DNA from: Prevotella sp.
GTDB lineage: Bacteria; Bacteroidota; Bacteroidia; Bacteroidales; Bacteroidaceae
Assembly: GCA_017410365.1 (NCBI GenBank)
Contig: JAFQQY010000032.1
Location: forward strand, 45,719 to 109,718
DNA length: 64,000 nt
Direction: 5' to 3'
Shown here: positions 1-64,000 of the stretch, piece by piece
Layout of the letters: every line of letters starts with the position of its first letter
How positions within the stretch are numbered: position 1 is the stretch's first letter
Translations under genes and position numbers: made by a program
Notes under the pieces: model-generated
The model's database searches: none
The model's input: only the letters and a program-made list of their open reading frames with translations
What the model was told of the DNA's origin: nothing

Positions 1-2
1 TG

Positions 3-143
3 CGTATTGCTGCCGAACTGCTAAAGAACGGAGAACTGACCGTTGCAGAAGTAAGTTACAGGGTGGGCATACAGGATGCTTCTTACTTTAACAAGTGCTT
101 TAAAGCCAAATACGGCATAGTGCCTAGCAAGTTTGGCAAGTAA
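3..143 (+). CDS. AraC-family HTH domain, C-terminal fragment (probably of an HTCS regulator)
   Basis: The plus-strand frame starting at base 3 is open from the window edge and ends at TAA 141-143, giving 46 residues. They match the second helix-turn-helix of AraC regulators: an ELLKNGELTVAEVSYRVG recognition region followed by ASYFNKCFKAKYGIVPSKF. The wording is typical of the C-terminus of hybrid two-component sensors that control polysaccharide utilisation loci, so this is probably the end of the regulator for the adjacent pectin locus; a stand-alone AraC protein is the alternative. The gene is partial because it runs off the window. It is convergent with the esterase gene ending at 274. 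Confidence 0.8.
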   Translation, partial: RIAAELLKNGELTVAEVSYRVGIQDASYFNKCFKAKYGIVPSKFGK

Positions 144-172
144 TTTCATGAGTTTTTTCAGCGCATTCAAAA

Positions 173-238
173 ACGGTATACTGCCGATATACCATCGGTA
201 TACACGGCGTATACCAATGGTATATGGCGTGTATACCA
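173..238. repeat. Three tandem 22-bp palindromic units (GGTATAC-n-GTATACC)
   Basis: Units lie at 173-194, 195-216 and 217-238, each exactly 22 bp. Each is an imperfect palindrome with half-sites resembling GGTATAC and GTATACC, and all three end in TATACCA. They sit in the 130-bp gap between two convergent genes, so a role as promoter operator is not obvious. They could be an array of binding sites for a dimeric protein or a multi-hairpin transcription barrier. Seen directly; function unknown. Confidence 0.8.
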
Positions 239-273
239 AATTTGATTGACAACAACAAAATACGAAATGCTGG

Positions 274-1146
274 TTATTTAACCAAATTAAGCTCTATTAG
301 TTTCTTGAACATCTGTCTGCCGAGATTATCTGTTCCTGCCGAATCGAAATGCAGGACATCCTTACCCAATGGCGACTTGCTTAAGTCTATCACATAGACA
401 TTAGGCAATTCTGCAGCAACCTTCAATTGTGCAGCCTCTACCCCACTGCTATACTGACGACTTCCATGTGGCACCGTGCCTAGAATGAAAGGAAGATTCT
501 TGTCTGTCTCGTCGCCAGTCTTAGCATAAATGGCATTACGCATATACAGAATCATTTCCTTGAAATTCTTATAATAATTGTCTGCCTTCTTACGGTCGCT
601 CTCACCCTGATGCCACATTATGGCTTTTACATCATAGCCTTGCGCCAGTTTGCTCAGCGTCGAATCGACGCAATCATAGAAACCTTCTATCAACGACTTA
701 GTAAGCGACTTGCCTGTCAATATATCGCCGCGGTAGGCTTTGTTTGCGTCTATCCATTCAGCATCGGCAAACCATACTGGTTGTTTCTTTGCCGTTGCAG
801 CAGTATCTATGGCCGTACCTCCGTAAGTGCATTTTATTGAATAGAAAGGAGTTTTGCTTTGCTGGTCTATCAAGTAATTGACAACATCACAGAACGCCCA
901 ACGCTGCTTGGGATTGTCAAAGCTGCGCTGCTCAAACTTTCCGTTGCTTGCCGAAGTAACATTCTTATAATTAAGATGCCGGTATCCATCTTTCAGATAG
1001 GTTGGCAACTGAGTATTATATACCCTGCCATCGGCATTTGACTGACCTGCGGTAATATAGACACTAGCTGGCAGTTGGGCAAACAACTGCCCAACTCCAG
1101 CTAGCATCATATACAATAGCATCAATACCTGTTTGTTCATTTTCAT
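274..1146 (-). CDS. SASA/CE6-like secreted acetylesterase
   Basis: A 290-residue protein with an N-terminal signal peptide (about residues 1-24, ending FAQ). It has the SGNH-fold signature of the SASA/DUF303 family: block I ITAGQSNADGR with the nucleophile Ser, MWHQGESD in the middle, and a C-terminal DVLHFDSAG block with the catalytic His. Members remove O-acetyl groups from plant polysaccharides or sialic acids. In this locus acetylated rhamnogalacturonan I is the likely substrate (inference). Two ATGs lie 6 bp apart; the outer one is used here. It starts 34 bp after the PL11 gene stop, so the two are probably co-transcribed, with this gene last. Confidence 0.8.
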   Translation of the reverse strand: MKMNKQVLMLLYMMLAGVGQLFAQLPASVYITAGQSNADGRVYNTQLPTYLKDGYRHLNYKNVTSASNGKFEQRSFDNPKQRWAFCDVVNYLIDQQSKTPFYSIKCTYGGTAIDTAATAKKQPVWFADAEWIDANKAYRGDILTGKSLTKSLIEGFYDCVDSTLSKLAQGYDVKAIMWHQGESDRKKADNYYKNFKEMILYMRNAIYAKTGDETDKNLPFILGTVPHGSRQYSSGVEAAQLKVAAELPNVYVIDLSKSPLGKDVLHFDSAGTDNLGRQMFKKLIELNLVK

Positions 1147-1180
1147 TAAGTATTTAAGGAGATAAAAGGAATATTCCTTA

Positions 1181-4100
1181 TTATCGCTTCATCACCTTTC
1201 TTCCATTAATGAGATATACACCGCTCTGCAATCCCTTGAGTGCTTCGCCATATTTAACATTGCTTCGTATCAACAGACCGTCAACGGTATGAACATCAAC
1301 CTCTACGTCATTGCTTATGATGCCGCTGATGCCAGATGTCTCTGCGCTTACCACTTTCAACACACCTGTTGTCAGGAACTCTGACTCATCCCATGTAATG
1401 TTCTGGCCTGGCGATACGGTCTTAAGGATATATGAACCCGACTGTGTGCCTTCACCGTTGAAGATAGTAATCTGGTCGCCAGCCTTCAAAGTGCGTGCGG
1501 CATCTACTACTATAAGCAGTGTATCGCCGTTATGCTTGATAGAACCTTTTATCTTGTACTTATCGTTTGAAGACGCACCGATCTTGACCTGAATTGTTCC
1601 ACCGGCATTGAGTATCAAGTTGCCATTGGCCTTCAGATTGCCGATATTTCCATTATAACCAGCCGACAACAAACCGCCCTTGTTCACGACAATAGAGTAA
1701 GCACAACCGATACCGGTGAGTTCACCTCCATTGTTTACGGTTATTGAACCGCTTGTTACAGCACCTGGATTTGATGCAAAGGCTTCATTGTAAAGTTGCA
1801 ATGTACCGCCGTTTACATATATTGGCGATGTACTGCCACTGGTTCTCAATGTCAAGACACCGTCGCCAACCTTTTGAATTGACTTTGCCTTGAACAGGCC
1901 AAAGAAAGATGTACTCTTGCCATTATGTCCTATGGTATAGCTGTCCTGACTGTGACCGAGCGTGCAGTCACTAGCGCCAGATGCAGAGGCAAGAGAACCG
2001 ATTGATGTTGTAATAGCTTGCTGACCTGAACCGTTTGACACATAGTGTCCGATAAAACTACCTGCCGTCATCACGACATTGGTCTTCGACATGTTTGTCA
2101 CGTTGCTCTGCAAGCGGAAGTTGGCACCCTGCACATTGAGAGTACCCTCAAAGGCCGCAAAGTTGGCGCCGATGTCATTGCGGACACCATCAGAGATAAT
2201 GGTCAGTTCGCCCTTGCCCTTGAACGAGCCGTTGATGGCTCCGCGAGTTGTTCCCTTAACCAAGCTCTTTGTGCCTTCCTGCACTTCTGTCACATAATTG
2301 AATATAGGACGTGTAGAAGAGTTGTTCATGTTTATCAGATGAACCTCACCGCCTGCCAAGGTCATGTTTCCGCCGGTCTTACAGAATGTTGCGTTCCATG
2401 CTCCCTGTGCAATAATACCTTTCTTCACTATGATACCTGCAAATGGGTTGTTGCCTCCGTAAGTGAAGTTCAGCTGACCGAGACCGTCCTTAATCAGATA
2501 ACCACTACCCTTCACAATTCCCTTGAGAGAGAGCGAACCGCCTTGCTTGAACACATTGATTGTTGATGTATCTGTAAGGGTTATGATGCGGTCGGTTGCC
2601 ATATTGGTAGCATTTATCTTCAGCGTACCGCCATTCATCAGCAGATAACCTTCTGTTGCCGGGGCTGCACCAAGAGCGCTCGCCTTTCCGCCGTCAGCCA
2701 TGTTATTGACAGTAAGCGTTCCCTCGTTGATGATGGTCTTGCCTGTATAGTCTGAGTTCTGGAGGTTCATTACGACCTCACCCTTTCCGTTCTTTGTCAA
2801 ATCGCCTGTTCCGCTGATACCGCCGTTACCGTTGAAGTTGTATGTACCTTCATCGAAGTCAAACAGAACTCCATTTGTCACAACCTGCTCGTCAACTGTT
2901 ACATTGCGGTTGCCTGACTTATCGTTGAACACCACGGCATCGTTGGTTACAAATGTCGTTGCACTGCCGCCGTAAGAGAAGTTGTTGGTCTTATAGTCCC
3001 AAACGTTTGTCTCGTCGCCGGTCCATTGCACGCCTTGAGCAGGTGCTCGTGAAGCGCTTACAGCGAGAACTATCTGCTTATCGGTTACCTTAATTTCATA
3101 ATTTACGCCAACCAGTCCGAGTGTCAATATCTTTGAAGCATCGGCTGTCAACGTTCCGGTACATTCTGCCAGCACATAGTTGCCTTCGGCTATGTCTGTC
3201 TGATTAACGGTAAAGGTATTCTCGCCTGTGAGTGTCAGATTGCCGTTGACAAGCAACTTTCCGCTCTTGCCGTCAGCTGCATTAACCTCTACATAGACAT
3301 TGCCTGGGAGAGTAAGGTCTTTGTTGAAAGTCATCACGCCGTCTGTTCCAACAGGCATCAGTCGGCATCCTTCATAGTTGAGAGCACCTTCAAAGTCAAT
3401 TCCGCCATTAAGCACGGCATTACCCGAAAGCGTTCCCTTGGCACGCAGAGAAACAGGACCGGCAATCTTACCGTTCACGCAAAGCGTTCCTTCGCTGACA
3501 ACAGTCTTGCCTGTATAGTCAAGGTTGTTGTTGAATGTTGCCGTTCCAATCATCGACTTCCATAGTTCCATCTCGCCTGCCAGTGTTCCGCTGCCGCCGA
3601 ACGTATAGTCATGCTCGCGTGGCACCATCATATAGACAGCCTTTGGTTTCAGAGTTCCGTCGATGCTGATTTGCTGTGCATTGCTTCCGCTCAGGTCGAA
3701 AACAACGGTCTTGCCGTCGGCATAGTTCTGCGCTGTGGTTTGGTCGAATGATGTAAAGCCGGTACCCGATGCGCTCCATGAGGTTCCGTTTGCCCAACGC
3801 AAGTCCGTAACCATAGTCGGAGGCAGTGGCGGATAAGGCATGTCGCCACCAAGATAGAAGCTGGTGTTCGGTGCCTGATAATAGCCACGACCGGTACAGT
3901 CGAGACGGTAATGTGGGTCTTCTTGGAGTGTATAGAAACTGTAGTTTGTTTCAATATTTGTAGAATAGCCAACCAATCCGGTACTTGTTTCTGCATTCTG
4001 CTTTGCAAGGATAACCTCCTCGCGCCAGTCTCCGGTTATATCGCCCATAAATGCCGGACGGTTAGCCCAACCAGTGTGTGTTGCCCAATTGCTCTCCTTA

Positions 4101-5731
4101 GAGAACTGTGCATGACGTGTGCCGTCATATTTCACAATCATAGCATTGCTGCCATAACCGCTACCGCCTGGTGAACCTATCATCTCGCGCTGCAAGTCGC
4201 CATCCCACCATGATGCTTCATGTGGATATGAGGTAGAGCCGCTCTTGATGAGATTTCCTTTACAGTCGTAAAGTCCTTCAAGCAGCGAGAATATCTCATA
4301 ACCCTTGCGACTAGCGTCAACGTCGATACAACGGCCACGGCCTACGTCATAGACAGAAGGCAAATACCATTCCTTGATATGCTCACCTGTGCGAGCATCG
4401 TAGAGCACCTGACCCATCAAAGATGACTGTTGTATGGCAAAGACTTCCATTCCCGGACGGTCTGGGTCTATATCGCTAACGTCAAAGCGGTCGCCATGAC
4501 CGATACCAGCCGAATAGACAAGATTCTTAACTGGGTTCCAGCCGAAACCTCCTTCAAGCAGTTCGTCAATACCGTCGCCATCAGTATCGGCAACACGCAC
4601 CTGATGGAACTCTGCGCAATGAGGTGTTCCATAACTTCTCGCCCATGTCTTGTCATGATGCCAGTTGGCAGCCTTACCACTTGTCCAGTCGTAAGTCCAT
4701 GACAGCATGTAATAATGATGACCATCGCTGTTTCTGCGGTTGTAGCATTCTACAGCCAATGAAGGGTGAACACCATCGAAATAGCAGATAGCAAACTTAG
4801 CACCGAGGAAAGCATACTCTGTACCGTTGTTGTCGTTGTAATAGTCGCCACGGTTGTTACGGCTATACTGGTCGGTACGGTCTTTTATCTCATTATATTT
4901 AAGTTCGTTGCAGTCAATCTCCTCACCTGTCTTACCATCTATTACGGAAATATAGAACGGAGGATTCTTGCTCGACGGACGATAGTCCACAATGCCATCG
5001 CCATCTGTATCGGCCTTACTGCTGCCATTGGCATACTTGCCCCATGTATTGTTTGCCTTATCCCAGAAGCGGCTGCCGTCTGAAGTCTTCATTATCACCT
5101 CGCACTTGCCGTCGCAGTTGATATCGTATGCCAGAACTGCATCGTTCTGACCGGCACAGATATCAACATTTGGTCCTGCATCAACAGTCCAAAGGCATGT
5201 TCCGTCGAGGGTGTAAGCCTGAAGTTTATGCGATGTGTTTGCAAAATCGTTAGAAAGGCGGTCAACAAGTATTGCGTCAAACTCACCGTTGCCATCCAAA
5301 TCCATCGGCCATGCATACTTGCACTTATAGTCGTTCGGATTAAGGACTGTTGTCTCGAAATTGAAATCGAAATAAACGTTGTTGTATGCTTGAGACTTAT
5401 AGAGGAACGGAGCACTCTTATCTCCTTCCACCCCATTGGCAACAACACTCACCGCAAGTTCTGTATTATTGGTTATGCTTGTACTGTAGTTTGTTTTAGT
5501 AATTGGTTCTGCGTTTACTTTAGTGTAATCGGCAGAGCCTTTGCCACGCTTGTAGAGATTGTAGGTACAGTTCTCCGGTTCCTGTGCCAGTTTGCGCCAT
5601 GTAACAAGAACCTTACCGTCACGGTTGACAGCCACAACTGATCTGCCAAGCGGTTGCTGGATTCGCTGCGCCAACATGCATGAAGGCAGCAAAGCCATCA
5701 AAAGCAAAATAATAGTAATTCTTTTCATCAT
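1181..5731 (-). CDS. Rhamnogalacturonan lyase (PL11) fused to autotransporter-type repeats
   Basis: A 1516-residue secreted protein. After a signal peptide (about 1-21; LLPSC could also be a weak lipobox) comes a PL11-type eight-bladed propeller to about residue 635. It carries several Asp-rich calcium loops (DLDGNGEFD, DINCDGKCE, DTDGDGIDE, DITGDWREE) as in rhamnogalacturonan lyases, which cleave the RG-I backbone by beta-elimination. Residues about 700-1350 are glycine- and threonine-rich strands resembling autotransporter-associated beta-strand repeats (for example GKTVVSEGTL, GKTIINEGTL, YVNGGTLQL). The end (SGISGI... GLQSGVYLINGRKV) resembles a sorting tail. Ordinary PL11 enzymes are roughly 600 residues, so the second half is extra. 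Exo or endo mode cannot be decided by eye. Confidence 0.85.
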   Translation of the reverse strand: MMKRITIILLLMALLPSCMLAQRIQQPLGRSVVAVNRDGKVLVTWRKLAQEPENCTYNLYKRGKGSADYTKVNAEPITKTNYSTSITNNTELAVSVVANGVEGDKSAPFLYKSQAYNNVYFDFNFETTVLNPNDYKCKYAWPMDLDGNGEFDAILVDRLSNDFANTSHKLQAYTLDGTCLWTVDAGPNVDICAGQNDAVLAYDINCDGKCEVIMKTSDGSRFWDKANNTWGKYANGSSKADTDGDGIVDYRPSSKNPPFYISVIDGKTGEEIDCNELKYNEIKDRTDQYSRNNRGDYYNDNNGTEYAFLGAKFAICYFDGVHPSLAVECYNRRNSDGHHYYMLSWTYDWTSGKAANWHHDKTWARSYGTPHCAEFHQVRVADTDGDGIDELLEGGFGWNPVKNLVYSAGIGHGDRFDVSDIDPDRPGMEVFAIQQSSLMGQVLYDARTGEHIKEWYLPSVYDVGRGRCIDVDASRKGYEIFSLLEGLYDCKGNLIKSGSTSYPHEASWWDGDLQREMIGSPGGSGYGSNAMIVKYDGTRHAQFSKESNWATHTGWANRPAFMGDITGDWREEVILAKQNAETSTGLVGYSTNIETNYSFYTLQEDPHYRLDCTGRGYYQAPNTSFYLGGDMPYPPLPPTMVTDLRWANGTSWSASGTGFTSFDQTTAQNYADGKTVVFDLSGSNAQQISIDGTLKPKAVYMMVPREHDYTFGGSGTLAGEMELWKSMIGTATFNNNLDYTGKTVVSEGTLCVNGKIAGPVSLRAKGTLSGNAVLNGGIDFEGALNYEGCRLMPVGTDGVMTFNKDLTLPGNVYVEVNAADGKSGKLLVNGNLTLTGENTFTVNQTDIAEGNYVLAECTGTLTADASKILTLGLVGVNYEIKVTDKQIVLAVSASRAPAQGVQWTGDETNVWDYKTNNFSYGGSATTFVTNDAVVFNDKSGNRNVTVDEQVVTNGVLFDFDEGTYNFNGNGGISGTGDLTKNGKGEVVMNLQNSDYTGKTIINEGTLTVNNMADGGKASALGAAPATEGYLLMNGGTLKINATNMATDRIITLTDTSTINVFKQGGSLSLKGIVKGSGYLIKDGLGQLNFTYGGNNPFAGIIVKKGIIAQGAWNATFCKTGGNMTLAGGEVHLINMNNSSTRPIFNYVTEVQEGTKSLVKGTTRGAINGSFKGKGELTIISDGVRNDIGANFAAFEGTLNVQGANFRLQSNVTNMSKTNVVMTAGSFIGHYVSNGSGQQAITTSIGSLASASGASDCTLGHSQDSYTIGHNGKSTSFFGLFKAKSIQKVGDGVLTLRTSGSTSPIYVNGGTLQLYNEAFASNPGAVTSGSITVNNGGELTGIGCAYSIVVNKGGLLSAGYNGNIGNLKANGNLILNAGGTIQVKIGASSNDKYKIKGSIKHNGDTLLIVVDAARTLKAGDQITIFNGEGTQSGSYILKTVSPGQNITWDESEFLTTGVLKVVSAETSGISGIISNDVEVDVHTVDGLLIRSNVKYGEALKGLQSGVYLINGRKVMKR

Positions 5732-5770
5732 ATTAATAGTTTTCAGTTTTTTTGTTAATAAAGGCAGTCT

Positions 5771-5890
5771 TAGGCTGCATAGGTTTTATTAGGTTTTCCC
5801 TAGGATATCCTAGGCTTTCCTAGGAATTCCTAGATTTTCATAAGCCTTCCTAGGCTTTCCTAGGTACTCCTAGGTCTTCCTATCCTAATC
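5771..5890. repeat. 10-bp periodic TAGGNNTTCC array upstream of the PL11 gene
   Basis: From 5771 to about 5885 almost every 10-bp block begins TAGG and ends TTCC or a near variant (TAGGCTTTCC at 5811 and 5851, TAGGAATTCC at 5821, TAGGTACTCC at 5861, TAGGTCTTCC at 5871). The period is close to one DNA helical turn, so repeated CCTAGG cores face the same side of the helix. It lies between a promoter-like box at 5898-5905 and the PL11 start codon, and would be in the 5' leader if that box is used. Confidence 0.85.
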
Positions 5891-5897
5891 CCAACCG

Positions 5898-5905
5898 CAA
5901 AATTA
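5898..5905 (-). promoter_or_regulatory. Candidate -7 box (TAATTTTG) for the 1181-5731 gene
   Basis: On the minus strand the bases read TAATTTTG, matching the Bacteroidota consensus TAnnTTTG. It lies just past the terminator of the upstream esterase gene and 166 bp before the PL11 start codon. No convincing -33 TTTG is present. The resulting leader would contain the 10-bp repeat array. Confidence 0.4.
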
Positions 5906-5911
5906 CAAAAA

Positions 5912-5956
5912 AAGAAAACACCGAATAACAACATTTGTTCATTATTCGGTGTTTTT
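5912..5956 (-). terminator. Rho-independent terminator of the double esterase gene
   Basis: Inverted repeat ACACCGAATAA / TTATTCGGTGT (about 5918-5928 and 5942-5952) with a 13-base loop. On the minus strand it is followed by TTTTCTTTTTTT. It begins about 10 bp after the stop of the gene at 5966-7375. Confidence 0.85.
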
Positions 5957-5965
5957 GTACAGATT

Positions 5966-7375
5966 TTACTGTTTTCTTATTGCTTTTGCTATTGTTTCTG
6001 CCATTTTCTTTGCACCCTTGGCATTAGGATGGATGCCGTCTTTAAGCATTTCTTCACCGTTAGGGTCGATAAGCGGATTGAGGTCTATAATCTCTAATTT
6101 GTTCTTCTTTGCCACCTTTTTTATCATTGGAATGACATCGGCAGTGATGATAGAGTCGCGTATCTGTCCCTGCTTGTCATTTGTCTGATGGTTAGCCTGA
6201 AGTGGATTGCAAAGATAAATCACAGGATTGGTTGGTAAAGCTTTCAGTTCGTCTATCATCTGCTGCATATCCTTAGTGTATTCTTTGCTGTGTTTGTCCC
6301 AGTTTATTGGTTTGCTGTCGTTGGTGCCAAGCTTTATAACAACGATGTTGGGGTTGAAAGACTTAGCCTCTGCCCAAGCCTTCTCTTTCATATATGGACG
6401 ATTGCCTTTGTTCAGCATTGTACGACCACTCACTCCGAAGTTCTTTACGCAATAGCCGTCGCCAAGCATTCTCTGCATCTGTGCCGGATAACTGTTCACG
6501 TCAACCATATCAATGCCGTGACCATCGGTAATGCTGTTGCCTACACAAGCCACACGTACAGCTTCCTTCATTGGCAGTTTCAAGGATTTTATCCAGTTGC
6601 TCAACTCTTCTGTCATCTGCTTGTGGTTTGCAAACGAACTGCGGAAACCAAAGCCATGACCACCAGCAGGATAGATATGCATTGCTGCTGGCACACCAGC
6701 CTTGCGCAAAGCGAGATAATAAGGAATGCAGTTTGTAGCTGGCGGTACGGCCCTATCGTCACCGGCAGTAAAAATTATTGCTGGTGGCGTCTGATGACGG
6801 CGCACTGCATTCATGTTAGAGAACTGCTTTACCAGCTTCTCGTCTCTGCGGTCTTCACCCAAGAAATTTACGCATGAACCTTTATGAGTCTGCTTCTCAT
6901 CCATTGATATTACAGGATAGAAAAGTATCTGGAAGTCAGGACGAGCATCTATTGGCGAGTGGTTGGCAGTGGTAGAAGCCAGATGACCGCCTGCAGAGAA
7001 TCCCATGATGCCGACAGCATAAGGACTGACATTCCATGCCTGAGCGCTATCACGCACTGTGCGGATGGCATTCTGTGCATCGCTCATCGGAATTGTGCGG
7101 TCGCCTTTTGGCATGCGATATTTCAATACGCAATATGCTATTCCCTGGCTATTGAAATATTCAACCCAGTCTGTACCCTCGTTCTGCATAGAAAGATGAG
7201 AGTAGCCACCTCCTGGGCATCCCACTACTGTCTTGCCATTAGGATTCTGTGGCAGGAACACTTGCATGTTAGATTCTCCGTCGGGAGTGATGTTTACGGT
7301 TAGTTTCCTTGCTGTCTGTGATGATACCACAATAGCACATAGCAAAAGAGCAATGCTCAAAAAAGTCTTTTTCAT
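5966..7375 (-). CDS. Two-domain esterase: alpha/beta hydrolase plus SGNH/GDSL hydrolase
   Basis: A 469-residue secreted protein with a signal peptide about 1-20. Residues about 25-265 are an alpha/beta hydrolase of the BD-FAE/acetyl-xylan-esterase-like type: oxyanion motif CPGGGYSH, nucleophile Ser127 in GFSAGGH, Asp near 206 in AGDDRAVPP and His240 in YPAGGHGF. Residues about 272-469 are an SGNH hydrolase: Ser281 in GNSITDGHG, Gly317 in FGVSGR, Asn352 in LGTNDS and Asp446/His449 in DGIHPNAKG. Both triads look intact, so it may remove two kinds of ester from pectin (inference). It is monocistronic between its own promoter and terminator. Confidence 0.85.
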   Translation of the reverse strand: MKKTFLSIALLLCAIVVSSQTARKLTVNITPDGESNMQVFLPQNPNGKTVVGCPGGGYSHLSMQNEGTDWVEYFNSQGIAYCVLKYRMPKGDRTIPMSDAQNAIRTVRDSAQAWNVSPYAVGIMGFSAGGHLASTTANHSPIDARPDFQILFYPVISMDEKQTHKGSCVNFLGEDRRDEKLVKQFSNMNAVRRHQTPPAIIFTAGDDRAVPPATNCIPYYLALRKAGVPAAMHIYPAGGHGFGFRSSFANHKQMTEELSNWIKSLKLPMKEAVRVACVGNSITDGHGIDMVDVNSYPAQMQRMLGDGYCVKNFGVSGRTMLNKGNRPYMKEKAWAEAKSFNPNIVVIKLGTNDSKPINWDKHSKEYTKDMQQMIDELKALPTNPVIYLCNPLQANHQTNDKQGQIRDSIITADVIPMIKKVAKKNKLEIIDLNPLIDPNGEEMLKDGIHPNAKGAKKMAETIAKAIRKQ

Positions 7376-7412
7376 ATTTAGCTTGTTTTTAGTTGCTTAT
7401 CATTTAATATTG

Positions 7413-7420
7413 CAAAGATA
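7413..7420 (-). promoter_or_regulatory. -7 promoter box (TATCTTTG) of the double esterase gene
   Basis: The minus strand reads TATCTTTG, an exact TAnnTTTG match, 37 bp before the start codon at 7375. No clear -33 element is visible at the usual spacing. Confidence 0.55.
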
Positions 7421-7460
7421 AACAAAAAAGATAAAAGTGCGGAATAAAACAAAATAAAAA

Positions 7461-7528
7461 CAACGAATTAAACGAATTAAACTAATTATCGATATTACAA
7501 GAATTAGTTAAATTCGTTTAATTCGTTG
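7461..7528. terminator. Long AT-rich hairpin after the SusCD operon
   Basis: Arms 7461-7487 and 7502-7528 are complementary over 27 bp with a single mismatch and a 14-base loop. They consist of CAACGAATTAAACGAATT-type sequence. The hairpin lies 70 bp past the last SusD gene of the long operon and upstream of the esterase promoter, so it may end transcription. The same wording recurs as the inner stem of the repeat family at 24.8-31.2 kb. Confidence 0.65.
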
Positions 7529-7599
7529 TCTTATTATCATCACCACTCCAATCCTTTCTTACTTAAAAGAATCATGAGGATGATTGTTGAATTTAGGCT

Positions 7600-9411
7600 T
7601 TATTTAAATGGCAGATACCAGTTCTGTTCTACTGAGAGGTCCTTAACAGGATTGTTCTTCTCGAGTTTCTTAGAGAACCAGAGGCTACCGAAGTTTGTTC
7701 CGTAAAGACCAGCACGGTTCTTATTGCGAGCCATACGTGTCAAGTTACCGAAACGGTCGCCTTCGAATGCCATTTCAAGAGCATACTCATCGCTAAGCAA
7801 ATCTTCAATAGCGTTGATTGTATCTTCCTTGGTTGTACCTACAGCAGCGCCATACTGCTCTGCAATCTCTTTCATCTTCAAACCAACGATGGTATCAAGC
7901 TGATAAGGAGACATGCCTGGGAAGTAGCCCTGACCGTTATGATCACAAACGACACCAGCACCTGTAGCATGAACACCTGCAGACAATACAGGCAGACGTT
8001 CAAGGTTTGCCTCGCTCAGCAATGGGTAGGTTGTTGTAAGCAATGTTTTTGTCTCTTCTCTGAGGTAAGGAGCATAGTCAAGCACATTCTTGCTCATACC
8101 ATCCTTCAGGATAGCAAATGCAGCATCGTAATAGCCCATGCGGTTGAATGCCTCAGCAAGACGTAGCCAGATGGTTGTGTTACGATAAAGAATGATATTA
8201 CCCTGATTGTACTTGTTCATCCAAACCTTAAGAGAGTCATCACCTACGCCTTGACGTGTAATATTTGAAAGACGATTGTCGCCGAGATTAGCAATGCTGA
8301 CTGTTCTGTGGTCAATATCTGTATCTACAAGGTAGAAGTAATCTGTAGAATCAGACAATGTTACATAATAGTCAGAAGGCTGCAACTGTACATCATCAGC
8401 CATTGGGCACTGATTAGCATTGTCAACAGCATAGTAGTCATAACCGAATGCGAAAGGAACGATAGTTGTTGTACCTTTCAGACGGTTAACTGCCATTGGA
8501 ATATATGAAATCAAGTCGCCATTACCGCCGTCAATACCGAATATTGCAGTCCATGACAAACCAGATCCCAGTAACCCACCGAAATAATCAGATGGTCTTT
8601 CATCGAAATTAAGAGCGCGTGATGATACAACATAATATTTGTCTTGGACTGGCTTTATCTTTGTGAGATACTCAGTATAATAATGTGCCGCGTTCTGATA
8701 ATCGCCTGTCTCAAGATACAACTCACCAAGAACAACATCAACAGGAATAAAAATCTGCTTTGTTGTAATCTTCTTGGCCTGTCCCCAGTTAGTTGAACCG
8801 ATATCATAGTTAAGTCCTGTATGAGGAACCTGATAACCAGAATACTGAGCAAGGTCTGGAGCCAATGCTGCAACAATCTCATTGATGCCGTACTCTGGGA
8901 AGTTGCCACCGTCAATCTGACTTATCTTTGTCAATGGTTCTGTGAAGAATGGAACCTTTCCATAGTTCTTAGCCAACTGCAAGTAAGCCCATGCACGGAA
9001 GGCCTTAACTGCTGCATACTCATTCATGACAACTGCTGTAGCACCTGTAAGAAGTGTTGTATCGCGGTAAGCGATATAATAGTTACAGTTGTTTATCACG
9101 CGATAGTAAACGTAAGCACTGTCATACTTGTTTGCCGTTGTGGCAGAGAAATTAGCCAATTCGCGAAGATTCTTGTCTGTTGCTGTTGTTGTAGCAACCA
9201 AGTCACCGCGCATTTCTCCCTGGAACACATACTGGTCAGCAAGCTGCTGCATAGCCTGAGCAATACCGAAAGCATAGAATATAGAGTCGGTCTTCTGATT
9301 AAGTTCCGGCTCAAACATCTGGCGTGAACTTTCTGTCTCAAGCATGTCTGAACAGCTGGTAACTGAGCCTAAGCCCAGTACCGCTGCTATTGATATTATA
9401 ATCTTTTTCAT
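7600..9411 (-). CDS. SusD/RagB-family lipoprotein (second pair)
   Basis: A 603-residue SusD-like glycan-binding lipoprotein: N-terminal signal with lipobox SVTSC (Cys20), followed by the helical TPR-like scaffold. Diagnostic stretches are YYRVINNCNYYIAYRDT, AVKAFRAWAYLQLAKNYG with KVPFFTEPL, and the C-terminal ALEMAFEGDRFGNLTRMAR followed by a tryptophan- and proline-containing end. SusD proteins cap the SusC channel and bind the oligosaccharide. It starts 9 bp after its SusC partner and is the last gene of the seven-gene operon. It is somewhat longer than the usual 500-560 residues. Confidence 0.92.
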   Translation of the reverse strand: MKKIIISIAAVLGLGSVTSCSDMLETESSRQMFEPELNQKTDSIFYAFGIAQAMQQLADQYVFQGEMRGDLVATTTATDKNLRELANFSATTANKYDSAYVYYRVINNCNYYIAYRDTTLLTGATAVVMNEYAAVKAFRAWAYLQLAKNYGKVPFFTEPLTKISQIDGGNFPEYGINEIVAALAPDLAQYSGYQVPHTGLNYDIGSTNWGQAKKITTKQIFIPVDVVLGELYLETGDYQNAAHYYTEYLTKIKPVQDKYYVVSSRALNFDERPSDYFGGLLGSGLSWTAIFGIDGGNGDLISYIPMAVNRLKGTTTIVPFAFGYDYYAVDNANQCPMADDVQLQPSDYYVTLSDSTDYFYLVDTDIDHRTVSIANLGDNRLSNITRQGVGDDSLKVWMNKYNQGNIILYRNTTIWLRLAEAFNRMGYYDAAFAILKDGMSKNVLDYAPYLREETKTLLTTTYPLLSEANLERLPVLSAGVHATGAGVVCDHNGQGYFPGMSPYQLDTIVGLKMKEIAEQYGAAVGTTKEDTINAIEDLLSDEYALEMAFEGDRFGNLTRMARNKNRAGLYGTNFGSLWFSKKLEKNNPVKDLSVEQNWYLPFK

Positions 9412-9420
9412 ACTTCTTGC

Positions 9421-12400
9421 TTATAAATTAATCTTAACACCTAATGTGAATGAACGTCCCTGAGCAAGGTTGCCACAGTCGATACCCTGATAGTAAACAC
9501 CATTGCCGATGCTGAATTCTGGGTCGCTGCCAAGATACTTGGTCAGAGTAACAAGGTTCTGTGCCTCAGCCCAGATTGTCAAGCCCTGGAGCCATGTCCA
9601 TGTACCTGGAACAGGAACTTGGTATGAGAGGTTCACAGTCTTCAGACGCAGATAGCTGCCATCTTCAATCCAGCGATCGCTGAAACGGTTGTTGCCCATT
9701 GGGTCGCCAAAGATAGCTCGTGGCAGTTCTGCCTGATGACCATCATAACGCCAGTGGTTAACAGATGCCACCTGCTGGTTGTAGAATGTACTACCAGAGT
9801 TGAGGATTGAGCGCTGATAGTTGAATACATCATTGCCGAGGCTATAATTGAAGCCGAGGCTAAGAGTAAGATGCTTCCAGTTTACCTTAGCGAAGATGTT
9901 ACCATAGATGTCTGGGTTAGGATCACCTATAACGGTACGGTCGTCTTCAGCTATCTTACCATCCTGGTTCATATCGAGGAAGTGTACATCACCAGCTACG
10001 AAGTTCTGCTTGTTGCCTGATGCATCTTCCATATAGAGATAGTCGTTGTTGCCTGCAGCCTTAGCCTCTGCATCGGTTGAGAACACACCGTCTGTCTTGT
10101 AACCATAGAACAATCCTACTGGGTTGCCTACAGATGTAAGCATGTCGGCACCATAGATAGAGGTGATGAACTCACCGTCAGGAAGCTTTGTAACTTCGTT
10201 CTTGTAGTGACCGGCAGATGCTCCGACCTCAACTCTCCAGTCCTTAGACACAACTGGCTTGGCTGTTACGGTTACTTCATAACCAGTGTTCTTCAACTCG
10301 CCACCATTGCACCAGTAGTTGTTGATACCACCGATTGGGTTAGAGAAGCTCTTCAGAGTAAGAAGGTCTTTTGTATTGTGGATAAAGTAGTCGAAGTTAA
10401 CACCGAGACGGTTGTTGAGGAAGTATGCCTGCAAACCGAAGTTCAACTTCTGTGTTGACTCCCACTTAATCTTATCGTTACCAATGTTAGTAAGCTGTGC
10501 ACCCATCAGGGTTCCGTTGTACTTAACGGCTGTAAAACTTGTACGGGCAGCATAGTTGCTGATGTCGTCGTTACCGCTCAGGTCGAAACCGGCGTTCAGA
10601 CGCAGATAGTCGATACCTGCATTCTTTGGGAACCACTTTTCGTTGCTCATCAACCAACCGAGCTGTACGCTTGGGAAGATAGCCCACTTAACGCCACAGA
10701 AATCGAGACCATCGGCATTCTCACCGAAACGGCTGTTAGACTCAGCCATAAGAGAAACAGTTGCAAAATAACGGTTCATGTAGTTATAATCTACATTTCC
10801 GTACCACTGCAATGTCTTCCATACATCGTTTACACCCTTGATGTCCTGATAGCCAGAACCAGCAGACAAAGCTGGGTTCTTGTCGTTTGTAACACCTGTA
10901 TATTCTGTTGACAGGTCACTGTTGTCGTATGAGAAGTAGTTGTAGCGGAATCCTGCGTATGCAGCCAAGCCATGCTTGCCATACTGATGATTCCAGTCGA
11001 GTTGCAAGTTACCTACGAAGTTGGTCTCCTTAGCGAACATAGACATAACCTTACTTGTTACAGTACCCAACTCATCGATAGCGAAAGGAGGAACACCCTC
11101 GTAAGGACGATAGTAGCGTTGTGCATTACGGTTAAGCATGTAGCTTACAAGTCCGCTCAGGCTCAGGCTCTTGTTGAACTCATACTTAGGAGCAAGAAGA
11201 ACGTTGAACAATGTGTTCTCAGCCTTATTCTTGTTGTCGCCGTTAGCATTCTCAAGGATAGCAACAGGGTTGGCAAGAGCATATCTGTCATCATTATGAA
11301 TCTGATAGAAGATATCATCGTAGTTGCTCAAGAGGCTTGTAAATCCGCCAACGAGCTTGTTGTACTGATATGGGCTTACTATAGGAGCCTTAATCAGAGC
11401 CAATGCTGTTGGTGATGTGATGGTAGAAGCAGAAAGGTTCGGACCGAAACCATCGTCAAACACCTCGTTGTTGGTTCTTGAGATAGACATATCAAAACGT
11501 GTTGACAGCTCGTCTGTAATGGTAATGTCAGTGTTGAAACGAACATTCATACGGTTGAAGCTTGTCTTCTCAACTGTACCCTGTGCATCCATATAACCTA
11601 CAGAAAGGTTATACATACCAACGTCGTCACCACCCTGCACGTTAATGCTATAGTTCTGTGTGAGTCCCTCAGTATAAACATGGTCGCTCCAATCTGTATT
11701 ATTATGATATACATTATAATAATAGTAGTTAGGGTCGTCGTTGAGGAAACGGAACTGGATGTCGCGCTTCTGGATATCCTCGATAGTACCGAGAATCTCG
11801 GTTGCGTATGTGCGATACTGGGTAGCATCCATCATTGTAGGCAACTGCGGTATCATGCTTACACCTACTGAGATGTTGGCATCGATACGTGTAGCCATAC
11901 TGTGACCACGCTTTGTTTCGATAAGGATAACACCGTTTGCACCACGAGCACCGTAGAGGGCTGTTGCATTCTTCAACACCTTAACAGAAGCGATGTCGTC
12001 TGGTGAGATGTTAGCAAGGATATTGCTGAACTGACCATGATGCAGTGAGCTGCGGTTGCGCTGCATATCCATCTCCACACCGTCAACGACAATCAGTGGC
12101 TGTGCATTAGATGTGATTGAGTTAAGACCACGGATGAACATTGAAGCACCGCCGTCTGCTACTCCTGAACGCATAATGCTGCGAACATCGGCACCAATCT
12201 TATTACCAATCTCGCCATCGATGGTTGCAGCTGATTGAGTAGCATCAAAACTGTTCTCTGCTGTTATTGTTGTACCAGTGCCATACATAGCGCCAAACTT
12301 GTCGCTAAGCATCTTGATGGTAACAAACTGGTCTTCCTGATCAGAGTTGATAGCCACCTGCTGCGACATGAACTCTGGAGCAAACACATAGAGAGATGTG

Positions 12401-12705
12401 GCGAATGTAGGCACCTTGATGGTGAACTCACCCTTCTCGTTTGTCATAGCTGTATAGCGCTGATGACCTAAAGCCTGCAACTGGATACCTGCTAGAGGTG
12501 TCTTTGATGCTTGATCAAGAACAACACCCTTAACAGTCATTGTTGGATATTGTGGAGCCTTCTGGCGCTTGACTTGCTTAACCTTCTCCTCTGCTCCATC
12601 TGCATCTTGAGCGAGAACAGGAGCAGCACAAAGTCCCAGTGCAAGGGCACATATTGCGAATCTGAGATTCGGCAATTGTATTTTATTCTTTATAGTGCTC
12701 ATCAT
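9421..12705 (-). CDS. SusC-like TonB-dependent outer-membrane transporter (second pair)
   Basis: A 1094-residue SusC/RagA-type protein. It has a signal peptide (to about 32, VLAQD), a carboxypeptidase-regulatory-like domain about 56-135 (VKGVVLDQASKTPLAGIQL), a TonB plug about 150-270 with the SusC signatures MFIRGLNSI, PLIVVDGVEM and ALYGARGANGVILIETKRG, then the beta-barrel ending FTLGVKINL. It imports oligosaccharides too large for porins, using TonB energy, together with the SusD encoded 9 bp downstream. It begins 2 bp after the FAS1 gene stop, so it is probably translated with it. A short basic stretch before the first domain (KVKQVKRQK) is an oddity. Confidence 0.93.
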   Translation of the reverse strand: MMSTIKNKIQLPNLRFAICALALGLCAAPVLAQDADGAEEKVKQVKRQKAPQYPTMTVKGVVLDQASKTPLAGIQLQALGHQRYTAMTNEKGEFTIKVPTFATSLYVFAPEFMSQQVAINSDQEDQFVTIKMLSDKFGAMYGTGTTITAENSFDATQSAATIDGEIGNKIGADVRSIMRSGVADGGASMFIRGLNSITSNAQPLIVVDGVEMDMQRNRSSLHHGQFSNILANISPDDIASVKVLKNATALYGARGANGVILIETKRGHSMATRIDANISVGVSMIPQLPTMMDATQYRTYATEILGTIEDIQKRDIQFRFLNDDPNYYYYNVYHNNTDWSDHVYTEGLTQNYSINVQGGDDVGMYNLSVGYMDAQGTVEKTSFNRMNVRFNTDITITDELSTRFDMSISRTNNEVFDDGFGPNLSASTITSPTALALIKAPIVSPYQYNKLVGGFTSLLSNYDDIFYQIHNDDRYALANPVAILENANGDNKNKAENTLFNVLLAPKYEFNKSLSLSGLVSYMLNRNAQRYYRPYEGVPPFAIDELGTVTSKVMSMFAKETNFVGNLQLDWNHQYGKHGLAAYAGFRYNYFSYDNSDLSTEYTGVTNDKNPALSAGSGYQDIKGVNDVWKTLQWYGNVDYNYMNRYFATVSLMAESNSRFGENADGLDFCGVKWAIFPSVQLGWLMSNEKWFPKNAGIDYLRLNAGFDLSGNDDISNYAARTSFTAVKYNGTLMGAQLTNIGNDKIKWESTQKLNFGLQAYFLNNRLGVNFDYFIHNTKDLLTLKSFSNPIGGINNYWCNGGELKNTGYEVTVTAKPVVSKDWRVEVGASAGHYKNEVTKLPDGEFITSIYGADMLTSVGNPVGLFYGYKTDGVFSTDAEAKAAGNNDYLYMEDASGNKQNFVAGDVHFLDMNQDGKIAEDDRTVIGDPNPDIYGNIFAKVNWKHLTLSLGFNYSLGNDVFNYQRSILNSGSTFYNQQVASVNHWRYDGHQAELPRAIFGDPMGNNRFSDRWIEDGSYLRLKTVNLSYQVPVPGTWTWLQGLTIWAEAQNLVTLTKYLGSDPEFSIGNGVYYQGIDCGNLAQGRSFTLGVKINL

Positions 12706-12707
12706 AA

Positions 12708-14456
12708 TTACTTCTGATTTTCTTCAAACTCTGCAAGTTCTACTGGTTTCATAATAATAGCTGCTATACGCAACGCACGTGTATATGTGTTCAGCAATGT
12801 TGCATTGAACACACTCATCGGAGATGAAATCTTGATGTCTGGTGCCATCATCTTGTTTCCAATCTGTGGAAGTCCTGCGTATGCTACAGGGAATGTGAAC
12901 TCACCGATAAACATTGTGTCAACCTTAGAGGTATCGTTAACGAACGGAACCTGCTTGCTTGGGTTGTTGTGCAAGAGGTCGCTGCTAAAGTTATACTTAG
13001 CAAGCTTACCGTCTGCCTTACAATAGTTCAGTGTGAAGTTCACCTGGTTAGGACGATTGTCCTCGCCTATAATAGAACCAGGAACAAACACTACATAGAA
13101 CTTATACTTTGTTGACAATACACCTGGCAGGAACACATGAAGCTCAGGTTTTGTACGCGCACCTGACGGTTCGATATTTGAGAATCTGAACTCACCGCCT
13201 TGCTCTGTGAAATCACCCCATTTGTTTACCCAAGCATCTTTAGTAAACTGTATATTTATATTTCTTGCAGAACCTGCAGCAGTGATAAGGCCTGCGTAAC
13301 CAAGAGGGTTGATACGTCTCTCTGGAGCAAATGTTTCCCAAGAATAGAATGCGAGACTATCAACAAGACGCACCCATCCGTTACTCATCTTCAAAGGCTC
13401 GCCAATTGTCTGTCCGAGAATGTCACCTGGATTAGAAAGCTTCGTTCTTGTTGTTGAGCGGATAGAGTCTGTTGCTGTAGCCTCTCTACCTGTAACAATC
13501 CACTGGTTATACCAGTTATTGTTGCTATACACAAGGTCATTAACGATAAAAAGCTTTGTGATAGAGTCGCTCAGCATCGCATTGTCAATGTCACCAGTGT
13601 TGATTGTTGGAATCTTTGAACTACTCTGAGTTGCTGTCAAATCCTGAACAGTGGTATTCTTAATGAAATTGTAGTATGGTTTGATGCGGTTATAAGCGCT
13701 CTCCCATGCCTTGTCTGTAGGAACAATGAATGTATAAGAACTGTCCTCATGCTGCAAGTCTGCATTAAGATGGAACATATCAAGCAGTGAGTTCTCTACA
13801 ATCATCACTGAGTCAACGTATGTCTGCAAACCGTTCACCATAGGTCCCTTAACACTATTTTCCTCGTCAAGCATGCTCAACTCATACTTATTGAAGTAAT
13901 CTCTAAGCATAGTATATTCCTGAGAACCTGTGATAAAATCATAGATATTATCATAGAACATAGCAGCTCCGTGGAGTGTATGAATGATACCGTTAGTGCT
14001 TGGCAGGTTTGCCTGATCCAACTTAACATCTGCGTATGTAATGACACCGCCAAGACCTGTAAAATTGTAAGTCTTTCTATTCAATGTATAGATACGGTTT
14101 GTCACATCGCCTGATATTGGATGGTTATAGTCTGCAATATGATTATAAACAAACTGCTTCAGCAACGCTGCCTCGTCAAGATTCTCAAACTGAGACTTGT
14201 CGAATGTACCGTTCAATGGTGCCCATACAGTGTAGTAGTGTGAGCCTTGCAGTTCATCGTCAAAGCCAGCCTTCTCAACCAGTTCTTTGAAATCACTCAG
14301 GTTGGGATTCTGCTTTATATTCTCCCACAATGACAGATTACCAGTTGCTTCAGGATTCATCTGAGCCTCGTTGTAATCATCGAAGTCGGAGCAAGATGTG
14401 GCAGTCAGCATACCGGCTGCCATCATCATTATTCCAATATATTTAAATCGTTTCAT
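12708..14456 (-). CDS. Fasciclin-domain lipoprotein, probable surface glycan-binding protein
   Basis: A 582-residue lipoprotein with lipobox TATSC (Cys22). Residues about 40-165 form a FAS1 domain (NLSDFKELVEKAGF, HYYTVWAPLNGTF, GIIHTLHGAAM), and about 170-330 a second, more divergent one (YTFIVPTDKAWES). The remaining 250 residues look beta-rich and are unassigned. FAS1 modules mediate adhesion or ligand binding. In Bacteroidota loci such lipoproteins occupy the place of SusE/F-type surface binding proteins, which is the role inferred here. It lies between another FAS1 gene (17 bp gap) and SusC (2 bp gap). Confidence 0.8.
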   Translation of the reverse strand: MKRFKYIGIMMMAAGMLTATSCSDFDDYNEAQMNPEATGNLSLWENIKQNPNLSDFKELVEKAGFDDELQGSHYYTVWAPLNGTFDKSQFENLDEAALLKQFVYNHIADYNHPISGDVTNRIYTLNRKTYNFTGLGGVITYADVKLDQANLPSTNGIIHTLHGAAMFYDNIYDFITGSQEYTMLRDYFNKYELSMLDEENSVKGPMVNGLQTYVDSVMIVENSLLDMFHLNADLQHEDSSYTFIVPTDKAWESAYNRIKPYYNFIKNTTVQDLTATQSSSKIPTINTGDIDNAMLSDSITKLFIVNDLVYSNNNWYNQWIVTGREATATDSIRSTTRTKLSNPGDILGQTIGEPLKMSNGWVRLVDSLAFYSWETFAPERRINPLGYAGLITAAGSARNINIQFTKDAWVNKWGDFTEQGGEFRFSNIEPSGARTKPELHVFLPGVLSTKYKFYVVFVPGSIIGEDNRPNQVNFTLNYCKADGKLAKYNFSSDLLHNNPSKQVPFVNDTSKVDTMFIGEFTFPVAYAGLPQIGNKMMAPDIKISSPMSVFNATLLNTYTRALRIAAIIMKPVELAEFEENQK

Positions 14457-14473
14457 ATTCGATAGTTTACTTT

Positions 14474-16642
14474 TTAATACCAGTCTTCTGAATACATGTC
14501 ATTATTAACGACACTCATTGGAACCAACTCAACATAGTCGAGCTGCCACTTCTTGTTGATGTCACCATCAGGAAGCACGTTCTTAATACGCAACCAGTAA
14601 TTGTCACTCTGCTTGAAGTTACGAGTATCAAGGATACGACGCAAAGCAACGTTACCGTAAGATGAACCACGAAGGTTAGCATCCTGATTGTCCCATCCAC
14701 GCTCCGGGTGACTTGTATAGCTCATAGGGCCACGCAAGTAACCACGGTTACGCATAGCCTCATCAGTTGCAACGCCAAGGTCTGGTTCCTCATACCATAC
14801 AGTCCAACCGATACGTGGGTCAGTCTCATCGATAGTTACGTCGAGAGGGATGCTCAAGGCCTGCATGTCTGCCAAAGAACTTGATGTACCAAGATAGAAC
14901 TGCATGAAACCACCGTGCCCCATTGGAGAGTAAAGCAGACGGAGTTCGTAGATTCCAGATGGAACAGGAAGCAACTTCACAGCAAGGTCATACTTACCCC
15001 ATCCTTGGAATGCGTCTGCCTGATAAGCATTATAATAGCCCTTGATGTTATAGCGCAACAGCGAACCTTCACTATAGCACTGAACACCATCGAAGAACTG
15101 CTTAGGGAATGCTACACGCGAACCGCTACCACCTGAGTTCAATGCAGAAACTTCACTGCTCAACATATAGCGGAAACCGTTGTTGATGAACTCTGGCAAC
15201 ATTGTTGTTGCATCGAAGCGCATACGCTCGTTAAGTACTCCGTTTGGCACCTGCTCGTTATAAACAAGGATGTCATTGATTCTGTGAACATAACCATTAT
15301 AAGCAATAATGTCTGTTACATTGTCACGCTCAATTCTAACACCCTGATAAATCAGCTGATGGTTGTTGATACCCATTGTAGCCAAAGAGTCTGTAAGAGT
15401 GTTGAATGTCTGGTATCTGTTGATATAGAGGAACTTCTGACCGAATGGTTTCCATATCTTCAGAATTGTCTGAGGCAACATTGTCTCATAGTAGTCGTAT
15501 TGGTCTGCATTGTTTGCATAGTTCCAGCAGCTTGTTGCTACACTTACACCAGTCTTGTTCTCGAACAGCAACTGGTCCTTAGCCATACCTGCATAGAGGA
15601 TATGGTATGAAACGAACATATTCAACGCATTGTTACGGTTGTGGTAGTCATTACCTGTACTTACAGACTTAACGTATGTCTGCTGGTCACTGTTCCAGAG
15701 ACCCTTCTCAGCTAGATTGTCATACCAACCTGCAGCACCGCCATATACATTATTGGCGTATGCAACGAGTTGTTCTTCTGTTGTGATACCTTTAGAAGCA
15801 AGAACAGCATCAGTCTCTGCAAAGATTGTATATGCAACCTTACATTCCTCTGGCCAATAAAGTTCTTCACCACCAGTATCACGACAGTCACCGTTCAAAT
15901 CGTCAAGAGTATATTTAACGCCCTTGGTTGTCTTGGTGATAGAGTCGCAAAGACCTGTAACCTCGAGTGCCCAACTGAAGAGCTTGAACTCTTCCTGACG
16001 CTCAAGTTCATCTGCCAAAAGACGTGTTGAACGAGGAGCCACCTTATCCATAATATGAACAAGACCATTCTCCACGATATTGTCTTCGCTTGTTACACGA
16101 GCAACATCATTCAGTACGGTATAACCTAAAGAGTCAACCTTAGATGTAAGCGGACGACCAAGCATTGTAGATATTGTAGCACCAGAACCTCCCATCTCTA
16201 CAATACTGTAAAGACCGTTAGAAAGATGATAGCGTGCGATATCGTTACACAAACTGTCAGTAAGCCATTCCAGTTCTACATGCTGACCTTCTGCCAGTAC
16301 ACCATGGTCTTCCATACCATTGCGTGGATTACCTGCCTCTACTGATTCCGGGTCACGATACAGACTGTCAATATATTCCTGTACACCGTCGTTAGTCGGA
16401 GCATAGCATGTATATTGTCCGTAAGACATCATCATGCGGTCTAAGCCAACACGGGTAAGGATATAGTCGAAAGAAGTAAGCGTACTGTCTTTCTTGATAA
16501 ACGAGCCGATGGTCTCGTTGGTAGCAGTATAACGGTTTGACTCGTCTGGCTCAGGGTTGCAGGCAACCATTCCAATGATTGCCACAGCCGCAACACCCAT
16601 AGACAAGCGTCCTGTTAACTTCTTTAATATATTATTTTTCAT
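14474..16642 (-). CDS. Fasciclin-domain lipoprotein, 722 residues
   Basis: The lipobox is MVAC (Cys28) after a rather long signal peptide. A first FAS1 domain spans about 45-200 (TSFDYILTRVGLDRMM, YTCYAPTNDGV, NGLVHIMDKV). A second spans about 205-460 (FSWALEVTGLCDSI, YTIFAETDAV, NGYVHRINDILVYN) with a long insertion. The C-terminal 250 residues are beta-rich, with YELRLLYSPMGHGGFMQFY, and may be a carbohydrate-binding jelly-roll (inference). Gaps of 17 bp separate it from the genes on both sides. Probably exposed on the cell surface as part of the glycan-capture complex. Confidence 0.8.
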   Translation of the reverse strand: MKNNILKKLTGRLSMGVAAVAIIGMVACNPEPDESNRYTATNETIGSFIKKDSTLTSFDYILTRVGLDRMMMSYGQYTCYAPTNDGVQEYIDSLYRDPESVEAGNPRNGMEDHGVLAEGQHVELEWLTDSLCNDIARYHLSNGLYSIVEMGGSGATISTMLGRPLTSKVDSLGYTVLNDVARVTSEDNIVENGLVHIMDKVAPRSTRLLADELERQEEFKLFSWALEVTGLCDSITKTTKGVKYTLDDLNGDCRDTGGEELYWPEECKVAYTIFAETDAVLASKGITTEEQLVAYANNVYGGAAGWYDNLAEKGLWNSDQQTYVKSVSTGNDYHNRNNALNMFVSYHILYAGMAKDQLLFENKTGVSVATSCWNYANNADQYDYYETMLPQTILKIWKPFGQKFLYINRYQTFNTLTDSLATMGINNHQLIYQGVRIERDNVTDIIAYNGYVHRINDILVYNEQVPNGVLNERMRFDATTMLPEFINNGFRYMLSSEVSALNSGGSGSRVAFPKQFFDGVQCYSEGSLLRYNIKGYYNAYQADAFQGWGKYDLAVKLLPVPSGIYELRLLYSPMGHGGFMQFYLGTSSSLADMQALSIPLDVTIDETDPRIGWTVWYEEPDLGVATDEAMRNRGYLRGPMSYTSHPERGWDNQDANLRGSSYGNVALRRILDTRNFKQSDNYWLRIKNVLPDGDINKKWQLDYVELVPMSVVNNDMYSEDWY

Positions 16643-16659
16643 TTCTAATCCTCCTTTGT

Positions 16660-18351
16660 TTAATCATTTTGTGTAAATTGATCGTTGTCGCTATAAGCAG
16701 GATTCTGCTTCAACCAGTCGCAGACATCAGTATCAGTACGAGGTATCGGCATATACAGGTTAGCCTCAGAACGCATCTTAGCCTTACGAGCTGCTGCACC
16801 TTCTGTATATTTACGTCCAATAAGGTCAAGCATAGCATTGTGGTTCTTTGGCAGTGGTGTGCCTGCTGCTTCCATATCAGCAAGAGTTGTTGTATAGTCA
16901 ACACCCTCTACATGACGGTAGTTATAGCGGAGCAGGTCATACCAGCGCTTGCCTTCGAAACAAAGTTCACGCAAACGCTCTGCAAGAATCAGTTCTTCCA
17001 TACGCTGAACATCGGCGTATGTATTCCACTTCAACGAGTCTGACTTAGCTGCATCATCGTATGAACGGTTATTTACATACTGTACAATATTGAATGCACT
17101 GCGAAGAATTGGGTCTGCCTTGTCTGCTGCCAACTGTGTCATAGCCTCTGCCTTCATAAGCATGATGTCTGTCAAGCGATAGATAATAAAGTTCTGACGG
17201 AAATTTCCATACTGTCTTGCTTCACGCGCAATACCCTTAGTTGGCAGTGCAGTATACATGTTCTGACCTATCATCTTGCGTACATCAAACGAAGCAGCAC
17301 CAGAACCGACATCAAATGTGTTCATCCAATAACGGAAGTCATTGCCTGATGCATAAACATTAGATGTACCAGTTGCACCAAAAATTGAAGATGCTTGCAA
17401 ATAACCTGTAGTAGAGTTGTTGTCCTTATATTTAAAATAATATGAACAAAGACCTGAGTTGTTGCCTGATTGCAGCTCAAAGATACTTTCTTCAGAGTTC
17501 ATGTTGATGAAAATTTCGTTATAAGCTTCACCTGCATCATACAAAGGATACTCCTTTACAACTGTCTCCATTGGGCCTTGAACGTGGTTAGCACGTTTTG
17601 ACTCAATCACCTTGTCGCAATATTCAACGCACTTCTTGTAGTCTTCTGGATTGTGCATTACAGAAGCACGCCACAGATAGATGTCGGCAAGAATCGAGTG
17701 GATGGCTTCCTTGTTAATCCAACCCACACGCTGCCATCCGCTTGCTGCCGCAGAAAGGGCATTCTTCTCTGCCTCTTCAAGGTCAGCAATACAGTTGACA
17801 AGCACAGAGTCTGGCGACAATTGTCTGATAGTCATATCCTGACTGCTATTCATATAAGCAGTAGTAGTATATGGAACATCACGGAAGGTACGAACCAGAT
17901 AGAAATAGCAAAGGGCACGCAAAGCCAACATCTGAGAACGGTCTGTCTCATAGTCACCGTTTGTATAATTAGGGTCGATAGACATTACAGGCTCTGCTTT
18001 CTGAAGCACGATATTACAGTTGTTGATAACCGAATATATAGGTGCCCATGCCGAAAAAGCGTTGGTTGTCTCAATGTTAACCTCCTCTATTTCGAGAAGA
18101 GAGTTACGAGTTCCATCGTTAATATTGCTTACCAAAAGCAGCTCGTCAGAACGGAAACCACCCCAAACAATGAGTTTAGAAATGACATCAGCTCCAGTCA
18201 TCTTTGAGTATGCGCCGTTCACCATCATCGACACATCTGACTTAGACTGCCAGAAGTCCTCGTCAACGGTCTTATCGTCTGGCAGAAGCACGGTGTCAAC
18301 GCACGATGCCATCATCAGACCGCCCAATAATATTGAAATATATTTTTTCAT
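16660..18351 (-). CDS. SusD/RagB-family lipoprotein (first pair)
   Basis: A 563-residue SusD-like protein with lipobox MMASC (Cys17) and the early KSDVSMMVNGAY motif. Internal helices are WAPIYSVINNCNIVLQKA and LALRALCYFYLVRTF followed by RDVPYTT. The C-terminal part has ELILAERLRELCFEGKRW, all typical of the family. It starts 19 bp after the SusC stop and would bind oligosaccharide over that transporter. A different subtype from the SusD at 7600-9411, so the two pairs are not a recent duplication. Confidence 0.93.
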   Translation of the reverse strand: MKKYISILLGGLMMASCVDTVLLPDDKTVDEDFWQSKSDVSMMVNGAYSKMTGADVISKLIVWGGFRSDELLLVSNINDGTRNSLLEIEEVNIETTNAFSAWAPIYSVINNCNIVLQKAEPVMSIDPNYTNGDYETDRSQMLALRALCYFYLVRTFRDVPYTTTAYMNSSQDMTIRQLSPDSVLVNCIADLEEAEKNALSAAASGWQRVGWINKEAIHSILADIYLWRASVMHNPEDYKKCVEYCDKVIESKRANHVQGPMETVVKEYPLYDAGEAYNEIFINMNSEESIFELQSGNNSGLCSYYFKYKDNNSTTGYLQASSIFGATGTSNVYASGNDFRYWMNTFDVGSGAASFDVRKMIGQNMYTALPTKGIAREARQYGNFRQNFIIYRLTDIMLMKAEAMTQLAADKADPILRSAFNIVQYVNNRSYDDAAKSDSLKWNTYADVQRMEELILAERLRELCFEGKRWYDLLRYNYRHVEGVDYTTTLADMEAAGTPLPKNHNAMLDLIGRKYTEGAAARKAKMRSEANLYMPIPRTDTDVCDWLKQNPAYSDNDQFTQND

Positions 18352-18370
18352 TGTCTTATACTATATTATA

Positions 18371-21300
18371 TTAGAATCCGATATTGATACTTGCTGTAAA
18401 AGACTTGGCACGTGGTGTCTGTGAGTTATCCTTTGCAACACCGAATGCACCGGTAGAAATCTCAGGGTCAACACCGCTATACTTTGTCCAGCAGTAGAGG
18501 TTATCCATTGAGAAGTAGAGCTGCAAACGCTCCAATCCCCATGACTTAATCATCTTCTTAGGGAAGTTGTATGACACCTGAATGTTCTGGAAACGAACAA
18601 ATGAGCCATCCTCTACATAACGGTCAGAACCTTGGAAGTTATAACCTGAGTTATACATAGCACGTGGCATTGGTGTTATGTCACCATCCTTGCGCCAACG
18701 ATAGTTAACAGTAGCGCTCTGATTGAATGTGTCGTACATCTTTTCAAGGTTCATGCGGGCAACATTAATAACCTTGTTGCCAAAACGGTACATGAAACGT
18801 GGCTTAACTGTAAAGTTGCCATACTTGATAGTGAAGTTGAAACCTCCCTGTACCTTTGGCAGAGAGTTGCCAAGATAAACAACGTCGAGGGCATTGATCT
18901 GACCGTCGTGGTTGATATCTTCATAAATTGCATCACCACCCTGGAATTTGTATGTAGGAGCACCGTCAGCATAGTTGTAAACCAACTCCATTGGTTTGCC
19001 GTTGCTCTTCATCTGCACCTTGCCATTAGAACCGATTACGATAGGAGCTGTCTTGCCGCTTGCAAGGAACTCATTGTTAATCCAGTTCTCATATTCTTCA
19101 GTAGAAAGGTTGTTTTCCTTCTGATAGTTCTGCAGATAGTCGTATGTGTACTGATAAACACCCTTATAACGGAAACCATACATTGAACCGAGAGCGTTGC
19201 CAATCTGAATACGGTTCAGATAAGAATCGCCACCGCGTTCTGTAGCTACCCAGTCATTGTTGATTGACTCAAGCACAGTCTCGTCCATTTCCTTAAGAAG
19301 GTTCTCGTTCTGAGCCACGTTGAGACCTGCACTGATAGAGAACTTGCCCACCTTAACGAAATCTCGTGCGTTGATGTTCATTTCCCAACCGTCGTTAGTC
19401 ATTCTACCAACGTTTGCATTGCTAAGAGTAGAGTAACCAGTCATTGAAGGGATACGGATATTACTCATCAAGAGGTCCTTAGTATCCTTGTGGTAGTAGT
19501 CGAAATCGATCTCAATCATATCGTTGAACAGGCCGAGGTTGAAACCGAGGTTGTAAGAAGTTGTCTTCTCCCAACGAAGGTCGTCAAGCTTCAAACCGTC
19601 AAGTGTTGCGATTGGAGTTGTCTGGTTTCCAAAACCATAACTACCAGCTGATGTATTATATGTGTTATAGAACAGATAGTCTGCATTTGGAGCCTTACCG
19701 TTTACACCCCAGCTGGCACGAAGACCGAGAATAGAAACAACGCTCTTCAAAGGCTTCATGAATGGCTCGTCGCTGATGTTATAACGCAAAGATGCTCCAG
19801 GGAAGTAACCCCACTTGTTCTTTGGACCGAACTTAGAGTTACCGTCTGCACGGAGAGAGAAACCTACGATATAACGCTCTTTGTATGAGAAGTGACCATT
19901 GTAAACCCAGTTCTGAGAATTTGAACGGCTATTGCTACTGCCCATAGATTTCAAAGCAGCATCAATAGTTGGAGATGTAATATCGCCTGGAAGATTATAT
20001 ACAGAAATATCCTGTGAGTTACTCTTAGATGTATTCATCTCATAGTATGCACGCATAGTAGAGAAGAAATCCTTGTTCTTGAAGTATGGCGTGAAAACCA
20101 ACTCCATCTTAGCACCAATCTTGAAACGGTTGCTCTCTGCATTTGAAGAAGCATTCCAAGACTCATTGATACCAGTACCTGTCTGCAATCCTTCTGGAGT
20201 ATATGAAGGCTTACTGTTTGCATAGATGTCAAAGTCAACACGTCCGTTGAAAGTCAGTCGATGGCTTTCTGAATCAATGCCCAACAATTCATACTTAACG
20301 TTGAAGTCAGGAGTGATACGGTATGTCTGCTCCTTAGCCCAAGCAAGATTTGCAATAGCAATAGGGTTGCCAAGGTCACGGATATCCTTCAATTGATTAG
20401 AAGAGTAGTTACCCAGAGTGGCATTACCACTTGGATTCATCAGATAATACTCGTCAGTATCTGTTCCGTCAGCATTCTGACGATAGATAGACATGTTAGG
20501 AGCAAGCTTCTGTGCGATACTTAGCAATCCCTTTGCATTCTTTATATTATTAGTATATGTAAGAGGGAACTCTGCAGAGAAACGAATACGGTCACTAACG
20601 TTGTAGTCGAGTGCCAAACGTGTAGTAAACTGCTGGAAGTTCTGCTTGATAACCGAACCTGTCTGGTGCTTATAACCAGCTGCGATACGGAATGTAGCCT
20701 TCTCACCACCACCAGAGAGGTTGAAGTTGAATTCATGCTGTGGACCAAACTGTGTCACCTCATCCACCCAATCAGTATTGTTATTCCAGTTCTCATAATC
20801 AGCCCAACTCTTTACATAGTTCAACTCGTTGATGTTTGTTGTAGCATTAGAAGCCTGACCTGGGTTGTAGAATGCCTCTTTCATAAGCATGGTATAACCG
20901 TCACCATCAAGCAGTTTATATCCCTCTGGCTGCCATGTACCTCTCAACTTATAAGAGAAACCTACACGCGTCGGACCTCTGGTACCACGCTTTGTTGTAA
21001 TACAGATAACACCATTAGAACCTTCAGCACCCCAAACGGCTGTTGCAGCAGCGTCCTTGAGAACGTCAATCTTTGCGATATCATCAACGTTGACTGAAAG
21101 CAAAGCTGCATAGTCTTCTTCATTTGCATTTGCAAAGTCAAACTCAGAATCTGGATTGTCGAAAATCTTATCGTTAACAACAATCAGAGGGTTAGCATCA
21201 CCATTAATAGTGGTAACACCACGAAGACGCATCTGAGTACCAGAACCAAGGTTACCAGAGTTTGCCACGATGTCAAGACCGGCAATCTCACCCTGAAGAG

Positions 21301-21748
21301 CCTCGTCGGCAGATGTAAAGGCAAGACCTTCTACCTGCTCCATGTTAAATGTCTGCTGAGCCACAGAAATCTCTCTCTTTGGAATCATCAGACCGCCAGA
21401 TGCCTGACGCTTAGAAGTAACGGTAACTTCCTTCAACTGTGTCTGCTCTGCCTGCAGAGTAATATTGAACACAGTCTTTGCGCCTATCTCAGCTACGTAG
21501 GTCTTGCTACCCACGTATGATACAACAATCTTGTTCTTCGGATTCTTCACCTGAAGGGCGAAGTTTCCGTTGAAGTCTGTCTGTGTAGCCGAGACGATAC
21601 GGTTGTTTGCGTCACGCTCCACGACATTTGCCATCATTACGGGTCCCATATTATCGGAAACCGTACCTGATATACGCTTACCCTGTGCCATTGCCGTTAG
21701 GCTTATGACGCAAAGCAAAGCTGTAAACAGAATCTTTTTCATTGTCAT
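18371..21748 (-). CDS. SusC-like TonB-dependent outer-membrane transporter (first pair)
   Basis: A 1125-residue SusC-type transporter. The signal peptide ends near residue 22 (AMAQG). A carboxypeptidase-regulatory-like domain covers about 24-105 (RISGTVSDNMGPVMMANV). The plug covers about 115-255 with GEIAGLDIVANSG, MRLRGVTTI, PLIVVNDKIF and AAATAVWGAEGSNGVICI. The beta-barrel runs to the terminal aromatic end SINIGF. It works with the SusD encoded 19 bp downstream. A second ATG 6 bp inside is an equally possible start. The 12-bp gap to the upstream FAS1 gene supports a single operon. Confidence 0.93.
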   Translation of the reverse strand: MTMKKILFTALLCVISLTAMAQGKRISGTVSDNMGPVMMANVVERDANNRIVSATQTDFNGNFALQVKNPKNKIVVSYVGSKTYVAEIGAKTVFNITLQAEQTQLKEVTVTSKRQASGGLMIPKREISVAQQTFNMEQVEGLAFTSADEALQGEIAGLDIVANSGNLGSGTQMRLRGVTTINGDANPLIVVNDKIFDNPDSEFDFANANEEDYAALLSVNVDDIAKIDVLKDAAATAVWGAEGSNGVICITTKRGTRGPTRVGFSYKLRGTWQPEGYKLLDGDGYTMLMKEAFYNPGQASNATTNINELNYVKSWADYENWNNNTDWVDEVTQFGPQHEFNFNLSGGGEKATFRIAAGYKHQTGSVIKQNFQQFTTRLALDYNVSDRIRFSAEFPLTYTNNIKNAKGLLSIAQKLAPNMSIYRQNADGTDTDEYYLMNPSGNATLGNYSSNQLKDIRDLGNPIAIANLAWAKEQTYRITPDFNVKYELLGIDSESHRLTFNGRVDFDIYANSKPSYTPEGLQTGTGINESWNASSNAESNRFKIGAKMELVFTPYFKNKDFFSTMRAYYEMNTSKSNSQDISVYNLPGDITSPTIDAALKSMGSSNSRSNSQNWVYNGHFSYKERYIVGFSLRADGNSKFGPKNKWGYFPGASLRYNISDEPFMKPLKSVVSILGLRASWGVNGKAPNADYLFYNTYNTSAGSYGFGNQTTPIATLDGLKLDDLRWEKTTSYNLGFNLGLFNDMIEIDFDYYHKDTKDLLMSNIRIPSMTGYSTLSNANVGRMTNDGWEMNINARDFVKVGKFSISAGLNVAQNENLLKEMDETVLESINNDWVATERGGDSYLNRIQIGNALGSMYGFRYKGVYQYTYDYLQNYQKENNLSTEEYENWINNEFLASGKTAPIVIGSNGKVQMKSNGKPMELVYNYADGAPTYKFQGGDAIYEDINHDGQINALDVVYLGNSLPKVQGGFNFTIKYGNFTVKPRFMYRFGNKVINVARMNLEKMYDTFNQSATVNYRWRKDGDITPMPRAMYNSGYNFQGSDRYVEDGSFVRFQNIQVSYNFPKKMIKSWGLERLQLYFSMDNLYCWTKYSGVDPEISTGAFGVAKDNSQTPRAKSFTASINIGF

Positions 21749-21760
21749 AGTATTTCGCCT

Positions 21761-24694
21761 TTAAAGATTTATTTCTTTCTGGAATTTCTTCACAGCCTTT
21801 GCCTGAGCAGCCTTTGAAGAATACTGCTTTGCATAACTGCCTGAAGCATTGCTGTTCAATGGTTCAGAAAGTTCATGAATAGCACAGAATGAAGATGTGT
21901 TAATAGTAGTACCGTCGAACCAGTAGTCACGTGTCATCTTGTTAGACACCTTGCTCTGGTCATTGGCATCGATAACATGTGTTGCTCCGCTGGCATCGGT
22001 GATGTTGATAACACCATTGCCGCCTGAGATAGAAAGTTCGAGAGCCACACCAAGTTCGTCAGAAGACATTGTCTGGAACTTAACAGTCTCACCACTTGCC
22101 ACGCCCTCAAGCTTATTGTCAGCGTAGAGTGCCATTGTCTGGAAGTGATAACGGATAAAGTCGCGGATTGTCATAATCATTGCCAATGCCTTATCCTTGT
22201 CCGCCTGCTCTTCTGGACTTACCTCTTCTGTTTCGTCAGCACCTTCAGCATACTTCTCAAACATAGCACGGATGTCTGTCCAACGTGGAAGTCCCTGAGC
22301 GAATGCCTTATCCATAGCACCATTGTTTGGAGCATAAAGAGTATAGTTGTATGTGTTGAAGAATCTTACATTCTGGTCAAGACAAGCATAATTGCTTGTT
22401 GCGTCCTTCATCTTCTTGCTGTCAAAGATTCTGTAGCGCTGCTGCTGTGACTCCTTGCCAGACTCTGCGGCACCTGCTATACCTGCCCACTCGAGCACGT
22501 CTGCATTACCTTCGCCAAATCCGTCGCAAAGTTCAATGAACTGAGAGAAACGGGCATTATTCTCAAGCAATGTCTTGTAAACACTGTTCTGTGGAGCCTC
22601 GATTATGCGGTCTATACGATAAGCCACACCGTTCTTCTCTTGATAAACTTCTTTAATTACAGGTGCTTCATAACCATTGTCAACATTAAGACCTGTCATA
22701 ACCTTGTTGCCAACCTGTGCACCATCGATGCAAATCTCAGCACCGTGCTTTGTCTTGTAATACTTGTTAGCGCCAAGCTTCTCACCATCATCGAGAATCA
22801 CGGTATGGTAGTTCAAGATGTCAACAAGAAGTGACTTGACAGAAGCTACTGTACCTGCATCTTTAACAACGACACCATTGATAAGGTCTCCGATTTCATT
22901 TGTCTCTGGGTCATACTTATAACGCTGGTAGTTAAGGTTCTTTCCGTCATAGAAGAACTTTACAGCCTGTGCATAGTGGTTAGCACCCTGTGCTACTCCA
23001 CCCTTAACCACGTTGTCGTTTTCATCAACAGACAAACCTGGATAGCGTGGCAGTGTTGCTGGATCTACATAGAACTTGCTCTGGAAAGCAGAGTCTTCAG
23101 GAATAAAGAATGCGAAGTTAGCATTCATTGCCAACAGATAGTACTGGAAGTCAACGAGCAGCAACTCACGGTCCTTAACAGCCCAACGCATAACGCGCAT
23201 GTCTGGATATGTTGAAACAGGAGCCATAACAGACTGATACTCGTCTGGTGCTATCATCTGGTTAAGAACGTAGATAACACCATTGTTAGCTATCTTAATG
23301 TCATACTTGCCATCAGTTGTCTTCTTCAGCATGTCAACAGTAAGACCCATGTTCTCACTGGCGTCATTGGTAACTGTCGGGAACTTGCTTGGCACGTTCT
23401 TGGCAAACGAAGTCTTCTGAAGGTTCTTAACGAATGATGTCAAAATGCCAGGAGCCTTCTTGTGAAGAGAGTCAAGGTTCTCAGCAAGATTCTCCTTAGT
23501 GTTAGCCTTACCTGCGGCACCATAAATATCAATAAGGTACTCACCGTGACCACCTGGCAAGAAATAATTCTCAAAAGCCTTGTCGTCTGGAACAAACATT
23601 GCACCTATATCAACGATTGTCTCGTCGTAATCAACGTTATTTGTCACCTGTGGATAATAACCGTTCCATCCTGGGTCGTAGGTCAACACGTTTGGAACAG
23701 GCACGTTGTCTGGAGACATTGCCAACTGTGAGCCACCCTGTGAATAACCGCTGAAGTAGCGTACCTGATAGATAGAGTCGATAAGCGGCTGGTTGTTCTG
23801 AAGAGCCCAGCTATTGTAGTTGTCTGTTGTTGTCTTATCAAAATAAGGTGCATTGAAATAGTCGAGCACACGACTGAAAAGACTTGTCTCAGAGTCAGCC
23901 TTCAGCATCTGGGGCATGTTGCCCGGAGGAACGAGCACGTCTTCCATCTGGTGAACATAACCGTTCTGGCAGGTAAGACCGTCAGGACGCTTTGTTATGA
24001 TCTTGTTGCTGAAGATATACGCCATTCCGTCTGTATATTCAGAACCTGTAATTACGGCAAAGTCGCTCTCTGGACCCTTGGTTGTAATACTGTTGCCCAG
24101 CATATAGTCGCGGGTAAGGTGAACCATCATAGGACGGGTATTGTCGCTAACCACATAGATACCCTTGTCATGATACTTCTCCCACAACGGGTTGTACGCC
24201 GGCATACCCTGTCTGTTAGGTATAAACTGGATAGAGTCAATTACGCTGACAGCTGTTGGATGCTTGATGGCCATACCATGCATCACTTCAGTAGCACCAC
24301 TACTTACGTTAGGCAACATGCTAACGAGCAGTGCATTGTCGAGCATTGAAGAGTAAAGAAGGAGTTTCTTCTGTGACTCTGTAAGCTGATCGTATGAGCT
24401 TACTCCCCAGTTGTTGTTACTAAAGAATCGTTCAAACGCCTCGTCGTTGGCTGGGAATACTGTCTTACTACCAGTTCGGTCGAGAATCTCGGCATAGTCG
24501 AGGTCATCAACCAAACGGAGGTAAGTGTTGAACGTTCCCGTCAACGCCTCTGGGTTTGGATTCTTCAATTCCTGATAGATGCTGCTACCAAGCCATGAAG
24601 GCTTTTCATCAGCAGGCACTTCCTCGTTTTTCTCAACGCAAGAAGTCATCAATCCCGTTAATAACAGGGATAGAATGAAGATTGATTTTTTCAT
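21761..24694 (-). CDS. Large multi-FAS1 lipoprotein, first gene of the SusCD operon
   Basis: A 977-residue lipoprotein with lipobox LMTSC (Cys19). About four FAS1-like units can be traced by their conserved strands: about 36-270 (KTVFPANDEAFERFF, NGYVHQMEDVLVPP), about 275-490 (NNGVIYVLNQMI), about 495-710 (NANFAFFIPEDSAF) and about 715-930 (FSQFIELCDGFG, YTLYAPNNGAMDKAF). It is the largest of three FAS1 proteins in this operon and is likely an extended surface glycan-binding or adhesion protein (inference). No exact TAnnTTTG box is found upstream; the nearest candidate is a degenerate TTTATTTTGC near 24757. Confidence 0.8.
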   Translation of the reverse strand: MKKSIFILSLLLTGLMTSCVEKNEEVPADEKPSWLGSSIYQELKNPNPEALTGTFNTYLRLVDDLDYAEILDRTGSKTVFPANDEAFERFFSNNNWGVSSYDQLTESQKKLLLYSSMLDNALLVSMLPNVSSGATEVMHGMAIKHPTAVSVIDSIQFIPNRQGMPAYNPLWEKYHDKGIYVVSDNTRPMMVHLTRDYMLGNSITTKGPESDFAVITGSEYTDGMAYIFSNKIITKRPDGLTCQNGYVHQMEDVLVPPGNMPQMLKADSETSLFSRVLDYFNAPYFDKTTTDNYNSWALQNNQPLIDSIYQVRYFSGYSQGGSQLAMSPDNVPVPNVLTYDPGWNGYYPQVTNNVDYDETIVDIGAMFVPDDKAFENYFLPGGHGEYLIDIYGAAGKANTKENLAENLDSLHKKAPGILTSFVKNLQKTSFAKNVPSKFPTVTNDASENMGLTVDMLKKTTDGKYDIKIANNGVIYVLNQMIAPDEYQSVMAPVSTYPDMRVMRWAVKDRELLLVDFQYYLLAMNANFAFFIPEDSAFQSKFYVDPATLPRYPGLSVDENDNVVKGGVAQGANHYAQAVKFFYDGKNLNYQRYKYDPETNEIGDLINGVVVKDAGTVASVKSLLVDILNYHTVILDDGEKLGANKYYKTKHGAEICIDGAQVGNKVMTGLNVDNGYEAPVIKEVYQEKNGVAYRIDRIIEAPQNSVYKTLLENNARFSQFIELCDGFGEGNADVLEWAGIAGAAESGKESQQQRYRIFDSKKMKDATSNYACLDQNVRFFNTYNYTLYAPNNGAMDKAFAQGLPRWTDIRAMFEKYAEGADETEEVSPEEQADKDKALAMIMTIRDFIRYHFQTMALYADNKLEGVASGETVKFQTMSSDELGVALELSISGGNGVINITDASGATHVIDANDQSKVSNKMTRDYWFDGTTINTSSFCAIHELSEPLNSNASGSYAKQYSSKAAQAKAVKKFQKEINL

Positions 24695-24830
24695 AAATTG
24701 TTATTAGCTAATTATTTGTTTTAATTTCATCATTACAGTTTGCGTAGTTTAAAATGCAAAATAAATAAAAAAAAATGAAACACACAAGAAAATTAACTAA
24801 TATCTTAAAAAATCTTCAGTTTCCTTTAAT

Positions 24831-24903
24831 ATAGACAGACATTAATTTCAGCAACAAATTATATTGTTATTCTCTATGCATGACTGAAATTATTATAATT
24901 TTA
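24831..24903 (-). repeat. Repeat-family copy E (partial, inverted)
   Basis: Read on the minus strand, this segment aligns by eye with the left part of copy B (29633-29720): an ATTATAATAATTTC/TGTC module, a short spacer, an AACAATnTAATTTGTTG core and a closing ATGTCTGTCT. It sits directly beside copy D in the same orientation. Non-coding. Confidence 0.65.
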
Positions 24904-24910
24904 TATTCCC

Positions 24911-25150
24911 AATAAAGACAGACATTTATTTAAACAACTAATTAAACGAATTAAACGAATTTTTAAAAACAAACTATAATTAGTTAAATTTGTGTAATTA
25001 GTGGTTTAGGCATTAAGAATATAAATTAATTCGTAAAATTAGTATAATTCGTTGTTTTAAAACATAAAGACATACACATGTTTCAATACCTCGCTTAATT
25101 AGTTGTTTATTATAAGACAAAAATTATTATAATTATATTAATTTCTGTCA
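24911..25150 (-). repeat. Repeat-family copy D (inverted)
   Basis: Its minus-strand sequence shares with copies A and C the opening GACAGAAATTAATATAATTA module, the segment TTGAAACATGTGTATGTCTT, and the following AACAACGAATTA / AATTCGTTTAATTAG hairpin wording. It is more diverged in the middle. Together with copy E it fills the 530-bp gap between the operon promoter side and the terminator of the next gene. Its orientation is opposite to copies A, B and C. Confidence 0.75.
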
Positions 25151-25174
25151 ACCAAGAAATTTCAGTAAGACTAA

Positions 25175-25208
25175 ACAAAAAGGGCTGACGTTTCCGCCAG
25201 CCCAAATT
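25175..25208 (-). terminator. Rho-independent terminator of the 25228-28080 gene
   Basis: GGGCTG (25182-25187) pairs with CAGCCC (25198-25203), with CG pairs extending the stem. On the minus strand the hairpin is followed by TTTTTG. It begins 20 bp past the stop codon. Confidence 0.85.
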
Positions 25209-25227
25209 ATTTAGTACTTAATGTTTA

Positions 25228-28080
25228 TTACTTAACAATGTACTTCTTACCATTGATGATGTAAAGACCCTTCTGGAGACCCTTCAGCTCGTTGCCAAGC
25301 TTAACACCAGTGATAGAGTAAACACCCTTAGCGTTTGCATCAAGAACTGTTTCTGCCTCAACACCTTCGATACCTGTAACAAGGATATTCAGACGATCCA
25401 TTGTCTCCTTCAGACGGTGGATAGTATTCATCTTCTGACCAAGAGTTGTTGCTGCAGCTGCATCGTTAACATAGCGCTGGAGCTTGATAGCCATCCACTT
25501 GTTAACTTCAGCCTGCGCCTCCGGCAATGCCAACAGTGCGTTTGCCTGAGCAACATAGTTAGCCAAATCTGCTGTGATATCAGCATCGTACTTAGCTGTT
25601 GCACCACCATACTTGAGGTCAACACCACCGAAGCCCCAAATACTAGCACCATTCTTGTTCACCCACTCTGGACGAGACTCGAAACCAAGTTCAACCTCTA
25701 CAGGATCAGTTCCTTCCTTAACATAGTAAACAGAGAATTTACTTGGGCGATACAAGTCATTAAGATACTGACTGTGTGTCAGCGTTGAGTCTGGAGCACC
25801 GTTAGGACCTAAGAAGATTCTATGCTTAGAGTTATCAAATGTTGTATCGATAGAGACACCGGTCTCTTCATCAGCAATGATAGTGAAGTATCCAACATAC
25901 TTGTTACCCTCACTTGCACCATAAACAAATGCGCTCATTTCATAAACACCCTCTGTTTCAAGAGTTACAATCTGACTAACCTTTGCACGTGGACAAACAG
26001 TATTACCACGCCATCCGTTCACATAACCACGACCAAATTCTTCACGACCTTCAACGTTCCATGTTGCATACTTCCAGTCCTGATTACGCATGTTACCACC
26101 ATTAACACCAGTCCAACCGTTCTTTGGCAGAGCCTTGTTTGTCTGACCTGTGAAGTCAGGAGCTGCAATTGTCTCTGGAGCAGGAGCTGCATAAGAAGCA
26201 CAAGTCTTCTTGAACTGAACTTCCTTAACTGTCATATCTGCAATAGCTGCCTCGAACTTTGCTTTCTCTTCTGCTGCAGGAATTGAGTCAAGCTGAGATA
26301 CAGATGCCTTCAAAGCTTCGGCAGTTGCAATAGAAGCCTCATAGTTGGCTCTTGCATTAGCTGCTGCTGCTGCATAAAGTTCGTTAACGATCTCACCTCT
26401 GTGGTAGGCAATCGCCTCAGCAATGTCAGCGATAGGCTTGTTCAAGGCGTAGAGGTTCTGAATAGCTGTACGCATAGCAGACATCTGGTTTTTGATTTCT
26501 GTTGGCAGTGCATTCTGCTCCTCAGTCAAATCAACAGTAAGAGAAACATTGTTACCCTCAGCGTCAACAACAGAATAAGTAGAGTTCAGATACTCCTCAA
26601 AAGTTGGGATAGCAGCGATAAGAGCATTCATACCCCATGGATATTCTGCAGTCTTGGCAGAAACAGTCTTGGCTGAGTCAATCATCACCTTGAGAGCGTT
26701 CTGTTGAGTAGCGATATCCTTTACAAGCTGCTCAAGAGCAATCTGTGCACCTGACACACCAATCAGATAAAGTTCGGCATTCTGGAAACGGAAAGCACCA
26801 CCACCAGTACCTACTTCATAACCTGGGAAGCGGAAACCAGCACGGAGAGTATCACCTTCTTTTACGTCAGCGATAACGAAATGGCGATCATAGTAACGAT
26901 TAGGAAGAGTATCTACAAGAACTGAGTCTGTTCCGATGAAAATCTTACCACCTACAGCTAATGTATTGTAGTCTGGGTGATAGTAACCACCGTTAACCTT
27001 AGTCTTCATATACTTCTCAGCCATAACCTCAAGTGAGAAGAGATACTTACCTGCCTTCAAACCTGCCTTTTCAATCATACATGTACCATCGAGCAAATCG
27101 TAGCTACCCGGATATGCAAGGTTACCAGCTGTTGCATCTTGAGCATGTCCCCAACGCATTGTTGTACCAGAGAACTTCCAGTCACCCTGAGAAGTCTTGC
27201 CGTCAGCATTGTTGAATTTAGGCCATGAAGAGATGTCGCCATAAGAAATGTAGCCCAACATATTGGCAGAGTTGCTAGAGAAGAAGAGTTCTCTGTTTGG
27301 ATAGTAGTTCTGAGCCATGAAGTCTGTAATACCAGCAATGCTACCCGGATCATTGAAATCGATACCAAAGCTTGTATCACCAACCAATGCAGCTTCAATA
27401 GCACCAACTACATCAACCAAATCACCCTGAACCGGGAACAAGTCCGTCATCGCCATCAGAGACTTAACATAAGCTAGTTCACGCTCGAGAGGACGAGTGT
27501 CATAGAGCTGGGCAATCTCGTGAATCTCGAAATTTGTAACCATTGTGTTGGCTGCAATCTTATTGAAATACATAACAAGATATTCGCCTGTTGAAATAGT
27601 TACAGTGTCAACAAACTGCTTCCACTCTGTACTGAAAGACTCAATGTCGTTTACCTGACGTGTGTTTGTTGTCAGAGAAGCATCGTTGTTTACATAGAAT
27701 GCAGCATAGTTGGCATCAGCAGAAGTATTTGCTGTGGAACCAGACACTTCACCCTTAATCCAATAGCTGATAGAATAAGTACCTGCATTCAATGGGAATA
27801 CACGAGAAAGAACGTTACCGTCTTCTGCACTAAGGCTCATAAGAACTGCTTCGCCGTTAGGACCTGCACCTGGTGTGTACTGCCAAGCCAGAGCACTAAC
27901 TTCTGTACCTTCCTGGTTTGTCCAACCTGCTGTACCATCTGCGAAGTTACCATTAGTAACGAGGTTTTCACCTGTCACCTTGAATTTAGCGGCTGTAGTA
28001 TAAAGAATGTCATTTACCTCATAGGCATTGGCATTCATCATACCCATAACAGCCAAAACTGAAAGTAGTAATTTCTTCAT
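25228..28080 (-). CDS. Large secreted protein of unknown function with sorting-like tail
   Basis: A 950-residue protein with a signal peptide (about 1-19, ANAY). Residues about 35-190 (LVTNGNFADGTAGWTNQEG, TYSISYWIKGE) look like a CBM4/9- or galactose-binding-type jelly-roll. A second similar region is seen near 660-820 (VYEMSAFVYGAS). Between and after them are alanine-rich helical stretches (about 450-640 and 840-910). The end, TGIEGV... GLQKGLYIINGKKYIVK, matches the tail of other secreted proteins in this window. No catalytic motif is recognised. It is monocistronic, with its own promoter and terminator, and is flanked by oppositely oriented repeat copies. Carbohydrate binding is inference only. 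Confidence 0.7.
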   Translation of the reverse strand: MKKLLLSVLAVMGMMNANAYEVNDILYTTAAKFKVTGENLVTNGNFADGTAGWTNQEGTEVSALAWQYTPGAGPNGEAVLMSLSAEDGNVLSRVFPLNAGTYSISYWIKGEVSGSTANTSADANYAAFYVNNDASLTTNTRQVNDIESFSTEWKQFVDTVTISTGEYLVMYFNKIAANTMVTNFEIHEIAQLYDTRPLERELAYVKSLMAMTDLFPVQGDLVDVVGAIEAALVGDTSFGIDFNDPGSIAGITDFMAQNYYPNRELFFSSNSANMLGYISYGDISSWPKFNNADGKTSQGDWKFSGTTMRWGHAQDATAGNLAYPGSYDLLDGTCMIEKAGLKAGKYLFSLEVMAEKYMKTKVNGGYYHPDYNTLAVGGKIFIGTDSVLVDTLPNRYYDRHFVIADVKEGDTLRAGFRFPGYEVGTGGGAFRFQNAELYLIGVSGAQIALEQLVKDIATQQNALKVMIDSAKTVSAKTAEYPWGMNALIAAIPTFEEYLNSTYSVVDAEGNNVSLTVDLTEEQNALPTEIKNQMSAMRTAIQNLYALNKPIADIAEAIAYHRGEIVNELYAAAAANARANYEASIATAEALKASVSQLDSIPAAEEKAKFEAAIADMTVKEVQFKKTCASYAAPAPETIAAPDFTGQTNKALPKNGWTGVNGGNMRNQDWKYATWNVEGREEFGRGYVNGWRGNTVCPRAKVSQIVTLETEGVYEMSAFVYGASEGNKYVGYFTIIADEETGVSIDTTFDNSKHRIFLGPNGAPDSTLTHSQYLNDLYRPSKFSVYYVKEGTDPVEVELGFESRPEWVNKNGASIWGFGGVDLKYGGATAKYDADITADLANYVAQANALLALPEAQAEVNKWMAIKLQRYVNDAAAATTLGQKMNTIHRLKETMDRLNILVTGIEGVEAETVLDANAKGVYSITGVKLGNELKGLQKGLYIINGKKYIVK

Positions 28081-28143
28081 AATTACGTTAGTTTTAATTG
28101 TTAAAAAATAGATATTTGTTTAAATAATGATTAGTCTTGTCTG

Positions 28144-28151
28144 CAAAGATA
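28144..28151 (-). promoter_or_regulatory. -7 promoter box (TATCTTTG) of the 25228-28080 gene
   Basis: Exact TAnnTTTG match on the minus strand, 63 bp before the start codon. No -33 TTTG is visible at 19-21 bp. Confidence 0.5.
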
Positions 28152-28262
28152 ACACAATTTAATGAAGAATGAAGTACGAAGAATAAACAATCACACATCC
28201 GTTAAACATAATTAACATTTATTTAACTTAACCTTTTGGCATACTTGATTGGTTGTGGTATA

Positions 28263-28562
28263 GGACAGAAATTAATATAATTATAATAATTATTGTCTTA
28301 TAAACAACACCACAACGTATTGAAACATGTGTATGTCTTTATGTTTTAAAACAACGACGTGTTGATGAGATAAATTCCTGAATTTATAAAAAACAACGAA
28401 TTACACGAATTTGACGAATTAAATTATATATTTTAAAATAATTCGTTTAATTAGTGTAATTCGTTGTTGATATAAACGACTGTCTTTAAAAACTCGTTTA
28501 ATTAGTGTAATTATTCGCTTTGCTCATCAACTCGTCGTTGTTTAAATTAATGTCTGTCTTTA
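28263..28562 (+). repeat. Repeat-family copy A, nested palindrome
   Basis: An AT-rich element beginning GGACAGAAATTAATATAATT and ending near ATGTCTGTCTTTA. It contains an outer inverted repeat (28351-28368 with 28524-28541, one mismatch in 18) enclosing an inner one (28393-28406 with 28454-28467, perfect over 14 and extendable). The 19-bp direct repeat TCGTTTAATTAGTGTAATT occurs twice. By eye it is almost identical to copy C. It ends about 25 bp from the stop of the first cassette. Confidence 0.85.
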
Positions 28563-28586
28563 AGACGAAACGAATTAAATAGTTTA

Positions 28587-28823
28587 TTATTCAACTTTGG
28601 CTTTAAGTAATTCGTTTTGTAAGAAAGAGTAGATGTAACCTGGGCTTTGATAATACAAACCGGTTGAATCGTCTTGCAACCGAAGAAATGTTTCGGAGGT
28701 ATATAACACTTCTATAGCATCCTGTACATCAAGATTTAAATCTTCAATCAAACAGCAAGCCAATTCTGCAGTCAGTTCATCTTTCATCAACTGAATTTGC
28801 TCTGGAGTAAGTTTTTGGTTCAT
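28587..28823 (-). CDS. Small helical protein, third gene of cassette 1
   Basis: A 78-residue acidic, helical protein with no signal peptide. Key stretch: DAIEVLYTSETFLRLQD followed by TGLYYQSPGYIYSFL. The counterpart in cassette 2 (30727-30933) has ALDLFYTSKVCELLHD at the same place, so they form one family. Its start codon overlaps the DUF3990 stop by 4 bp, implying coupled translation. A small partner encoded with an ADP-ribosyltransferase-like protein suggests antitoxin or chaperone (inference). I do not recognise a named domain with confidence. Confidence 0.7.
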   Translation of the reverse strand: MNQKLTPEQIQLMKDELTAELACCLIEDLNLDVQDAIEVLYTSETFLRLQDDSTGLYYQSPGYIYSFLQNELLKAKVE

Positions 28824-29302
28824 ATTTTTAATAAATGTCGTAAAGCAAGTTCCGTACCGAAAAAATACTGAAAAGTAATTCCTTTTGCATATTTCAATTC
28901 CTCTACAAGACGAGACAGAGATATAACCCCACCTTCATAACGTCGAAGTTGGTATGTTACCCCATCATCTGCTATAGGTCCATAAACAATATCATAGTCA
29001 TGCACAGGATGTTCTGCATTCCTATTTCTATTTGCCAAGACAAAAGTGGCCCATTCTTCTGAATAGTCTGGATAGCACAATACATTTAAAGAAGAGGAAT
29101 GCATTAATGTTTCATCAAACAAGAATTCACTAACACAGGCGACTCCTTCTTTTGTCTGGTTTACTTTTTGTATAGCCATATCCAATGCTTGCTCTCTGGC
29201 ATCAGACAAATAAAAACCTCGTCCAAAATCCTTGAAAGGTTTAGAATGTACCAAATCAGGTACCTCAATCATAACATTAGAACCATGATATAATTTTATC
29301 AT
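28820..29302 (-). CDS. DUF3990 protein, ADP-ribosyltransferase-like (cassette 1)
   Basis: A 160-residue cytosolic protein. It shows the DUF3990 layout, which resembles small ADP-ribosyltransferases: YHGS at the N-terminus (His6), DFGRGFYLSD with Tyr31 near residue 30, a central YDIVYGPIADD, and near the end FQYFFGTELAL with Glu151, together an H-Y-E-type set. It overlaps the preceding DUF3791-like gene and the following small gene by 4 bp each, a compact operon of toxin-antitoxin type. Enzymatic activity, target and toxicity are inference. The base composition is more AT-rich than the surrounding pectin genes. Confidence 0.75.
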   Translation of the reverse strand: MIKLYHGSNVMIEVPDLVHSKPFKDFGRGFYLSDAREQALDMAIQKVNQTKEGVACVSEFLFDETLMHSSSLNVLCYPDYSEEWATFVLANRNRNAEHPVHDYDIVYGPIADDGVTYQLRRYEGGVISLSRLVEELKYAKGITFQYFFGTELALRHLLKI

Positions 29303-29523
29303 TTCAGTTGCCCTCCATTATTAATACAAACCTCTGTCAATACATCTATGGTATCAGGGAAAGACAAAGTGTGCAACACACCATAATGCTGAACAAAATG
29401 TTCTAACCCTTTATAGCGCTTAAGATATGCATATGCTTGATTTTGCCTTATGTCAAAACGCTTAGAAAATTCTGTCACAAGGGCAACCGTATATCCAATT
29501 CTATTCTTATCTTCTCTTGACAT
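29299..29523 (-). CDS. DUF3791-like small protein, first gene of cassette 1
   Basis: A 74-residue protein resembling DUF3791: an N-terminal helix (RIGYTVALVTEFSKRF), then NQAYAYLKRYKGLEHFVQHY and the HTLSFPDTIDVLTEVC segment. DUF3791 proteins are commonly encoded next to DUF3990 proteins. It is the first gene after a good promoter and is translationally coupled to the DUF3990 gene by a 4-bp overlap. It is a candidate antitoxin or autoregulator (inference). Confidence 0.75.
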   Translation of the reverse strand: MSREDKNRIGYTVALVTEFSKRFDIRQNQAYAYLKRYKGLEHFVQHYGVLHTLSFPDTIDVLTEVCINNGGQLK

Positions 29524-29541
29524 AACTACAATTTATATCTG

Positions 29542-29571
29542 CAAATATACATATTTTTTATTACCAAACAA
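29542..29571 (-). promoter_or_regulatory. Promoter of cassette 1 (TTG-N19-TATATTTG)
   Basis: On the minus strand TATATTTG (29542-29549) is preceded by TTG (29569-29571) at 19 bp, the normal Bacteroidota spacing. It lies 18 bp before the start codon of the first gene. The bases after the box, CAGATA, resemble those of the cassette 2 promoter (CAGAAT). Confidence 0.65.
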
Positions 29572-29632
29572 CAAATTAAAGGTCAATTACAACAGGAATT
29601 GGATGAAATTTAAGATTTTTAATTGACATATA

Positions 29633-29892
29633 GACAAAAATTATAATAATTATAATAATTTCTGTCAGGCATAAAGATAAACAATGTAATTTGTTGTTAA
29701 CAATAAATGTTTGTCTTTATGTAAAAAACAACGACGTGTTGATGAAATAAATTCCTGTATTTATATAAAAACAACGAATTACACAAATTTGACGAATTGA
29801 ATTATATGTTTTAAAAATAATTCGTTTAATTAGTGTAATTATTCGCTTTGCTCATCAACTCGTCGTTGTTTAAATAAAAGTCTGTATTTATG
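29633..29892 (+). repeat. Repeat-family copy B, between the divergent cassettes
   Basis: It has the same order of modules as copies A and C, but the segment between the two TCGTTTAATTAGTGTAATT direct repeats is missing and only one of them remains. The outer arms (ACAACGACGTGTTGATGA and TCATCAACTCGTCGTTGT) are retained. The opening module differs (GACAAAAATTATAATAATTA) and matches copy E better. It occupies nearly the whole space between the two cassette promoters. Confidence 0.85.
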
Positions 29893-29937
29893 GCAAATAA
29901 ACAAAGTTAGTTTTTATGTCATTTCAATTTAATGTTG

Positions 29938-29945
29938 TATATTTG
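29938..29945 (+). promoter_or_regulatory. -7 promoter box (TATATTTG) of cassette 2
   Basis: Exact TAnnTTTG match on the plus strand, 23 bp before the start codon at 29969. It has the same TATATTTGCAGA wording as the cassette 1 promoter. No clear -33 element. Confidence 0.6.
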
Positions 29946-29968
29946 CAGAATAATAAGCAAAATAAAAT

Positions 29969-30232
29969 ATGAATCATTCAGGCTTGATGTCCGATAATGG
30001 ATATAAATACCCCACAGAAGAACAATTACGCAATATATTTGCATGTTCATGTGTTGAGTCTGCGGCTCGACGCTTAGGCATTTCGCCTACAGAAATGTAT
30101 TCGAGAATGAAACGTGTGAATTTATTTAACGAACTTATTTATCCTTGTTATGACACCTTGCACACTCAGAGTAGAGAAACTATAACCGAGGATATTATTG
30201 AGGCATTGGAAATAAGAGAAAAGAAATTATAA
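29969..30232 (+). CDS. DUF3791-like small protein, first gene of cassette 2
   Basis: An 87-residue protein homologous in layout to the 74-residue protein of cassette 1. It has AARRLGISPTEMYSRMKRV followed by YPCYDTLHTQSRETITEDI, where the HTQ...I..DI stretch is typical of DUF3791. The stop is 12 bp before the DUF3990 gene. Candidate antitoxin or regulator (inference). Confidence 0.72.
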   Translation: MNHSGLMSDNGYKYPTEEQLRNIFACSCVESAARRLGISPTEMYSRMKRVNLFNELIYPCYDTLHTQSRETITEDIIEALEIREKKL

Positions 30233-30244
30233 TATAAAAAAAGA

Positions 30245-30724
30245 ATGATAGTTTATCACGGTAGTACAATAGTAGTTGACAATCCAATTGCAGCTGCAGG
30301 CAGAGAAAGACTTGACTTCGGCAAAGGTTTTTACATAACTGACATTCAATACCAGGCGGAGGCTTGGGCTAAACGCATGCATCGAATAAGGCAAAAGCCA
30401 GGAATAGTAAATGTTTATGAATTAGATATGGATTTAATCAAAAACAAATTTCGCTATTTGGGTTTTAACAATTATGATAACGAATGGTTACAATTCATTA
30501 TTTCCAACAGAACAGGTTTATGTGCTGAAAGTTTTGATGTTATTGAAGGAGGTGTGGCAAACGACAGGGTGGTTGACACAATAGAAGCATATATGGCAAA
30601 TTTGATGCCTTTGGATTTGGCTTTAAAAGAACTATCAAAACACAAACCTAACAATCAGATTTGCATTTTATCTCAAAAGGCAATAGATTCTTGTTTACAT
30701 TTTGTAAAACATTATAATATATAA
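30245..30724 (+). CDS. DUF3990 protein, ADP-ribosyltransferase-like (cassette 2)
   Basis: A 159-residue paralogue of the cassette 1 protein. His5 in YHGST, Tyr30 in LDFGKGFYITD and the central FDVIEGGVANDRV are conserved. The C-terminal motif reads QICILSQKAI, so the residue aligned with Glu151 of the other copy is Gln144. If that Glu is catalytic, this copy may have altered or no transferase activity. The two proteins are clearly diverged (by eye well under half identical), so this is an old duplication or two acquisitions. Confidence 0.75.
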   Translation: MIVYHGSTIVVDNPIAAAGRERLDFGKGFYITDIQYQAEAWAKRMHRIRQKPGIVNVYELDMDLIKNKFRYLGFNNYDNEWLQFIISNRTGLCAESFDVIEGGVANDRVVDTIEAYMANLMPLDLALKELSKHKPNNQICILSQKAIDSCLHFVKHYNI

Positions 30725-30726
30725 TT

Positions 30727-30933
30727 ATGATAAGTGATTTATTAATGTGGAATAAGATTGGACGCATTGTTACTATTTTGTCTGAGCGTCTTAACATATC
30801 TTCTGAACATGCACTGGATTTGTTCTATACATCAAAAGTATGTGAACTTTTACATGACCCCGAATCACTTCTTTATACATTCAGTGATTATTATATCGCT
30901 GACGATGTTCTTAGGGAAATGCATTCTGCATAA
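30727..30933 (+). CDS. Small helical protein, third gene of cassette 2
   Basis: A 68-residue protein beginning 2 bp after the DUF3990 stop. SSEHALDLFYTSKVCELLHD and the following tyrosine-rich LLYTFSDYYIADDVL match the third protein of cassette 1 in position and pattern. No domain name assigned. Candidate partner or antitoxin of the DUF3990 protein (inference). An overlapping frame from 30758 is a shadow. Confidence 0.7.
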   Translation: MISDLLMWNKIGRIVTILSERLNISSEHALDLFYTSKVCELLHDPESLLYTFSDYYIADDVLREMHSA

Positions 30934-30943
30934 GAACAATGCC

Positions 30944-31224
30944 GGACAGAAATTAATATAATTATAATAATTATTGTCTTATAAACAACACCAGGATGTG
31001 TTGAAACCTGTGTATGTCTTTATGCAAAAAACAACGACGAGTTGATGAAATAAATCCCTGTATTTATATAAAAACAACGAATTACACGAATTTGACGAAT
31101 TGAATTATATGTCTTAAAATAATTCGTTTAATTAGTGTAATTCGTTGTTGTTATAAACGACTGTCTTTAAAAACTCGTTTAATTAGTGTAATTATTCGCT
31201 TTGCTCATCAACTCGTCGTTGTTA
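30944..31224 (+). repeat. Repeat-family copy C, nested palindrome
   Basis: By eye nearly identical to copy A and in the same orientation. The outer arms 31030-31048 and 31205-31223 are perfect over 19 bp (AACAACGACGAGTTGATGA and its complement). The inner arms start at about 31074 and end at about 31147. It fills the gap between the convergent ends of cassette 2 and the second PL11 gene and could also act as a transcription barrier there. Confidence 0.85.
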
Positions 31225-31237
31225 AAAATGAAATATT

Positions 31238-34200
31238 TTACTCTACAACAAGCTTCATTGTGCCTGAAGCAACCTTCGCGCGTACCTTTATAATATATGT
31301 ACCCTTTTGTGCGCCAAGTGACTTGACAGCATTCTGAAGAGCAGACATAGAAGATGTTACTGTGCCTACCTTCTGACCGCCAAGAGTATAAACCTCGGCA
31401 GAAACCTCTTCATCAGCAGCAATGCCATCAATGCCAGTCGGGTCTTCAACAATCTTGAGTACACCAGTCTTCTGCAAAAGTTCAGTTGTATCCCACTTCA
31501 GTCCTGCAGGAAGTTCTGGCAGGTCATATGTAGGTGTGCCCTTGAAGGTTGAGTTCACTGTCCAAAGAGTGAAGCTGTCTCCAGCCTTTGGTGTATAGTC
31601 ATCAAGCAAAGTCACTTTTACGGTACCATTCATTGTCAGCAACTGCGGATTGAGAGTAGAATTCTTTGTTGCAGAAATCAGGAAGTTTACAGTAGCACCA
31701 GCATTAACATTCATCAACGCCTTTGTTTTGATAACGCCCGGAGTCTCACTGTACATGCTGCGCGGAGTAACCTGTGCCTTATCGGTGAGCAAGAGAGAGT
31801 TGAGCAATCCCTGACCAGCCACATGACCAGTACCGTTTACTGTTGTTGCATAAGCACCATGAACAAGCGTTGTGGCATCAGCCTGGTTGAACATGAATGT
31901 TCCTTCGCTGATAGTCATCTGAGCCTGAACCTTTCCGAGAGCAATAACACGCATTGTACCAGCACCGGTCTTCTTGATATGAGATGTAGAGTTGATGCCA
32001 AGAGTGAAGTCACTGCCATTGCCACCCAATACATACATACCAGAACCGGCGAGAGTACCGCCGCCAGAAACTGTTCCAACCTGAACAGTCTTGCCATTAT
32101 TGTCAAATGTCACATCAGTAGGAACGTTAAGAGTTGCATTAGGAAGACCATAGTTATTGTCCCATGCAAACCACGGATCATAGCTGCCACGCTTTGCAAG
32201 ACCAACCTGAACAGTTCCCTCAAACTCGCTCCAGTTGCCCTGGAAGTAGTTGCGCACACCAGCAGCATAAACCTTGAATGTACCGGCACCTGTCAGTGTA
32301 CCTGTGTAGTTGCAACGTGGGTCAGCATAGAAAGTACCAGTCTTGCCTTCTGGCACGTAGAAGTTGGCGCGGTTGGTAGTATAAGAACCTTCGCCGTTAG
32401 GGTCGTTCAGTGTTCCGTTCTGGAATTCCACCGTTGTCGGCAACTGAGTCACACCACCCGACTCTGAAGCATTTACTGTTCCGCCCGCAATAATCAGTTT
32501 ACCAACCGTATTGTTTGCACCGAGAGCAAGAGTACCTGTACCCGTCTTTGTGAGTTCAGCACCAGAAGCAGAACTTCTGACACCTGTGTTCAATGTGAGT
32601 GTTGAGCCTGCTGCTATCTGCAAGGTACCGCCGTTACGTCCCACATATATTGGCTGTGCCGATGTAGCAGTCTTTGTGTTTGCCAATATACCGCCATTGT
32701 CAAGATAGATAGCACTCTTTACAGAACCGAGACCTCCAAATTCCTGACCAATTTCATTAGGGAATACTGTAACAGTCATGCGACCGCCGTTGATATATGT
32801 ATTGCCTACCCTGTTCTCGTTGCTGATAGATACCACGCCTGCACCGTTCTTCTGAATGTCAGCACCGCCAACGATGCTGTCGCCACTGATGCTCAACGAC
32901 TTCTTCTCATTGTTGAAGATGATTGATGCAGGAGCAACATTGCCAACAACCTTGATTGAAGTAGCAACGGCATTGTCGTCGAATGTAACCTCAGAACCAG
33001 GAACGAATACAACAGACTCTGTTGTTCCTGTGTTAATGAAGTTCTGTGTCTTGTCAACATCCCAGTTGCCATCTGTACTACCAGTCCAAGTCACGTTGCC
33101 ACCCTTATAGTTGAGAATCTCAACATATAGCTTGCCGCCTTCAAAGAGAAGAGTTGCCTTCTGGCCTGTAAGACCCTTTACAACAATATCCTCCAGATTG
33201 CCGTCAATAGCACCAATCTCACCAATCAGATACTTGCCGTCAGCCAACTTACTCTCACCATCCTTAGTATTAGCAACAAATGTAATGACAGGAGTAGAGA
33301 GTTCAGGACCGTTCTCCCAGTTCTTCTTCTCTATTTTCAGAACATTCGCCTTAACCACGTCGGCTGACGCATCAGCACCGAAGAGGTCGATTCTGAGCTG
33401 CGAACCGAAGTTAAGAATCAGCGAGTCGGTGGTTATATTACCCTTGTTCTTCTCGCCGCCTGGGATGATAGTCGCATTATAATCTGCCTGAATAGACTTC
33501 TTGAACACACCGCCGTTAGAGATGAGCGTAGTATGACGGTTGAGCCATACGCGGCTGCCTTCCATAGTTCCGTCGAAACTCAGCTTACCAGCCCACACGT
33601 CAGTGTTACCTGTATATTTCTGAACAACGTTTGGCAGAACCAGTGTACCGTCGCCCTGCTTCACAAGGCGCATGCTACCTGCAAAGCCGCCGCCTGTCAG
33701 AGTGTGGGTATAATACTCGTAGATGATTGTTGGATTCTTGCCGCTTGTACCATTCACGTCAGTACCCTGTACCCATGACGGAGCATTGTCTATATATATA
33801 TAAGGTGTAGCACCGTCAGCCACGCTGACAGTCATATCGTTTGTCTCGCAAGTGATAATCTGCTTGTCGTTGGCATCGCTGCCGATAGTACCATTGTTCT
33901 TCACCTCTGTGCGTCCTGTCATGATGAGAGCAGGAGGAGCCACGGTTATTCCCTCAAGCCTACCGAGGAAGTAGCTTGTGTGAGGCGGCTGATTGTAACC
34001 GTTCATCTGCCATACCACAGCATTGCGGTACTGATGGTCGTGCCACAGAGTGTAGTTGCGCCACTGGGTAGCTGTTGTCGTGGTATAGATGCGCACCTTA
34101 TTGTCGGCAGTACGCATTACCACCTCCTCGCGCCAGTCACCGAAGATGTCGGCCTGCAAACAAGGAGTACCCTTTGTGTCGTTATTGGTCATAGAACCTT

Positions 34201-35740
34201 CGAGAGTTGCTATTACGCCAGTACCATACTTGATGATGACACCGGCAGTATTCTTTCCATTAGCATAGTTGAATGTCTCCTCGCAGAGGTCACCATCCCA
34301 ATAGATACGCATGTTCTGTGATATATTGTTCTTTGTTCCACCAGGAATGCCGCTGTAAGTTACGGAACTGATAAGGTTGCCGTCGCGTGCAGTCGAACCC
34401 TGAGCACCAGGATAGAGGTCGGTAAAGTTACCCATCATGCTTCGGCCGTCGTCTGTTCCACCTGCATAGCGGTAAAGAATCTTTCGTGTAGTAGCATCGC
34501 AGTAGTTGTTTGAAGGTGCATTCTCATTACATGCAAAGAACTCCTGACCATGACGATATGGGTCGAAGTCATTGAGATGCATAGCGTCACCATGACCAAG
34601 ACCTGTTGTTGCCAATCCTCTACCGTTGTCATCGATAGTCATACCGCCGAATACTATTTCATCGCGACCGTCCCAGTCAACGTCACCGATGCAATAGTTG
34701 TGATAACCCTGACCGAACCAAGGACCGCCGGTATTGCAGTTCCAACGCCAACGAACAGAAAGCTTGTGAGTGGCAGGATCCACATCATATGCAATCATCT
34801 TATGGCGCGTATAGATACCGCGGGCAAGGAAGATGCTTGGCTTGCGTCCGTCAAAATACGGCGCACCGAAGAAATATTTTGATGAGCGGTGGCCGTAGCC
34901 GTCGCCCCACTGCTGCTCAAGATTACCCTCACCCGGTTCGAGGCGCACCAGCGGATAGTCCATCACCTGATAAGGCTTTCCTGTTTCACCGTTCATATAG
35001 AGCAGGAACTCGGCACCGTCATGTACGAACCACTGTCCGCTCTCGCCTGGACGATAGTTCTTGCTTGGGTCACCAATGGTCTGCGTCGTACCGTCTGCCA
35101 TGTGGATTACAGTACCGTCAGCAGCACGGAAGATGCACTCTGCCTTTCCGTCCATATCCCAGTCGTATGCAGCAATGTTGATTTCGTTATTCTGGAAGTC
35201 GCCGAGGTTAGGGCCACAATCAATCCACCACAGTTTCTTTCCATTCAACTTATATGCCTCAACAACGGTATATTTGCCACCGACACCGCTGTTCCAGTTG
35301 TCAAACTTGATAATCAGCTCCGGTTCGCCGTCACCGTCGAGGTCGGCAGCTGTAGCATCGTTAGGAACAAAGGTGTTTGTCATCGTGCCATGGTCCATCT
35401 CCAATTCGAGATATGGCTTTGCCAGAGGGGTTGCCTCTTTCGACTTTGCCTGCTCTACCCCACGGACAACCGCTGTAACGGTGTATTTGCTTGTGAGCGA
35501 GCCGCCAGTATCACGATAGTTTGATACGGAAAGTGGTTGGTCGTTCACCTTCACGCCATCACGATAGAGATTATATGTTACGTCATAATACTCTTCGCCT
35601 AAGATACGCCAACTGCAATATACTCCTCCATTAACCTTAACGGCCACAAGACCGCGGTCAATGACATCGACAGTGCGCTGCGCCCAGGCACCAATCGCCA
35701 TCACTGCAAGCAGTGACAATAGCAACAATCTTTTTCTCAT
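31238..35740 (-). CDS. Second rhamnogalacturonan lyase (PL11) fused to autotransporter-type repeats
   Basis: A 1500-residue secreted protein with a signal peptide about 1-20 (GAWAQ). The PL11 propeller covers about 22-600 and begins VDVIDRGLVAVKV, with calcium-loop motifs DLDGDGEPE, DMDGKAE, DVDWDGRDE and DIFGDWREE and the NQPPHTSYFLG closing strand. Residues about 680-1315 are autotransporter-associated strand repeats (VKQGDGTLVLP, QKNGAGVVSIS, TKTGTGTLALG, KKTGAGTMRVI). The C-terminal TGIDGI... YTLGGQKV is a sorting-like tail. Same architecture as the gene at 1181-5731 but clearly diverged in sequence, so probably different linkage or chain-length preference (inference). Confidence 0.87.
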   Translation of the reverse strand: MRKRLLLLSLLAVMAIGAWAQRTVDVIDRGLVAVKVNGGVYCSWRILGEEYYDVTYNLYRDGVKVNDQPLSVSNYRDTGGSLTSKYTVTAVVRGVEQAKSKEATPLAKPYLELEMDHGTMTNTFVPNDATAADLDGDGEPELIIKFDNWNSGVGGKYTVVEAYKLNGKKLWWIDCGPNLGDFQNNEINIAAYDWDMDGKAECIFRAADGTVIHMADGTTQTIGDPSKNYRPGESGQWFVHDGAEFLLYMNGETGKPYQVMDYPLVRLEPGEGNLEQQWGDGYGHRSSKYFFGAPYFDGRKPSIFLARGIYTRHKMIAYDVDPATHKLSVRWRWNCNTGGPWFGQGYHNYCIGDVDWDGRDEIVFGGMTIDDNGRGLATTGLGHGDAMHLNDFDPYRHGQEFFACNENAPSNNYCDATTRKILYRYAGGTDDGRSMMGNFTDLYPGAQGSTARDGNLISSVTYSGIPGGTKNNISQNMRIYWDGDLCEETFNYANGKNTAGVIIKYGTGVIATLEGSMTNNDTKGTPCLQADIFGDWREEVVMRTADNKVRIYTTTTATQWRNYTLWHDHQYRNAVVWQMNGYNQPPHTSYFLGRLEGITVAPPALIMTGRTEVKNNGTIGSDANDKQIITCETNDMTVSVADGATPYIYIDNAPSWVQGTDVNGTSGKNPTIIYEYYTHTLTGGGFAGSMRLVKQGDGTLVLPNVVQKYTGNTDVWAGKLSFDGTMEGSRVWLNRHTTLISNGGVFKKSIQADYNATIIPGGEKNKGNITTDSLILNFGSQLRIDLFGADASADVVKANVLKIEKKNWENGPELSTPVITFVANTKDGESKLADGKYLIGEIGAIDGNLEDIVVKGLTGQKATLLFEGGKLYVEILNYKGGNVTWTGSTDGNWDVDKTQNFINTGTTESVVFVPGSEVTFDDNAVATSIKVVGNVAPASIIFNNEKKSLSISGDSIVGGADIQKNGAGVVSISNENRVGNTYINGGRMTVTVFPNEIGQEFGGLGSVKSAIYLDNGGILANTKTATSAQPIYVGRNGGTLQIAAGSTLTLNTGVRSSASGAELTKTGTGTLALGANNTVGKLIIAGGTVNASESGGVTQLPTTVEFQNGTLNDPNGEGSYTTNRANFYVPEGKTGTFYADPRCNYTGTLTGAGTFKVYAAGVRNYFQGNWSEFEGTVQVGLAKRGSYDPWFAWDNNYGLPNATLNVPTDVTFDNNGKTVQVGTVSGGGTLAGSGMYVLGGNGSDFTLGINSTSHIKKTGAGTMRVIALGKVQAQMTISEGTFMFNQADATTLVHGAYATTVNGTGHVAGQGLLNSLLLTDKAQVTPRSMYSETPGVIKTKALMNVNAGATVNFLISATKNSTLNPQLLTMNGTVKVTLLDDYTPKAGDSFTLWTVNSTFKGTPTYDLPELPAGLKWDTTELLQKTGVLKIVEDPTGIDGIAADEEVSAEVYTLGGQKVGTVTSSMSALQNAVKSLGAQKGTYIIKVRAKVASGTMKLVVE

Positions 35741-35788
35741 TTGTTTTTAGCTATTAGTTAATTACCAAATTAGTCATCATTCAATGTG

Positions 35789-35796
35789 CAAAGGTA
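35789..35796 (-). promoter_or_regulatory. -7 promoter box (TACCTTTG) of the second PL11 fusion gene
   Basis: Exact TAnnTTTG match on the minus strand, 48 bp before the start codon at 35740. Divergent with the plus-strand promoter at 36135-36166. Confidence 0.55.
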
Positions 35797-35961
35797 ATAT
35801 TTTTTTTCTTATTGACCTAAACATTATATATAAATATAGAAGATTTTTGATTTCATTTTATTAATGTTTGCTGCTTCACGCTACATATTCATGCAGTATT
35901 TTCAATAATTATGCAATCCCAAATACATGCTTACAAAACCTATGATTTTTAGCCATTTCTC

Positions 35962-36038
35962 AAGAAGTGCCAGATCTCGGCTCGAAAAGTGCCAGTTCTT
36001 ACCTCGAGATCTGGCACTTCTTCAATAGAGAACTGGCA
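35962..36038. promoter_or_regulatory. Interleaved inverted repeats between divergent pectinase promoters
   Basis: Four related arms: 35962-35979, 35987-36000, 36005-36022 and 36029-36038. Arms 1 and 3 are perfectly complementary over 18 bp (AAGAAGTGCCAGATCTCG). Arms 2 and 4 are perfectly complementary over 10 bp (TGCCAGTTCT / AGAACTGGCA). Because the pairs interleave, RNA could form a pseudoknot; alternatively arms 2-3 and 1-4 pair as nested hairpins. As DNA, the repeated GTGCCAG/CTGGCAC half-sites could bind a regulator of both operons. The rest of the 450-bp gap is AT-rich and shows only the two promoters. Confidence 0.75.
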
Positions 36039-36134
36039 GATCATGGTTTTCAAGAACAATAACAGCAAATGGGCAATATGCTGAAAGCGTATATTTATAC
36101 AACATGCAAGAAGTATAGAAAGACAAGCTCGTTA

Positions 36135-36166
36135 TTTGCATATTATCATTTTTTTTGCTACTTTTG
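36135..36166 (+). promoter_or_regulatory. Promoter TTTG-N20-TACTTTTG of the glycosidase operon
   Basis: TTTG at 36135-36138 and TACTTTTG at 36159-36166 are 20 bp apart, a complete Bacteroidota primary sigma promoter. It lies 29 bp before the ATG at 36196. It overlaps the longer open frame from 36136, which argues that the frame's first ATG is not used. Confidence 0.8.
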
Positions 36167-36195
36167 CAAAAACTATTAACATTATATCAAAGATT

Positions 36196-38907
36196 ATGAA
36201 ATTTAGCGGATATGTACTGTTGGCATGCCTGACATTATCGACTGCAACGGCAACTGCACAAGACGCAGAACGTGCATCGTCAAGCATTAACTTGACCCAA
36301 AACAAAATACCCAACACGATGATTGTCTTCGACATAGAGGCTGAAGGCAAGAAACTGCCAGTGCGCTGGGGCATGGACGTTGCATGGGCTAACGAGCAGA
36401 ACGTAAGGAAAGGCGTAAACCACATAGGCAAGGAAAACCTTTCAATTGTAAGAGGAAGTTTCCAGACAACCAAACCGCTCATCAACGACACCGACCTGAC
36501 ATCGGCGCAGATTACGATGCTGAAAGAGCGCATGAGGCTGATAAACATCGTGGGCGACACCGTTGACGTGATACTAAACGAGGACCAGGAGGCAGGCATC
36601 GACGAATACTATGTAAAGAACGGCAATGCCGACGAGTACCACTGGGCGGCATTAATAAACGCAAGCGTGAAATGGATTCAGCAGAACTATCCCAAGCATA
36701 CCGTCATTGCCGTATCGCCATTCAACGAACCCGACTACAGTTGGGGACAGGGAAGCATGTCCGACTTCAAGGCGATAGCAAAGATTCTCAAAGAAGACTA
36801 TCCGCTGTTCAAGGACATTGCCATCACTGCCGGCAACACGCTAAACTGCGACAGGGCATTGGAGTGGTATAATGCCGTGAAACCGTATGTAACATGGGGA
36901 AACACCCACCAGCTTGCGGGTTCTTTTGACACATACGCCGGTTTCTTCACACAAGTAAAGAAAGACGGCAACATTGGCTATGCCGATGAGCTTCACAATG
37001 TGGGCGAGGCAATGATTGGTGCGGAGTATGGCATGGAGGCTGCCGTATGGTGGGGCTTTGACAGTCGCGCCCGCGGCGAGTTCTGCCAAATCAGCAACCA
37101 CGGAAGCCGCATAGGCTATGCAGAGAGTCGCGACACATGGACGGCATCGTCGGTATATCGCAACGACGAGACCGGTAAGGTGAAGGCTTTCATCGGTTCG
37201 TCTGAGCGTCAGGCAAATACCGCCGAGCACGGTTTCATTTCAAAAGACCGTGAAGTGTATTTCGACGGCCACGGCCCAATGCGCGAATACACCAAGGAGA
37301 TACCTGGCGGAGCAAAGGGCAGTTATCAGAACGGACAGACCAATGCCGAGTGCGTGGTTGACATAACATGGGGCGAAGACGTGCAGCCGAGCGCAATCAA
37401 CGGCCGATACAAGATAATGAACAAGGCAACCCAGTACGTCGTTTCCGTGTATGGCACCATGGACGGCAATGCAAATATCAGTCAGACAAAATACTCGGGC
37501 GGCAACCACCAGCTTTGGGATATAAAGCCTATAGACCAGCGCATCGGCGGAGACTATAGTTTCTACGACATCAAGAGCGCGGAAGACGGTTATAAGATGG
37601 ACGTACTGAACCATGGACTCGGCCAAGGCACCAACGTCATAGCAATAAAGGGTGGCGGCTACAATACTTGTCAGCAGTGGTATCTGGAGTATGCCGGCAA
37701 CGGATATTACTACATCAGAAGCCGCGAGAGCGCACGCTATCTGACACTCAACACCAACGCCAAACGCGATGGCATCAACATCGTGCAGTTCGGTCTTCTG
37801 TCTGGCACGAATGTCGATCGCCAGCTGTGGCGAATCATTCCTGCAGATGCAGAATGTGAGATTAAGGCACCGGCACAGCCAACAGGACTGAACGCCACGG
37901 CACAGGCGGCATCGGTAAAACTGGAATGGACTGCCAATACAGAGGAAGACCTCGACGGTTACATGATTCTGAGAGCAGAAGAGGGAAAAGACAACTGGAA
38001 CACGATTGCAAGAAAGATAAAAACTCTTAACTATATCGACAACACTTGTCAGCAAGGCAAGGGATATGTATATAAGATTAAAGCCATCGACAAGTCGGAG
38101 AACATGTCGGTTGCCAGCGAAACAACCGCAGCAACACCGACTGCAGAAAGAGGCGTCATTGCTGAGTGGCAACTGGAAGGCAACTTCAGCGACGCAACAG
38201 CCAATGCCTTCGATGCCATCAGTCCAAATGCCATCAAGAATATCAACGGCCACAAGGACGGTTCTAAGGGTGCAAATGTAGCAGCCACCCACATCCGTCT
38301 GCCTTACCAGATTGCCGATATGGACGAGATGTCTATCGAGCTATGGGCCAACTGGCAGATGAACAGCAACAGTTGGGAACGTCTGTTCGACTTCGGCAAC
38401 GGAACCGACCAATATATGTTCCTCACTCCGAGCAACGGCAGCGGCGTGATGCGCTTCGCCATAAAGAACGGCGGCAGCGAGCAGACCGTTGACTGCACCA
38501 GCAAACTGACAGCACGCAAATGGAAGCACATCGTAGTGACCATAGGCAAGGACAAGACCGCCATATACATTGACGGAGAACTGGCTGGCAGCAGCACTGG
38601 CATCACCATCAAGCCAAGCGACATACGTCCCGCATTGAACTACATAGGCAGAAGCCAGTTTGCAGGCGACCCATACTTCAGCGGATGGGTTGACAATATT
38701 AGGATATACAACTTCGCTTTGTCTGCAGAAGATGTCAAGGCTGCCATGAACGGAGAAGTAAGCGGAATAGAAAGCATTCCGACCGAGAACAGCAAGATTA
38801 ACGCCATCTATGATCTTGGCGGAAGAAGGATTGACGGAATCGGCAATGGCATTAATATCATCAAGACAAACAAAGGCGATAGCAAGAAAGTGTATATAAA
38901 AAGATAA
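36196..38907 (+). CDS. Secreted TIM-barrel-like glycoside hydrolase with CBM13, FN3 and LamG modules
   Basis: 903 residues from the ATG at 36196, chosen because it begins a clean signal peptide (MKFSGYVLLACL...TATAQ) right after the promoter. The catalytic part is about 24-390: AVSPFNEPDYSWGQG (Glu178, candidate acid/base) and YADELHNVGEA (Glu265, candidate nucleophile), resembling clan GH-A/GH30-like enzymes; the family is not certain. A ricin-type CBM13 domain covers about 400-553 (QLWDIKPI, QQWYLEY, RQLWRII repeats), FN3 about 558-648 and a LamG/concanavalin-like domain about 653-848. The tail reads SGIESI... IYDLGGRRI. First gene of a plus-strand pectin operon. Confidence 0.75.
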   Translation: MKFSGYVLLACLTLSTATATAQDAERASSSINLTQNKIPNTMIVFDIEAEGKKLPVRWGMDVAWANEQNVRKGVNHIGKENLSIVRGSFQTTKPLINDTDLTSAQITMLKERMRLINIVGDTVDVILNEDQEAGIDEYYVKNGNADEYHWAALINASVKWIQQNYPKHTVIAVSPFNEPDYSWGQGSMSDFKAIAKILKEDYPLFKDIAITAGNTLNCDRALEWYNAVKPYVTWGNTHQLAGSFDTYAGFFTQVKKDGNIGYADELHNVGEAMIGAEYGMEAAVWWGFDSRARGEFCQISNHGSRIGYAESRDTWTASSVYRNDETGKVKAFIGSSERQANTAEHGFISKDREVYFDGHGPMREYTKEIPGGAKGSYQNGQTNAECVVDITWGEDVQPSAINGRYKIMNKATQYVVSVYGTMDGNANISQTKYSGGNHQLWDIKPIDQRIGGDYSFYDIKSAEDGYKMDVLNHGLGQGTNVIAIKGGGYNTCQQWYLEYAGNGYYYIRSRESARYLTLNTNAKRDGINIVQFGLLSGTNVDRQLWRIIPADAECEIKAPAQPTGLNATAQAASVKLEWTANTEEDLDGYMILRAEEGKDNWNTIARKIKTLNYIDNTCQQGKGYVYKIKAIDKSENMSVASETTAATPTAERGVIAEWQLEGNFSDATANAFDAISPNAIKNINGHKDGSKGANVAATHIRLPYQIADMDEMSIELWANWQMNSNSWERLFDFGNGTDQYMFLTPSNGSGVMRFAIKNGGSEQTVDCTSKLTARKWKHIVVTIGKDKTAIYIDGELAGSSTGITIKPSDIRPALNYIGRSQFAGDPYFSGWVDNIRIYNFALSAEDVKAAMNGEVSGIESIPTENSKINAIYDLGGRRIDGIGNGINIIKTNKGDSKKVYIKR

Positions 38908-38925
38908 TATTCAAATAATTATTTA

Positions 38926-38933
38926 TAATTTTG
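38926..38933 (+). promoter_or_regulatory. -7 promoter box (TAATTTTG) of the third PL11 gene
   Basis: Exact TAnnTTTG match 35 bp before the ATG at 38969 and 18 bp after the upstream stop codon, so this gene may have its own transcript in addition to read-through. No -33 TTTG at standard spacing. Confidence 0.5.
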
Positions 38934-38968
38934 CATCGGATAATAACTAATGAACTAATCTCAGTTTT

Positions 38969-41386
38969 ATGAAACTAAAATTTTACGCAATGGCATTAAT
39001 GCTTTCAGCAGCGACTGCAAGCAATGCACAAAACACACCGGTAAGCCAGATGGAGAAACTGGACAGAGGTCTGGTGGCAGTAAACACCGGTTCCGGCAAC
39101 TTTGTCAGCTGGCGATTCTTCGGTACCGACAACGACAACACCACATTCAAAGTGTTGCGCAACGGTTCGGCAATCTACACAGCATCTGACAAAACCAGTT
39201 TTCAGGATTCCGCTGGAAATACAAGCAGCGAGTATCAGGTAGTAACACTCGTTGACGGCGAACCCGTTGACACCTCGGCAGCAATAAAGCCTTGGAGCAC
39301 ACTCTACAAGCAGGTTAAGCTAAACCGCCCTGCCGACGGTTCTAACGAAGACGGTACATATACCTATTCGCCTAACGACTGTAGCGTGGGCGACGTTGAC
39401 GGCGACGGCCAGTATGAGATAATAGTGAAATGGGACCCATCAAACTCAAAAGACAACTCACATAGCGGACGCACTGGCAATGTTTATCTTGACTGCTACG
39501 AACTCGACGGCACACAACTTTGGCGCGTTGACCTCGGTCTGAACATCCGTGCCGGCGCTCACTACACACAATATCTTGTTTATGACTTCGACAAGGACGG
39601 CAAGGCTGAACTTATCTGCAAGACTGCACCGGGTTCTATCGACGGTGCAGGCAACTACGTTAACCAAGCTGCAACAGACGAGAAGATAAAGGCGCATAAC
39701 AATGCTACAAAGTTCCGCAACTCCAGCGGTCACGTTCTCTCAGGTGCCGAATACCTGACCGTATTCAACGGCGAGACTGGTAAGGCTATGCACACCATTT
39801 GGTATAATCCTAATCGTGCTGGCAACTTTAACTCTGTAGGCGCGCACCCATCAGACAAGGATTTCTGGGGCGACAACTACGGTAACCGTGCCGAGCGCTA
39901 CTTGGCTTGCGTGGCATATCTTGACGGTCCTGACGCAAAGCCAAGTGCCATAATGCAGAAGGGCTACTATACCAGAGCATACGTTTGGGCGGTTGACTGG
40001 GACGGTACAGCACTGAAGACAAAGTGGCTGCATGCGTCTGTATCGACGACAAAGATGGAGATTTACGACTCTGAATTCAAGAAGACAACGAAATACAACA
40101 CCAAGACATCTCGTCCAAGCAATGCAGGCAGCAAGACAGCCTACAGCAATGGTAACCACAACATCTCTGTGGCCGATGTTGACGGTGACGGTTGCGACGA
40201 GATTATCCACGGTTCATGCGCCATCGACAATGACGGCAATCTGCTTTACGCTACAGGTTTCGGTCATGGCGATGCCATTCACCTTGGCGACCATGTGCCT
40301 GACAGACCTGGATTGGAACTGTTCCAGATTCACGAAAGCAGCCCATACGGTTGGGACCTGCATGATGCTGCAACAGGCGAACTGCTACATAGCGCAACAG
40401 GCAGTGGCGATAACGGCCGCGGCATCTGCGGCAACTTCGACGCTAAAGTGCGCGGTTCAATATTCTGGTCGTCAAACGACGGTAGCGCACGCAGCGCAGT
40501 AACTGGCAGTGCTATTTCAAGCAAGCACGGTTCTTCAAACGGCCGTATCTATTGGGATGGAGACCTATTGGAAGACTTGCTCGACGGTAATACCATTGAC
40601 AAGTGGAACGGCAACGGAACAACACGCTTGAAACTGGCCAACGGCAAGAATCCATACGACATGGCAAGTTCAAGCACTTGTAACGGAACAAAGAAAACTC
40701 CAAATCTGTCAGCAGACATCCTTGGCGACTGGCGTGAGGAACTGATACTTTGGGACGGCAGTAATTCTGCGGCATTGAACATCTTCACATCAACAGCAGA
40801 AACAAAATTCCGCGTACCAACATTGATGCACGACCATACTTATCGCATGGGTGTGGCATGGCAGAACTGCGCTTACAACCAACCTCCTCATCTTGGCTAC
40901 TATCTTCCTGATATGTTCAAGACTGAGTTTATAGCAGTTGAAGGTGATTTCATACAGAAAGTATCACTGGGCGACAGCATCGTTCCGCTGGTAGCAATAT
41001 GGAAGAACTGCGCCGCTCCATCAATCGTGAAGTCAATAGCTCCTGATGGTACAGAGACAACAGGCGGCGCCATGAGCGGATTCACCTTCAAGATTGACAA
41101 GTATCTGAAGAAGGAGATTACACTCACAGGCAAACCAGAGCAGCTTGGGGAGTATCAGTTCATCTTCAAGAGCGGTGCCAACGTGGCTGACAATAGCATC
41201 AAGCAAGATACCATCCGCGTAATCTGCATGGATCCAAGCGGCATCGAGGGCATTGAGAGCGACAACGCCGCCAATGGCAGCATCCAGGCCGTATATAATG
41301 TTGGCGGTATGAAGACCACAGGAAATGCCAAGGGCATCAACATTATCAAGTATAGCGACGGAAGAAAGAGAAAGGTAATAAAGTAA
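38969..41386 (+). CDS. Rhamnogalacturonan lyase (PL11), compact form
   Basis: An 805-residue secreted PL11 enzyme with a signal peptide about 1-20. The family start is MEKLDRGLVAVNT; calcium loops are DVDGDGQYE, DFDKDGKAE, DVDGDGCDE and DILGDWREE. GAHYTQYLVYDF and NQPPHLGYYLPDMF are strongly family-typical. It lacks the long repeat domain of the other two PL11 proteins and instead has about 170 residues after the propeller, including an Ig-like stretch (GDSIVPLVAIWKNC) and the SGIEGI... YNVGGMK tail. Beta-eliminative cleavage of RG-I is expected. Probably in one operon with the genes on either side. Confidence 0.92.
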   Translation: MKLKFYAMALMLSAATASNAQNTPVSQMEKLDRGLVAVNTGSGNFVSWRFFGTDNDNTTFKVLRNGSAIYTASDKTSFQDSAGNTSSEYQVVTLVDGEPVDTSAAIKPWSTLYKQVKLNRPADGSNEDGTYTYSPNDCSVGDVDGDGQYEIIVKWDPSNSKDNSHSGRTGNVYLDCYELDGTQLWRVDLGLNIRAGAHYTQYLVYDFDKDGKAELICKTAPGSIDGAGNYVNQAATDEKIKAHNNATKFRNSSGHVLSGAEYLTVFNGETGKAMHTIWYNPNRAGNFNSVGAHPSDKDFWGDNYGNRAERYLACVAYLDGPDAKPSAIMQKGYYTRAYVWAVDWDGTALKTKWLHASVSTTKMEIYDSEFKKTTKYNTKTSRPSNAGSKTAYSNGNHNISVADVDGDGCDEIIHGSCAIDNDGNLLYATGFGHGDAIHLGDHVPDRPGLELFQIHESSPYGWDLHDAATGELLHSATGSGDNGRGICGNFDAKVRGSIFWSSNDGSARSAVTGSAISSKHGSSNGRIYWDGDLLEDLLDGNTIDKWNGNGTTRLKLANGKNPYDMASSSTCNGTKKTPNLSADILGDWREELILWDGSNSAALNIFTSTAETKFRVPTLMHDHTYRMGVAWQNCAYNQPPHLGYYLPDMFKTEFIAVEGDFIQKVSLGDSIVPLVAIWKNCAAPSIVKSIAPDGTETTGGAMSGFTFKIDKYLKKEITLTGKPEQLGEYQFIFKSGANVADNSIKQDTIRVICMDPSGIEGIESDNAANGSIQAVYNVGGMKTTGNAKGINIIKYSDGRKRKVIK

Positions 41387-41446
41387 AAACGTATTTTTTT
41401 ACTGATATTCGTACATAATTCCCGTATTTCTTTGAACTAATAATAG

Positions 41447-41454
41447 TATCTTTG
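41447..41454 (+). promoter_or_regulatory. -7 promoter box (TATCTTTG) of the GH2-like gene
   Basis: Exact TAnnTTTG match 28 bp before the ATG at 41483. A TTTG lies only 12 bp upstream, too close for a standard -33 box. Confidence 0.5.
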
Positions 41455-41482
41455 CATAAAGAACTTATTAATTCAAAGAAAT

Positions 41483-44365
41483 ATGGGAATTAAATTTAAA
41501 CAACTACTGATCGTCGCCGGTCTTCTGCTGGCAACCAATGCCACCGCCCGCGACACCTACAACTTCAACTCCGATTGGAAAATCGGCAAATCAAAAAAGA
41601 CTGTTACCTTGCCACGCGCATGGAATGAGAACGAGGCCTATAAGGTCTATATCCATTCTATGAGCGATTCCGTAATCTGGTATCGCAAGAACTTCATCCT
41701 GCCAGAGAACGCAGCAGGCAAGAAAGTGTTCATCGAGTTTGAAGGAGCACGCCAGGCAGCACTTGTAATAGTCAACGGCAAGGAGATTGGCTTGCACGAG
41801 AACGGAGTGATGGCATTCGGCTTCGACATTACAGATGCAGTGAAACCGGGCAAGAACCTTATCGAGGTGCGCACTGACAACGACTGGAAGTATCGCGAGA
41901 AGGCATCAAACTCAATGTTCCAGTGGAACAACAACAACTTCAACTCCAACTACGGCGGTCTGCCAAAGAACGTATGGTTGCACATCACTGACAAGGTTTA
42001 TCAGACCTTGCCGCTATACAGCAACCTGAAGACTACAGGTACATATATTTATGCCAAGGAGTTCGACATCCAGGGTCATGCAGCAACAATCTGCGTGGAG
42101 ACACAGGTGAAGAACGACACCGACCAGCCAGTTAAGCGCAGTTTGAAGGTTAACGTTGCCGAGATGGACGGCAAGACAGTCTGTGCCTTTGAGGGTGCTG
42201 AGGTGATGATACCTGCTTTCGGCACTGCCACACTGAAGGCTGAAGGCCGTGCGTTCGGCCTGCACTTCTGGAGCTGGGGCTACGGCTATCTATATAATGT
42301 TACAACATCTATCGACAACGACGATGTGGTAACGACTACAGGTTTCCGCAAGACGGAGTTCAGGAACGGCATGATTTACCTCAACGACCGCGTGATGATG
42401 GTTCACGGCTATGCACAGCGCACCAGCAACGAGTGGCCTGGCGTGGGCATGAGCGTACCAGCATGGTTGAGCGACTACTCTAACGACCTTCAGGTGAAAA
42501 GTGGCGGTAACGTTGTTCGCTGGATGCACGTTACGCCATGGCGTCAGGACGTTGAGTCTTGCGACCGCGTAGGACTAATCCAGGCTATGCCTGCCGGCGA
42601 TGCGGAGAAGGATGTTGAGGGACGCCGTTGGGAACAGCGCGAAGAACTGATGCGCGACGCCATCATCTACTTCCGCAACAACCCGAGTATCCTGTTCTAC
42701 GAATGCGGCAACCAGAAGATTTCAAAAGACCACATGATTGCCATGAAAGAGATACGCGATATGTACGACCCGTTCGGAGGCCGCGCTATCGGCAGCCGTG
42801 AGATGCTCGACCGTCCAGAGGCTGAGTATGGCGGCGAGATGCTTTATGTGAACAAGAGCGACACCAAGCCTATGTGGATGATGGAGTACTGCCGCGACGA
42901 GGCTCTGCGCTGGTACTGGAACTCATGGAGCTATCCTTATCACAAGGAAGGCGACGGCCCGCTCTATCGCAATGCACCTGCTAACGCATACAACCACAAC
43001 CAGGACGAGTTTGTAAAGGAACTGGTTGCACGCTGGTATGAATACTGGCTGGAGCGTCCGGGCAGCGGAACAAAGGTGAACAGCGGTGGCGTGAAGATTA
43101 TCTTCAGCGACACACAGACACACGGCCGCTCTGCCGACAACTACCGCGTGAGTGGTGTTGTTGACCCGATGCGTGTTCCGAAGGATGCCTACTATGCACA
43201 TCAAGTAATGTGGGACGGATGGGTTGACGACCTGAAGCCACGAACATATATCGTCGGCCACTGGAACTACGAGCAGGGATTCACCGTTCCTACAATCTAC
43301 GTTATTTCAAATGCAGAGAAGGTGGTATTGGTACAGGGCGACAAGCGCATCAATCCAGATAAGCACGAATACAGATTCCTGAGCACATTCAAGAACGTGA
43401 AATATACTCACGGCAAGCTGACAGCCATCGGTTATGACAAGAACGGCAAGGAGGTTTCACGCCATGAGATACAGACAGCGGGCGAACCGGCACAGCTGAA
43501 GCTTACTCCTATCCTCAATCCAACGGGTTGGAAGGCCGACGGACATGACCTGGCACTGGTACAGGTAGAGGTTGTTGACAAGGACGGACGCCGTTGTCCG
43601 CTCGACAACCGTCTTGTGAAATACGTTCTGAAAGGTCAGGGCGAGTGGCGTGGCGGCATTGCCAAGGGCAAGTTCAACCACGTGTTCTGCGACACACTGC
43701 CAGTTGAGTGCGGTATCAACCGTGTGATGCTCCGCTCTACGACAAAGGCGGGTGAGGTTACTCTTACAGCCAAGGCAAAGGGACTGCCTGATGCAAGCAT
43801 CACTCTCAAGACCAATGCCATTGAGGTTGTGGGCGGTCTTACCAAGTACAAGCCAAGCGACGGTCTGAAGTGCATCCTCGACCGTGGCGAAACTCCTGCA
43901 GAACCGTCATTCAAGCAGTGGCGCCGTGGCGTGCAGATTGTTTCTGCCGAGGCTGGCAGCGGCAACGACCCTAAGCTGAGCTACGACACCTACGAGAACA
44001 CTTCTTGGGAGAGTGCCAACGACCTGGAGAAGGCTTGGATAACCTATACACTGGCAGAAGAGACCGTAATAGACGATATCTGCGTGAAGACAAAGAACTT
44101 CCGTTCAAGCACCTACCCTATCGAGGTGTATGCCGACAGCGTGAAGGTGTGGGAGGGCAACACTCCAAAGGCTTTGAGTTACATACACATTCCGCTGAGG
44201 AATGCTCCTAAGGCAAAGAAATACACCATCCGTCTGCGTGGCGCAAGCTCTGACCGCGATGCGTTCGGTGCCGTGAAGGAGATGGACAGCCGCAACGATG
44301 AGAAGAAGGCACGTGGCGGACGCTCTCTGAAAATTATCGAAATGGAATTCCTGAAGAATATGTAA
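41483..44365 (+). CDS. GH2-like glycoside hydrolase with C-terminal discoidin-like domain
   Basis: A 960-residue secreted protein with a signal peptide about 1-22. The GH2 layout is clear: a jelly-roll sugar-binding domain about 25-190 (WYRKNFILP, VFIEFEGARQAALVIVNG), immunoglobulin-like domain about 195-290, TIM barrel about 290-600 starting with GFRKTEFRNGMIYLN, and a C-terminal F5/8 type C-like domain about 800-950. The nucleophile is expected at Glu468 (KPMWMMEYC). The usual acid/base position reads ECGNQ, so Gln411 replaces the expected Glu. Activity may be beta-galactosidase-, beta-glucuronidase- or pectin-related; not decidable here. Last gene of the plus-strand operon, ended by a strong terminator. 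Confidence 0.82.
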   Translation: MGIKFKQLLIVAGLLLATNATARDTYNFNSDWKIGKSKKTVTLPRAWNENEAYKVYIHSMSDSVIWYRKNFILPENAAGKKVFIEFEGARQAALVIVNGKEIGLHENGVMAFGFDITDAVKPGKNLIEVRTDNDWKYREKASNSMFQWNNNNFNSNYGGLPKNVWLHITDKVYQTLPLYSNLKTTGTYIYAKEFDIQGHAATICVETQVKNDTDQPVKRSLKVNVAEMDGKTVCAFEGAEVMIPAFGTATLKAEGRAFGLHFWSWGYGYLYNVTTSIDNDDVVTTTGFRKTEFRNGMIYLNDRVMMVHGYAQRTSNEWPGVGMSVPAWLSDYSNDLQVKSGGNVVRWMHVTPWRQDVESCDRVGLIQAMPAGDAEKDVEGRRWEQREELMRDAIIYFRNNPSILFYECGNQKISKDHMIAMKEIRDMYDPFGGRAIGSREMLDRPEAEYGGEMLYVNKSDTKPMWMMEYCRDEALRWYWNSWSYPYHKEGDGPLYRNAPANAYNHNQDEFVKELVARWYEYWLERPGSGTKVNSGGVKIIFSDTQTHGRSADNYRVSGVVDPMRVPKDAYYAHQVMWDGWVDDLKPRTYIVGHWNYEQGFTVPTIYVISNAEKVVLVQGDKRINPDKHEYRFLSTFKNVKYTHGKLTAIGYDKNGKEVSRHEIQTAGEPAQLKLTPILNPTGWKADGHDLALVQVEVVDKDGRRCPLDNRLVKYVLKGQGEWRGGIAKGKFNHVFCDTLPVECGINRVMLRSTTKAGEVTLTAKAKGLPDASITLKTNAIEVVGGLTKYKPSDGLKCILDRGETPAEPSFKQWRRGVQIVSAEAGSGNDPKLSYDTYENTSWESANDLEKAWITYTLAEETVIDDICVKTKNFRSSTYPIEVYADSVKVWEGNTPKALSYIHIPLRNAPKAKKYTIRLRGASSDRDAFGAVKEMDSRNDEKKARGGRSLKIIEMEFLKNM

Positions 44366-44375
44366 TAACATCCAT

Positions 44376-44415
44376 AAAAAAGATGGGCACCTCTCTCGAA
44401 GTGCCCATCTTTTTT
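44376..44415. terminator. Bidirectional terminator between convergent genes
   Basis: Perfect 15-bp inverted repeat AAAAAAGATGGGCAC / GTGCCCATCTTTTTT with a 10-base loop and T-runs on both strands. It sits between the GH2 gene (ends 44365, plus) and the MG2-like gene (ends 44434, minus) and marks the right border of the pectin region. Confidence 0.95.
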
Positions 44416-44433
44416 GTTTATATAGGAAAAGAA

Positions 44434-47232
44434 CTATTTAGTAGATAACATCCTGCCATCGCTTGTAAGTCCGGCAGCATTGACCTTGATTCGCGTTTCC
44501 TTGCTATTGTTATAGAACGTAGCTGTAAAACGACCCTCCTCATCTGTCCTTGCATTAGGATTCCAATAGAGTGTACGACGATGGTCAACAGGCTCTGCCG
44601 GCTGCTGAGTACTATAATCAGGATTATAGAACTGAACCGGCTGGTTTATACCTTTGATTACAATGCGGCGGTCGCGCGAAGTCGGCTGCTTGCCATCATC
44701 TGGAATAAGTTCAAACTCAACCGTTGCATCGGCTGTATATTCATCGCTCACCATCGTAGAGTCTTCATTGCGCGGTTCATAGTCGCTATAAACACGGATG
44801 TTCATCATGCGTTTCAGCTTTAGCATGTCGTAAAGGGCGTATGGTGTGAACTTATTGAAATCACGCGTGCCGAATGGGTCGGCATCAGCTATGCTATAAT
44901 TGCGGTAGAAGACGGTTCCTTGTACCCGGCCATCAACATTGAAATCGTCGTAGCGACCCATATTTCCATAAAGGAACTTGCATATCTGTATTGGGAACTG
45001 ACGCATGTCGAACTTACCAAAGCTAAGTCCGTAGTCGGTTATATCGTTGTACAAATCATAAGCATCGCATACGAAAGCCGGTTTGGTGAAGTCGATGGCA
45101 CGACGTCCACGACGCTTTCCCTTGACATCGACGTTGCGCAACTGATGCACGTCGTTCTCCATCGACAGGTCGCTCATCTCCTCCGTAATAGTAGGAATAA
45201 TGACATCCGGCGTATGGTCTTGGTAATAGCTGTACTTGGTACTGTATCGAGGATAGAACATATCGCGCTTGACGTAATAGTCGGGATAGGCATCCTCGTC
45301 CATCACCTTAGCATCCTGGCGCGAGAGCATGTTCTTCTTCAGCGAGTCTTTCTCCTTGTATGCCTTCATCCTTAGATATGCCTGACCGTAGAATGGCGGT
45401 ATCTGGAACTTATATCTGCCCTTCTCCGTTTTTTGAACAGACGAAGCGATATCGCTGCCAAGAATAACCTCAGCCTCAACCAGCACTTCGTGACGAAGAT
45501 TAGAATGATTGACACCGAGATGACTGTTTGCCGACATAATAGAGCCATACTCAATGTTGCTCGTACCTTGTGCGGTTTCGATGGTTGTTGACATATCTTC
45601 TGTTGAATAGAACTCATCGGCAGTCGTTTCCGCTTCTGTTGTCGCTTCTTCTTCGAGCTCCTTTAGTCCCACCATACCGACACCGTTTTTCCATTCTCCA
45701 ATTTCCTCAGGCTGAACTTCTGAAATAGAAAGCATCTTATATACAGAACCTTCTACCGTGAGCGTTGTTTCTGGTTCGTAGCGTCGCTTCATGTATATTG
45801 TGTCAGAGAGTTCCTGCCATTTGTATTTGCGCCACCCCTGCACCATCATCAGCAAGTCAAGGTCAGCACGGTGCTTGTCGTCGTCAGCCTCGAAATAATA
45901 GGCAGGATTGGCAATGAAGCCTTTCAGTTCGCTGCTCAGCAATAAGTCTGTCATCATATTGCCATCGTTATACGTAGGTTCGTCTGTACGCGTGTCTCTG
46001 ATGGCAAGCGACAAGTTGGTTGGTTCTGTTACGCCAGCAGCCTTGACGCTGACACTAATCTGCTCGTAAGGCGAATATGAGTTCTTTATTTCCGATTCTA
46101 CAGTGATGTAATTGCCATCATAGTCGTGATTGTTCACGAAAATCAATCTGTCAGAAAGCACCTGTCCCTTGGTGTCAAAGAGAGTAATATCGTTTACGCC
46201 TGTGGGGAGTTGCGGTATGGTTATAGTTGCCTTACCAGAAGCATCGAAAACTACTTCTTGGAAGTGTTTAAGCACACCACGGCATATTATCGACAAACCA
46301 TATTTGCGGTCTTGAGGCAATTGACTTGACGATATGGCGATACTACCCTCGCCCACTCGCATCGTAGCCCCAGCTTCTTCTGCTTTAGGCAAATTAAACT
46401 TGTATTCCTTGCCGCGCCAAGTGAAACTGGCACGCAGTCGTTTGCCTGCTGGAGTAACAACGAACGCTCCACGGCCATTATGACTAGTCGCGATGTCAGC
46501 CACTTTTGCATCACCTGCTGTAACAACACCTTTTATGTTTACAATCTCACCAAGTTGATTAGTCACTTCAAAAGCCACGCGATTGGGCAATCCTTCTATC
46601 AGATTACCACCTTCGGGATAGAAGTTGACTGCCAAATCTTCTTTCTTCGGCTTCTGAATACGTGTCTTAGGGCGCTGATAGGTGCGCTTATATGTATAGT
46701 CGCCAGCCTGTTCCGGTTTGGTATATACTGGCAATACTCGTGAATAGAGTCCGTCCCACTGTCGGAAGAAATCTGCTGCCATTTGCTTGTTGTAGAACGA
46801 AAACTTATCATCACGACTGTAACGATGCAGAGTTACATTGAAATTGAGCATCCACCGCGTGTAAGCACGTAACTCATAAAAACCTGAATAGAGAGAGTCG
46901 GTAAGGGCAAAGCATCCGCTGCCGAAACCCTTGTTGCTCACGATAACGGTCTGACGTTCAACAACAATACCATCAGGAGAAAGCAGTTCGACGTAGAGCA
47001 GACGACTCATATTGGTAAACTTCAAATCGTCGGCACGAACAACGTATGCCTTATACCACAGGGTATCTCCGATGAAATAGCACATGTTATCTGTATGGAC
47101 AAACACTTTCTCCTGAACCTGGCGTGTTGAAGACTCTTCCAATACACTGCGAATTTCTTCAAGTGTACGGTCGTCGGCCATGGCGGCAAAAGACGTAATG
47201 CACATTAATAATGCAAAAAACAGCTTTCTCAT
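44434..47232 (-). CDS. Secreted MG2/alpha-2-macroglobulin-like protein of unknown role
   Basis: A 932-residue protein with a signal peptide about 1-19. The N-terminal region about 35-160 (QEKVFVHTDNMCYFIGDTLWYKAYV, quoted in part) is the MG2-like beta-sandwich found in large Bacteroidota envelope proteins. Further beta-sandwich repeats follow (VNFYPEGGNLIEGLPNRV, YSPYEQISVSVKA), then a LMMVQGWRKYKW segment, and a final carboxypeptidase-regulatory-like strand set (RTLYWNPNARTDEEGRF). It lacks the CxEQ thioester of true alpha-2-macroglobulins as far as seen. Related proteins are usually annotated as hypothetical or TonB-linked. It carries no sorting tail like its neighbours. Function unknown. 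Confidence 0.65.
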   Translation of the reverse strand: MRKLFFALLMCITSFAAMADDRTLEEIRSVLEESSTRQVQEKVFVHTDNMCYFIGDTLWYKAYVVRADDLKFTNMSRLLYVELLSPDGIVVERQTVIVSNKGFGSGCFALTDSLYSGFYELRAYTRWMLNFNVTLHRYSRDDKFSFYNKQMAADFFRQWDGLYSRVLPVYTKPEQAGDYTYKRTYQRPKTRIQKPKKEDLAVNFYPEGGNLIEGLPNRVAFEVTNQLGEIVNIKGVVTAGDAKVADIATSHNGRGAFVVTPAGKRLRASFTWRGKEYKFNLPKAEEAGATMRVGEGSIAISSSQLPQDRKYGLSIICRGVLKHFQEVVFDASGKATITIPQLPTGVNDITLFDTKGQVLSDRLIFVNNHDYDGNYITVESEIKNSYSPYEQISVSVKAAGVTEPTNLSLAIRDTRTDEPTYNDGNMMTDLLLSSELKGFIANPAYYFEADDDKHRADLDLLMMVQGWRKYKWQELSDTIYMKRRYEPETTLTVEGSVYKMLSISEVQPEEIGEWKNGVGMVGLKELEEEATTEAETTADEFYSTEDMSTTIETAQGTSNIEYGSIMSANSHLGVNHSNLRHEVLVEAEVILGSDIASSVQKTEKGRYKFQIPPFYGQAYLRMKAYKEKDSLKKNMLSRQDAKVMDEDAYPDYYVKRDMFYPRYSTKYSYYQDHTPDVIIPTITEEMSDLSMENDVHQLRNVDVKGKRRGRRAIDFTKPAFVCDAYDLYNDITDYGLSFGKFDMRQFPIQICKFLYGNMGRYDDFNVDGRVQGTVFYRNYSIADADPFGTRDFNKFTPYALYDMLKLKRMMNIRVYSDYEPRNEDSTMVSDEYTADATVEFELIPDDGKQPTSRDRRIVIKGINQPVQFYNPDYSTQQPAEPVDHRRTLYWNPNARTDEEGRFTATFYNNSKETRIKVNAAGLTSDGRMLSTK

Positions 47233-47325
47233 ATTTGTTATAGGTTTATATTCATTATTATTTGACGTCAGAAAGTAATGAAAGTTTAATGCACTCTCAC
47301 ATTATCTTACTGCATATCCTTTCAC

Positions 47326-47359
47326 TTCTCCCCTCCTTCGGAGGGGTCAGGGAGGCTTC
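47326..47359. repeat. GC-rich hairpin CCCCTCC-TTC-GGAGGGG after the transporter gene
   Basis: A 7-bp perfect stem (47330-47336 with 47340-47346) and 3-base loop, followed by GGGAGGC, directly next to the stop of the transporter gene. The wording resembles short GC-rich intergenic repeats common in Bacteroidota (recollection, not checked). No T-run on the minus strand, so a REP-like element is as likely as a terminator. Confidence 0.55.
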
Positions 47360-47360
47360 A

Positions 47361-48320
47361 TCACCATTTCAACTCGCCGTATTTCTCCTTATACCATATC
47401 TGCCATGCGTTGATGAGATTCTGCCACAGCACGTATGCACCGGGAGCGACGGCAGCAAGGGGATTGAGAAAGGTGATAGTGAGCCAGATGCCCACCACGG
47501 TGTTCTTCTGACCTAATGCCTGTCCGGCACTGACGCTGTCGCCATAAGGGCGTCCCACTGCCTTGCCTATAGTGAAAAGAACGAGTGCAACGGCAAGGGG
47601 GAGCATCAGAAGCCAGAACAGTGTTTCTCCGGCAACGGAGGAATGAAGGATGTTACGGAAGGCAAGTCCCGACACTATGGCAAGGTTGAAGCACCACATA
47701 TAGAATCCCAAGTTCTTCATTGAACGGATTTTATCTGTAAAGCGGGGTATCAGTTTCCTGCTGACAAGGGCGAGCACCAACGGAACGACGAGAACGAGCG
47801 TAACGTTGCGCAGCACCGCCGCCATGGCAACAAGAAAAGATATATCGGCAGAGCGTTCTACCATAGGGAAAAACAAAGGTATGATAATCGATGTGACAAC
47901 ATTGGCAATGATAGTATATATGGTCATCGACGCAATGCTTCCACCCAGTTTTTCTGTTACTACAGCTGCGGCAGCAGCGGTTGGACAGATGACGCATATA
48001 AAGACACCCTCTAGAATGAGTTTTGTAGTCGCATCCTCTGTCTGGGTAATAATCCAGACTAACAGGCCAGACAGAGTTATGCGTATGGCCTGTAACCAGA
48101 AATGCCACGCACGCGGTCGCATATCTTCAATCTGTATCTTGCAGAATGTGACATAAAGCAACATGAACAGCACAACAGGTAGCAGACTGACTGCAAACGG
48201 TCCGACTATATCGCCCACAGGCTGAAGTAGCGGAACATTAGCAAAAAGTACATACACCGCTATTCCGAAACATAGCGAACATAACAATGACCATTTTTTT
48301 ACGAATGCCAGAAAGTCCAT
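47361..48320 (-). CDS. BASS-family (bile acid:Na+ symporter-like) membrane transporter
   Basis: 319 residues from the ATG at 48320; the open frame extends to 48347 but that part overlaps the promoter. About nine to ten hydrophobic helices. The central GVFICVICPTAAAAAVV and the C-terminal AGQALGQKNTVVGIWLT and FLNPLAAVAPGAYVLWQNL are characteristic of the bile acid:sodium symporter superfamily, which carries organic anions or small metabolites in the inner membrane. The substrate is unknown. It is monocistronic downstream of dnaA, in the same direction but with its own promoter. Confidence 0.78.
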   Translation of the reverse strand: MDFLAFVKKWSLLCSLCFGIAVYVLFANVPLLQPVGDIVGPFAVSLLPVVLFMLLYVTFCKIQIEDMRPRAWHFWLQAIRITLSGLLVWIITQTEDATTKLILEGVFICVICPTAAAAAVVTEKLGGSIASMTIYTIIANVVTSIIIPLFFPMVERSADISFLVAMAAVLRNVTLVLVVPLVLALVSRKLIPRFTDKIRSMKNLGFYMWCFNLAIVSGLAFRNILHSSVAGETLFWLLMLPLAVALVLFTIGKAVGRPYGDSVSAGQALGQKNTVVGIWLTITFLNPLAAVAPGAYVLWQNLINAWQIWYKEKYGELKW

Positions 48321-48328
48321 ATTGAATG

Positions 48329-48357
48329 CAAAAGTACAAAAAAACAATAAGCGGCAA
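48329..48357 (-). promoter_or_regulatory. Promoter TTG-N18-TACTTTTG of the BASS transporter, near-leaderless
   Basis: On the minus strand TACTTTTG (48329-48336) is preceded by TTG (48355-48357). Only 8 bp separate the box from the ATG at 48320, so the transcript would have almost no leader. Confidence 0.6.
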
Positions 48358-48392
48358 CTAAAAAACTTTTGTTTTTTTATCTATCTAATAAC

Positions 48393-48427
48393 AAAAAATC
48401 CCAATTCCTTTTGAAGAATCAGGATTA
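48393..48427 (-). terminator. Rho-independent terminator of dnaA
   Basis: On the minus strand AATCC-tg-ATTC pairs with GAAT-tg-GGATT (48422-48426 with 48397-48401 at the base), followed by TTTTTTG. It begins at the dnaA stop codon. Confidence 0.75.
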
Positions 48428-49846
48428 TTAATTGTTTCTGTCTTTAAGTTTAAATGAATTCTCAATACTGTTCATCTCTTCAAGGAACGCCTTATCTATC
48501 TTCAAGCGCTGTTCGATAGTATTGCAACTATGTATAACAGTAGAGTGATCGCGATTTCCTATAAGCTGACCGATGCGAGAAGCGGGCATCTTAGTATATT
48601 TCTGAGCAAGATACATAGACACCTGACGCACAATAACATAATCACGCTTTCTACTCTTGCTGAACACATTCTGCTGACTGACATTATAGTGGGTACAAAC
48701 CTTATCCAAAATCTCATCCACAGTCAAAGGCTTGTTGTCTATCTTTACGGCACGCTTTATAACACGTTCTGCCAGACGCATATCTATATTTGAATTGTAA
48801 ACAACAGAATATGCAAGAAGCGAATTGATAACACCCTCCAAATCGCGTACACTGCCATTGGCTGTCTCAGCAATGAATCGGATTACTTCATTCGGTATGC
48901 TTAAACCGTCACGGCGACATTTTGAGTTGAGAATATCAACACACAACTGAACATTAGGTTTCTCAAGCTCAGCAATAAGTCCACATGAGAAACGTGTCAG
49001 CAGACGGTCTTTCATACCCTCAAGGTCTACAGGCGGCCTATCGCTTGCCAATATTATCTGCTTGCCGTTGAGGAACAAGTGGTTGAATATATGGAAGAAA
49101 GTGTCAAGAGTCTTTGTCGCAGTTGCCCATTCTTGAATATCATCGACTATGAGAACGTCTATAGACTGGTAAAAGTTAATGAAATCATTCACGACATTAC
49201 GTCTAACGGCATCTGTGTATTGCACCTGAAACAATCGGGCACTTACATAAAGCACTCGCTTGCTCGGATACATTTCCTTGCACTTTATACCTATAGCATT
49301 AATAAGGTGTGTCTTTCCACAACCAGACGGACCGAAAACAAAGAAAGGATTGAAAGTCGACTTGCCCGGATGCTCAGCTATTGACAAGCCAACTGTACGT
49401 GGCAATTTATTGCTGTCTCCTTCAATAAAATTACGGAATGTACGATGGATGTCAAGCTGCGGATTAAGATCTTGAGGCGTAGCTGCATCGAGAGCAGTAG
49501 GCGATTGGTTCATGCGCATTGCTGCTGGATGCTTTTCAATCATTGCAGGTTCGCTGGCCTCAACATTTTGAGTTATGTTGTTTGACTTGTCAGTGACAAC
49601 GCGATAACTAAGACTTACTTTTCTGCCAAAACTGCGAGTCAGTGCCTTAGATAAGAGCCCAACATAGTATTGCTCCAAGTATTCGTAGACGTACATACTT
49701 GGAACTTGCACCAAAACCGTGTTGTCCTGCACGTTGTAGGATTCAAACACGATTGGCTGAAACCACGTTTTGAATTGCTGCTCTGTAACATTATCCTTAA
49801 TCAGATTAAGGCAGTTGTCCCAAAGCGCCTCATGACTCTTGACCAT
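48428..49846 (-). CDS. dnaA: Chromosomal replication initiator protein DnaA
   Basis: A 472-residue DnaA. Domain I covers about 1-85 (WDNCLNLIKDNVTEQQFKTW, FQPIVFES), with a variable linker to about 130. The AAA+ domain covers about 130-350 with Walker A FGPSGCGKTHL, Walker B VLIVDDIQE and sensor DRLLTRFSCGLIAELE. Domain IV has the DnaA-box recognition signature GNRDHSTVIHSC. It binds DnaA boxes and opens oriC. The start at 49846 gives the expected MVKSHEALWDNCL N-terminus. No TTATCCACA-like boxes are seen in the 356-bp upstream gap, so this is probably not beside the origin. Confidence 0.97.
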   Translation of the reverse strand: MVKSHEALWDNCLNLIKDNVTEQQFKTWFQPIVFESYNVQDNTVLVQVPSMYVYEYLEQYYVGLLSKALTRSFGRKVSLSYRVVTDKSNNITQNVEASEPAMIEKHPAAMRMNQSPTALDAATPQDLNPQLDIHRTFRNFIEGDSNKLPRTVGLSIAEHPGKSTFNPFFVFGPSGCGKTHLINAIGIKCKEMYPSKRVLYVSARLFQVQYTDAVRRNVVNDFINFYQSIDVLIVDDIQEWATATKTLDTFFHIFNHLFLNGKQIILASDRPPVDLEGMKDRLLTRFSCGLIAELEKPNVQLCVDILNSKCRRDGLSIPNEVIRFIAETANGSVRDLEGVINSLLAYSVVYNSNIDMRLAERVIKRAVKIDNKPLTVDEILDKVCTHYNVSQQNVFSKSRKRDYVIVRQVSMYLAQKYTKMPASRIGQLIGNRDHSTVIHSCNTIEQRLKIDKAFLEEMNSIENSFKLKDRNN

Positions 49847-50202
49847 TGGCGTTATTCTCGTTAATAAATGTTTTGTAAAACCAGTTGTTTGTTAGTTTTC
49901 GACTGCAAATTTCGGTTTTTTTTTTCAATTGTGCAAATCTTTGTAATTATATTGCCAACAGTTCAATTAACGTAACTAGCTATTTATTTGAACTTTACAA
50001 AACTTTTCTTTCTTTTTTATCAAATGAGCTATTGCACAATTACAACTCCTTATTATACAAGCACTTAAGAAAAGTTTCCCTCAATATCCTAAAGCGTGGG
50101 ACATTGAGGGATTTATGTCGTCAAAACATTATTAGCACTATAGTTTCACGATTTCAACAACAATCGTTTTGCAAGAAGCCCGTTATTTAGACAAAATAAA
50201 AT
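49847..50202. other. Intergenic region upstream of dnaA
   Basis: 356 bp, AT-rich. I see no DnaA box, no clear TAnnTTTG promoter box for dnaA and no convincing small gene (a 101-codon plus-strand frame at 49885-50190 has low-complexity composition). A hairpin at 50077-50111 is listed separately. Confidence 0.6.
50077..50111 (-). terminator. Hairpin after the mlaD-like gene, probable terminator
   Basis: TCCCTCAAT (50077-50085) pairs perfectly with ATTGAGGGA (50103-50111). On the minus strand it is followed by AAACTTTTCTT, a weak T-tract. It lies about 90 bp after the stop of the gene at 50203. Confidence 0.5.
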
Positions 50203-51108
50203 TTACTGCTTGTCTTTACGACCAAATATTGAAAAGTGAACGTAGCGCTTTGGATGTGCCTTCAAATCAATAAGCAACGAATCTGCATCACGCATTGTTG
50301 CTGTCAGATTATTATACAAAGACGGATCGCGCATCAGCAATCCTAACGTTCCGTCATTACTATTTAATTTGGCAGACAATTGCTGCACATTGGCTAGCGT
50401 AGCGTCAACCTTTGCCATTGTTGCCGAAATATCTACTGTAGCAATGTCTTTTGTTATCTTATCTGTACTTTCAAGAACATTATTTGCATGTGTCAGCATT
50501 CCTGGCATATTCTTGTTCAACCCACCCATAAGAGTGTTCAGTTCCTTTGTCGTTGTTGTGAGATTGGCTGTTATCTCGTCCACATTATGCAACGAATTAG
50601 CCAATGCCGGGTCGGCAAGCAAAACATTAAGGCTTCCCATTATTAAATCAAGTTTCGGCAAAACCTTTTCTATTGCAGGAATCATTGCAGCCGCTTTGTC
50701 CAATGCCCCAGAAGCCTTGCCTCCCTGAAGAGTGTCGCCTGCTGATATATAGTCAAGATTGTTTGCCGCCAAAACAATATTCATCTTTACATTTCCAAGC
50801 ATATCGCTCTCTATCTCAGCAGTAGTACCTTTTGGCAGTCGCATCTTATCGTCCAGATCTATTTCTGCTACAATATTTCCTGCACCGCTATAATCGAAAA
50901 CGATGTCTTTCACCACGCCCACCTTATATCCATTGGCATAAACCGGACTTGATACCGAAAGACCGCTGATGTCCTTTAGTTTTACATAGTAACTGTCATT
51001 GGTTGAAAAAATACTTAAGCCTTTAAGAAACTGCATACCAAAAAACAATACCACTATGCCAACAATGGCAACGAGCGCAATCTGCACTTCTTTTGTAAAA
51101 AACTTCAT
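50203..51108 (-). CDS. MlaD/MCE-family protein (lipid transport)
   Basis: A 301-residue protein with one N-terminal membrane helix (about 7-29, VQIALVAIVGIVVLFFGMQF) and an MCE domain about 37-120 (VYANGYKVGVVKDIVFD, LPKGTTAEIESDMLGNVKM). A long helical C-terminus about 130-280 has heptad-like repeats. MCE proteins form hexameric rings that shuttle phospholipid between the membranes as substrate-binding part of an ABC transporter. The ATPase and permease are not in this window. It starts 5 bp after the amidase stop, so the two envelope genes form an operon. Confidence 0.9.
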   Translation of the reverse strand: MKFFTKEVQIALVAIVGIVVLFFGMQFLKGLSIFSTNDSYYVKLKDISGLSVSSPVYANGYKVGVVKDIVFDYSGAGNIVAEIDLDDKMRLPKGTTAEIESDMLGNVKMNIVLAANNLDYISAGDTLQGGKASGALDKAAAMIPAIEKVLPKLDLIMGSLNVLLADPALANSLHNVDEITANLTTTTKELNTLMGGLNKNMPGMLTHANNVLESTDKITKDIATVDISATMAKVDATLANVQQLSAKLNSNDGTLGLLMRDPSLYNNLTATMRDADSLLIDLKAHPKRYVHFSIFGRKDKQ

Positions 51109-51113
51109 ATCGT

Positions 51114-52349
51114 CTATTTTTTATTCCTATTCTGTTTAAATTCTTTTATAGCCTCGTTTACATTGACCTTCTCTGTCCCTTTGAATGCGACAATAAATGC
51201 CTGCGGGAACTTTTTAGCCACTTCCTTGCGCAACCTGTATATTTCGTTGTAGTCTTCAGAAGAGCCGTAAGTATATTTATAAAGGCCGTTTTCCTGATAA
51301 CTACCAACATTTGCCAATCCCTTAAATTGCTTGTCTGTAGTCTTTATGCGCGAAGTAGAACTTGCTATCTGCACCTTGAAAACCGGTTGGACACTTTCAT
51401 TTTCTTCCGTTGGCTTCTCTTTTTCCGACTCCGCATCACTTACTGGCGTCTTCTTGTCTTTTACCGTTTCACTCTGAACAGGTTGAGGAGTTTGCTGTTC
51501 TTTCTTTTTCGAAGCCTGCACCTCATCATCGTTTACCTTTTTAGTTGGTGCCGGTTCAGATACAACCGCACTACCCCTATTCAATTTGCCCTTATACTCT
51601 ACAAACGCTTGGTACAACCCTCTGCCCAAGGCATCGATACCTCCTTTTGTATTAAGGTATCTTTCTTCATCTGGTGTAGATATAAAACCTAATTCAACGA
51701 GACATCCAGGCATCGATGTTTCCCTTAGCACAAGGAAACCGGCCTGTTTGACTCCCATGTTGTTCCTGCCAGCAACTGCACAGGTTCGTTTCTGAATGAG
51801 CCTAGCCATCTCAACACTTTGTTCCATGTTGCGGTCTTGCAGGAATTCGAACATAATATAACTTTCGGCAGAGCCCGGATCAAACCCCTCATAATGACGC
51901 TGATAGTCACTTTCTATCAGGATTACCGAGTTTTCTCTCTTCGCAACATCCAAATTGTCAGCCGCCCTGTGCATACCCAATGTATATGTTTCAAGTCCGC
52001 GAGCCTTCCTGCCACGAGGCAGTGCATTCGTATGGATTGAAATGAAAAGGTCTGCCTTATGGCGATTGGCAATGTTCGCCCTTTCATGCAAAGGAATAAA
52101 AACGTCCGTCTTTCGTGTATATACTACAGATACATCGGGACAGTTATTCTCCACATATCGGCCGAAAGCAAGAGCAACATTAAGGTTGATAGTTTTCTCT
52201 TTTGAAATCTTGCCTATAGCACCGGCATCCCTACCTCCATGGCCAGGGTCTATAACCAGCACATATTTCGCATTTGCCTCTGTGGAAAACAGAAACAGAC
52301 ACACTAGAGTACTTAAGAGAATTGCTATCTTCTTACCTTTTATAGCCAT
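51114..52349 (-). CDS. N-acetylmuramoyl-L-alanine amidase with SPOR domain
   Basis: 411 residues from the ATG at 52349, chosen because it begins the signal peptide (MAIKGKKIAILLSTLVCLF) and lies just after a -7 box; the open frame upstream to 52397 would cross the promoter. The Amidase_3 domain covers about 28-255: VIDPGHGGRDAGAIG (zinc His), ISIHTNALPRG (zinc His) and CLVELGFIS (catalytic Glu). A lysine- and proline-rich linker follows, then a C-terminal SPOR domain (about 325-400, FKVQIASS), which binds denuded septal glycan. It cleaves the amide between muramic acid and L-Ala during cell separation. Confidence 0.93.
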   Translation of the reverse strand: MAIKGKKIAILLSTLVCLFLFSTEANAKYVLVIDPGHGGRDAGAIGKISKEKTINLNVALAFGRYVENNCPDVSVVYTRKTDVFIPLHERANIANRHKADLFISIHTNALPRGRKARGLETYTLGMHRAADNLDVAKRENSVILIESDYQRHYEGFDPGSAESYIMFEFLQDRNMEQSVEMARLIQKRTCAVAGRNNMGVKQAGFLVLRETSMPGCLVELGFISTPDEERYLNTKGGIDALGRGLYQAFVEYKGKLNRGSAVVSEPAPTKKVNDDEVQASKKKEQQTPQPVQSETVKDKKTPVSDAESEKEKPTEENESVQPVFKVQIASSTSRIKTTDKQFKGLANVGSYQENGLYKYTYGSSEDYNEIYRLRKEVAKKFPQAFIVAFKGTEKVNVNEAIKEFKQNRNKK

Positions 52350-52357
52350 ATGCGTTG

Positions 52358-52365
52358 CAAAATTA
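52358..52365 (-). promoter_or_regulatory. -7 box TAATTTTG of the amidase operon, near-leaderless
   Basis: The minus strand reads TAATTTTG, exactly 8 bp before the ATG at 52349. The transcript would have essentially no 5' leader. Same geometry as the transporter gene at 48320. Confidence 0.55.
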
Positions 52366-52393
52366 GTCATTTTATGCGAAAAACTCAAAAATA

Positions 52394-52765
52394 TCAAATA
52401 GTTTTATCATTTATTAAATGTATCTCAACGCCTGCTCCCCCACAATCAGCTCCCATTGGCGGATTAACCTTGGTAATACATAGGTCAATAGAGATACTTG
52501 ACGGGAACTCTCTAAATACAGCTTCTGCAATTCTTCCAGCCACGTGTTCCAGCAGTCTGGATGGTTGAGCCATTTCTTTTTTTACCAAATTAAATAATTG
52601 CGCATAGTTGAGCGTATCATCAACATTATCGCTTTTCATTGCTGCAGCAAAAGGATATTCAACGCGCAAATCAACGGTGAAGTCCGTTCCCACCGTCCTT
52701 TCTTGGGGCATCACCCCATGATTGGCATGGAAACGGACTTCACGCAAATAGATATATGTGTTCAT
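52394..52765 (-). CDS. folB: Dihydroneopterin aldolase FolB
   Basis: 123 residues from the ATG at 52765, the usual family length. The longer frame to 52831 would add 22 residues and overlap the reductase gene. The start IYLREVRFHANHGVMPQE is the FolB signature, followed by DTLNYAQLFNLV and LLEHVAGRIAEAV (active-site Glu) and ITKVNPPMGADCGG with the conserved Lys. It converts dihydroneopterin to 6-hydroxymethyl-dihydropterin in folate synthesis. It lies 41 bp downstream of the reductase gene, probably co-transcribed. Confidence 0.93.
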   Translation of the reverse strand: MNTYIYLREVRFHANHGVMPQERTVGTDFTVDLRVEYPFAAAMKSDNVDDTLNYAQLFNLVKKEMAQPSRLLEHVAGRIAEAVFREFPSSISIDLCITKVNPPMGADCGGAGVEIHLINDKTI

Positions 52766-52806
52766 AAACAAACAGTGTGTTTTTTTAAAGGAGTGCGAGA
52801 GGCTGA

Positions 52807-55350
52807 TTATCCGCAACGGCTTGCTCCGCAACTCTTACAGATAAGGCAACCTTCCTGGTAAATCAGTTTACCACCGCAGTTAGGACACTCCTGACCCTTT
52901 GCCTCTGTACCATCGAGGATGTACTTCTTCAATGCGCGCTCCACACCATTCTTCCAAGTGTTAATGCTCTCGCTCTTCAACTGTAAAGAACCAACGAGCT
53001 TGATGACGTGGTCGATAGGCATACGATAGCGAAGCACACCACTGATAAGCTTTGCATAGTTCCAATACTCAGGATTAAACTTCTCGCTCAGTCCTTCTAC
53101 AGTTGTCTTGTAACCACGCTTATTCTCAAACTGGAAGTCATAGCGGCTCTTGCCGTTTTCATCAGTCTGCTTGATAATCTTACCCTTGACAACTGTCTTA
53201 GGCAATACGATACCCTCATCATCATCCTGCAAACCTGTGAATATTTCGTATGGATAACCATTGAGCAATCCTACGAATGCCACCCACTTTTCCTTATTGT
53301 TCTGGAAACGTACAACGTCGCACTCGAGCACCTGTGGACGAACCTCTGTTACCTCTGGCTGCTTACATGGCATAACCGGTTCCTCATCCTTCTTGTCTTT
53401 CTTTACAGAAATCATCACACCAGAGCGTGAACCGTCACGATAGATGGTGCATCCCTTGCAACCAGAGCGCCATGCTTCTACATACAAGCGGTTTACAAGT
53501 TCCTCGTCAACATCATTTGGCAAGTTGACGGTAACGCTGATAGAATGGTCAACCCACTTCTGGATAGCACCCTGCATGCGCACCTTCATCAACCAGTCAA
53601 CATCATTAGCTGTTGCTTTATAATAAGGCGACTTGGCAACAAGTTCGTCTATCTCCTCCTGCGTATATCTTGCTGTTGAGTCAATACCGTTCTCGTTCAT
53701 CCAGGTGAGGAACTTGTGGTGATAAACGATGTACTCCTCGAAAGAATCGCCCACTTCATCAGTAAAGTCAACATGAACATTCGTATCGTTAGGATTAACC
53801 TTGCGGCGACGCTTATATACTGGCAGGAACACAGGTTCGATACCGCTGGTTGTCTGAGTCATCAGACTGGTTGTTCCTGTTGGAGCGATTGTAAGACAAG
53901 CGATATTACGACGACCATACTTCACCATATCCTCGTAAAGGGCAGCATCGGCATCCTTCAGACGATTGATGAAAGGATTCTGTGCCTCACGCTTAGCATC
54001 GAACACCTCAAATGCGCCGCGCTCCTTAGCCATCTCAACCGATGAACGATAAGCAGTAAGCGCCAATGTCTTGTGTACTTCAACAGAGAAGTCGATAGCC
54101 TCTTGAGTACCATAGCGCAATCCCATGGCTGCAATCATATCACCCTCGGCAGTGATGCCCACGCCTGTACGACGTCCCATGCCACTCTTACGCTTAATCT
54201 TCTCCCAAAGATGGAACTCAGCACCCTTCACTTCCTGGCTCTGTGGGTCTACGCCTATCTTTTCCATTATCTTGTCAATCTTCTCGAGTTCAAGATCTAC
54301 TATGTCGTCCATTATGCGCTGTGCAGCAAAAACGTGCTTACGGAACAGTTCATAATCAAAATATGCGTCTTTTGTAAACGGATTTACAACGTAAGAATAG
54401 AGGTTGATTGACAACAGACGGCATGAATCGTAAGGACACAATGGAATTTCACCGCAAGGATTGGTTGAAACGGTACGGAAACCAAGGTCGGCATAACAAT
54501 CAGGAATGCTCTCGCGCTGAATAGTATCCCAAAACAACACACCTGGTTCTGCACTCTTCCATGCATTGTGTACTATTTTCTCCCACAATGCCTTAGCGTC
54601 AATCTCCTTCTTATGCTCTGGGTTTGCGCTGTCGATAGGGAACTGCTGCATGTATGGTTTTCCTTCAACTGCCGCACGCATGAAATCATCGTCAATTTTT
54701 ACAGAAACGTTTGCGCCAGTTACCTTTCCCTCCGTCATCTTGGCGTCAATGAAAGCCTCACTGTCAGGATGCTTGATGCTTACCGAAAGCATAAGCGCAC
54801 CACGACGACCGTCCTGAGCGACCTCGCGAGTAGAGTTGCTGTAGCGTTCCATGAACGGAACCAAACCAGTTGAAGTCAGTGCTGAGTTGTTTACAGGCGA
54901 ACCCTTCGGACGAATGTGACTTAGGTCATGGCCTACTCCACCGCGACGCTTCATCAACTGTACTTGCTCTTCGTCAATACGCATGATTGCACCGTATGAG
55001 TCGGCATCACCGTCAAGACCAATCACGAAGCAGTTACTAAGTGAGGCAATCTGATGGTCGTTGCCAATACCTGTCATCGGGCTACCTGCAGGAATAATAT
55101 ACTTGAAGTGATCTAGCAACTCGAAAATCTGTTCTGGACTCATCGGGTTGTTGTACTTCTTCTCAATGCGTGCTATTTCGTTAGCAATACGCCAATGCAT
55201 ATCTTCAGGAGAACGCTCGAAAATATTTCCGAAGCTATCCTTCATAGCGTATTTGTTCACCCACACGCGAGCAGCCAGTTCGTCGCCGCCAAAGTATTTC
55301 AACGAGGCTTCGTAAGCCTCATCATAAGAAAAAATGTTTTTAGGTTCCAT
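52807..55350 (-). CDS. nrdJ: Adenosylcobalamin-dependent (class II) ribonucleotide reductase
   Basis: An 847-residue class II reductase. The N-terminal part covers about 1-100, with GGVGHDLSHIRPKGSPVNN and EVAQDGRRGALMLSVSIKHP nearby. The active site has NPCGEIPLCPYDSC, with Cys299 and Glu301 as the radical-chemistry pair, and the finger loop region has CLTIAPTGTTSLMTQTTSG. The C-terminus has four cysteines of a zinc-ribbon type (CPNCGGKL... CKSCG) and ends SRCG, as in vitamin B12-dependent enzymes. It reduces ribonucleotides to deoxyribonucleotides and needs no oxygen. No B12 riboswitch was seen upstream. The symbol follows the class; some annotations use a different name. Confidence 0.92.
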   Translation of the reverse strand: MEPKNIFSYDEAYEASLKYFGGDELAARVWVNKYAMKDSFGNIFERSPEDMHWRIANEIARIEKKYNNPMSPEQIFELLDHFKYIIPAGSPMTGIGNDHQIASLSNCFVIGLDGDADSYGAIMRIDEEQVQLMKRRGGVGHDLSHIRPKGSPVNNSALTSTGLVPFMERYSNSTREVAQDGRRGALMLSVSIKHPDSEAFIDAKMTEGKVTGANVSVKIDDDFMRAAVEGKPYMQQFPIDSANPEHKKEIDAKALWEKIVHNAWKSAEPGVLFWDTIQRESIPDCYADLGFRTVSTNPCGEIPLCPYDSCRLLSINLYSYVVNPFTKDAYFDYELFRKHVFAAQRIMDDIVDLELEKIDKIMEKIGVDPQSQEVKGAEFHLWEKIKRKSGMGRRTGVGITAEGDMIAAMGLRYGTQEAIDFSVEVHKTLALTAYRSSVEMAKERGAFEVFDAKREAQNPFINRLKDADAALYEDMVKYGRRNIACLTIAPTGTTSLMTQTTSGIEPVFLPVYKRRRKVNPNDTNVHVDFTDEVGDSFEEYIVYHHKFLTWMNENGIDSTARYTQEEIDELVAKSPYYKATANDVDWLMKVRMQGAIQKWVDHSISVTVNLPNDVDEELVNRLYVEAWRSGCKGCTIYRDGSRSGVMISVKKDKKDEEPVMPCKQPEVTEVRPQVLECDVVRFQNNKEKWVAFVGLLNGYPYEIFTGLQDDDEGIVLPKTVVKGKIIKQTDENGKSRYDFQFENKRGYKTTVEGLSEKFNPEYWNYAKLISGVLRYRMPIDHVIKLVGSLQLKSESINTWKNGVERALKKYILDGTEAKGQECPNCGGKLIYQEGCLICKSCGASRCG

Positions 55351-55371
55351 GTCTTACGTTAATAATTGCGA

Positions 55372-55379
55372 CAAAGGTA
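55372..55379 (-). promoter_or_regulatory. -7 promoter box (TACCTTTG) of the class II reductase gene
   Basis: Exact TAnnTTTG match on the minus strand, 21 bp before the start codon. No standard -33 element. Confidence 0.6.
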
Positions 55380-55407
55380 TATACTTTTCTGCATATAAAA
55401 AAATATT

Positions 55408-55453
55408 TTTTGGAAAACTTTTTCAGATTTTTCCGTCCAAAAGTTTTCCAAAA
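55408..55453. promoter_or_regulatory. Perfect 15-bp inverted repeat upstream of the reductase promoter
   Basis: TTTTGGAAAACTTTT (55408-55422) and AAAAGTTTTCCAAAA (55439-55453) are exactly complementary, with 16 bp between. The centre lies about 55 bp upstream of the -7 box. It is a candidate operator for the reductase gene or a factor-independent stop for other transcripts. The remaining part of the 552-bp gap to 55902 shows only a promoter box for the next gene. Confidence 0.6.
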
Positions 55454-55823
55454 CGGATAACTTTTTATATATCACCGCAATGTGTAATTTGAATAAAGAA
55501 TTATTAATAAAGCCAACCTCTCTTTACTTATTTTAAACCTATCGTTTGACATACCAAAACGATTTGATATGCTTTTGGTTAAGAGACATTTTAACGTATT
55601 CGAAACCTTTCATAATCTCAAAAGATAGGCTTTACGTATCTAACAAACTGTACGTCAATGCATTATTATCAATAATAGTACTTTACAAAGATTAATATCA
55701 CTCCGAAATATTTTAAGCCTAATGACCGAAAACCAACCGTTCAATGCTTACTTTTTGAATTACCGACCGATAATTATATGAAGAATGAAGATTTTCCATT
55801 CCTATAATAAAATAAACAAATGA

Positions 55824-55831
55824 TAAATTTG
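55824..55831 (+). promoter_or_regulatory. -7 promoter box (TAAATTTG) of the 55903 gene
   Basis: Exact TAnnTTTG match on the plus strand, 71 bp before the ATG at 55903. No -33 TTTG is seen at the right spacing. Confidence 0.4.
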
Positions 55832-55902
55832 TAGGCAAAACAAACAATACTACATACCATATTAATATTTAAGACAAATTTAACCCTTTAAACTATGTTA
55901 TT

Positions 55903-58611
55903 ATGAAAAGATTAATCTACTTGACATTAACAATGCTTTTCGTATTTGAAGTGGCATCTGCACAAAGTTATCGCAGATGGGATTTCACGAAATGGAGTCA
56001 ACAAACTATTGACAACCTTAAAGCCGAAGCAGCCAAAGAAAGGCCAGCAGAAGGTTGGAGCGACATTGAAGCTGCAAAGAACGACGTGGCAGGCGCCGTT
56101 GCACCTGATGCAACAAAAGAAAAATGTTTCTGGTATGCTTCTTCTGAATTTGGCGCCTTGAAAGCAAACGGTGAGGAAATTGAAGAATTGCGCGGTCTGA
56201 CATTTGGCGAAGGCTATAGTAAAAACCGTTCATTGGCAATTGCTGTAGACTATGCATCTACAGCAATCGGAACCTATGCCGGTCCACAGTACCTATGGCT
56301 AGGCGGTGGAAACAAAGCTGCAGGTAGCCGCCTTATGTGTTTCACTATTCCTAACGTTACCATCGGACAGAAGATGACCTTTGTCGTTGAATCACACAGA
56401 AGCGGACAAGGCAGAGGTATCGGTCTTTATGTCAACGATGTAAACGACGACGCCAACCGCATAGGCGATGCTTTCACTCCAGACGCACAGGAAACATACA
56501 CTTGGGAGAACTGGTCACTGCCAGAGGGTGTAACAGATGAAGACGGCGACGGCATGGTTGATATTCTCGTTTACAACACAAACGGTTGCCATATCTACAG
56601 CATAGAGATTGGAGAAAACATGGAAGCTCGCAATGTGGGCTACCTGTACAATGGCGATCTCAGTTCTGAACTTGCTTATAACATACTACTTGAAGACCAT
56701 AACAATAAGGTAACAGCCATAGAGGCAAACAAAGCTTTTACACTTGAAGATTTTAGTTCATTTGAAACATTAGTTATTAGTTCAACAGTTAGTAATGAAG
56801 ATGCTATAGCATCATTGAAAGGCATTCAGCCCTTCCACCCTATTCTTAACCTAAATCCAGCACTGTATGCAAAATGGGGCTACGGCGAAGCTATAGACGC
56901 CGGCATCCCATTTGCAACGGTGCGTAACAACAGCCATCCGTTGTTCAATGGCATTGAACTTATAGAAGACCCAGACGCAGCAACTCCAACATTTGTTCTT
57001 GAACTGACAAGAGAGATGCCTTTCCAGGGTTTAACGCTCAGCGGTTTGTTTGCCAACGACCCTGTATTGGCATACGCATATCAGAACGAGAGCGTAATAG
57101 CAATACATGCGCACAACCTCAACCACAACGGTTATCTTTATATTCCTTACACACAAGAGGCCCTTTCTGTGGCTGCAGCGCCAAACATCATCAACAATGC
57201 GGTCGGTTTGCTGGCAAGTTCAAAGGCTCCAATAACACAGGCTCCAGCCCCATCGTTCACGCTTGAATATGAGCATTTGAACACCTTCGTGTCATTGAAA
57301 AGCAATGTTCCTAGTGCGCAGATATTCTACACCACAGATGGCACCACTCCTACATTGGAAAGCACTCCTTACACAGAACCTATCAGCATAACAGCAGAAT
57401 CTACCGTAAAGGCTATCGCTATTGGCGACGGTTATCTGCTCAGCGAGGTTTCCGAGAAGCTCATTGACATACGCCAGATGGCACCGATGCCTACATTCTC
57501 AATGGCAAACGAAGATGGAAAGACTATTGTCTCTATCGCTTCTGAATTAGAGGCTGGTCAGATATACTATAACTACAAGGGTTCTGAAGACAAAGCACAG
57601 AGCACACTCTATTCACAACCGATAGAATTTAGACTTGGCAAGGATATCTATGCCTTTGTTGTGGCCGACAGTTTCCTCAACTCTAAACTCGCAACGGCTA
57701 AGGTCATGGTAAAGAATCCTAAGGTGCGCATCGACATTTTGTCAAAGATGGATGCCAACAAGGAAGAATATCTGAACCACACCAATCCTGACACACGAAA
57801 CACCGACGGCACCGTAGGTTATTATTTCTCTTGGGGCAACACCAACGACTATCCTTACTACGATCCAGCAGGCGACCAGATTGTTACCGGTTCTGACGGC
57901 ATTAGCGACAGCGTTATTCACACCAAGCTCAATGCAGAAGAAGTGGTTGACATCGAGAACGGTTGGAGCGTTCGCTCACGTGGTCACAGAATCAGCTGGG
58001 AAGCCAACAACCCTGGCATGAAATACGGTGATGCCAACGGCTTTAATCCTGAGACCGTTAACGACGAAGATGCTTATCTGCCTGTTACAAGTTATCTTGT
58101 GCACCTCTATGATTGGGACAAGACCTATCCTAGCAGTGCAATCATTCAGACAACCAAAAAGTTTGCTGGTCCATTCGACATCGTGGCTTACATTGCCAAC
58201 TGCCAAGGCGGCAATCCACGTCCTAAGGTTGTATTTGAAGTAGCAACAAGCAACGACGACAATGCCACATGGACTGTTGTTGGCGACACATGCGAATTTG
58301 ACCAGCCACGCCGTATCTACCGCAAGTACACCCGCAGCTACGAAGGTACAGAAGAGGTTTATGTACGCGCAAGAATAGCAAACGACGGTTCTCGTGCAGG
58401 TTTCTACAATATCTACATAGCCAACGAGGGCGTTGAGTCAAAGAAGATTATCGAAGAACAGGCCACAGGCATCACCAACATCAACAATGATGCTACAAAT
58501 ATGCCAGAGGCTATCTACGACTTGAAGGGCATCCGCCAGTCAACGCTCAAACCTGGTCTGAACATCATACGCAACTCTAATGGTTCAACAAGAAAGGTTT
58601 TCATCAAATGA
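55903..58611 (+). CDS. Large secreted protein with chitobiase-type domains and sorting-like tail
   Basis: 902 residues with a signal peptide about 1-20 (VASAQ). Residues about 25-240 resemble a secreted carbohydrate-binding or pectate-lyase-associated beta domain (RRWDFTKWSQQTIDNLKAEA start). About 245-440 is a mixed region. At about 455-525 is a CHB_HEX_C-type domain (IFYTTDGTTPTLESTPYTEP), and a second copy at about 530-605 reads IYYNYKGSEDKAQSTLYSQP. The C-terminal 270 residues are beta-rich and end TGITNI... IYDLKGIRQ. No catalytic residues identified. It stands alone next to an HTCS, which may control it (inference). Confidence 0.7.
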   Translation: MKRLIYLTLTMLFVFEVASAQSYRRWDFTKWSQQTIDNLKAEAAKERPAEGWSDIEAAKNDVAGAVAPDATKEKCFWYASSEFGALKANGEEIEELRGLTFGEGYSKNRSLAIAVDYASTAIGTYAGPQYLWLGGGNKAAGSRLMCFTIPNVTIGQKMTFVVESHRSGQGRGIGLYVNDVNDDANRIGDAFTPDAQETYTWENWSLPEGVTDEDGDGMVDILVYNTNGCHIYSIEIGENMEARNVGYLYNGDLSSELAYNILLEDHNNKVTAIEANKAFTLEDFSSFETLVISSTVSNEDAIASLKGIQPFHPILNLNPALYAKWGYGEAIDAGIPFATVRNNSHPLFNGIELIEDPDAATPTFVLELTREMPFQGLTLSGLFANDPVLAYAYQNESVIAIHAHNLNHNGYLYIPYTQEALSVAAAPNIINNAVGLLASSKAPITQAPAPSFTLEYEHLNTFVSLKSNVPSAQIFYTTDGTTPTLESTPYTEPISITAESTVKAIAIGDGYLLSEVSEKLIDIRQMAPMPTFSMANEDGKTIVSIASELEAGQIYYNYKGSEDKAQSTLYSQPIEFRLGKDIYAFVVADSFLNSKLATAKVMVKNPKVRIDILSKMDANKEEYLNHTNPDTRNTDGTVGYYFSWGNTNDYPYYDPAGDQIVTGSDGISDSVIHTKLNAEEVVDIENGWSVRSRGHRISWEANNPGMKYGDANGFNPETVNDEDAYLPVTSYLVHLYDWDKTYPSSAIIQTTKKFAGPFDIVAYIANCQGGNPRPKVVFEVATSNDDNATWTVVGDTCEFDQPRRIYRKYTRSYEGTEEVYVRARIANDGSRAGFYNIYIANEGVESKKIIEEQATGITNINNDATNMPEAIYDLKGIRQSTLKPGLNIIRNSNGSTRKVFIK

Positions 58612-58633
58612 TAAGTAAAAGGTTTTCATTATT

Positions 58634-58659
58634 AGCGGCAGCATCAGCTGCCGCTTTTA
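58634..58659 (+). terminator. Rho-independent terminator after the 55903-58611 gene
   Basis: Perfect 9-bp stem AGCGGCAGC (58634-58642) / GCTGCCGCT (58647-58655), 4-base loop, followed by TTTAT. It is 22 bp after the stop codon. Confidence 0.85.
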
Positions 58660-58761
58660 TGCTTCATGCCAATCCTGCCAATCAAGGTTTGATTGAGAAA
58701 ACAAGAACGTAAACGATGCAAATACCTAAAGATTATAAAGTAAATTTCTCATAATTACGTG

Positions 58762-58805
58762 AAGAGGCACGGACGGGAGCATTTCCCGACGTGCCTCTTA
58801 TTTTA
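58762..58805. terminator. Second hairpin, bidirectional, between convergent genes
   Basis: AAGAGGCAC (58762-58770) pairs with GTGCCTCTT (58791-58799), with an inner CGGGA/TCCCG pairing. Flanked by ATTTTAA on the plus strand. It can end the HTCS transcript (minus), whose stop is at 58842. Confidence 0.8.
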
Positions 58806-58841
58806 ATTCCCAATCGGTGGCATTAGAACGTTGTAATGATA

Positions 58842-61800
58842 TTACGTCCTTTGCTTTTTCATGACCGCCGAAGGCGTCATTCCGAACTCCTTCTTAAACA
58901 CCTCGCGGAAATGCCCCATCTGGTTGAATCCCGTCATATAAGCAGCTTCATTTACATTATACCCACCGCTTTCCAACAACTGGTAGCATTTCTGCAACCT
59001 GCGCTTGCGTATATATTCCTTTGCGGTAAGCCCCGTCAGTGCCTTTATTTTTCTGTAAAGCGTTGTATGGCTCATATTCATCTTGTCCGTCATAAACGGC
59101 ATGTCCAAGTCCTCACGCATTATATTTTCCTCTATCACTCTATCCAGACGTTGAATAAAGTCACGGTCCATGGCATTCAAGGTTATCTGTACTGTTGCCT
59201 GTTCTTTTTCGCCATGCACAGGACCAGACAAGTCGCCATGAGCAAACTTCTCACTAAGTTTTTCAGCCATTCTTCTGCGAGCAGAAAGCAGATTGCGTAT
59301 TCTGCTATTAAGCAGTTTTGCACTGAACGGCTTTGTCATATATGAATCTGCTCCGCAATCATATCCTTCCTCTCTGTCTGCAGTAGAGTCCTTTGCTGTC
59401 AGTAATATCACCAATATATGACTGGTATTGATGTTTTCCTTTAGTCGCTTCACCATGTCAATGCCATTCATTATAGGCATCATTATATCACTAACGATTA
59501 TATCTGGCATGCTGTCAGAAGCCTTTTGGTATCCGTCTTCGCCGTTCTCTGCCATCAGTATATTGTACTCATCACCAAGCGATTCTGCTATATACTGCCT
59601 TATATCTTCGTTGTCTTCAACAACAAGAAGGGTTGGCCTGCCATCTGTTTCTTCTGCCTTGTCTGTTGTTTCTTCTGTAAACGGAACTTCTACCGGCTCG
59701 TCGTCCTTGTGCAAAGCGTCTGGATATTTATTGTCTATAAGGAACGAAACGGTGAAAACACTTCCTACACCTATTTGACTATCAACAGACAACTCTGCCT
59801 GATGCAACTGAGCAAGCGATTTCACCAACGCCAAGCCGATACCGGTGCCTGAAGCATGTTGTGCACTTTCTGCCTGATAGTATCTGTCAAAGATATGAGG
59901 CAGTGCACTTTTTTCAATTCCGCAACCTGTATCCCTGACCGAAATGCAGACACTTGCATCATCTACCCTTACTGCCACTTCTATTAATCCGCTTGGGGTG
60001 TACTTCACCGCATTAGACAGCAGATTGTTCATAATAGTCGTTACCACTTCCGAATCGAAATATATATGCGGTATCTTTTGTGCCACATCAAGCCTAACCT
60101 CAACCTTGTCGTTGCGCAGGAGTTCTTTATAGTTAAGGGCTATTCCGCTTATGAGCTTGCCTATATCGTCTTTTGCAACAACCAGATGTCTGTTCTGGGT
60201 TTCTGTCTTCCGGAAATCCAATATATCGTTTATAAGGTTTTTCAGTCGCTGGGCACTGTTGTTTATTGTTGCCACCTTTTTCCTATATGCGTATGGCAGT
60301 CTTTCATCGTTTACCAAATCTTCTAGCGGTCCCAGTATAAGCGTAAGAGGAGTGCGCAACTCATGTGTTATATTTGTAAAGAAACGTAGCCTTTCTTCGT
60401 TCAGTTGCTGTCGTTGGCCACTTTCTATTCTTTCCAACTGCAATGAATTCTGCAGCTTTAGCTTTCTCTTGTATTGCTTGAATATCAATAAGACTACAAC
60501 TACAACTACCAATATGTAGAAGGCGTATGCCCATGCCGACTTCCAGTAAGGCGGGGCAATGGAGATTTCCATCTGAGCTGTTGAAGCCTCATCCCAATCC
60601 TGACTCTTAAGTTTCGCTCTCAAAGTAAAAGTATAATTGCCCGGGTTCAGACTTCTGAACATCACATCATGGTCGTTGCCAGTATAATACCATTTGTCTG
60701 AAAGGCCTTTCATCATGTATGAATACTCCACATTCTCCGCCTGGGCATAGTCATCCACAGCAAAAGCCAACCGAAGCGTATTCTGGTGGTATGGAAGGGT
60801 TTGGGGTTGCGAGGTTATGAGATTGTATGGCCGTGAGGTCATGAGGTCTTTGGAAGAAGACGGATTATAAACCTCACATAAAGTTATCTTAACTTGTGAC
60901 ACCTGTTGACTATGCCTTGTCTCGTCTGGATTAAAATAGCATACGCCATTAGGAGAACCAAAATACATCAGTCCCCCACTGGTCATTGCCGACGATGCAT
61001 CCTGAAATCCACTGATATGCACATTATCGTGCTGACTGTAATTATAGAATTGTTCCGTTTCCGGATCCAGACACGCTATGCCTTTGAAGGTACTTATCCA
61101 TATTCTGCCGCGAAGGTCTTGAAGGATGGCACTTACATGATTGTCGCCAAAGCTATTGCGCGTATCATATATTTTTATCTTCTCCAGGTCATATACATCT
61201 TTTATATATACAAGTCCTTCGTTTGTTGCCATCCACAGCCCTCTGCTTCTGTCGGCCATTATATGATTTATATTGTTCGAAGGCAGCCCCGTCGCAACAT
61301 TCAGCATCTTTGTCTTCATTGTCTTCTGATTAAGCAACACGGCACCACGACCTTGCGTTGCTATGAACATCTCATCTGCCGAGATTCTTAAAAAGCCGCT
61401 AACCGGCACCCGTTCTAAAAGTCTGTCTATCTCATGTTCATGACTGACACTACCTTTATCATAAATGCAGACACCAAATTGACTTCCTATCCATACGCGT
61501 CCGTCATTGTCTTCATAAAAAGAGTGGATATCAGGCACCTCATGGTCTAAATCTATAGATTCAAACCGATGTGTATGAGTATTGAAGCGCACCACGCCTT
61601 CGTCTTCCATACCCATCCACACATATCCCTTGCTGTCGGCCAGCATACATCTTGGGAAGGAATGCGAGCGGCTTCTCATGGCGTCTATCCTCCATTCGCC
61701 TAGCATTTTCTGACTATTAGCCTGTCCCTGCCAAAGACTCAGTTCATCGACACTGCCCAGCCACAGCCTGCCTTCATCATCTCTTGCCACGGCATAAGTC

Positions 61801-62900
61801 CGCTTAAGCCTGTTGTTGCGGTCGTAATAATCCAGTGTGTGTATGAACGGCTTCTTGTTTGGCAGGAAGTCAACTCCTGTGCTATGGTTGCCAATCCAGA
61901 TGTTCCGATAGCCGTCTTGCAAAATACAACGTGTGTTTATCGACGACAATTCAACTTCCGAATCGTCAAAAACAATCCGGTTTGCTATATCAGACAAGTC
62001 AACGATATCTATTCCGCCCATGTCTGTAGCCACCCATATTCTGCCGTCTGCCATTTCCTTAATGTCATAGACATTGTCGCTTATATTGGCATTGGTGTTC
62101 GAATATGATTTACGGACAACCTTTCTGAAAGTTTCTGTTTCTGCATCATAAAGAGCAGCGCCGCGGTCTGTACCGACCCATATTCTGCCGCTTTTATCCT
62201 GATAGATGCAGCGCACATTGTTGCCCGGTATGCTAGAATCGTTGCTGTTGTGCAGGAATCTCTTTACTTCTGCCACCTCATAATCATCCGGCGATTTCAA
62301 TGTCAGTATGCTCATGCCGTCTTTTCCGTGACCTAAAAACAGATTGCCATTGCCGTCATACAGTCCGCAACGGCATCCGCTGCGCTCCGTTTGCTTCAGC
62401 GTAACCACTTTGTTGGTCATGCAATCCAGATGCTGAATTTCTCCATTACCATAAATAAGCCACATGCCTTGACGGCCATCATCAACAATCGAGGCAATAG
62501 AATAGTCTATAAGACTGTCACCCACAGTCTCGTTGCTGAAGCGACCTGTCTTGTATGAGAAGTAACGCAAACCGTTTTCCGTACCTACCAGCATCCTATC
62601 GGTATGCTTATCGTAGCATAGCGATAGTATCTTGTCGTTGTCATTGCCTATCTGTTCGCGCCAGTAGGCATTGCACATGTTTCCGGCTATTCGGTTCAGA
62701 CCTGACTCAGTGCCCACCCATACATAGCCATGGCCGTCTATTGCAAGACAGAGCACGAAATTATTAGACAGACCGTCTTTCATGCTAATCTGCCTCTCTA
62801 CAGAATAATACAGTTTTTTATCACTATCAATAGCGTCTGCCAATATACCTTGCGGCATCAGCGCACACATCATTAGCAAAATAATGATACGAGTAAACAT
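58842..62900 (-). CDS. Hybrid two-component system (HTCS) sensor-regulator
   Basis: A 1352-residue one-protein signalling system. Signal peptide about 1-21; two seven-bladed propellers of reg_prop repeats about 30-670 (GYVWVGTESGLNRI, GRIWVGTDRGAALYD, GRIWISTFKGIACLD); Y_Y_Y domain about 700-775; membrane helix near 785-805. The kinase has phospho-acceptor His846 in FFTNITHELRTPL and an ATPase domain with NNLLSNAVKYTPSG and the DTGCGI and GTGIGLALVKS boxes. The receiver domain has phospho-acceptor Asp1138 in IIVSDIMMP. An AraC HTH covers about 1250-1352. Such proteins bind an oligosaccharide in the periplasm and activate glycan-use genes. The target here may be the 55903 gene or a distant locus. 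Confidence 0.95.
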   Translation of the reverse strand: MFTRIIILLMMCALMPQGILADAIDSDKKLYYSVERQISMKDGLSNNFVLCLAIDGHGYVWVGTESGLNRIAGNMCNAYWREQIGNDNDKILSLCYDKHTDRMLVGTENGLRYFSYKTGRFSNETVGDSLIDYSIASIVDDGRQGMWLIYGNGEIQHLDCMTNKVVTLKQTERSGCRCGLYDGNGNLFLGHGKDGMSILTLKSPDDYEVAEVKRFLHNSNDSSIPGNNVRCIYQDKSGRIWVGTDRGAALYDAETETFRKVVRKSYSNTNANISDNVYDIKEMADGRIWVATDMGGIDIVDLSDIANRIVFDDSEVELSSINTRCILQDGYRNIWIGNHSTGVDFLPNKKPFIHTLDYYDRNNRLKRTYAVARDDEGRLWLGSVDELSLWQGQANSQKMLGEWRIDAMRSRSHSFPRCMLADSKGYVWMGMEDEGVVRFNTHTHRFESIDLDHEVPDIHSFYEDNDGRVWIGSQFGVCIYDKGSVSHEHEIDRLLERVPVSGFLRISADEMFIATQGRGAVLLNQKTMKTKMLNVATGLPSNNINHIMADRSRGLWMATNEGLVYIKDVYDLEKIKIYDTRNSFGDNHVSAILQDLRGRIWISTFKGIACLDPETEQFYNYSQHDNVHISGFQDASSAMTSGGLMYFGSPNGVCYFNPDETRHSQQVSQVKITLCEVYNPSSSKDLMTSRPYNLITSQPQTLPYHQNTLRLAFAVDDYAQAENVEYSYMMKGLSDKWYYTGNDHDVMFRSLNPGNYTFTLRAKLKSQDWDEASTAQMEISIAPPYWKSAWAYAFYILVVVVVVLLIFKQYKRKLKLQNSLQLERIESGQRQQLNEERLRFFTNITHELRTPLTLILGPLEDLVNDERLPYAYRKKVATINNSAQRLKNLINDILDFRKTETQNRHLVVAKDDIGKLISGIALNYKELLRNDKVEVRLDVAQKIPHIYFDSEVVTTIMNNLLSNAVKYTPSGLIEVAVRVDDASVCISVRDTGCGIEKSALPHIFDRYYQAESAQHASGTGIGLALVKSLAQLHQAELSVDSQIGVGSVFTVSFLIDNKYPDALHKDDEPVEVPFTEETTDKAEETDGRPTLLVVEDNEDIRQYIAESLGDEYNILMAENGEDGYQKASDSMPDIIVSDIMMPIMNGIDMVKRLKENINTSHILVILLTAKDSTADREEGYDCGADSYMTKPFSAKLLNSRIRNLLSARRRMAEKLSEKFAHGDLSGPVHGEKEQATVQITLNAMDRDFIQRLDRVIEENIMREDLDMPFMTDKMNMSHTTLYRKIKALTGLTAKEYIRKRRLQKCYQLLESGGYNVNEAAYMTGFNQMGHFREVFKKEFGMTPSAVMKKQRT

Positions 62901-62944
62901 AGTATAATAGATTCTTAAGCTTTAGTAAATTAGTTTGTTAGTTG

Positions 62945-62952
62945 CAAATATA
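62945..62952 (-). promoter_or_regulatory. -7 promoter box (TATATTTG) of the HTCS gene
   Basis: Exact TAnnTTTG match on the minus strand, 44 bp before the start codon at 62900. Confidence 0.55.
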
Positions 62953-62985
62953 CAACTTTTTAGGCAGACTAAAAAAGAAAATCGG

Positions 62986-63085
62986 TTTTTTGTAGTATCT
63001 TTGCATAAGATAAACTGCATCTCGCCATAACATTCAAGCAAGCTTGATGATTCTGGACTCGATTTGTAGTATCTTTGCATAACAT
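62986..63085 (+). promoter_or_regulatory. Duplicated promoter segment ahead of the nitroreductase gene
   Basis: TTTGTAGTATCTTTGCATAA-type sequence occurs twice, with -7 boxes TATCTTTG at 62996-63003 and 63070-63077, 74 bp apart. The second box is 25 bp before the ATG at 63103. The 74-bp interval contains an ATTCAAGCAAGCTTGATGAT palindrome-like stretch. Either tandem promoters or a dispersed promoter-carrying repeat. Confidence 0.6.
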
Positions 63086-63102
63086 ATAATACGAATCTCA
63101 AT

Positions 63103-63864
63103 ATGGAATCTATAAAAAACAGAAAGACAATAAGGAAATATTCAAGCAGAGAGGTTAGCGACGAACTGCTTAACCGCCTGCTCAGCGAGGCTGCACGCAC
63201 ACAGACAATGGGAAACCTGCAGTTGTATAGCGTGGTCGTAACTCGTTCGGCTGAGGGCAAGGAGAAACTTGGTCCTGCCCACTTCAACCAGCCCATGGTG
63301 AAAAATGCGCCTGTCGTGCTTACCATTTGCGCCGACTTCAACCGCACATCCACTTGGTGCCGCAACCGCAAGGCGGAACCGGGCTACGACAACCTGCTGT
63401 CGTTCTTCAACGCTTCTATCGACGCACTGCTCTACACACAGACATTTTGCAACCTGGCAGAAGAAGAGGGGCTGGGCTATTGCTACCTTGGCACAACGGT
63501 ATATATGCCGCAGATGATTATCGATGCCTTGCAGTTGCCGCAGCTGGTCATGCCTGTGGCAACAATCACTTTGGGATGGCCGGACGAAGACCCGGCACTC
63601 ACCGACCGCCTGCCATCAGACGCTTTCGTACATCAAGAGCAGTATAACGACTACACACCCGAAAGCATCGACCGCTTCTACGCCTACAAGGAGAGCCTTG
63701 AAGAAAACAAGCACTTCTGCGAGATAAACAACAAAGAAACGCTTGCACAAATCTTCACCGACATACGCTACACAACAAAAGACAATGAGGCAATGTCAGC
63801 TGGATTAATGGAGGCACTAAAAAAACAGGGATTTATTAAACCCCAATCGGTCATTAGAGCGTAA
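63103..63864 (+). CDS. Nitroreductase-family (FMN-dependent) oxidoreductase
   Basis: A 253-residue cytosolic protein. It starts SIKNRKTIRKYSSREVSDEL, the FMN-binding beginning of the nitroreductase family, followed by AARTQTMGNLQLYS. The later EEEGLGYCYLGTTVYMP and ATITLGWPDEDP complete the fold. The C-terminal extension about 195-253 resembles NfsA/FRP-type NAD(P)H-dependent reductases. The physiological substrate is unknown. It is divergent from the HTCS gene, sharing a 200-bp promoter region. Confidence 0.85.
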   Translation: MESIKNRKTIRKYSSREVSDELLNRLLSEAARTQTMGNLQLYSVVVTRSAEGKEKLGPAHFNQPMVKNAPVVLTICADFNRTSTWCRNRKAEPGYDNLLSFFNASIDALLYTQTFCNLAEEEGLGYCYLGTTVYMPQMIIDALQLPQLVMPVATITLGWPDEDPALTDRLPSDAFVHQEQYNDYTPESIDRFYAYKESLEENKHFCEINNKETLAQIFTDIRYTTKDNEAMSAGLMEALKKQGFIKPQSVIRA

Positions 63865-63935
63865 ATGTGATATTAAGAAATACTTTTTGCACTTTTGTCT
63901 ATTCTTTTTGGCATATTTTTCATGTCTCTTCAGTC

Positions 63936-63951
63936 GTATAGCCCGCTATAC
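63936..63951. other. Short inverted repeat GTATAG-CCCG-CTATAC near the window end
   Basis: A perfect 6-bp stem with a 4-base loop in the 136-bp non-coding stretch after the nitroreductase gene. No T-run follows, so termination is doubtful. The rest of the stretch shows nothing recognisable. Confidence 0.35.
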
Positions 63952-64000
63952 TCCTTTAGAACACATAAAAAATCTTCTCAAAAATAACAAGACAAACGCA

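Follow-up and report, generated by a model that had tools for sequence, protein, structure and literature searches.

Between two pectin genes of a Prevotella sp. genome, three direct copies of a foldback repeat enclose two divergent three-gene cassettes, each with a DUF3990 gene placed between two small partner genes. We consider, with a probability of about 0.55, that these are three-part toxin-antitoxin cassettes moved as transposase-free units, and that the two were acquired independently at the foldback repeat. The cassette family is common, and the kinship of its first and third genes, their fusions and the sharp-edged movement of the whole raise the question of which partner would neutralise the putative toxin; the locus also offers a concrete case for studying the insertion of a 1-kb toxin-like unit that carries no transposase gene. 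All coordinates are those of the window, namely the whole 64,000-nucleotide stretch of DNA analysed.

Two cassettes in a repeat-bounded insertion

Cassette 1 lies on the minus strand and comprises gene 1 (29299..29523, 74 aa), gene 2 (28820..29302, 160 aa) and gene 3 (28587..28823, 78 aa), joined by 4-bp overlaps, which are the most frequent gene spacing among the loci fetched. Cassette 2, on the plus strand, consists of gene 1 (29969..30232, 87 aa), gene 2 (30245..30724, 159 aa) and gene 3 (30727..30933, 68 aa), separated by gaps of 12 and 2 bp. A first-pass annotation of this DNA had given these six open reading frames, one cassette per strand, with the same positions, overlaps and gaps. As in type II toxin-antitoxin systems, a small partner gene adjoins and is coupled to the putative toxin gene.

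An HMM search of the six proteins against Pfam upheld the families named in that annotation, assigning both first genes to DUF3791 (E 1.9e-17 and 2.1e-19) and both middle genes to DUF3990 (E 1.6e-42 and 4.3e-46), and returned no match to DUF3991, the label used in its title. The best PADLOC-DB models in both cassettes were PDC-M13A, PDC-M13B and PDC-M13C for genes 1, 2 and 3, respectively, membership being judged here from matches of adjacent genes to the M13 models rather than by PADLOC's own calling rule. The layout is not undescribed, since models for all three genes already stand there as candidate PDC-M13; what remains of the earlier proposal of a toxin-antitoxin or phage-defence-type module is that a toxin resembling ADP-ribosyltransferases (ARTs) with small partners fits the sequence evidence. 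One rumen survey counts 3,324 PDC-M13 loci (PMC13356809), and the titles and abstracts of the literature searched report no experimental test of the DUF3791/DUF3990 cassette module. The third genes encode members of a diverged DUF3791-like family, the product in cassette 1 being without a Pfam match of its own and that in cassette 2 matching DUF3791 at E 5.6e-4, below the curated cut-off. Each cassette can thus be read as antitoxin-like, toxin-like and antitoxin-like, in that order. A helix-turn-helix nature of DUF3791, suggested only by single weak matches, is not claimed.

The cassettes are flanked on the left by a minus-strand gene for a protein of 950 aa (25228..28080) lacking a Pfam match at E<=0.001 and on the right by a minus-strand gene for a protein of 1500 aa with rhamnogalacturonan lyase family 11 domains (31238..35740). 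Blastn and a four-way alignment confirmed direct repeat copies to the left of, between and to the right of the cassettes, all on the plus strand: copy A (28263..28546), copy B (29632..29874), which lacks about 50 bp found in A and C, and copy C (30944..31227), which stops 10 bp short of the lyase gene's 3' end. A diverged and reversed copy D (about 24913..25149, minus strand) occupies the neighbouring intergenic region, where it has no cassette beside it. Copies A and C are 93% identical over 284 bases by blastn; over the shared columns of the four-way alignment, which includes some flanking bases, identity is 90% for A/C, 83% for A/B and 82% for B/C, and 62-70% for D against the other three. 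Copy C is predicted to fold back on both strands (z -9.8 and -9.4), and an 18-bp end motif occurs six times in the window with at most three mismatches, against 0.09 expected. A search of 24600-31400 with Rfam at gathering thresholds returned nothing.

The same flanking gene pair lies 102-402 bp apart in 17 relatives and 3,157 bp apart in the window. Subtracting the 2,965-bp segment from A to C (28263..31227) leaves 192 bp, and keeping one repeat copy would leave about 477 bp, above the relatives' maximum of 402 bp, although an ancestor may have had such a gap. Copies A and C are therefore the outer limits of a ~3-kb insertion, as judged by length rather than by a base-by-base alignment of the relatives' intergenic DNA. 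No repeat copy was seen in the 17 empty sites, although these relatives are distant (the nearest is 57% identical in the flanking protein), so that the repeat may have been brought in by the cassettes and need not be target DNA that was multiplied. The first-pass annotation had remarked on the position within a pectin-use region; the place looks incidental, the two flanking genes being paired in relatives that have no cassettes there.

The putative toxin and its two partners

The third gene, previously proposed to be an additional partner, proved to encode no new kind of partner but a second, remote DUF3791-like protein: a profile alignment of gene 3 with gene 1 gave a probability of 93 and an E-value of 3e-7, and 25 of 47 gene-3 proteins matched DUF3791 at E<=0.01. 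The genes also occur fused, with one or two examples per type, as gene 1 with gene 2 (L275), gene 2 with gene 3 (L104), and gene 3 with gene 1 (two plasmids, one of them pBF9343). A viral scan with the pBF9343 fusion protein gave nothing. On this conjugative plasmid, a single small ORF separates the DUF3990 gene from a zeta toxin gene.

In an alignment of 67 DUF3990 proteins, H5, Y30 and Q138 (numbering of cassette 2 gene 2) are invariant, and from their order we infer that they form the H-Y-[E,D,Q] triad of the ART superfamily. The His-Tyr-Glu-like motifs noted earlier thus hold for His and Tyr, the third residue being Gln and not Glu. The Pfam ART clan includes DUF3990 (PMC7955679), and among the 67 relatives three also match PARP (best 3.8e-5) and seven ART-PolyVal (best 1.2e-5), whereas for the window's own two proteins the ART-PolyVal match is no better than E about 0.1. 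Solved structures were searched with one sequence and three profiles, and nothing relevant came up; one of the profile searches found no ART, its two matches (E 0.0055 and 0.0056) being one phosphodiesterase. DUF3990 is an ART-like family with an invariant H-Y-Q rather than H-Y-E.

Gene content, family membership, the kinship of genes 1 and 3, joint inheritance, the repeat-bounded insertion and the cassette-limited homology in other genomes are observed, whereas enzymatic activity, toxicity, neutralisation, the trigger and how and in what order the insertions took place are inferred. The scheme would run as follows. DUF3990 would be an NAD-using ART toxin with an H-Y-Q triad, jointly bound and restrained by the two DUF3791-type proteins encoded directly before and after it; when one small partner is lost or diverted, for example upon phage infection or module loss, the toxin would be freed. 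The cassette, a self-contained unit of ~0.9-1.1 kb encoding no transposase, would pass from one genome to another, and two cassettes of different subtypes would have been acquired independently at the foldback repeat between the two pectin genes, the repeat being multiplied during acquisition into A, B and C.

It is possible, if on balance improbable, that the cassettes are instead toxin-antitoxin-chaperone units for phage defence, with the third protein sensing the phage in the manner of CmdC of CmdTAC. The presence of an ART-like effector in a set of three genes, the PADLOC listing of the layout as a defence candidate and the HY-[E,D,Q] triad stated for CmdT too (PMC11618068) speak for such units, but the third protein resembles DUF3791, no chaperone family appeared in Pfam scans of the six cassette proteins and 47 third-gene relatives, and the bracketing repeats described below are common to HigB-type modules; plain addiction modules fit equally well.

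Spread of the cassettes and the possible part played by repeats

DUF3990 was found above cut-off in at least 111 of 200 genomes of the genus. Among the loci examined, 236 ORFs encode DUF3990, and the complete layout surrounds 186 of them (six out of six in this genome), 13 of these 186 sitting in loci later removed as duplicates; it is absent, under the search rules used, from the other 50, which include split genes and five distant viral ORFs. These loci do not sample the family at random, the 80 from named genomes being the best 80 of 557 relatives and those from the genus being drawn from the matches listed. The three genes of a cassette are inherited jointly: their distances correlate (Mantel r 0.80-0.84), and nearest neighbours agree in subtype in 143/143 and 146/147 cases. 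Cassettes 1 and 2 belong to different subtypes (P and G, respectively) and are 25% identical, which argues that neither arose by recent copying of the other.

Of 24 cassette pairs from other genomes that could be compared, 19 have no DNA in common beyond the cassette itself. For the two-gene form, pBF9343 and two related plasmids provide filled and empty sites, and this plasmid insertion shows no long duplication. An apparent replacement of the DUF3990 module by a YoeB module on plasmid Q1F2-p2 was discarded, the alignment revealing an empty site with YoeB inserted further upstream. When filled and empty sites were sought near L304, no usable relative with the same site emerged, and the DNA of cassette 1 had no match among plasmids.

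The first-pass annotation had also linked the repeat to the cassettes. By length, A and C do mark the limits of the insertion here, but the particular repeat is not a feature of the cassette family: in full length it was found at this locus only, with no match at E<=1e-15 in 199 other genomes of the genus (three candidates scored per genome), and of the four other cassette sites in this genome, three lack a repeat match at E<=1e-3, and at the fourth, C9, the matches are weak, partial and located some 500 bp upstream. On these sites and genomes, the idea of a repeat travelling with the cassette family was rejected. One might still suppose that the repeat itself is the mobile part, a MITE- or REP-like foldback element spread by an unseen transposase and carrying or trapping cassettes between its copies. 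Such a role is suggested by the cassette-free copy D, by a core palindrome that recurs genome-wide, often in arrays, and by contig C22 of the same genome, where ~400-bp copies of another repeat, carrying the end motif of the A/B/C repeat with 1-2 mismatches, surround two AAA_14-DUF4143 genes with a mutual identity of 21.6%. We find it unlikely, given that the full-length repeat is confined to one locus, that cassettes elsewhere move without it, and that neither a target-site duplication nor a clean terminal repeat was established; the Y1 transposase family had no match in this genome (89% complete), the one genome searched for it, which also speaks against a RAYT origin of the repeats. A more speculative idea, to which we give little weight, is that small selfish cassettes of unrelated kinds land at the foldback repeat and that the repeat is duplicated there, which would generate repeat-cassette-repeat-cassette-repeat arrays without an integrase in the array; this genome would then hold two such arrays with different cargo, the DUF3990 modules here and AAA_14-DUF4143 at C22.

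Direct repeats of other sequences bracket a minority of the cassettes in other genomes, in 30 of 155 cases against 7 of 137 control intervals (p 1.7e-4), after removal of 18 of the 186 cassettes for short flanks and then of 13 in loci named duplicates; 125 of the 155 have no bracketing repeat by the same test. This matched-interval test superseded a looser first one, in which 13 loci had repeats (78 cassettes tested) against 18/426 shifted and 1/107 window intervals. Bracketing repeats were also found in 7 of 25 HigB-type modules (5 of 30 removed for short flanks) and in 3 of 27 AbiE modules (3 of 30 removed), a crude rule recognising a partner ORF in 12 of the 25 HigB and 25 of the 27 AbiE intervals. 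Since HigB-type modules are bracketed as often, such repeats are not special to the DUF3990 family. Some bracketing repeats contain, as read by eye, a promoter-like box before the neighbouring gene.

That box, together with the bracketed control intervals and the plasmid insertion lacking bracketing repeats, could mean that these are ordinary intergenic repeats or duplicated promoters lying nearby by chance and playing no part in insertion. We doubt this in view of the excess over controls, of the repeat copy found within 20 bp of the cassette in 16 of the 30 bracketed cases, and of the coincidence of A and C with the outer limits of the added DNA. That DUF3990 would be a regulatory or inactive ART instead of a toxin, as Gln in place of Glu might suggest, is very improbable given the invariance of all three residues, the usual presence of both small partners (186/236) and the nearby zeta toxin gene on pBF9343.

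Comparison with known systems

The three-part toxin-antitoxin reading has its closest counterparts in the PADLOC candidates PDC-M13 and PDC-M10, since all three genes of both cassettes match PDC-M13 models and PDC-M10B-type proteins contain two DUF3791-like domains in a single chain, as on pBF9343. PDC-M13 is a candidate listing, to which the present work adds the kinship of genes 1 and 3, the two subtypes and the movement as a unit.

DarTG combines an ART toxin with a partner, as the cassettes are proposed to do, but its antitoxin is a macrodomain, and a Pfam scan of the six cassette proteins gave no macrodomain match. CmdTAC comprises three genes, with an HY-[E,D,Q] ART effector, CmdT, and a SecB-like CmdC (PMC11618068); the likeness lies in the three genes and the ART-like putative effector, and the difference in the third protein, which here is DUF3791-like rather than SecB-like.

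For the insertion itself, the nearest parallel is that of restriction-modification units with long target duplications (Nobusato 2000 and Furuta 2010, as cited in PMC3874152). According to that source, these are also selfish-type units that are not linked to a known mobile element and are bracketed by direct repeats of the order of 100 bp, and the locus in the window is similarly bracketed by long direct repeats; the cargo differs, and here a ~285-bp foldback repeat is present in three copies around two cassettes.

A listed candidate family with an ART-like centre

Re-examination of the window upheld the first-pass annotation as to the six ORFs of cassette 1 (28587-29523, minus strand) and cassette 2 (29969-30933, plus strand), including where these overlap or leave gaps. 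It likewise upheld the three direct repeats, A (28263-28546), B (29632-29874) and C (30944-31227). Pfam confirmed DUF3791 in both first proteins and DUF3990 in both middle ones. PADLOC-DB already lists the three-gene layout as the candidate system PDC-M13, of which 3,324 loci are counted in one rumen genome survey (PMC13356809). All six proteins match the PDC-M13 models (gene 1 best M13A, gene 2 M13B, gene 3 M13C), and the window's cassettes, rightly spotted at first pass, are thus two members of a known candidate family.

Literature on DUF3990 or DUF3791 reports membership of the family in the ART clan (DUF3990: PMC7955679) and one Rhs toxin domain. Across 67 aligned DUF3990 proteins, whose identity to the first sequence reaches down to 21%, residues H5, D24-F25-G26, G28-F29-Y30, R89, D98, G102 and Q138 are invariant. 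The His-Tyr-Glu-like motif initially proposed hence keeps its His and Tyr, but its third residue is a Gln (Q138). The order of these residues fits an ART triad H-Y-Q, a variant allowed in the ART group of the CmdTAC paper, whose triad is given as HY-[E,D,Q] (PMC11618068). PARP and ART-PolyVal were matched by three and seven of the 67 proteins, respectively, the window's own two reaching only an E-value of about 0.1 against ART-PolyVal. The mode of action of the cassettes is one that we infer. Among the fetched loci, L121 carries a 300-aa ORF (2390-3292) in which a DUF3990 N-terminal part is followed by a HPFQDGNGQTGR motif, which we take to be Fic-like. At loci L316, L318, L128 and L142, DUF3990 is split over a pair of ORFs, which probably reflects either decay of the gene or an error in the sequence.

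The third gene, initially seen as an additional partner, is better read as a DUF3791 relative: its profile aligned with that of gene 1 at a probability of 93 (92.8 in a version with other sequences), and 25 of 47 gene-3 members matched DUF3791 at E ≤ 0.01 (best 2.3e-10), with one of the window's two at 5.6e-4 and the other without a match. This kinship, drawn from profile comparisons, is the main correction to the first-pass annotation. In nature, gene 1 is fused to gene 2 at locus L275, gene 2 to gene 3 at L104 (Bacteroides oleiciplenus), and gene 3 to gene 1 on two plasmids (pBF9343 of Bacteroides fragilis and one from Phocaeicola), where a 149-aa protein ahead of DUF3990 holds both domains. 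Every pair is therefore joined somewhere, as might be expected, from these few examples, for three parts of one complex.

Joint inheritance and spread

Gene 1 precedes and gene 3 follows DUF3990 in all six cases in the window's genome, and, among loci representing the best-scoring part of larger lists, in 100/132 DUF3990 ORFs of fetched genus loci, 73/83 of named genome loci and 7/15 of viral contigs (186 full-layout cassettes in all, 13 of them in loci later set aside as duplicates). DUF3990 exceeded the cut-off in 111 of 200 genus genomes, with up to seven per genome, so that six copies here are not extreme. The distance matrices of the three genes were correlated across the 186 cassettes (Mantel r 0.80-0.84; 0/500 permutations as high). 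Subtypes set by a DUF3990 motif (31 P, 121 G, 34 without assignment) were concordant with genes 1 and 3 in 143/143 and 146/147 nearest neighbours, and the window carries one cassette of each.

Insertion at the pectin locus

The insert (31% GC versus 44% for the window) lies between two genes. One (31238-35740) encodes a protein of 1500 aa in which rhamnogalacturonan lyase domains are followed by a PATR (passenger-associated-transport-repeat) match, the other a 950-aa protein with no Pfam match. These genes adjoin each other in relatives, the closest sharing 57% identity in the flanking protein. Both were found in 17 of 29 relatives' loci, spaced by 102-402 bp, the second being absent from the fetched stretch in the other 12; neither the repeat nor any cassette gene was detected at E ≤ 1e-3 in the 29 stretches. 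Since the window's gap of 3,157 bp falls to 192 bp once A to C is removed, A and C are the outer limits of the addition, as judged by length and not base by base. One repeat copy may be ancestral, giving a gap of about 477 bp. The mechanism of insertion at this locus is, again, one that we infer.

The proposed tie between repeats and cassettes holds for the limits of this insertion but not as a family hallmark. In the window's genome the full-length repeat was found at this locus only (copies A to C, plus D at ~24913-25149, which is diverged and in reverse orientation); it had no match at E ≤ 1e-15 in 199 other genus genomes (three candidates scored per genome), nor any at three of the four other cassette sites of the window's genome, the fourth (contig C9) showing weak partial matches ~500 bp upstream. 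On C9, a stretch of ~6.4 kb (L414 9349-15744) with the repeat end motif (2 mismatches), Abi_2, AbiEii and a DUF3990 cassette is a small defence-type cluster. Repeat C folds strongly on both strands (z -9.8 and -9.4), and the palindromic core is dispersed genome-wide, frequently as arrays; one tandem array on contig C16 (L049 ~2002-2626, period ~97-98 bp) lies downstream of a gene end.

A second repeat-cassette array (L412 5724-10135, contig C22) features a different repeat. Its two ~400 bp copies, which are 95% alike, and a third, partial one surround two AAA_14-DUF4143 genes of only 21.6% mutual identity, and a PIN gene and small ORF lie on the left side. The end motif of the window's repeat adjoins all three copies with 1-2 mismatches, and over ~70 bp two of the copies show an 81-82% match to repeat C. 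This array weakly backs the window's repeat as a putative landing site for unlike cargo.

Mobility and bracketing elsewhere

Among 24 cassette pairs that had 80% or higher DNA similarity and sufficient flank, duplicates left out, the common DNA was the cassette alone in 19 (11 independent groups), and ran past it on one side in three and on both sides in two. Of the conjugative Bacteroides plasmids, pBF9343 carries a two-gene form that those of B. faecis BFG-554 and B. fragilis Q1F2 lack; in the first comparison, the alignment ends 39 bp ahead of the first ORF and 10 bp past DUF3990, and no long duplication was found at the pBF9343 insertion in the plasmid alignments. Q1F2-p2, without the DUF3990 unit, has a Txe/YoeB addiction module close by in the same intergenic region (L418 1324-2417).

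Bracketing direct repeats (at least 25 bp, at least 80% identity, at most 700 bp away) were found around 30/155 cassettes versus 7/137 intergenic-bounded control intervals (p 1.7e-4), or 28/153 versus 6/134 with the window left out; for repeats of at least 40 bp the counts were 19/155 and 6/137 (p 0.013). For 16 of these 30 cassettes, a repeat copy begins or ends no more than 20 bp away. At the C9 cassette the repeat is a duplicated gene end. In another example, at locus L109, a cassette is flanked by a tRNA-Arg gene and an extra copy of its last 58 bp (3529-3605 and 4766-4823), a likeness to integrase attachment sites. HigB-type (7/25) and AbiE (3/27) modules are also bracketed, which makes this a habit of small selfish modules rather than of DUF3990. 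Restriction-modification units insert with long, variable target duplications on the order of 100 bp, according to a review (PMC3874152).
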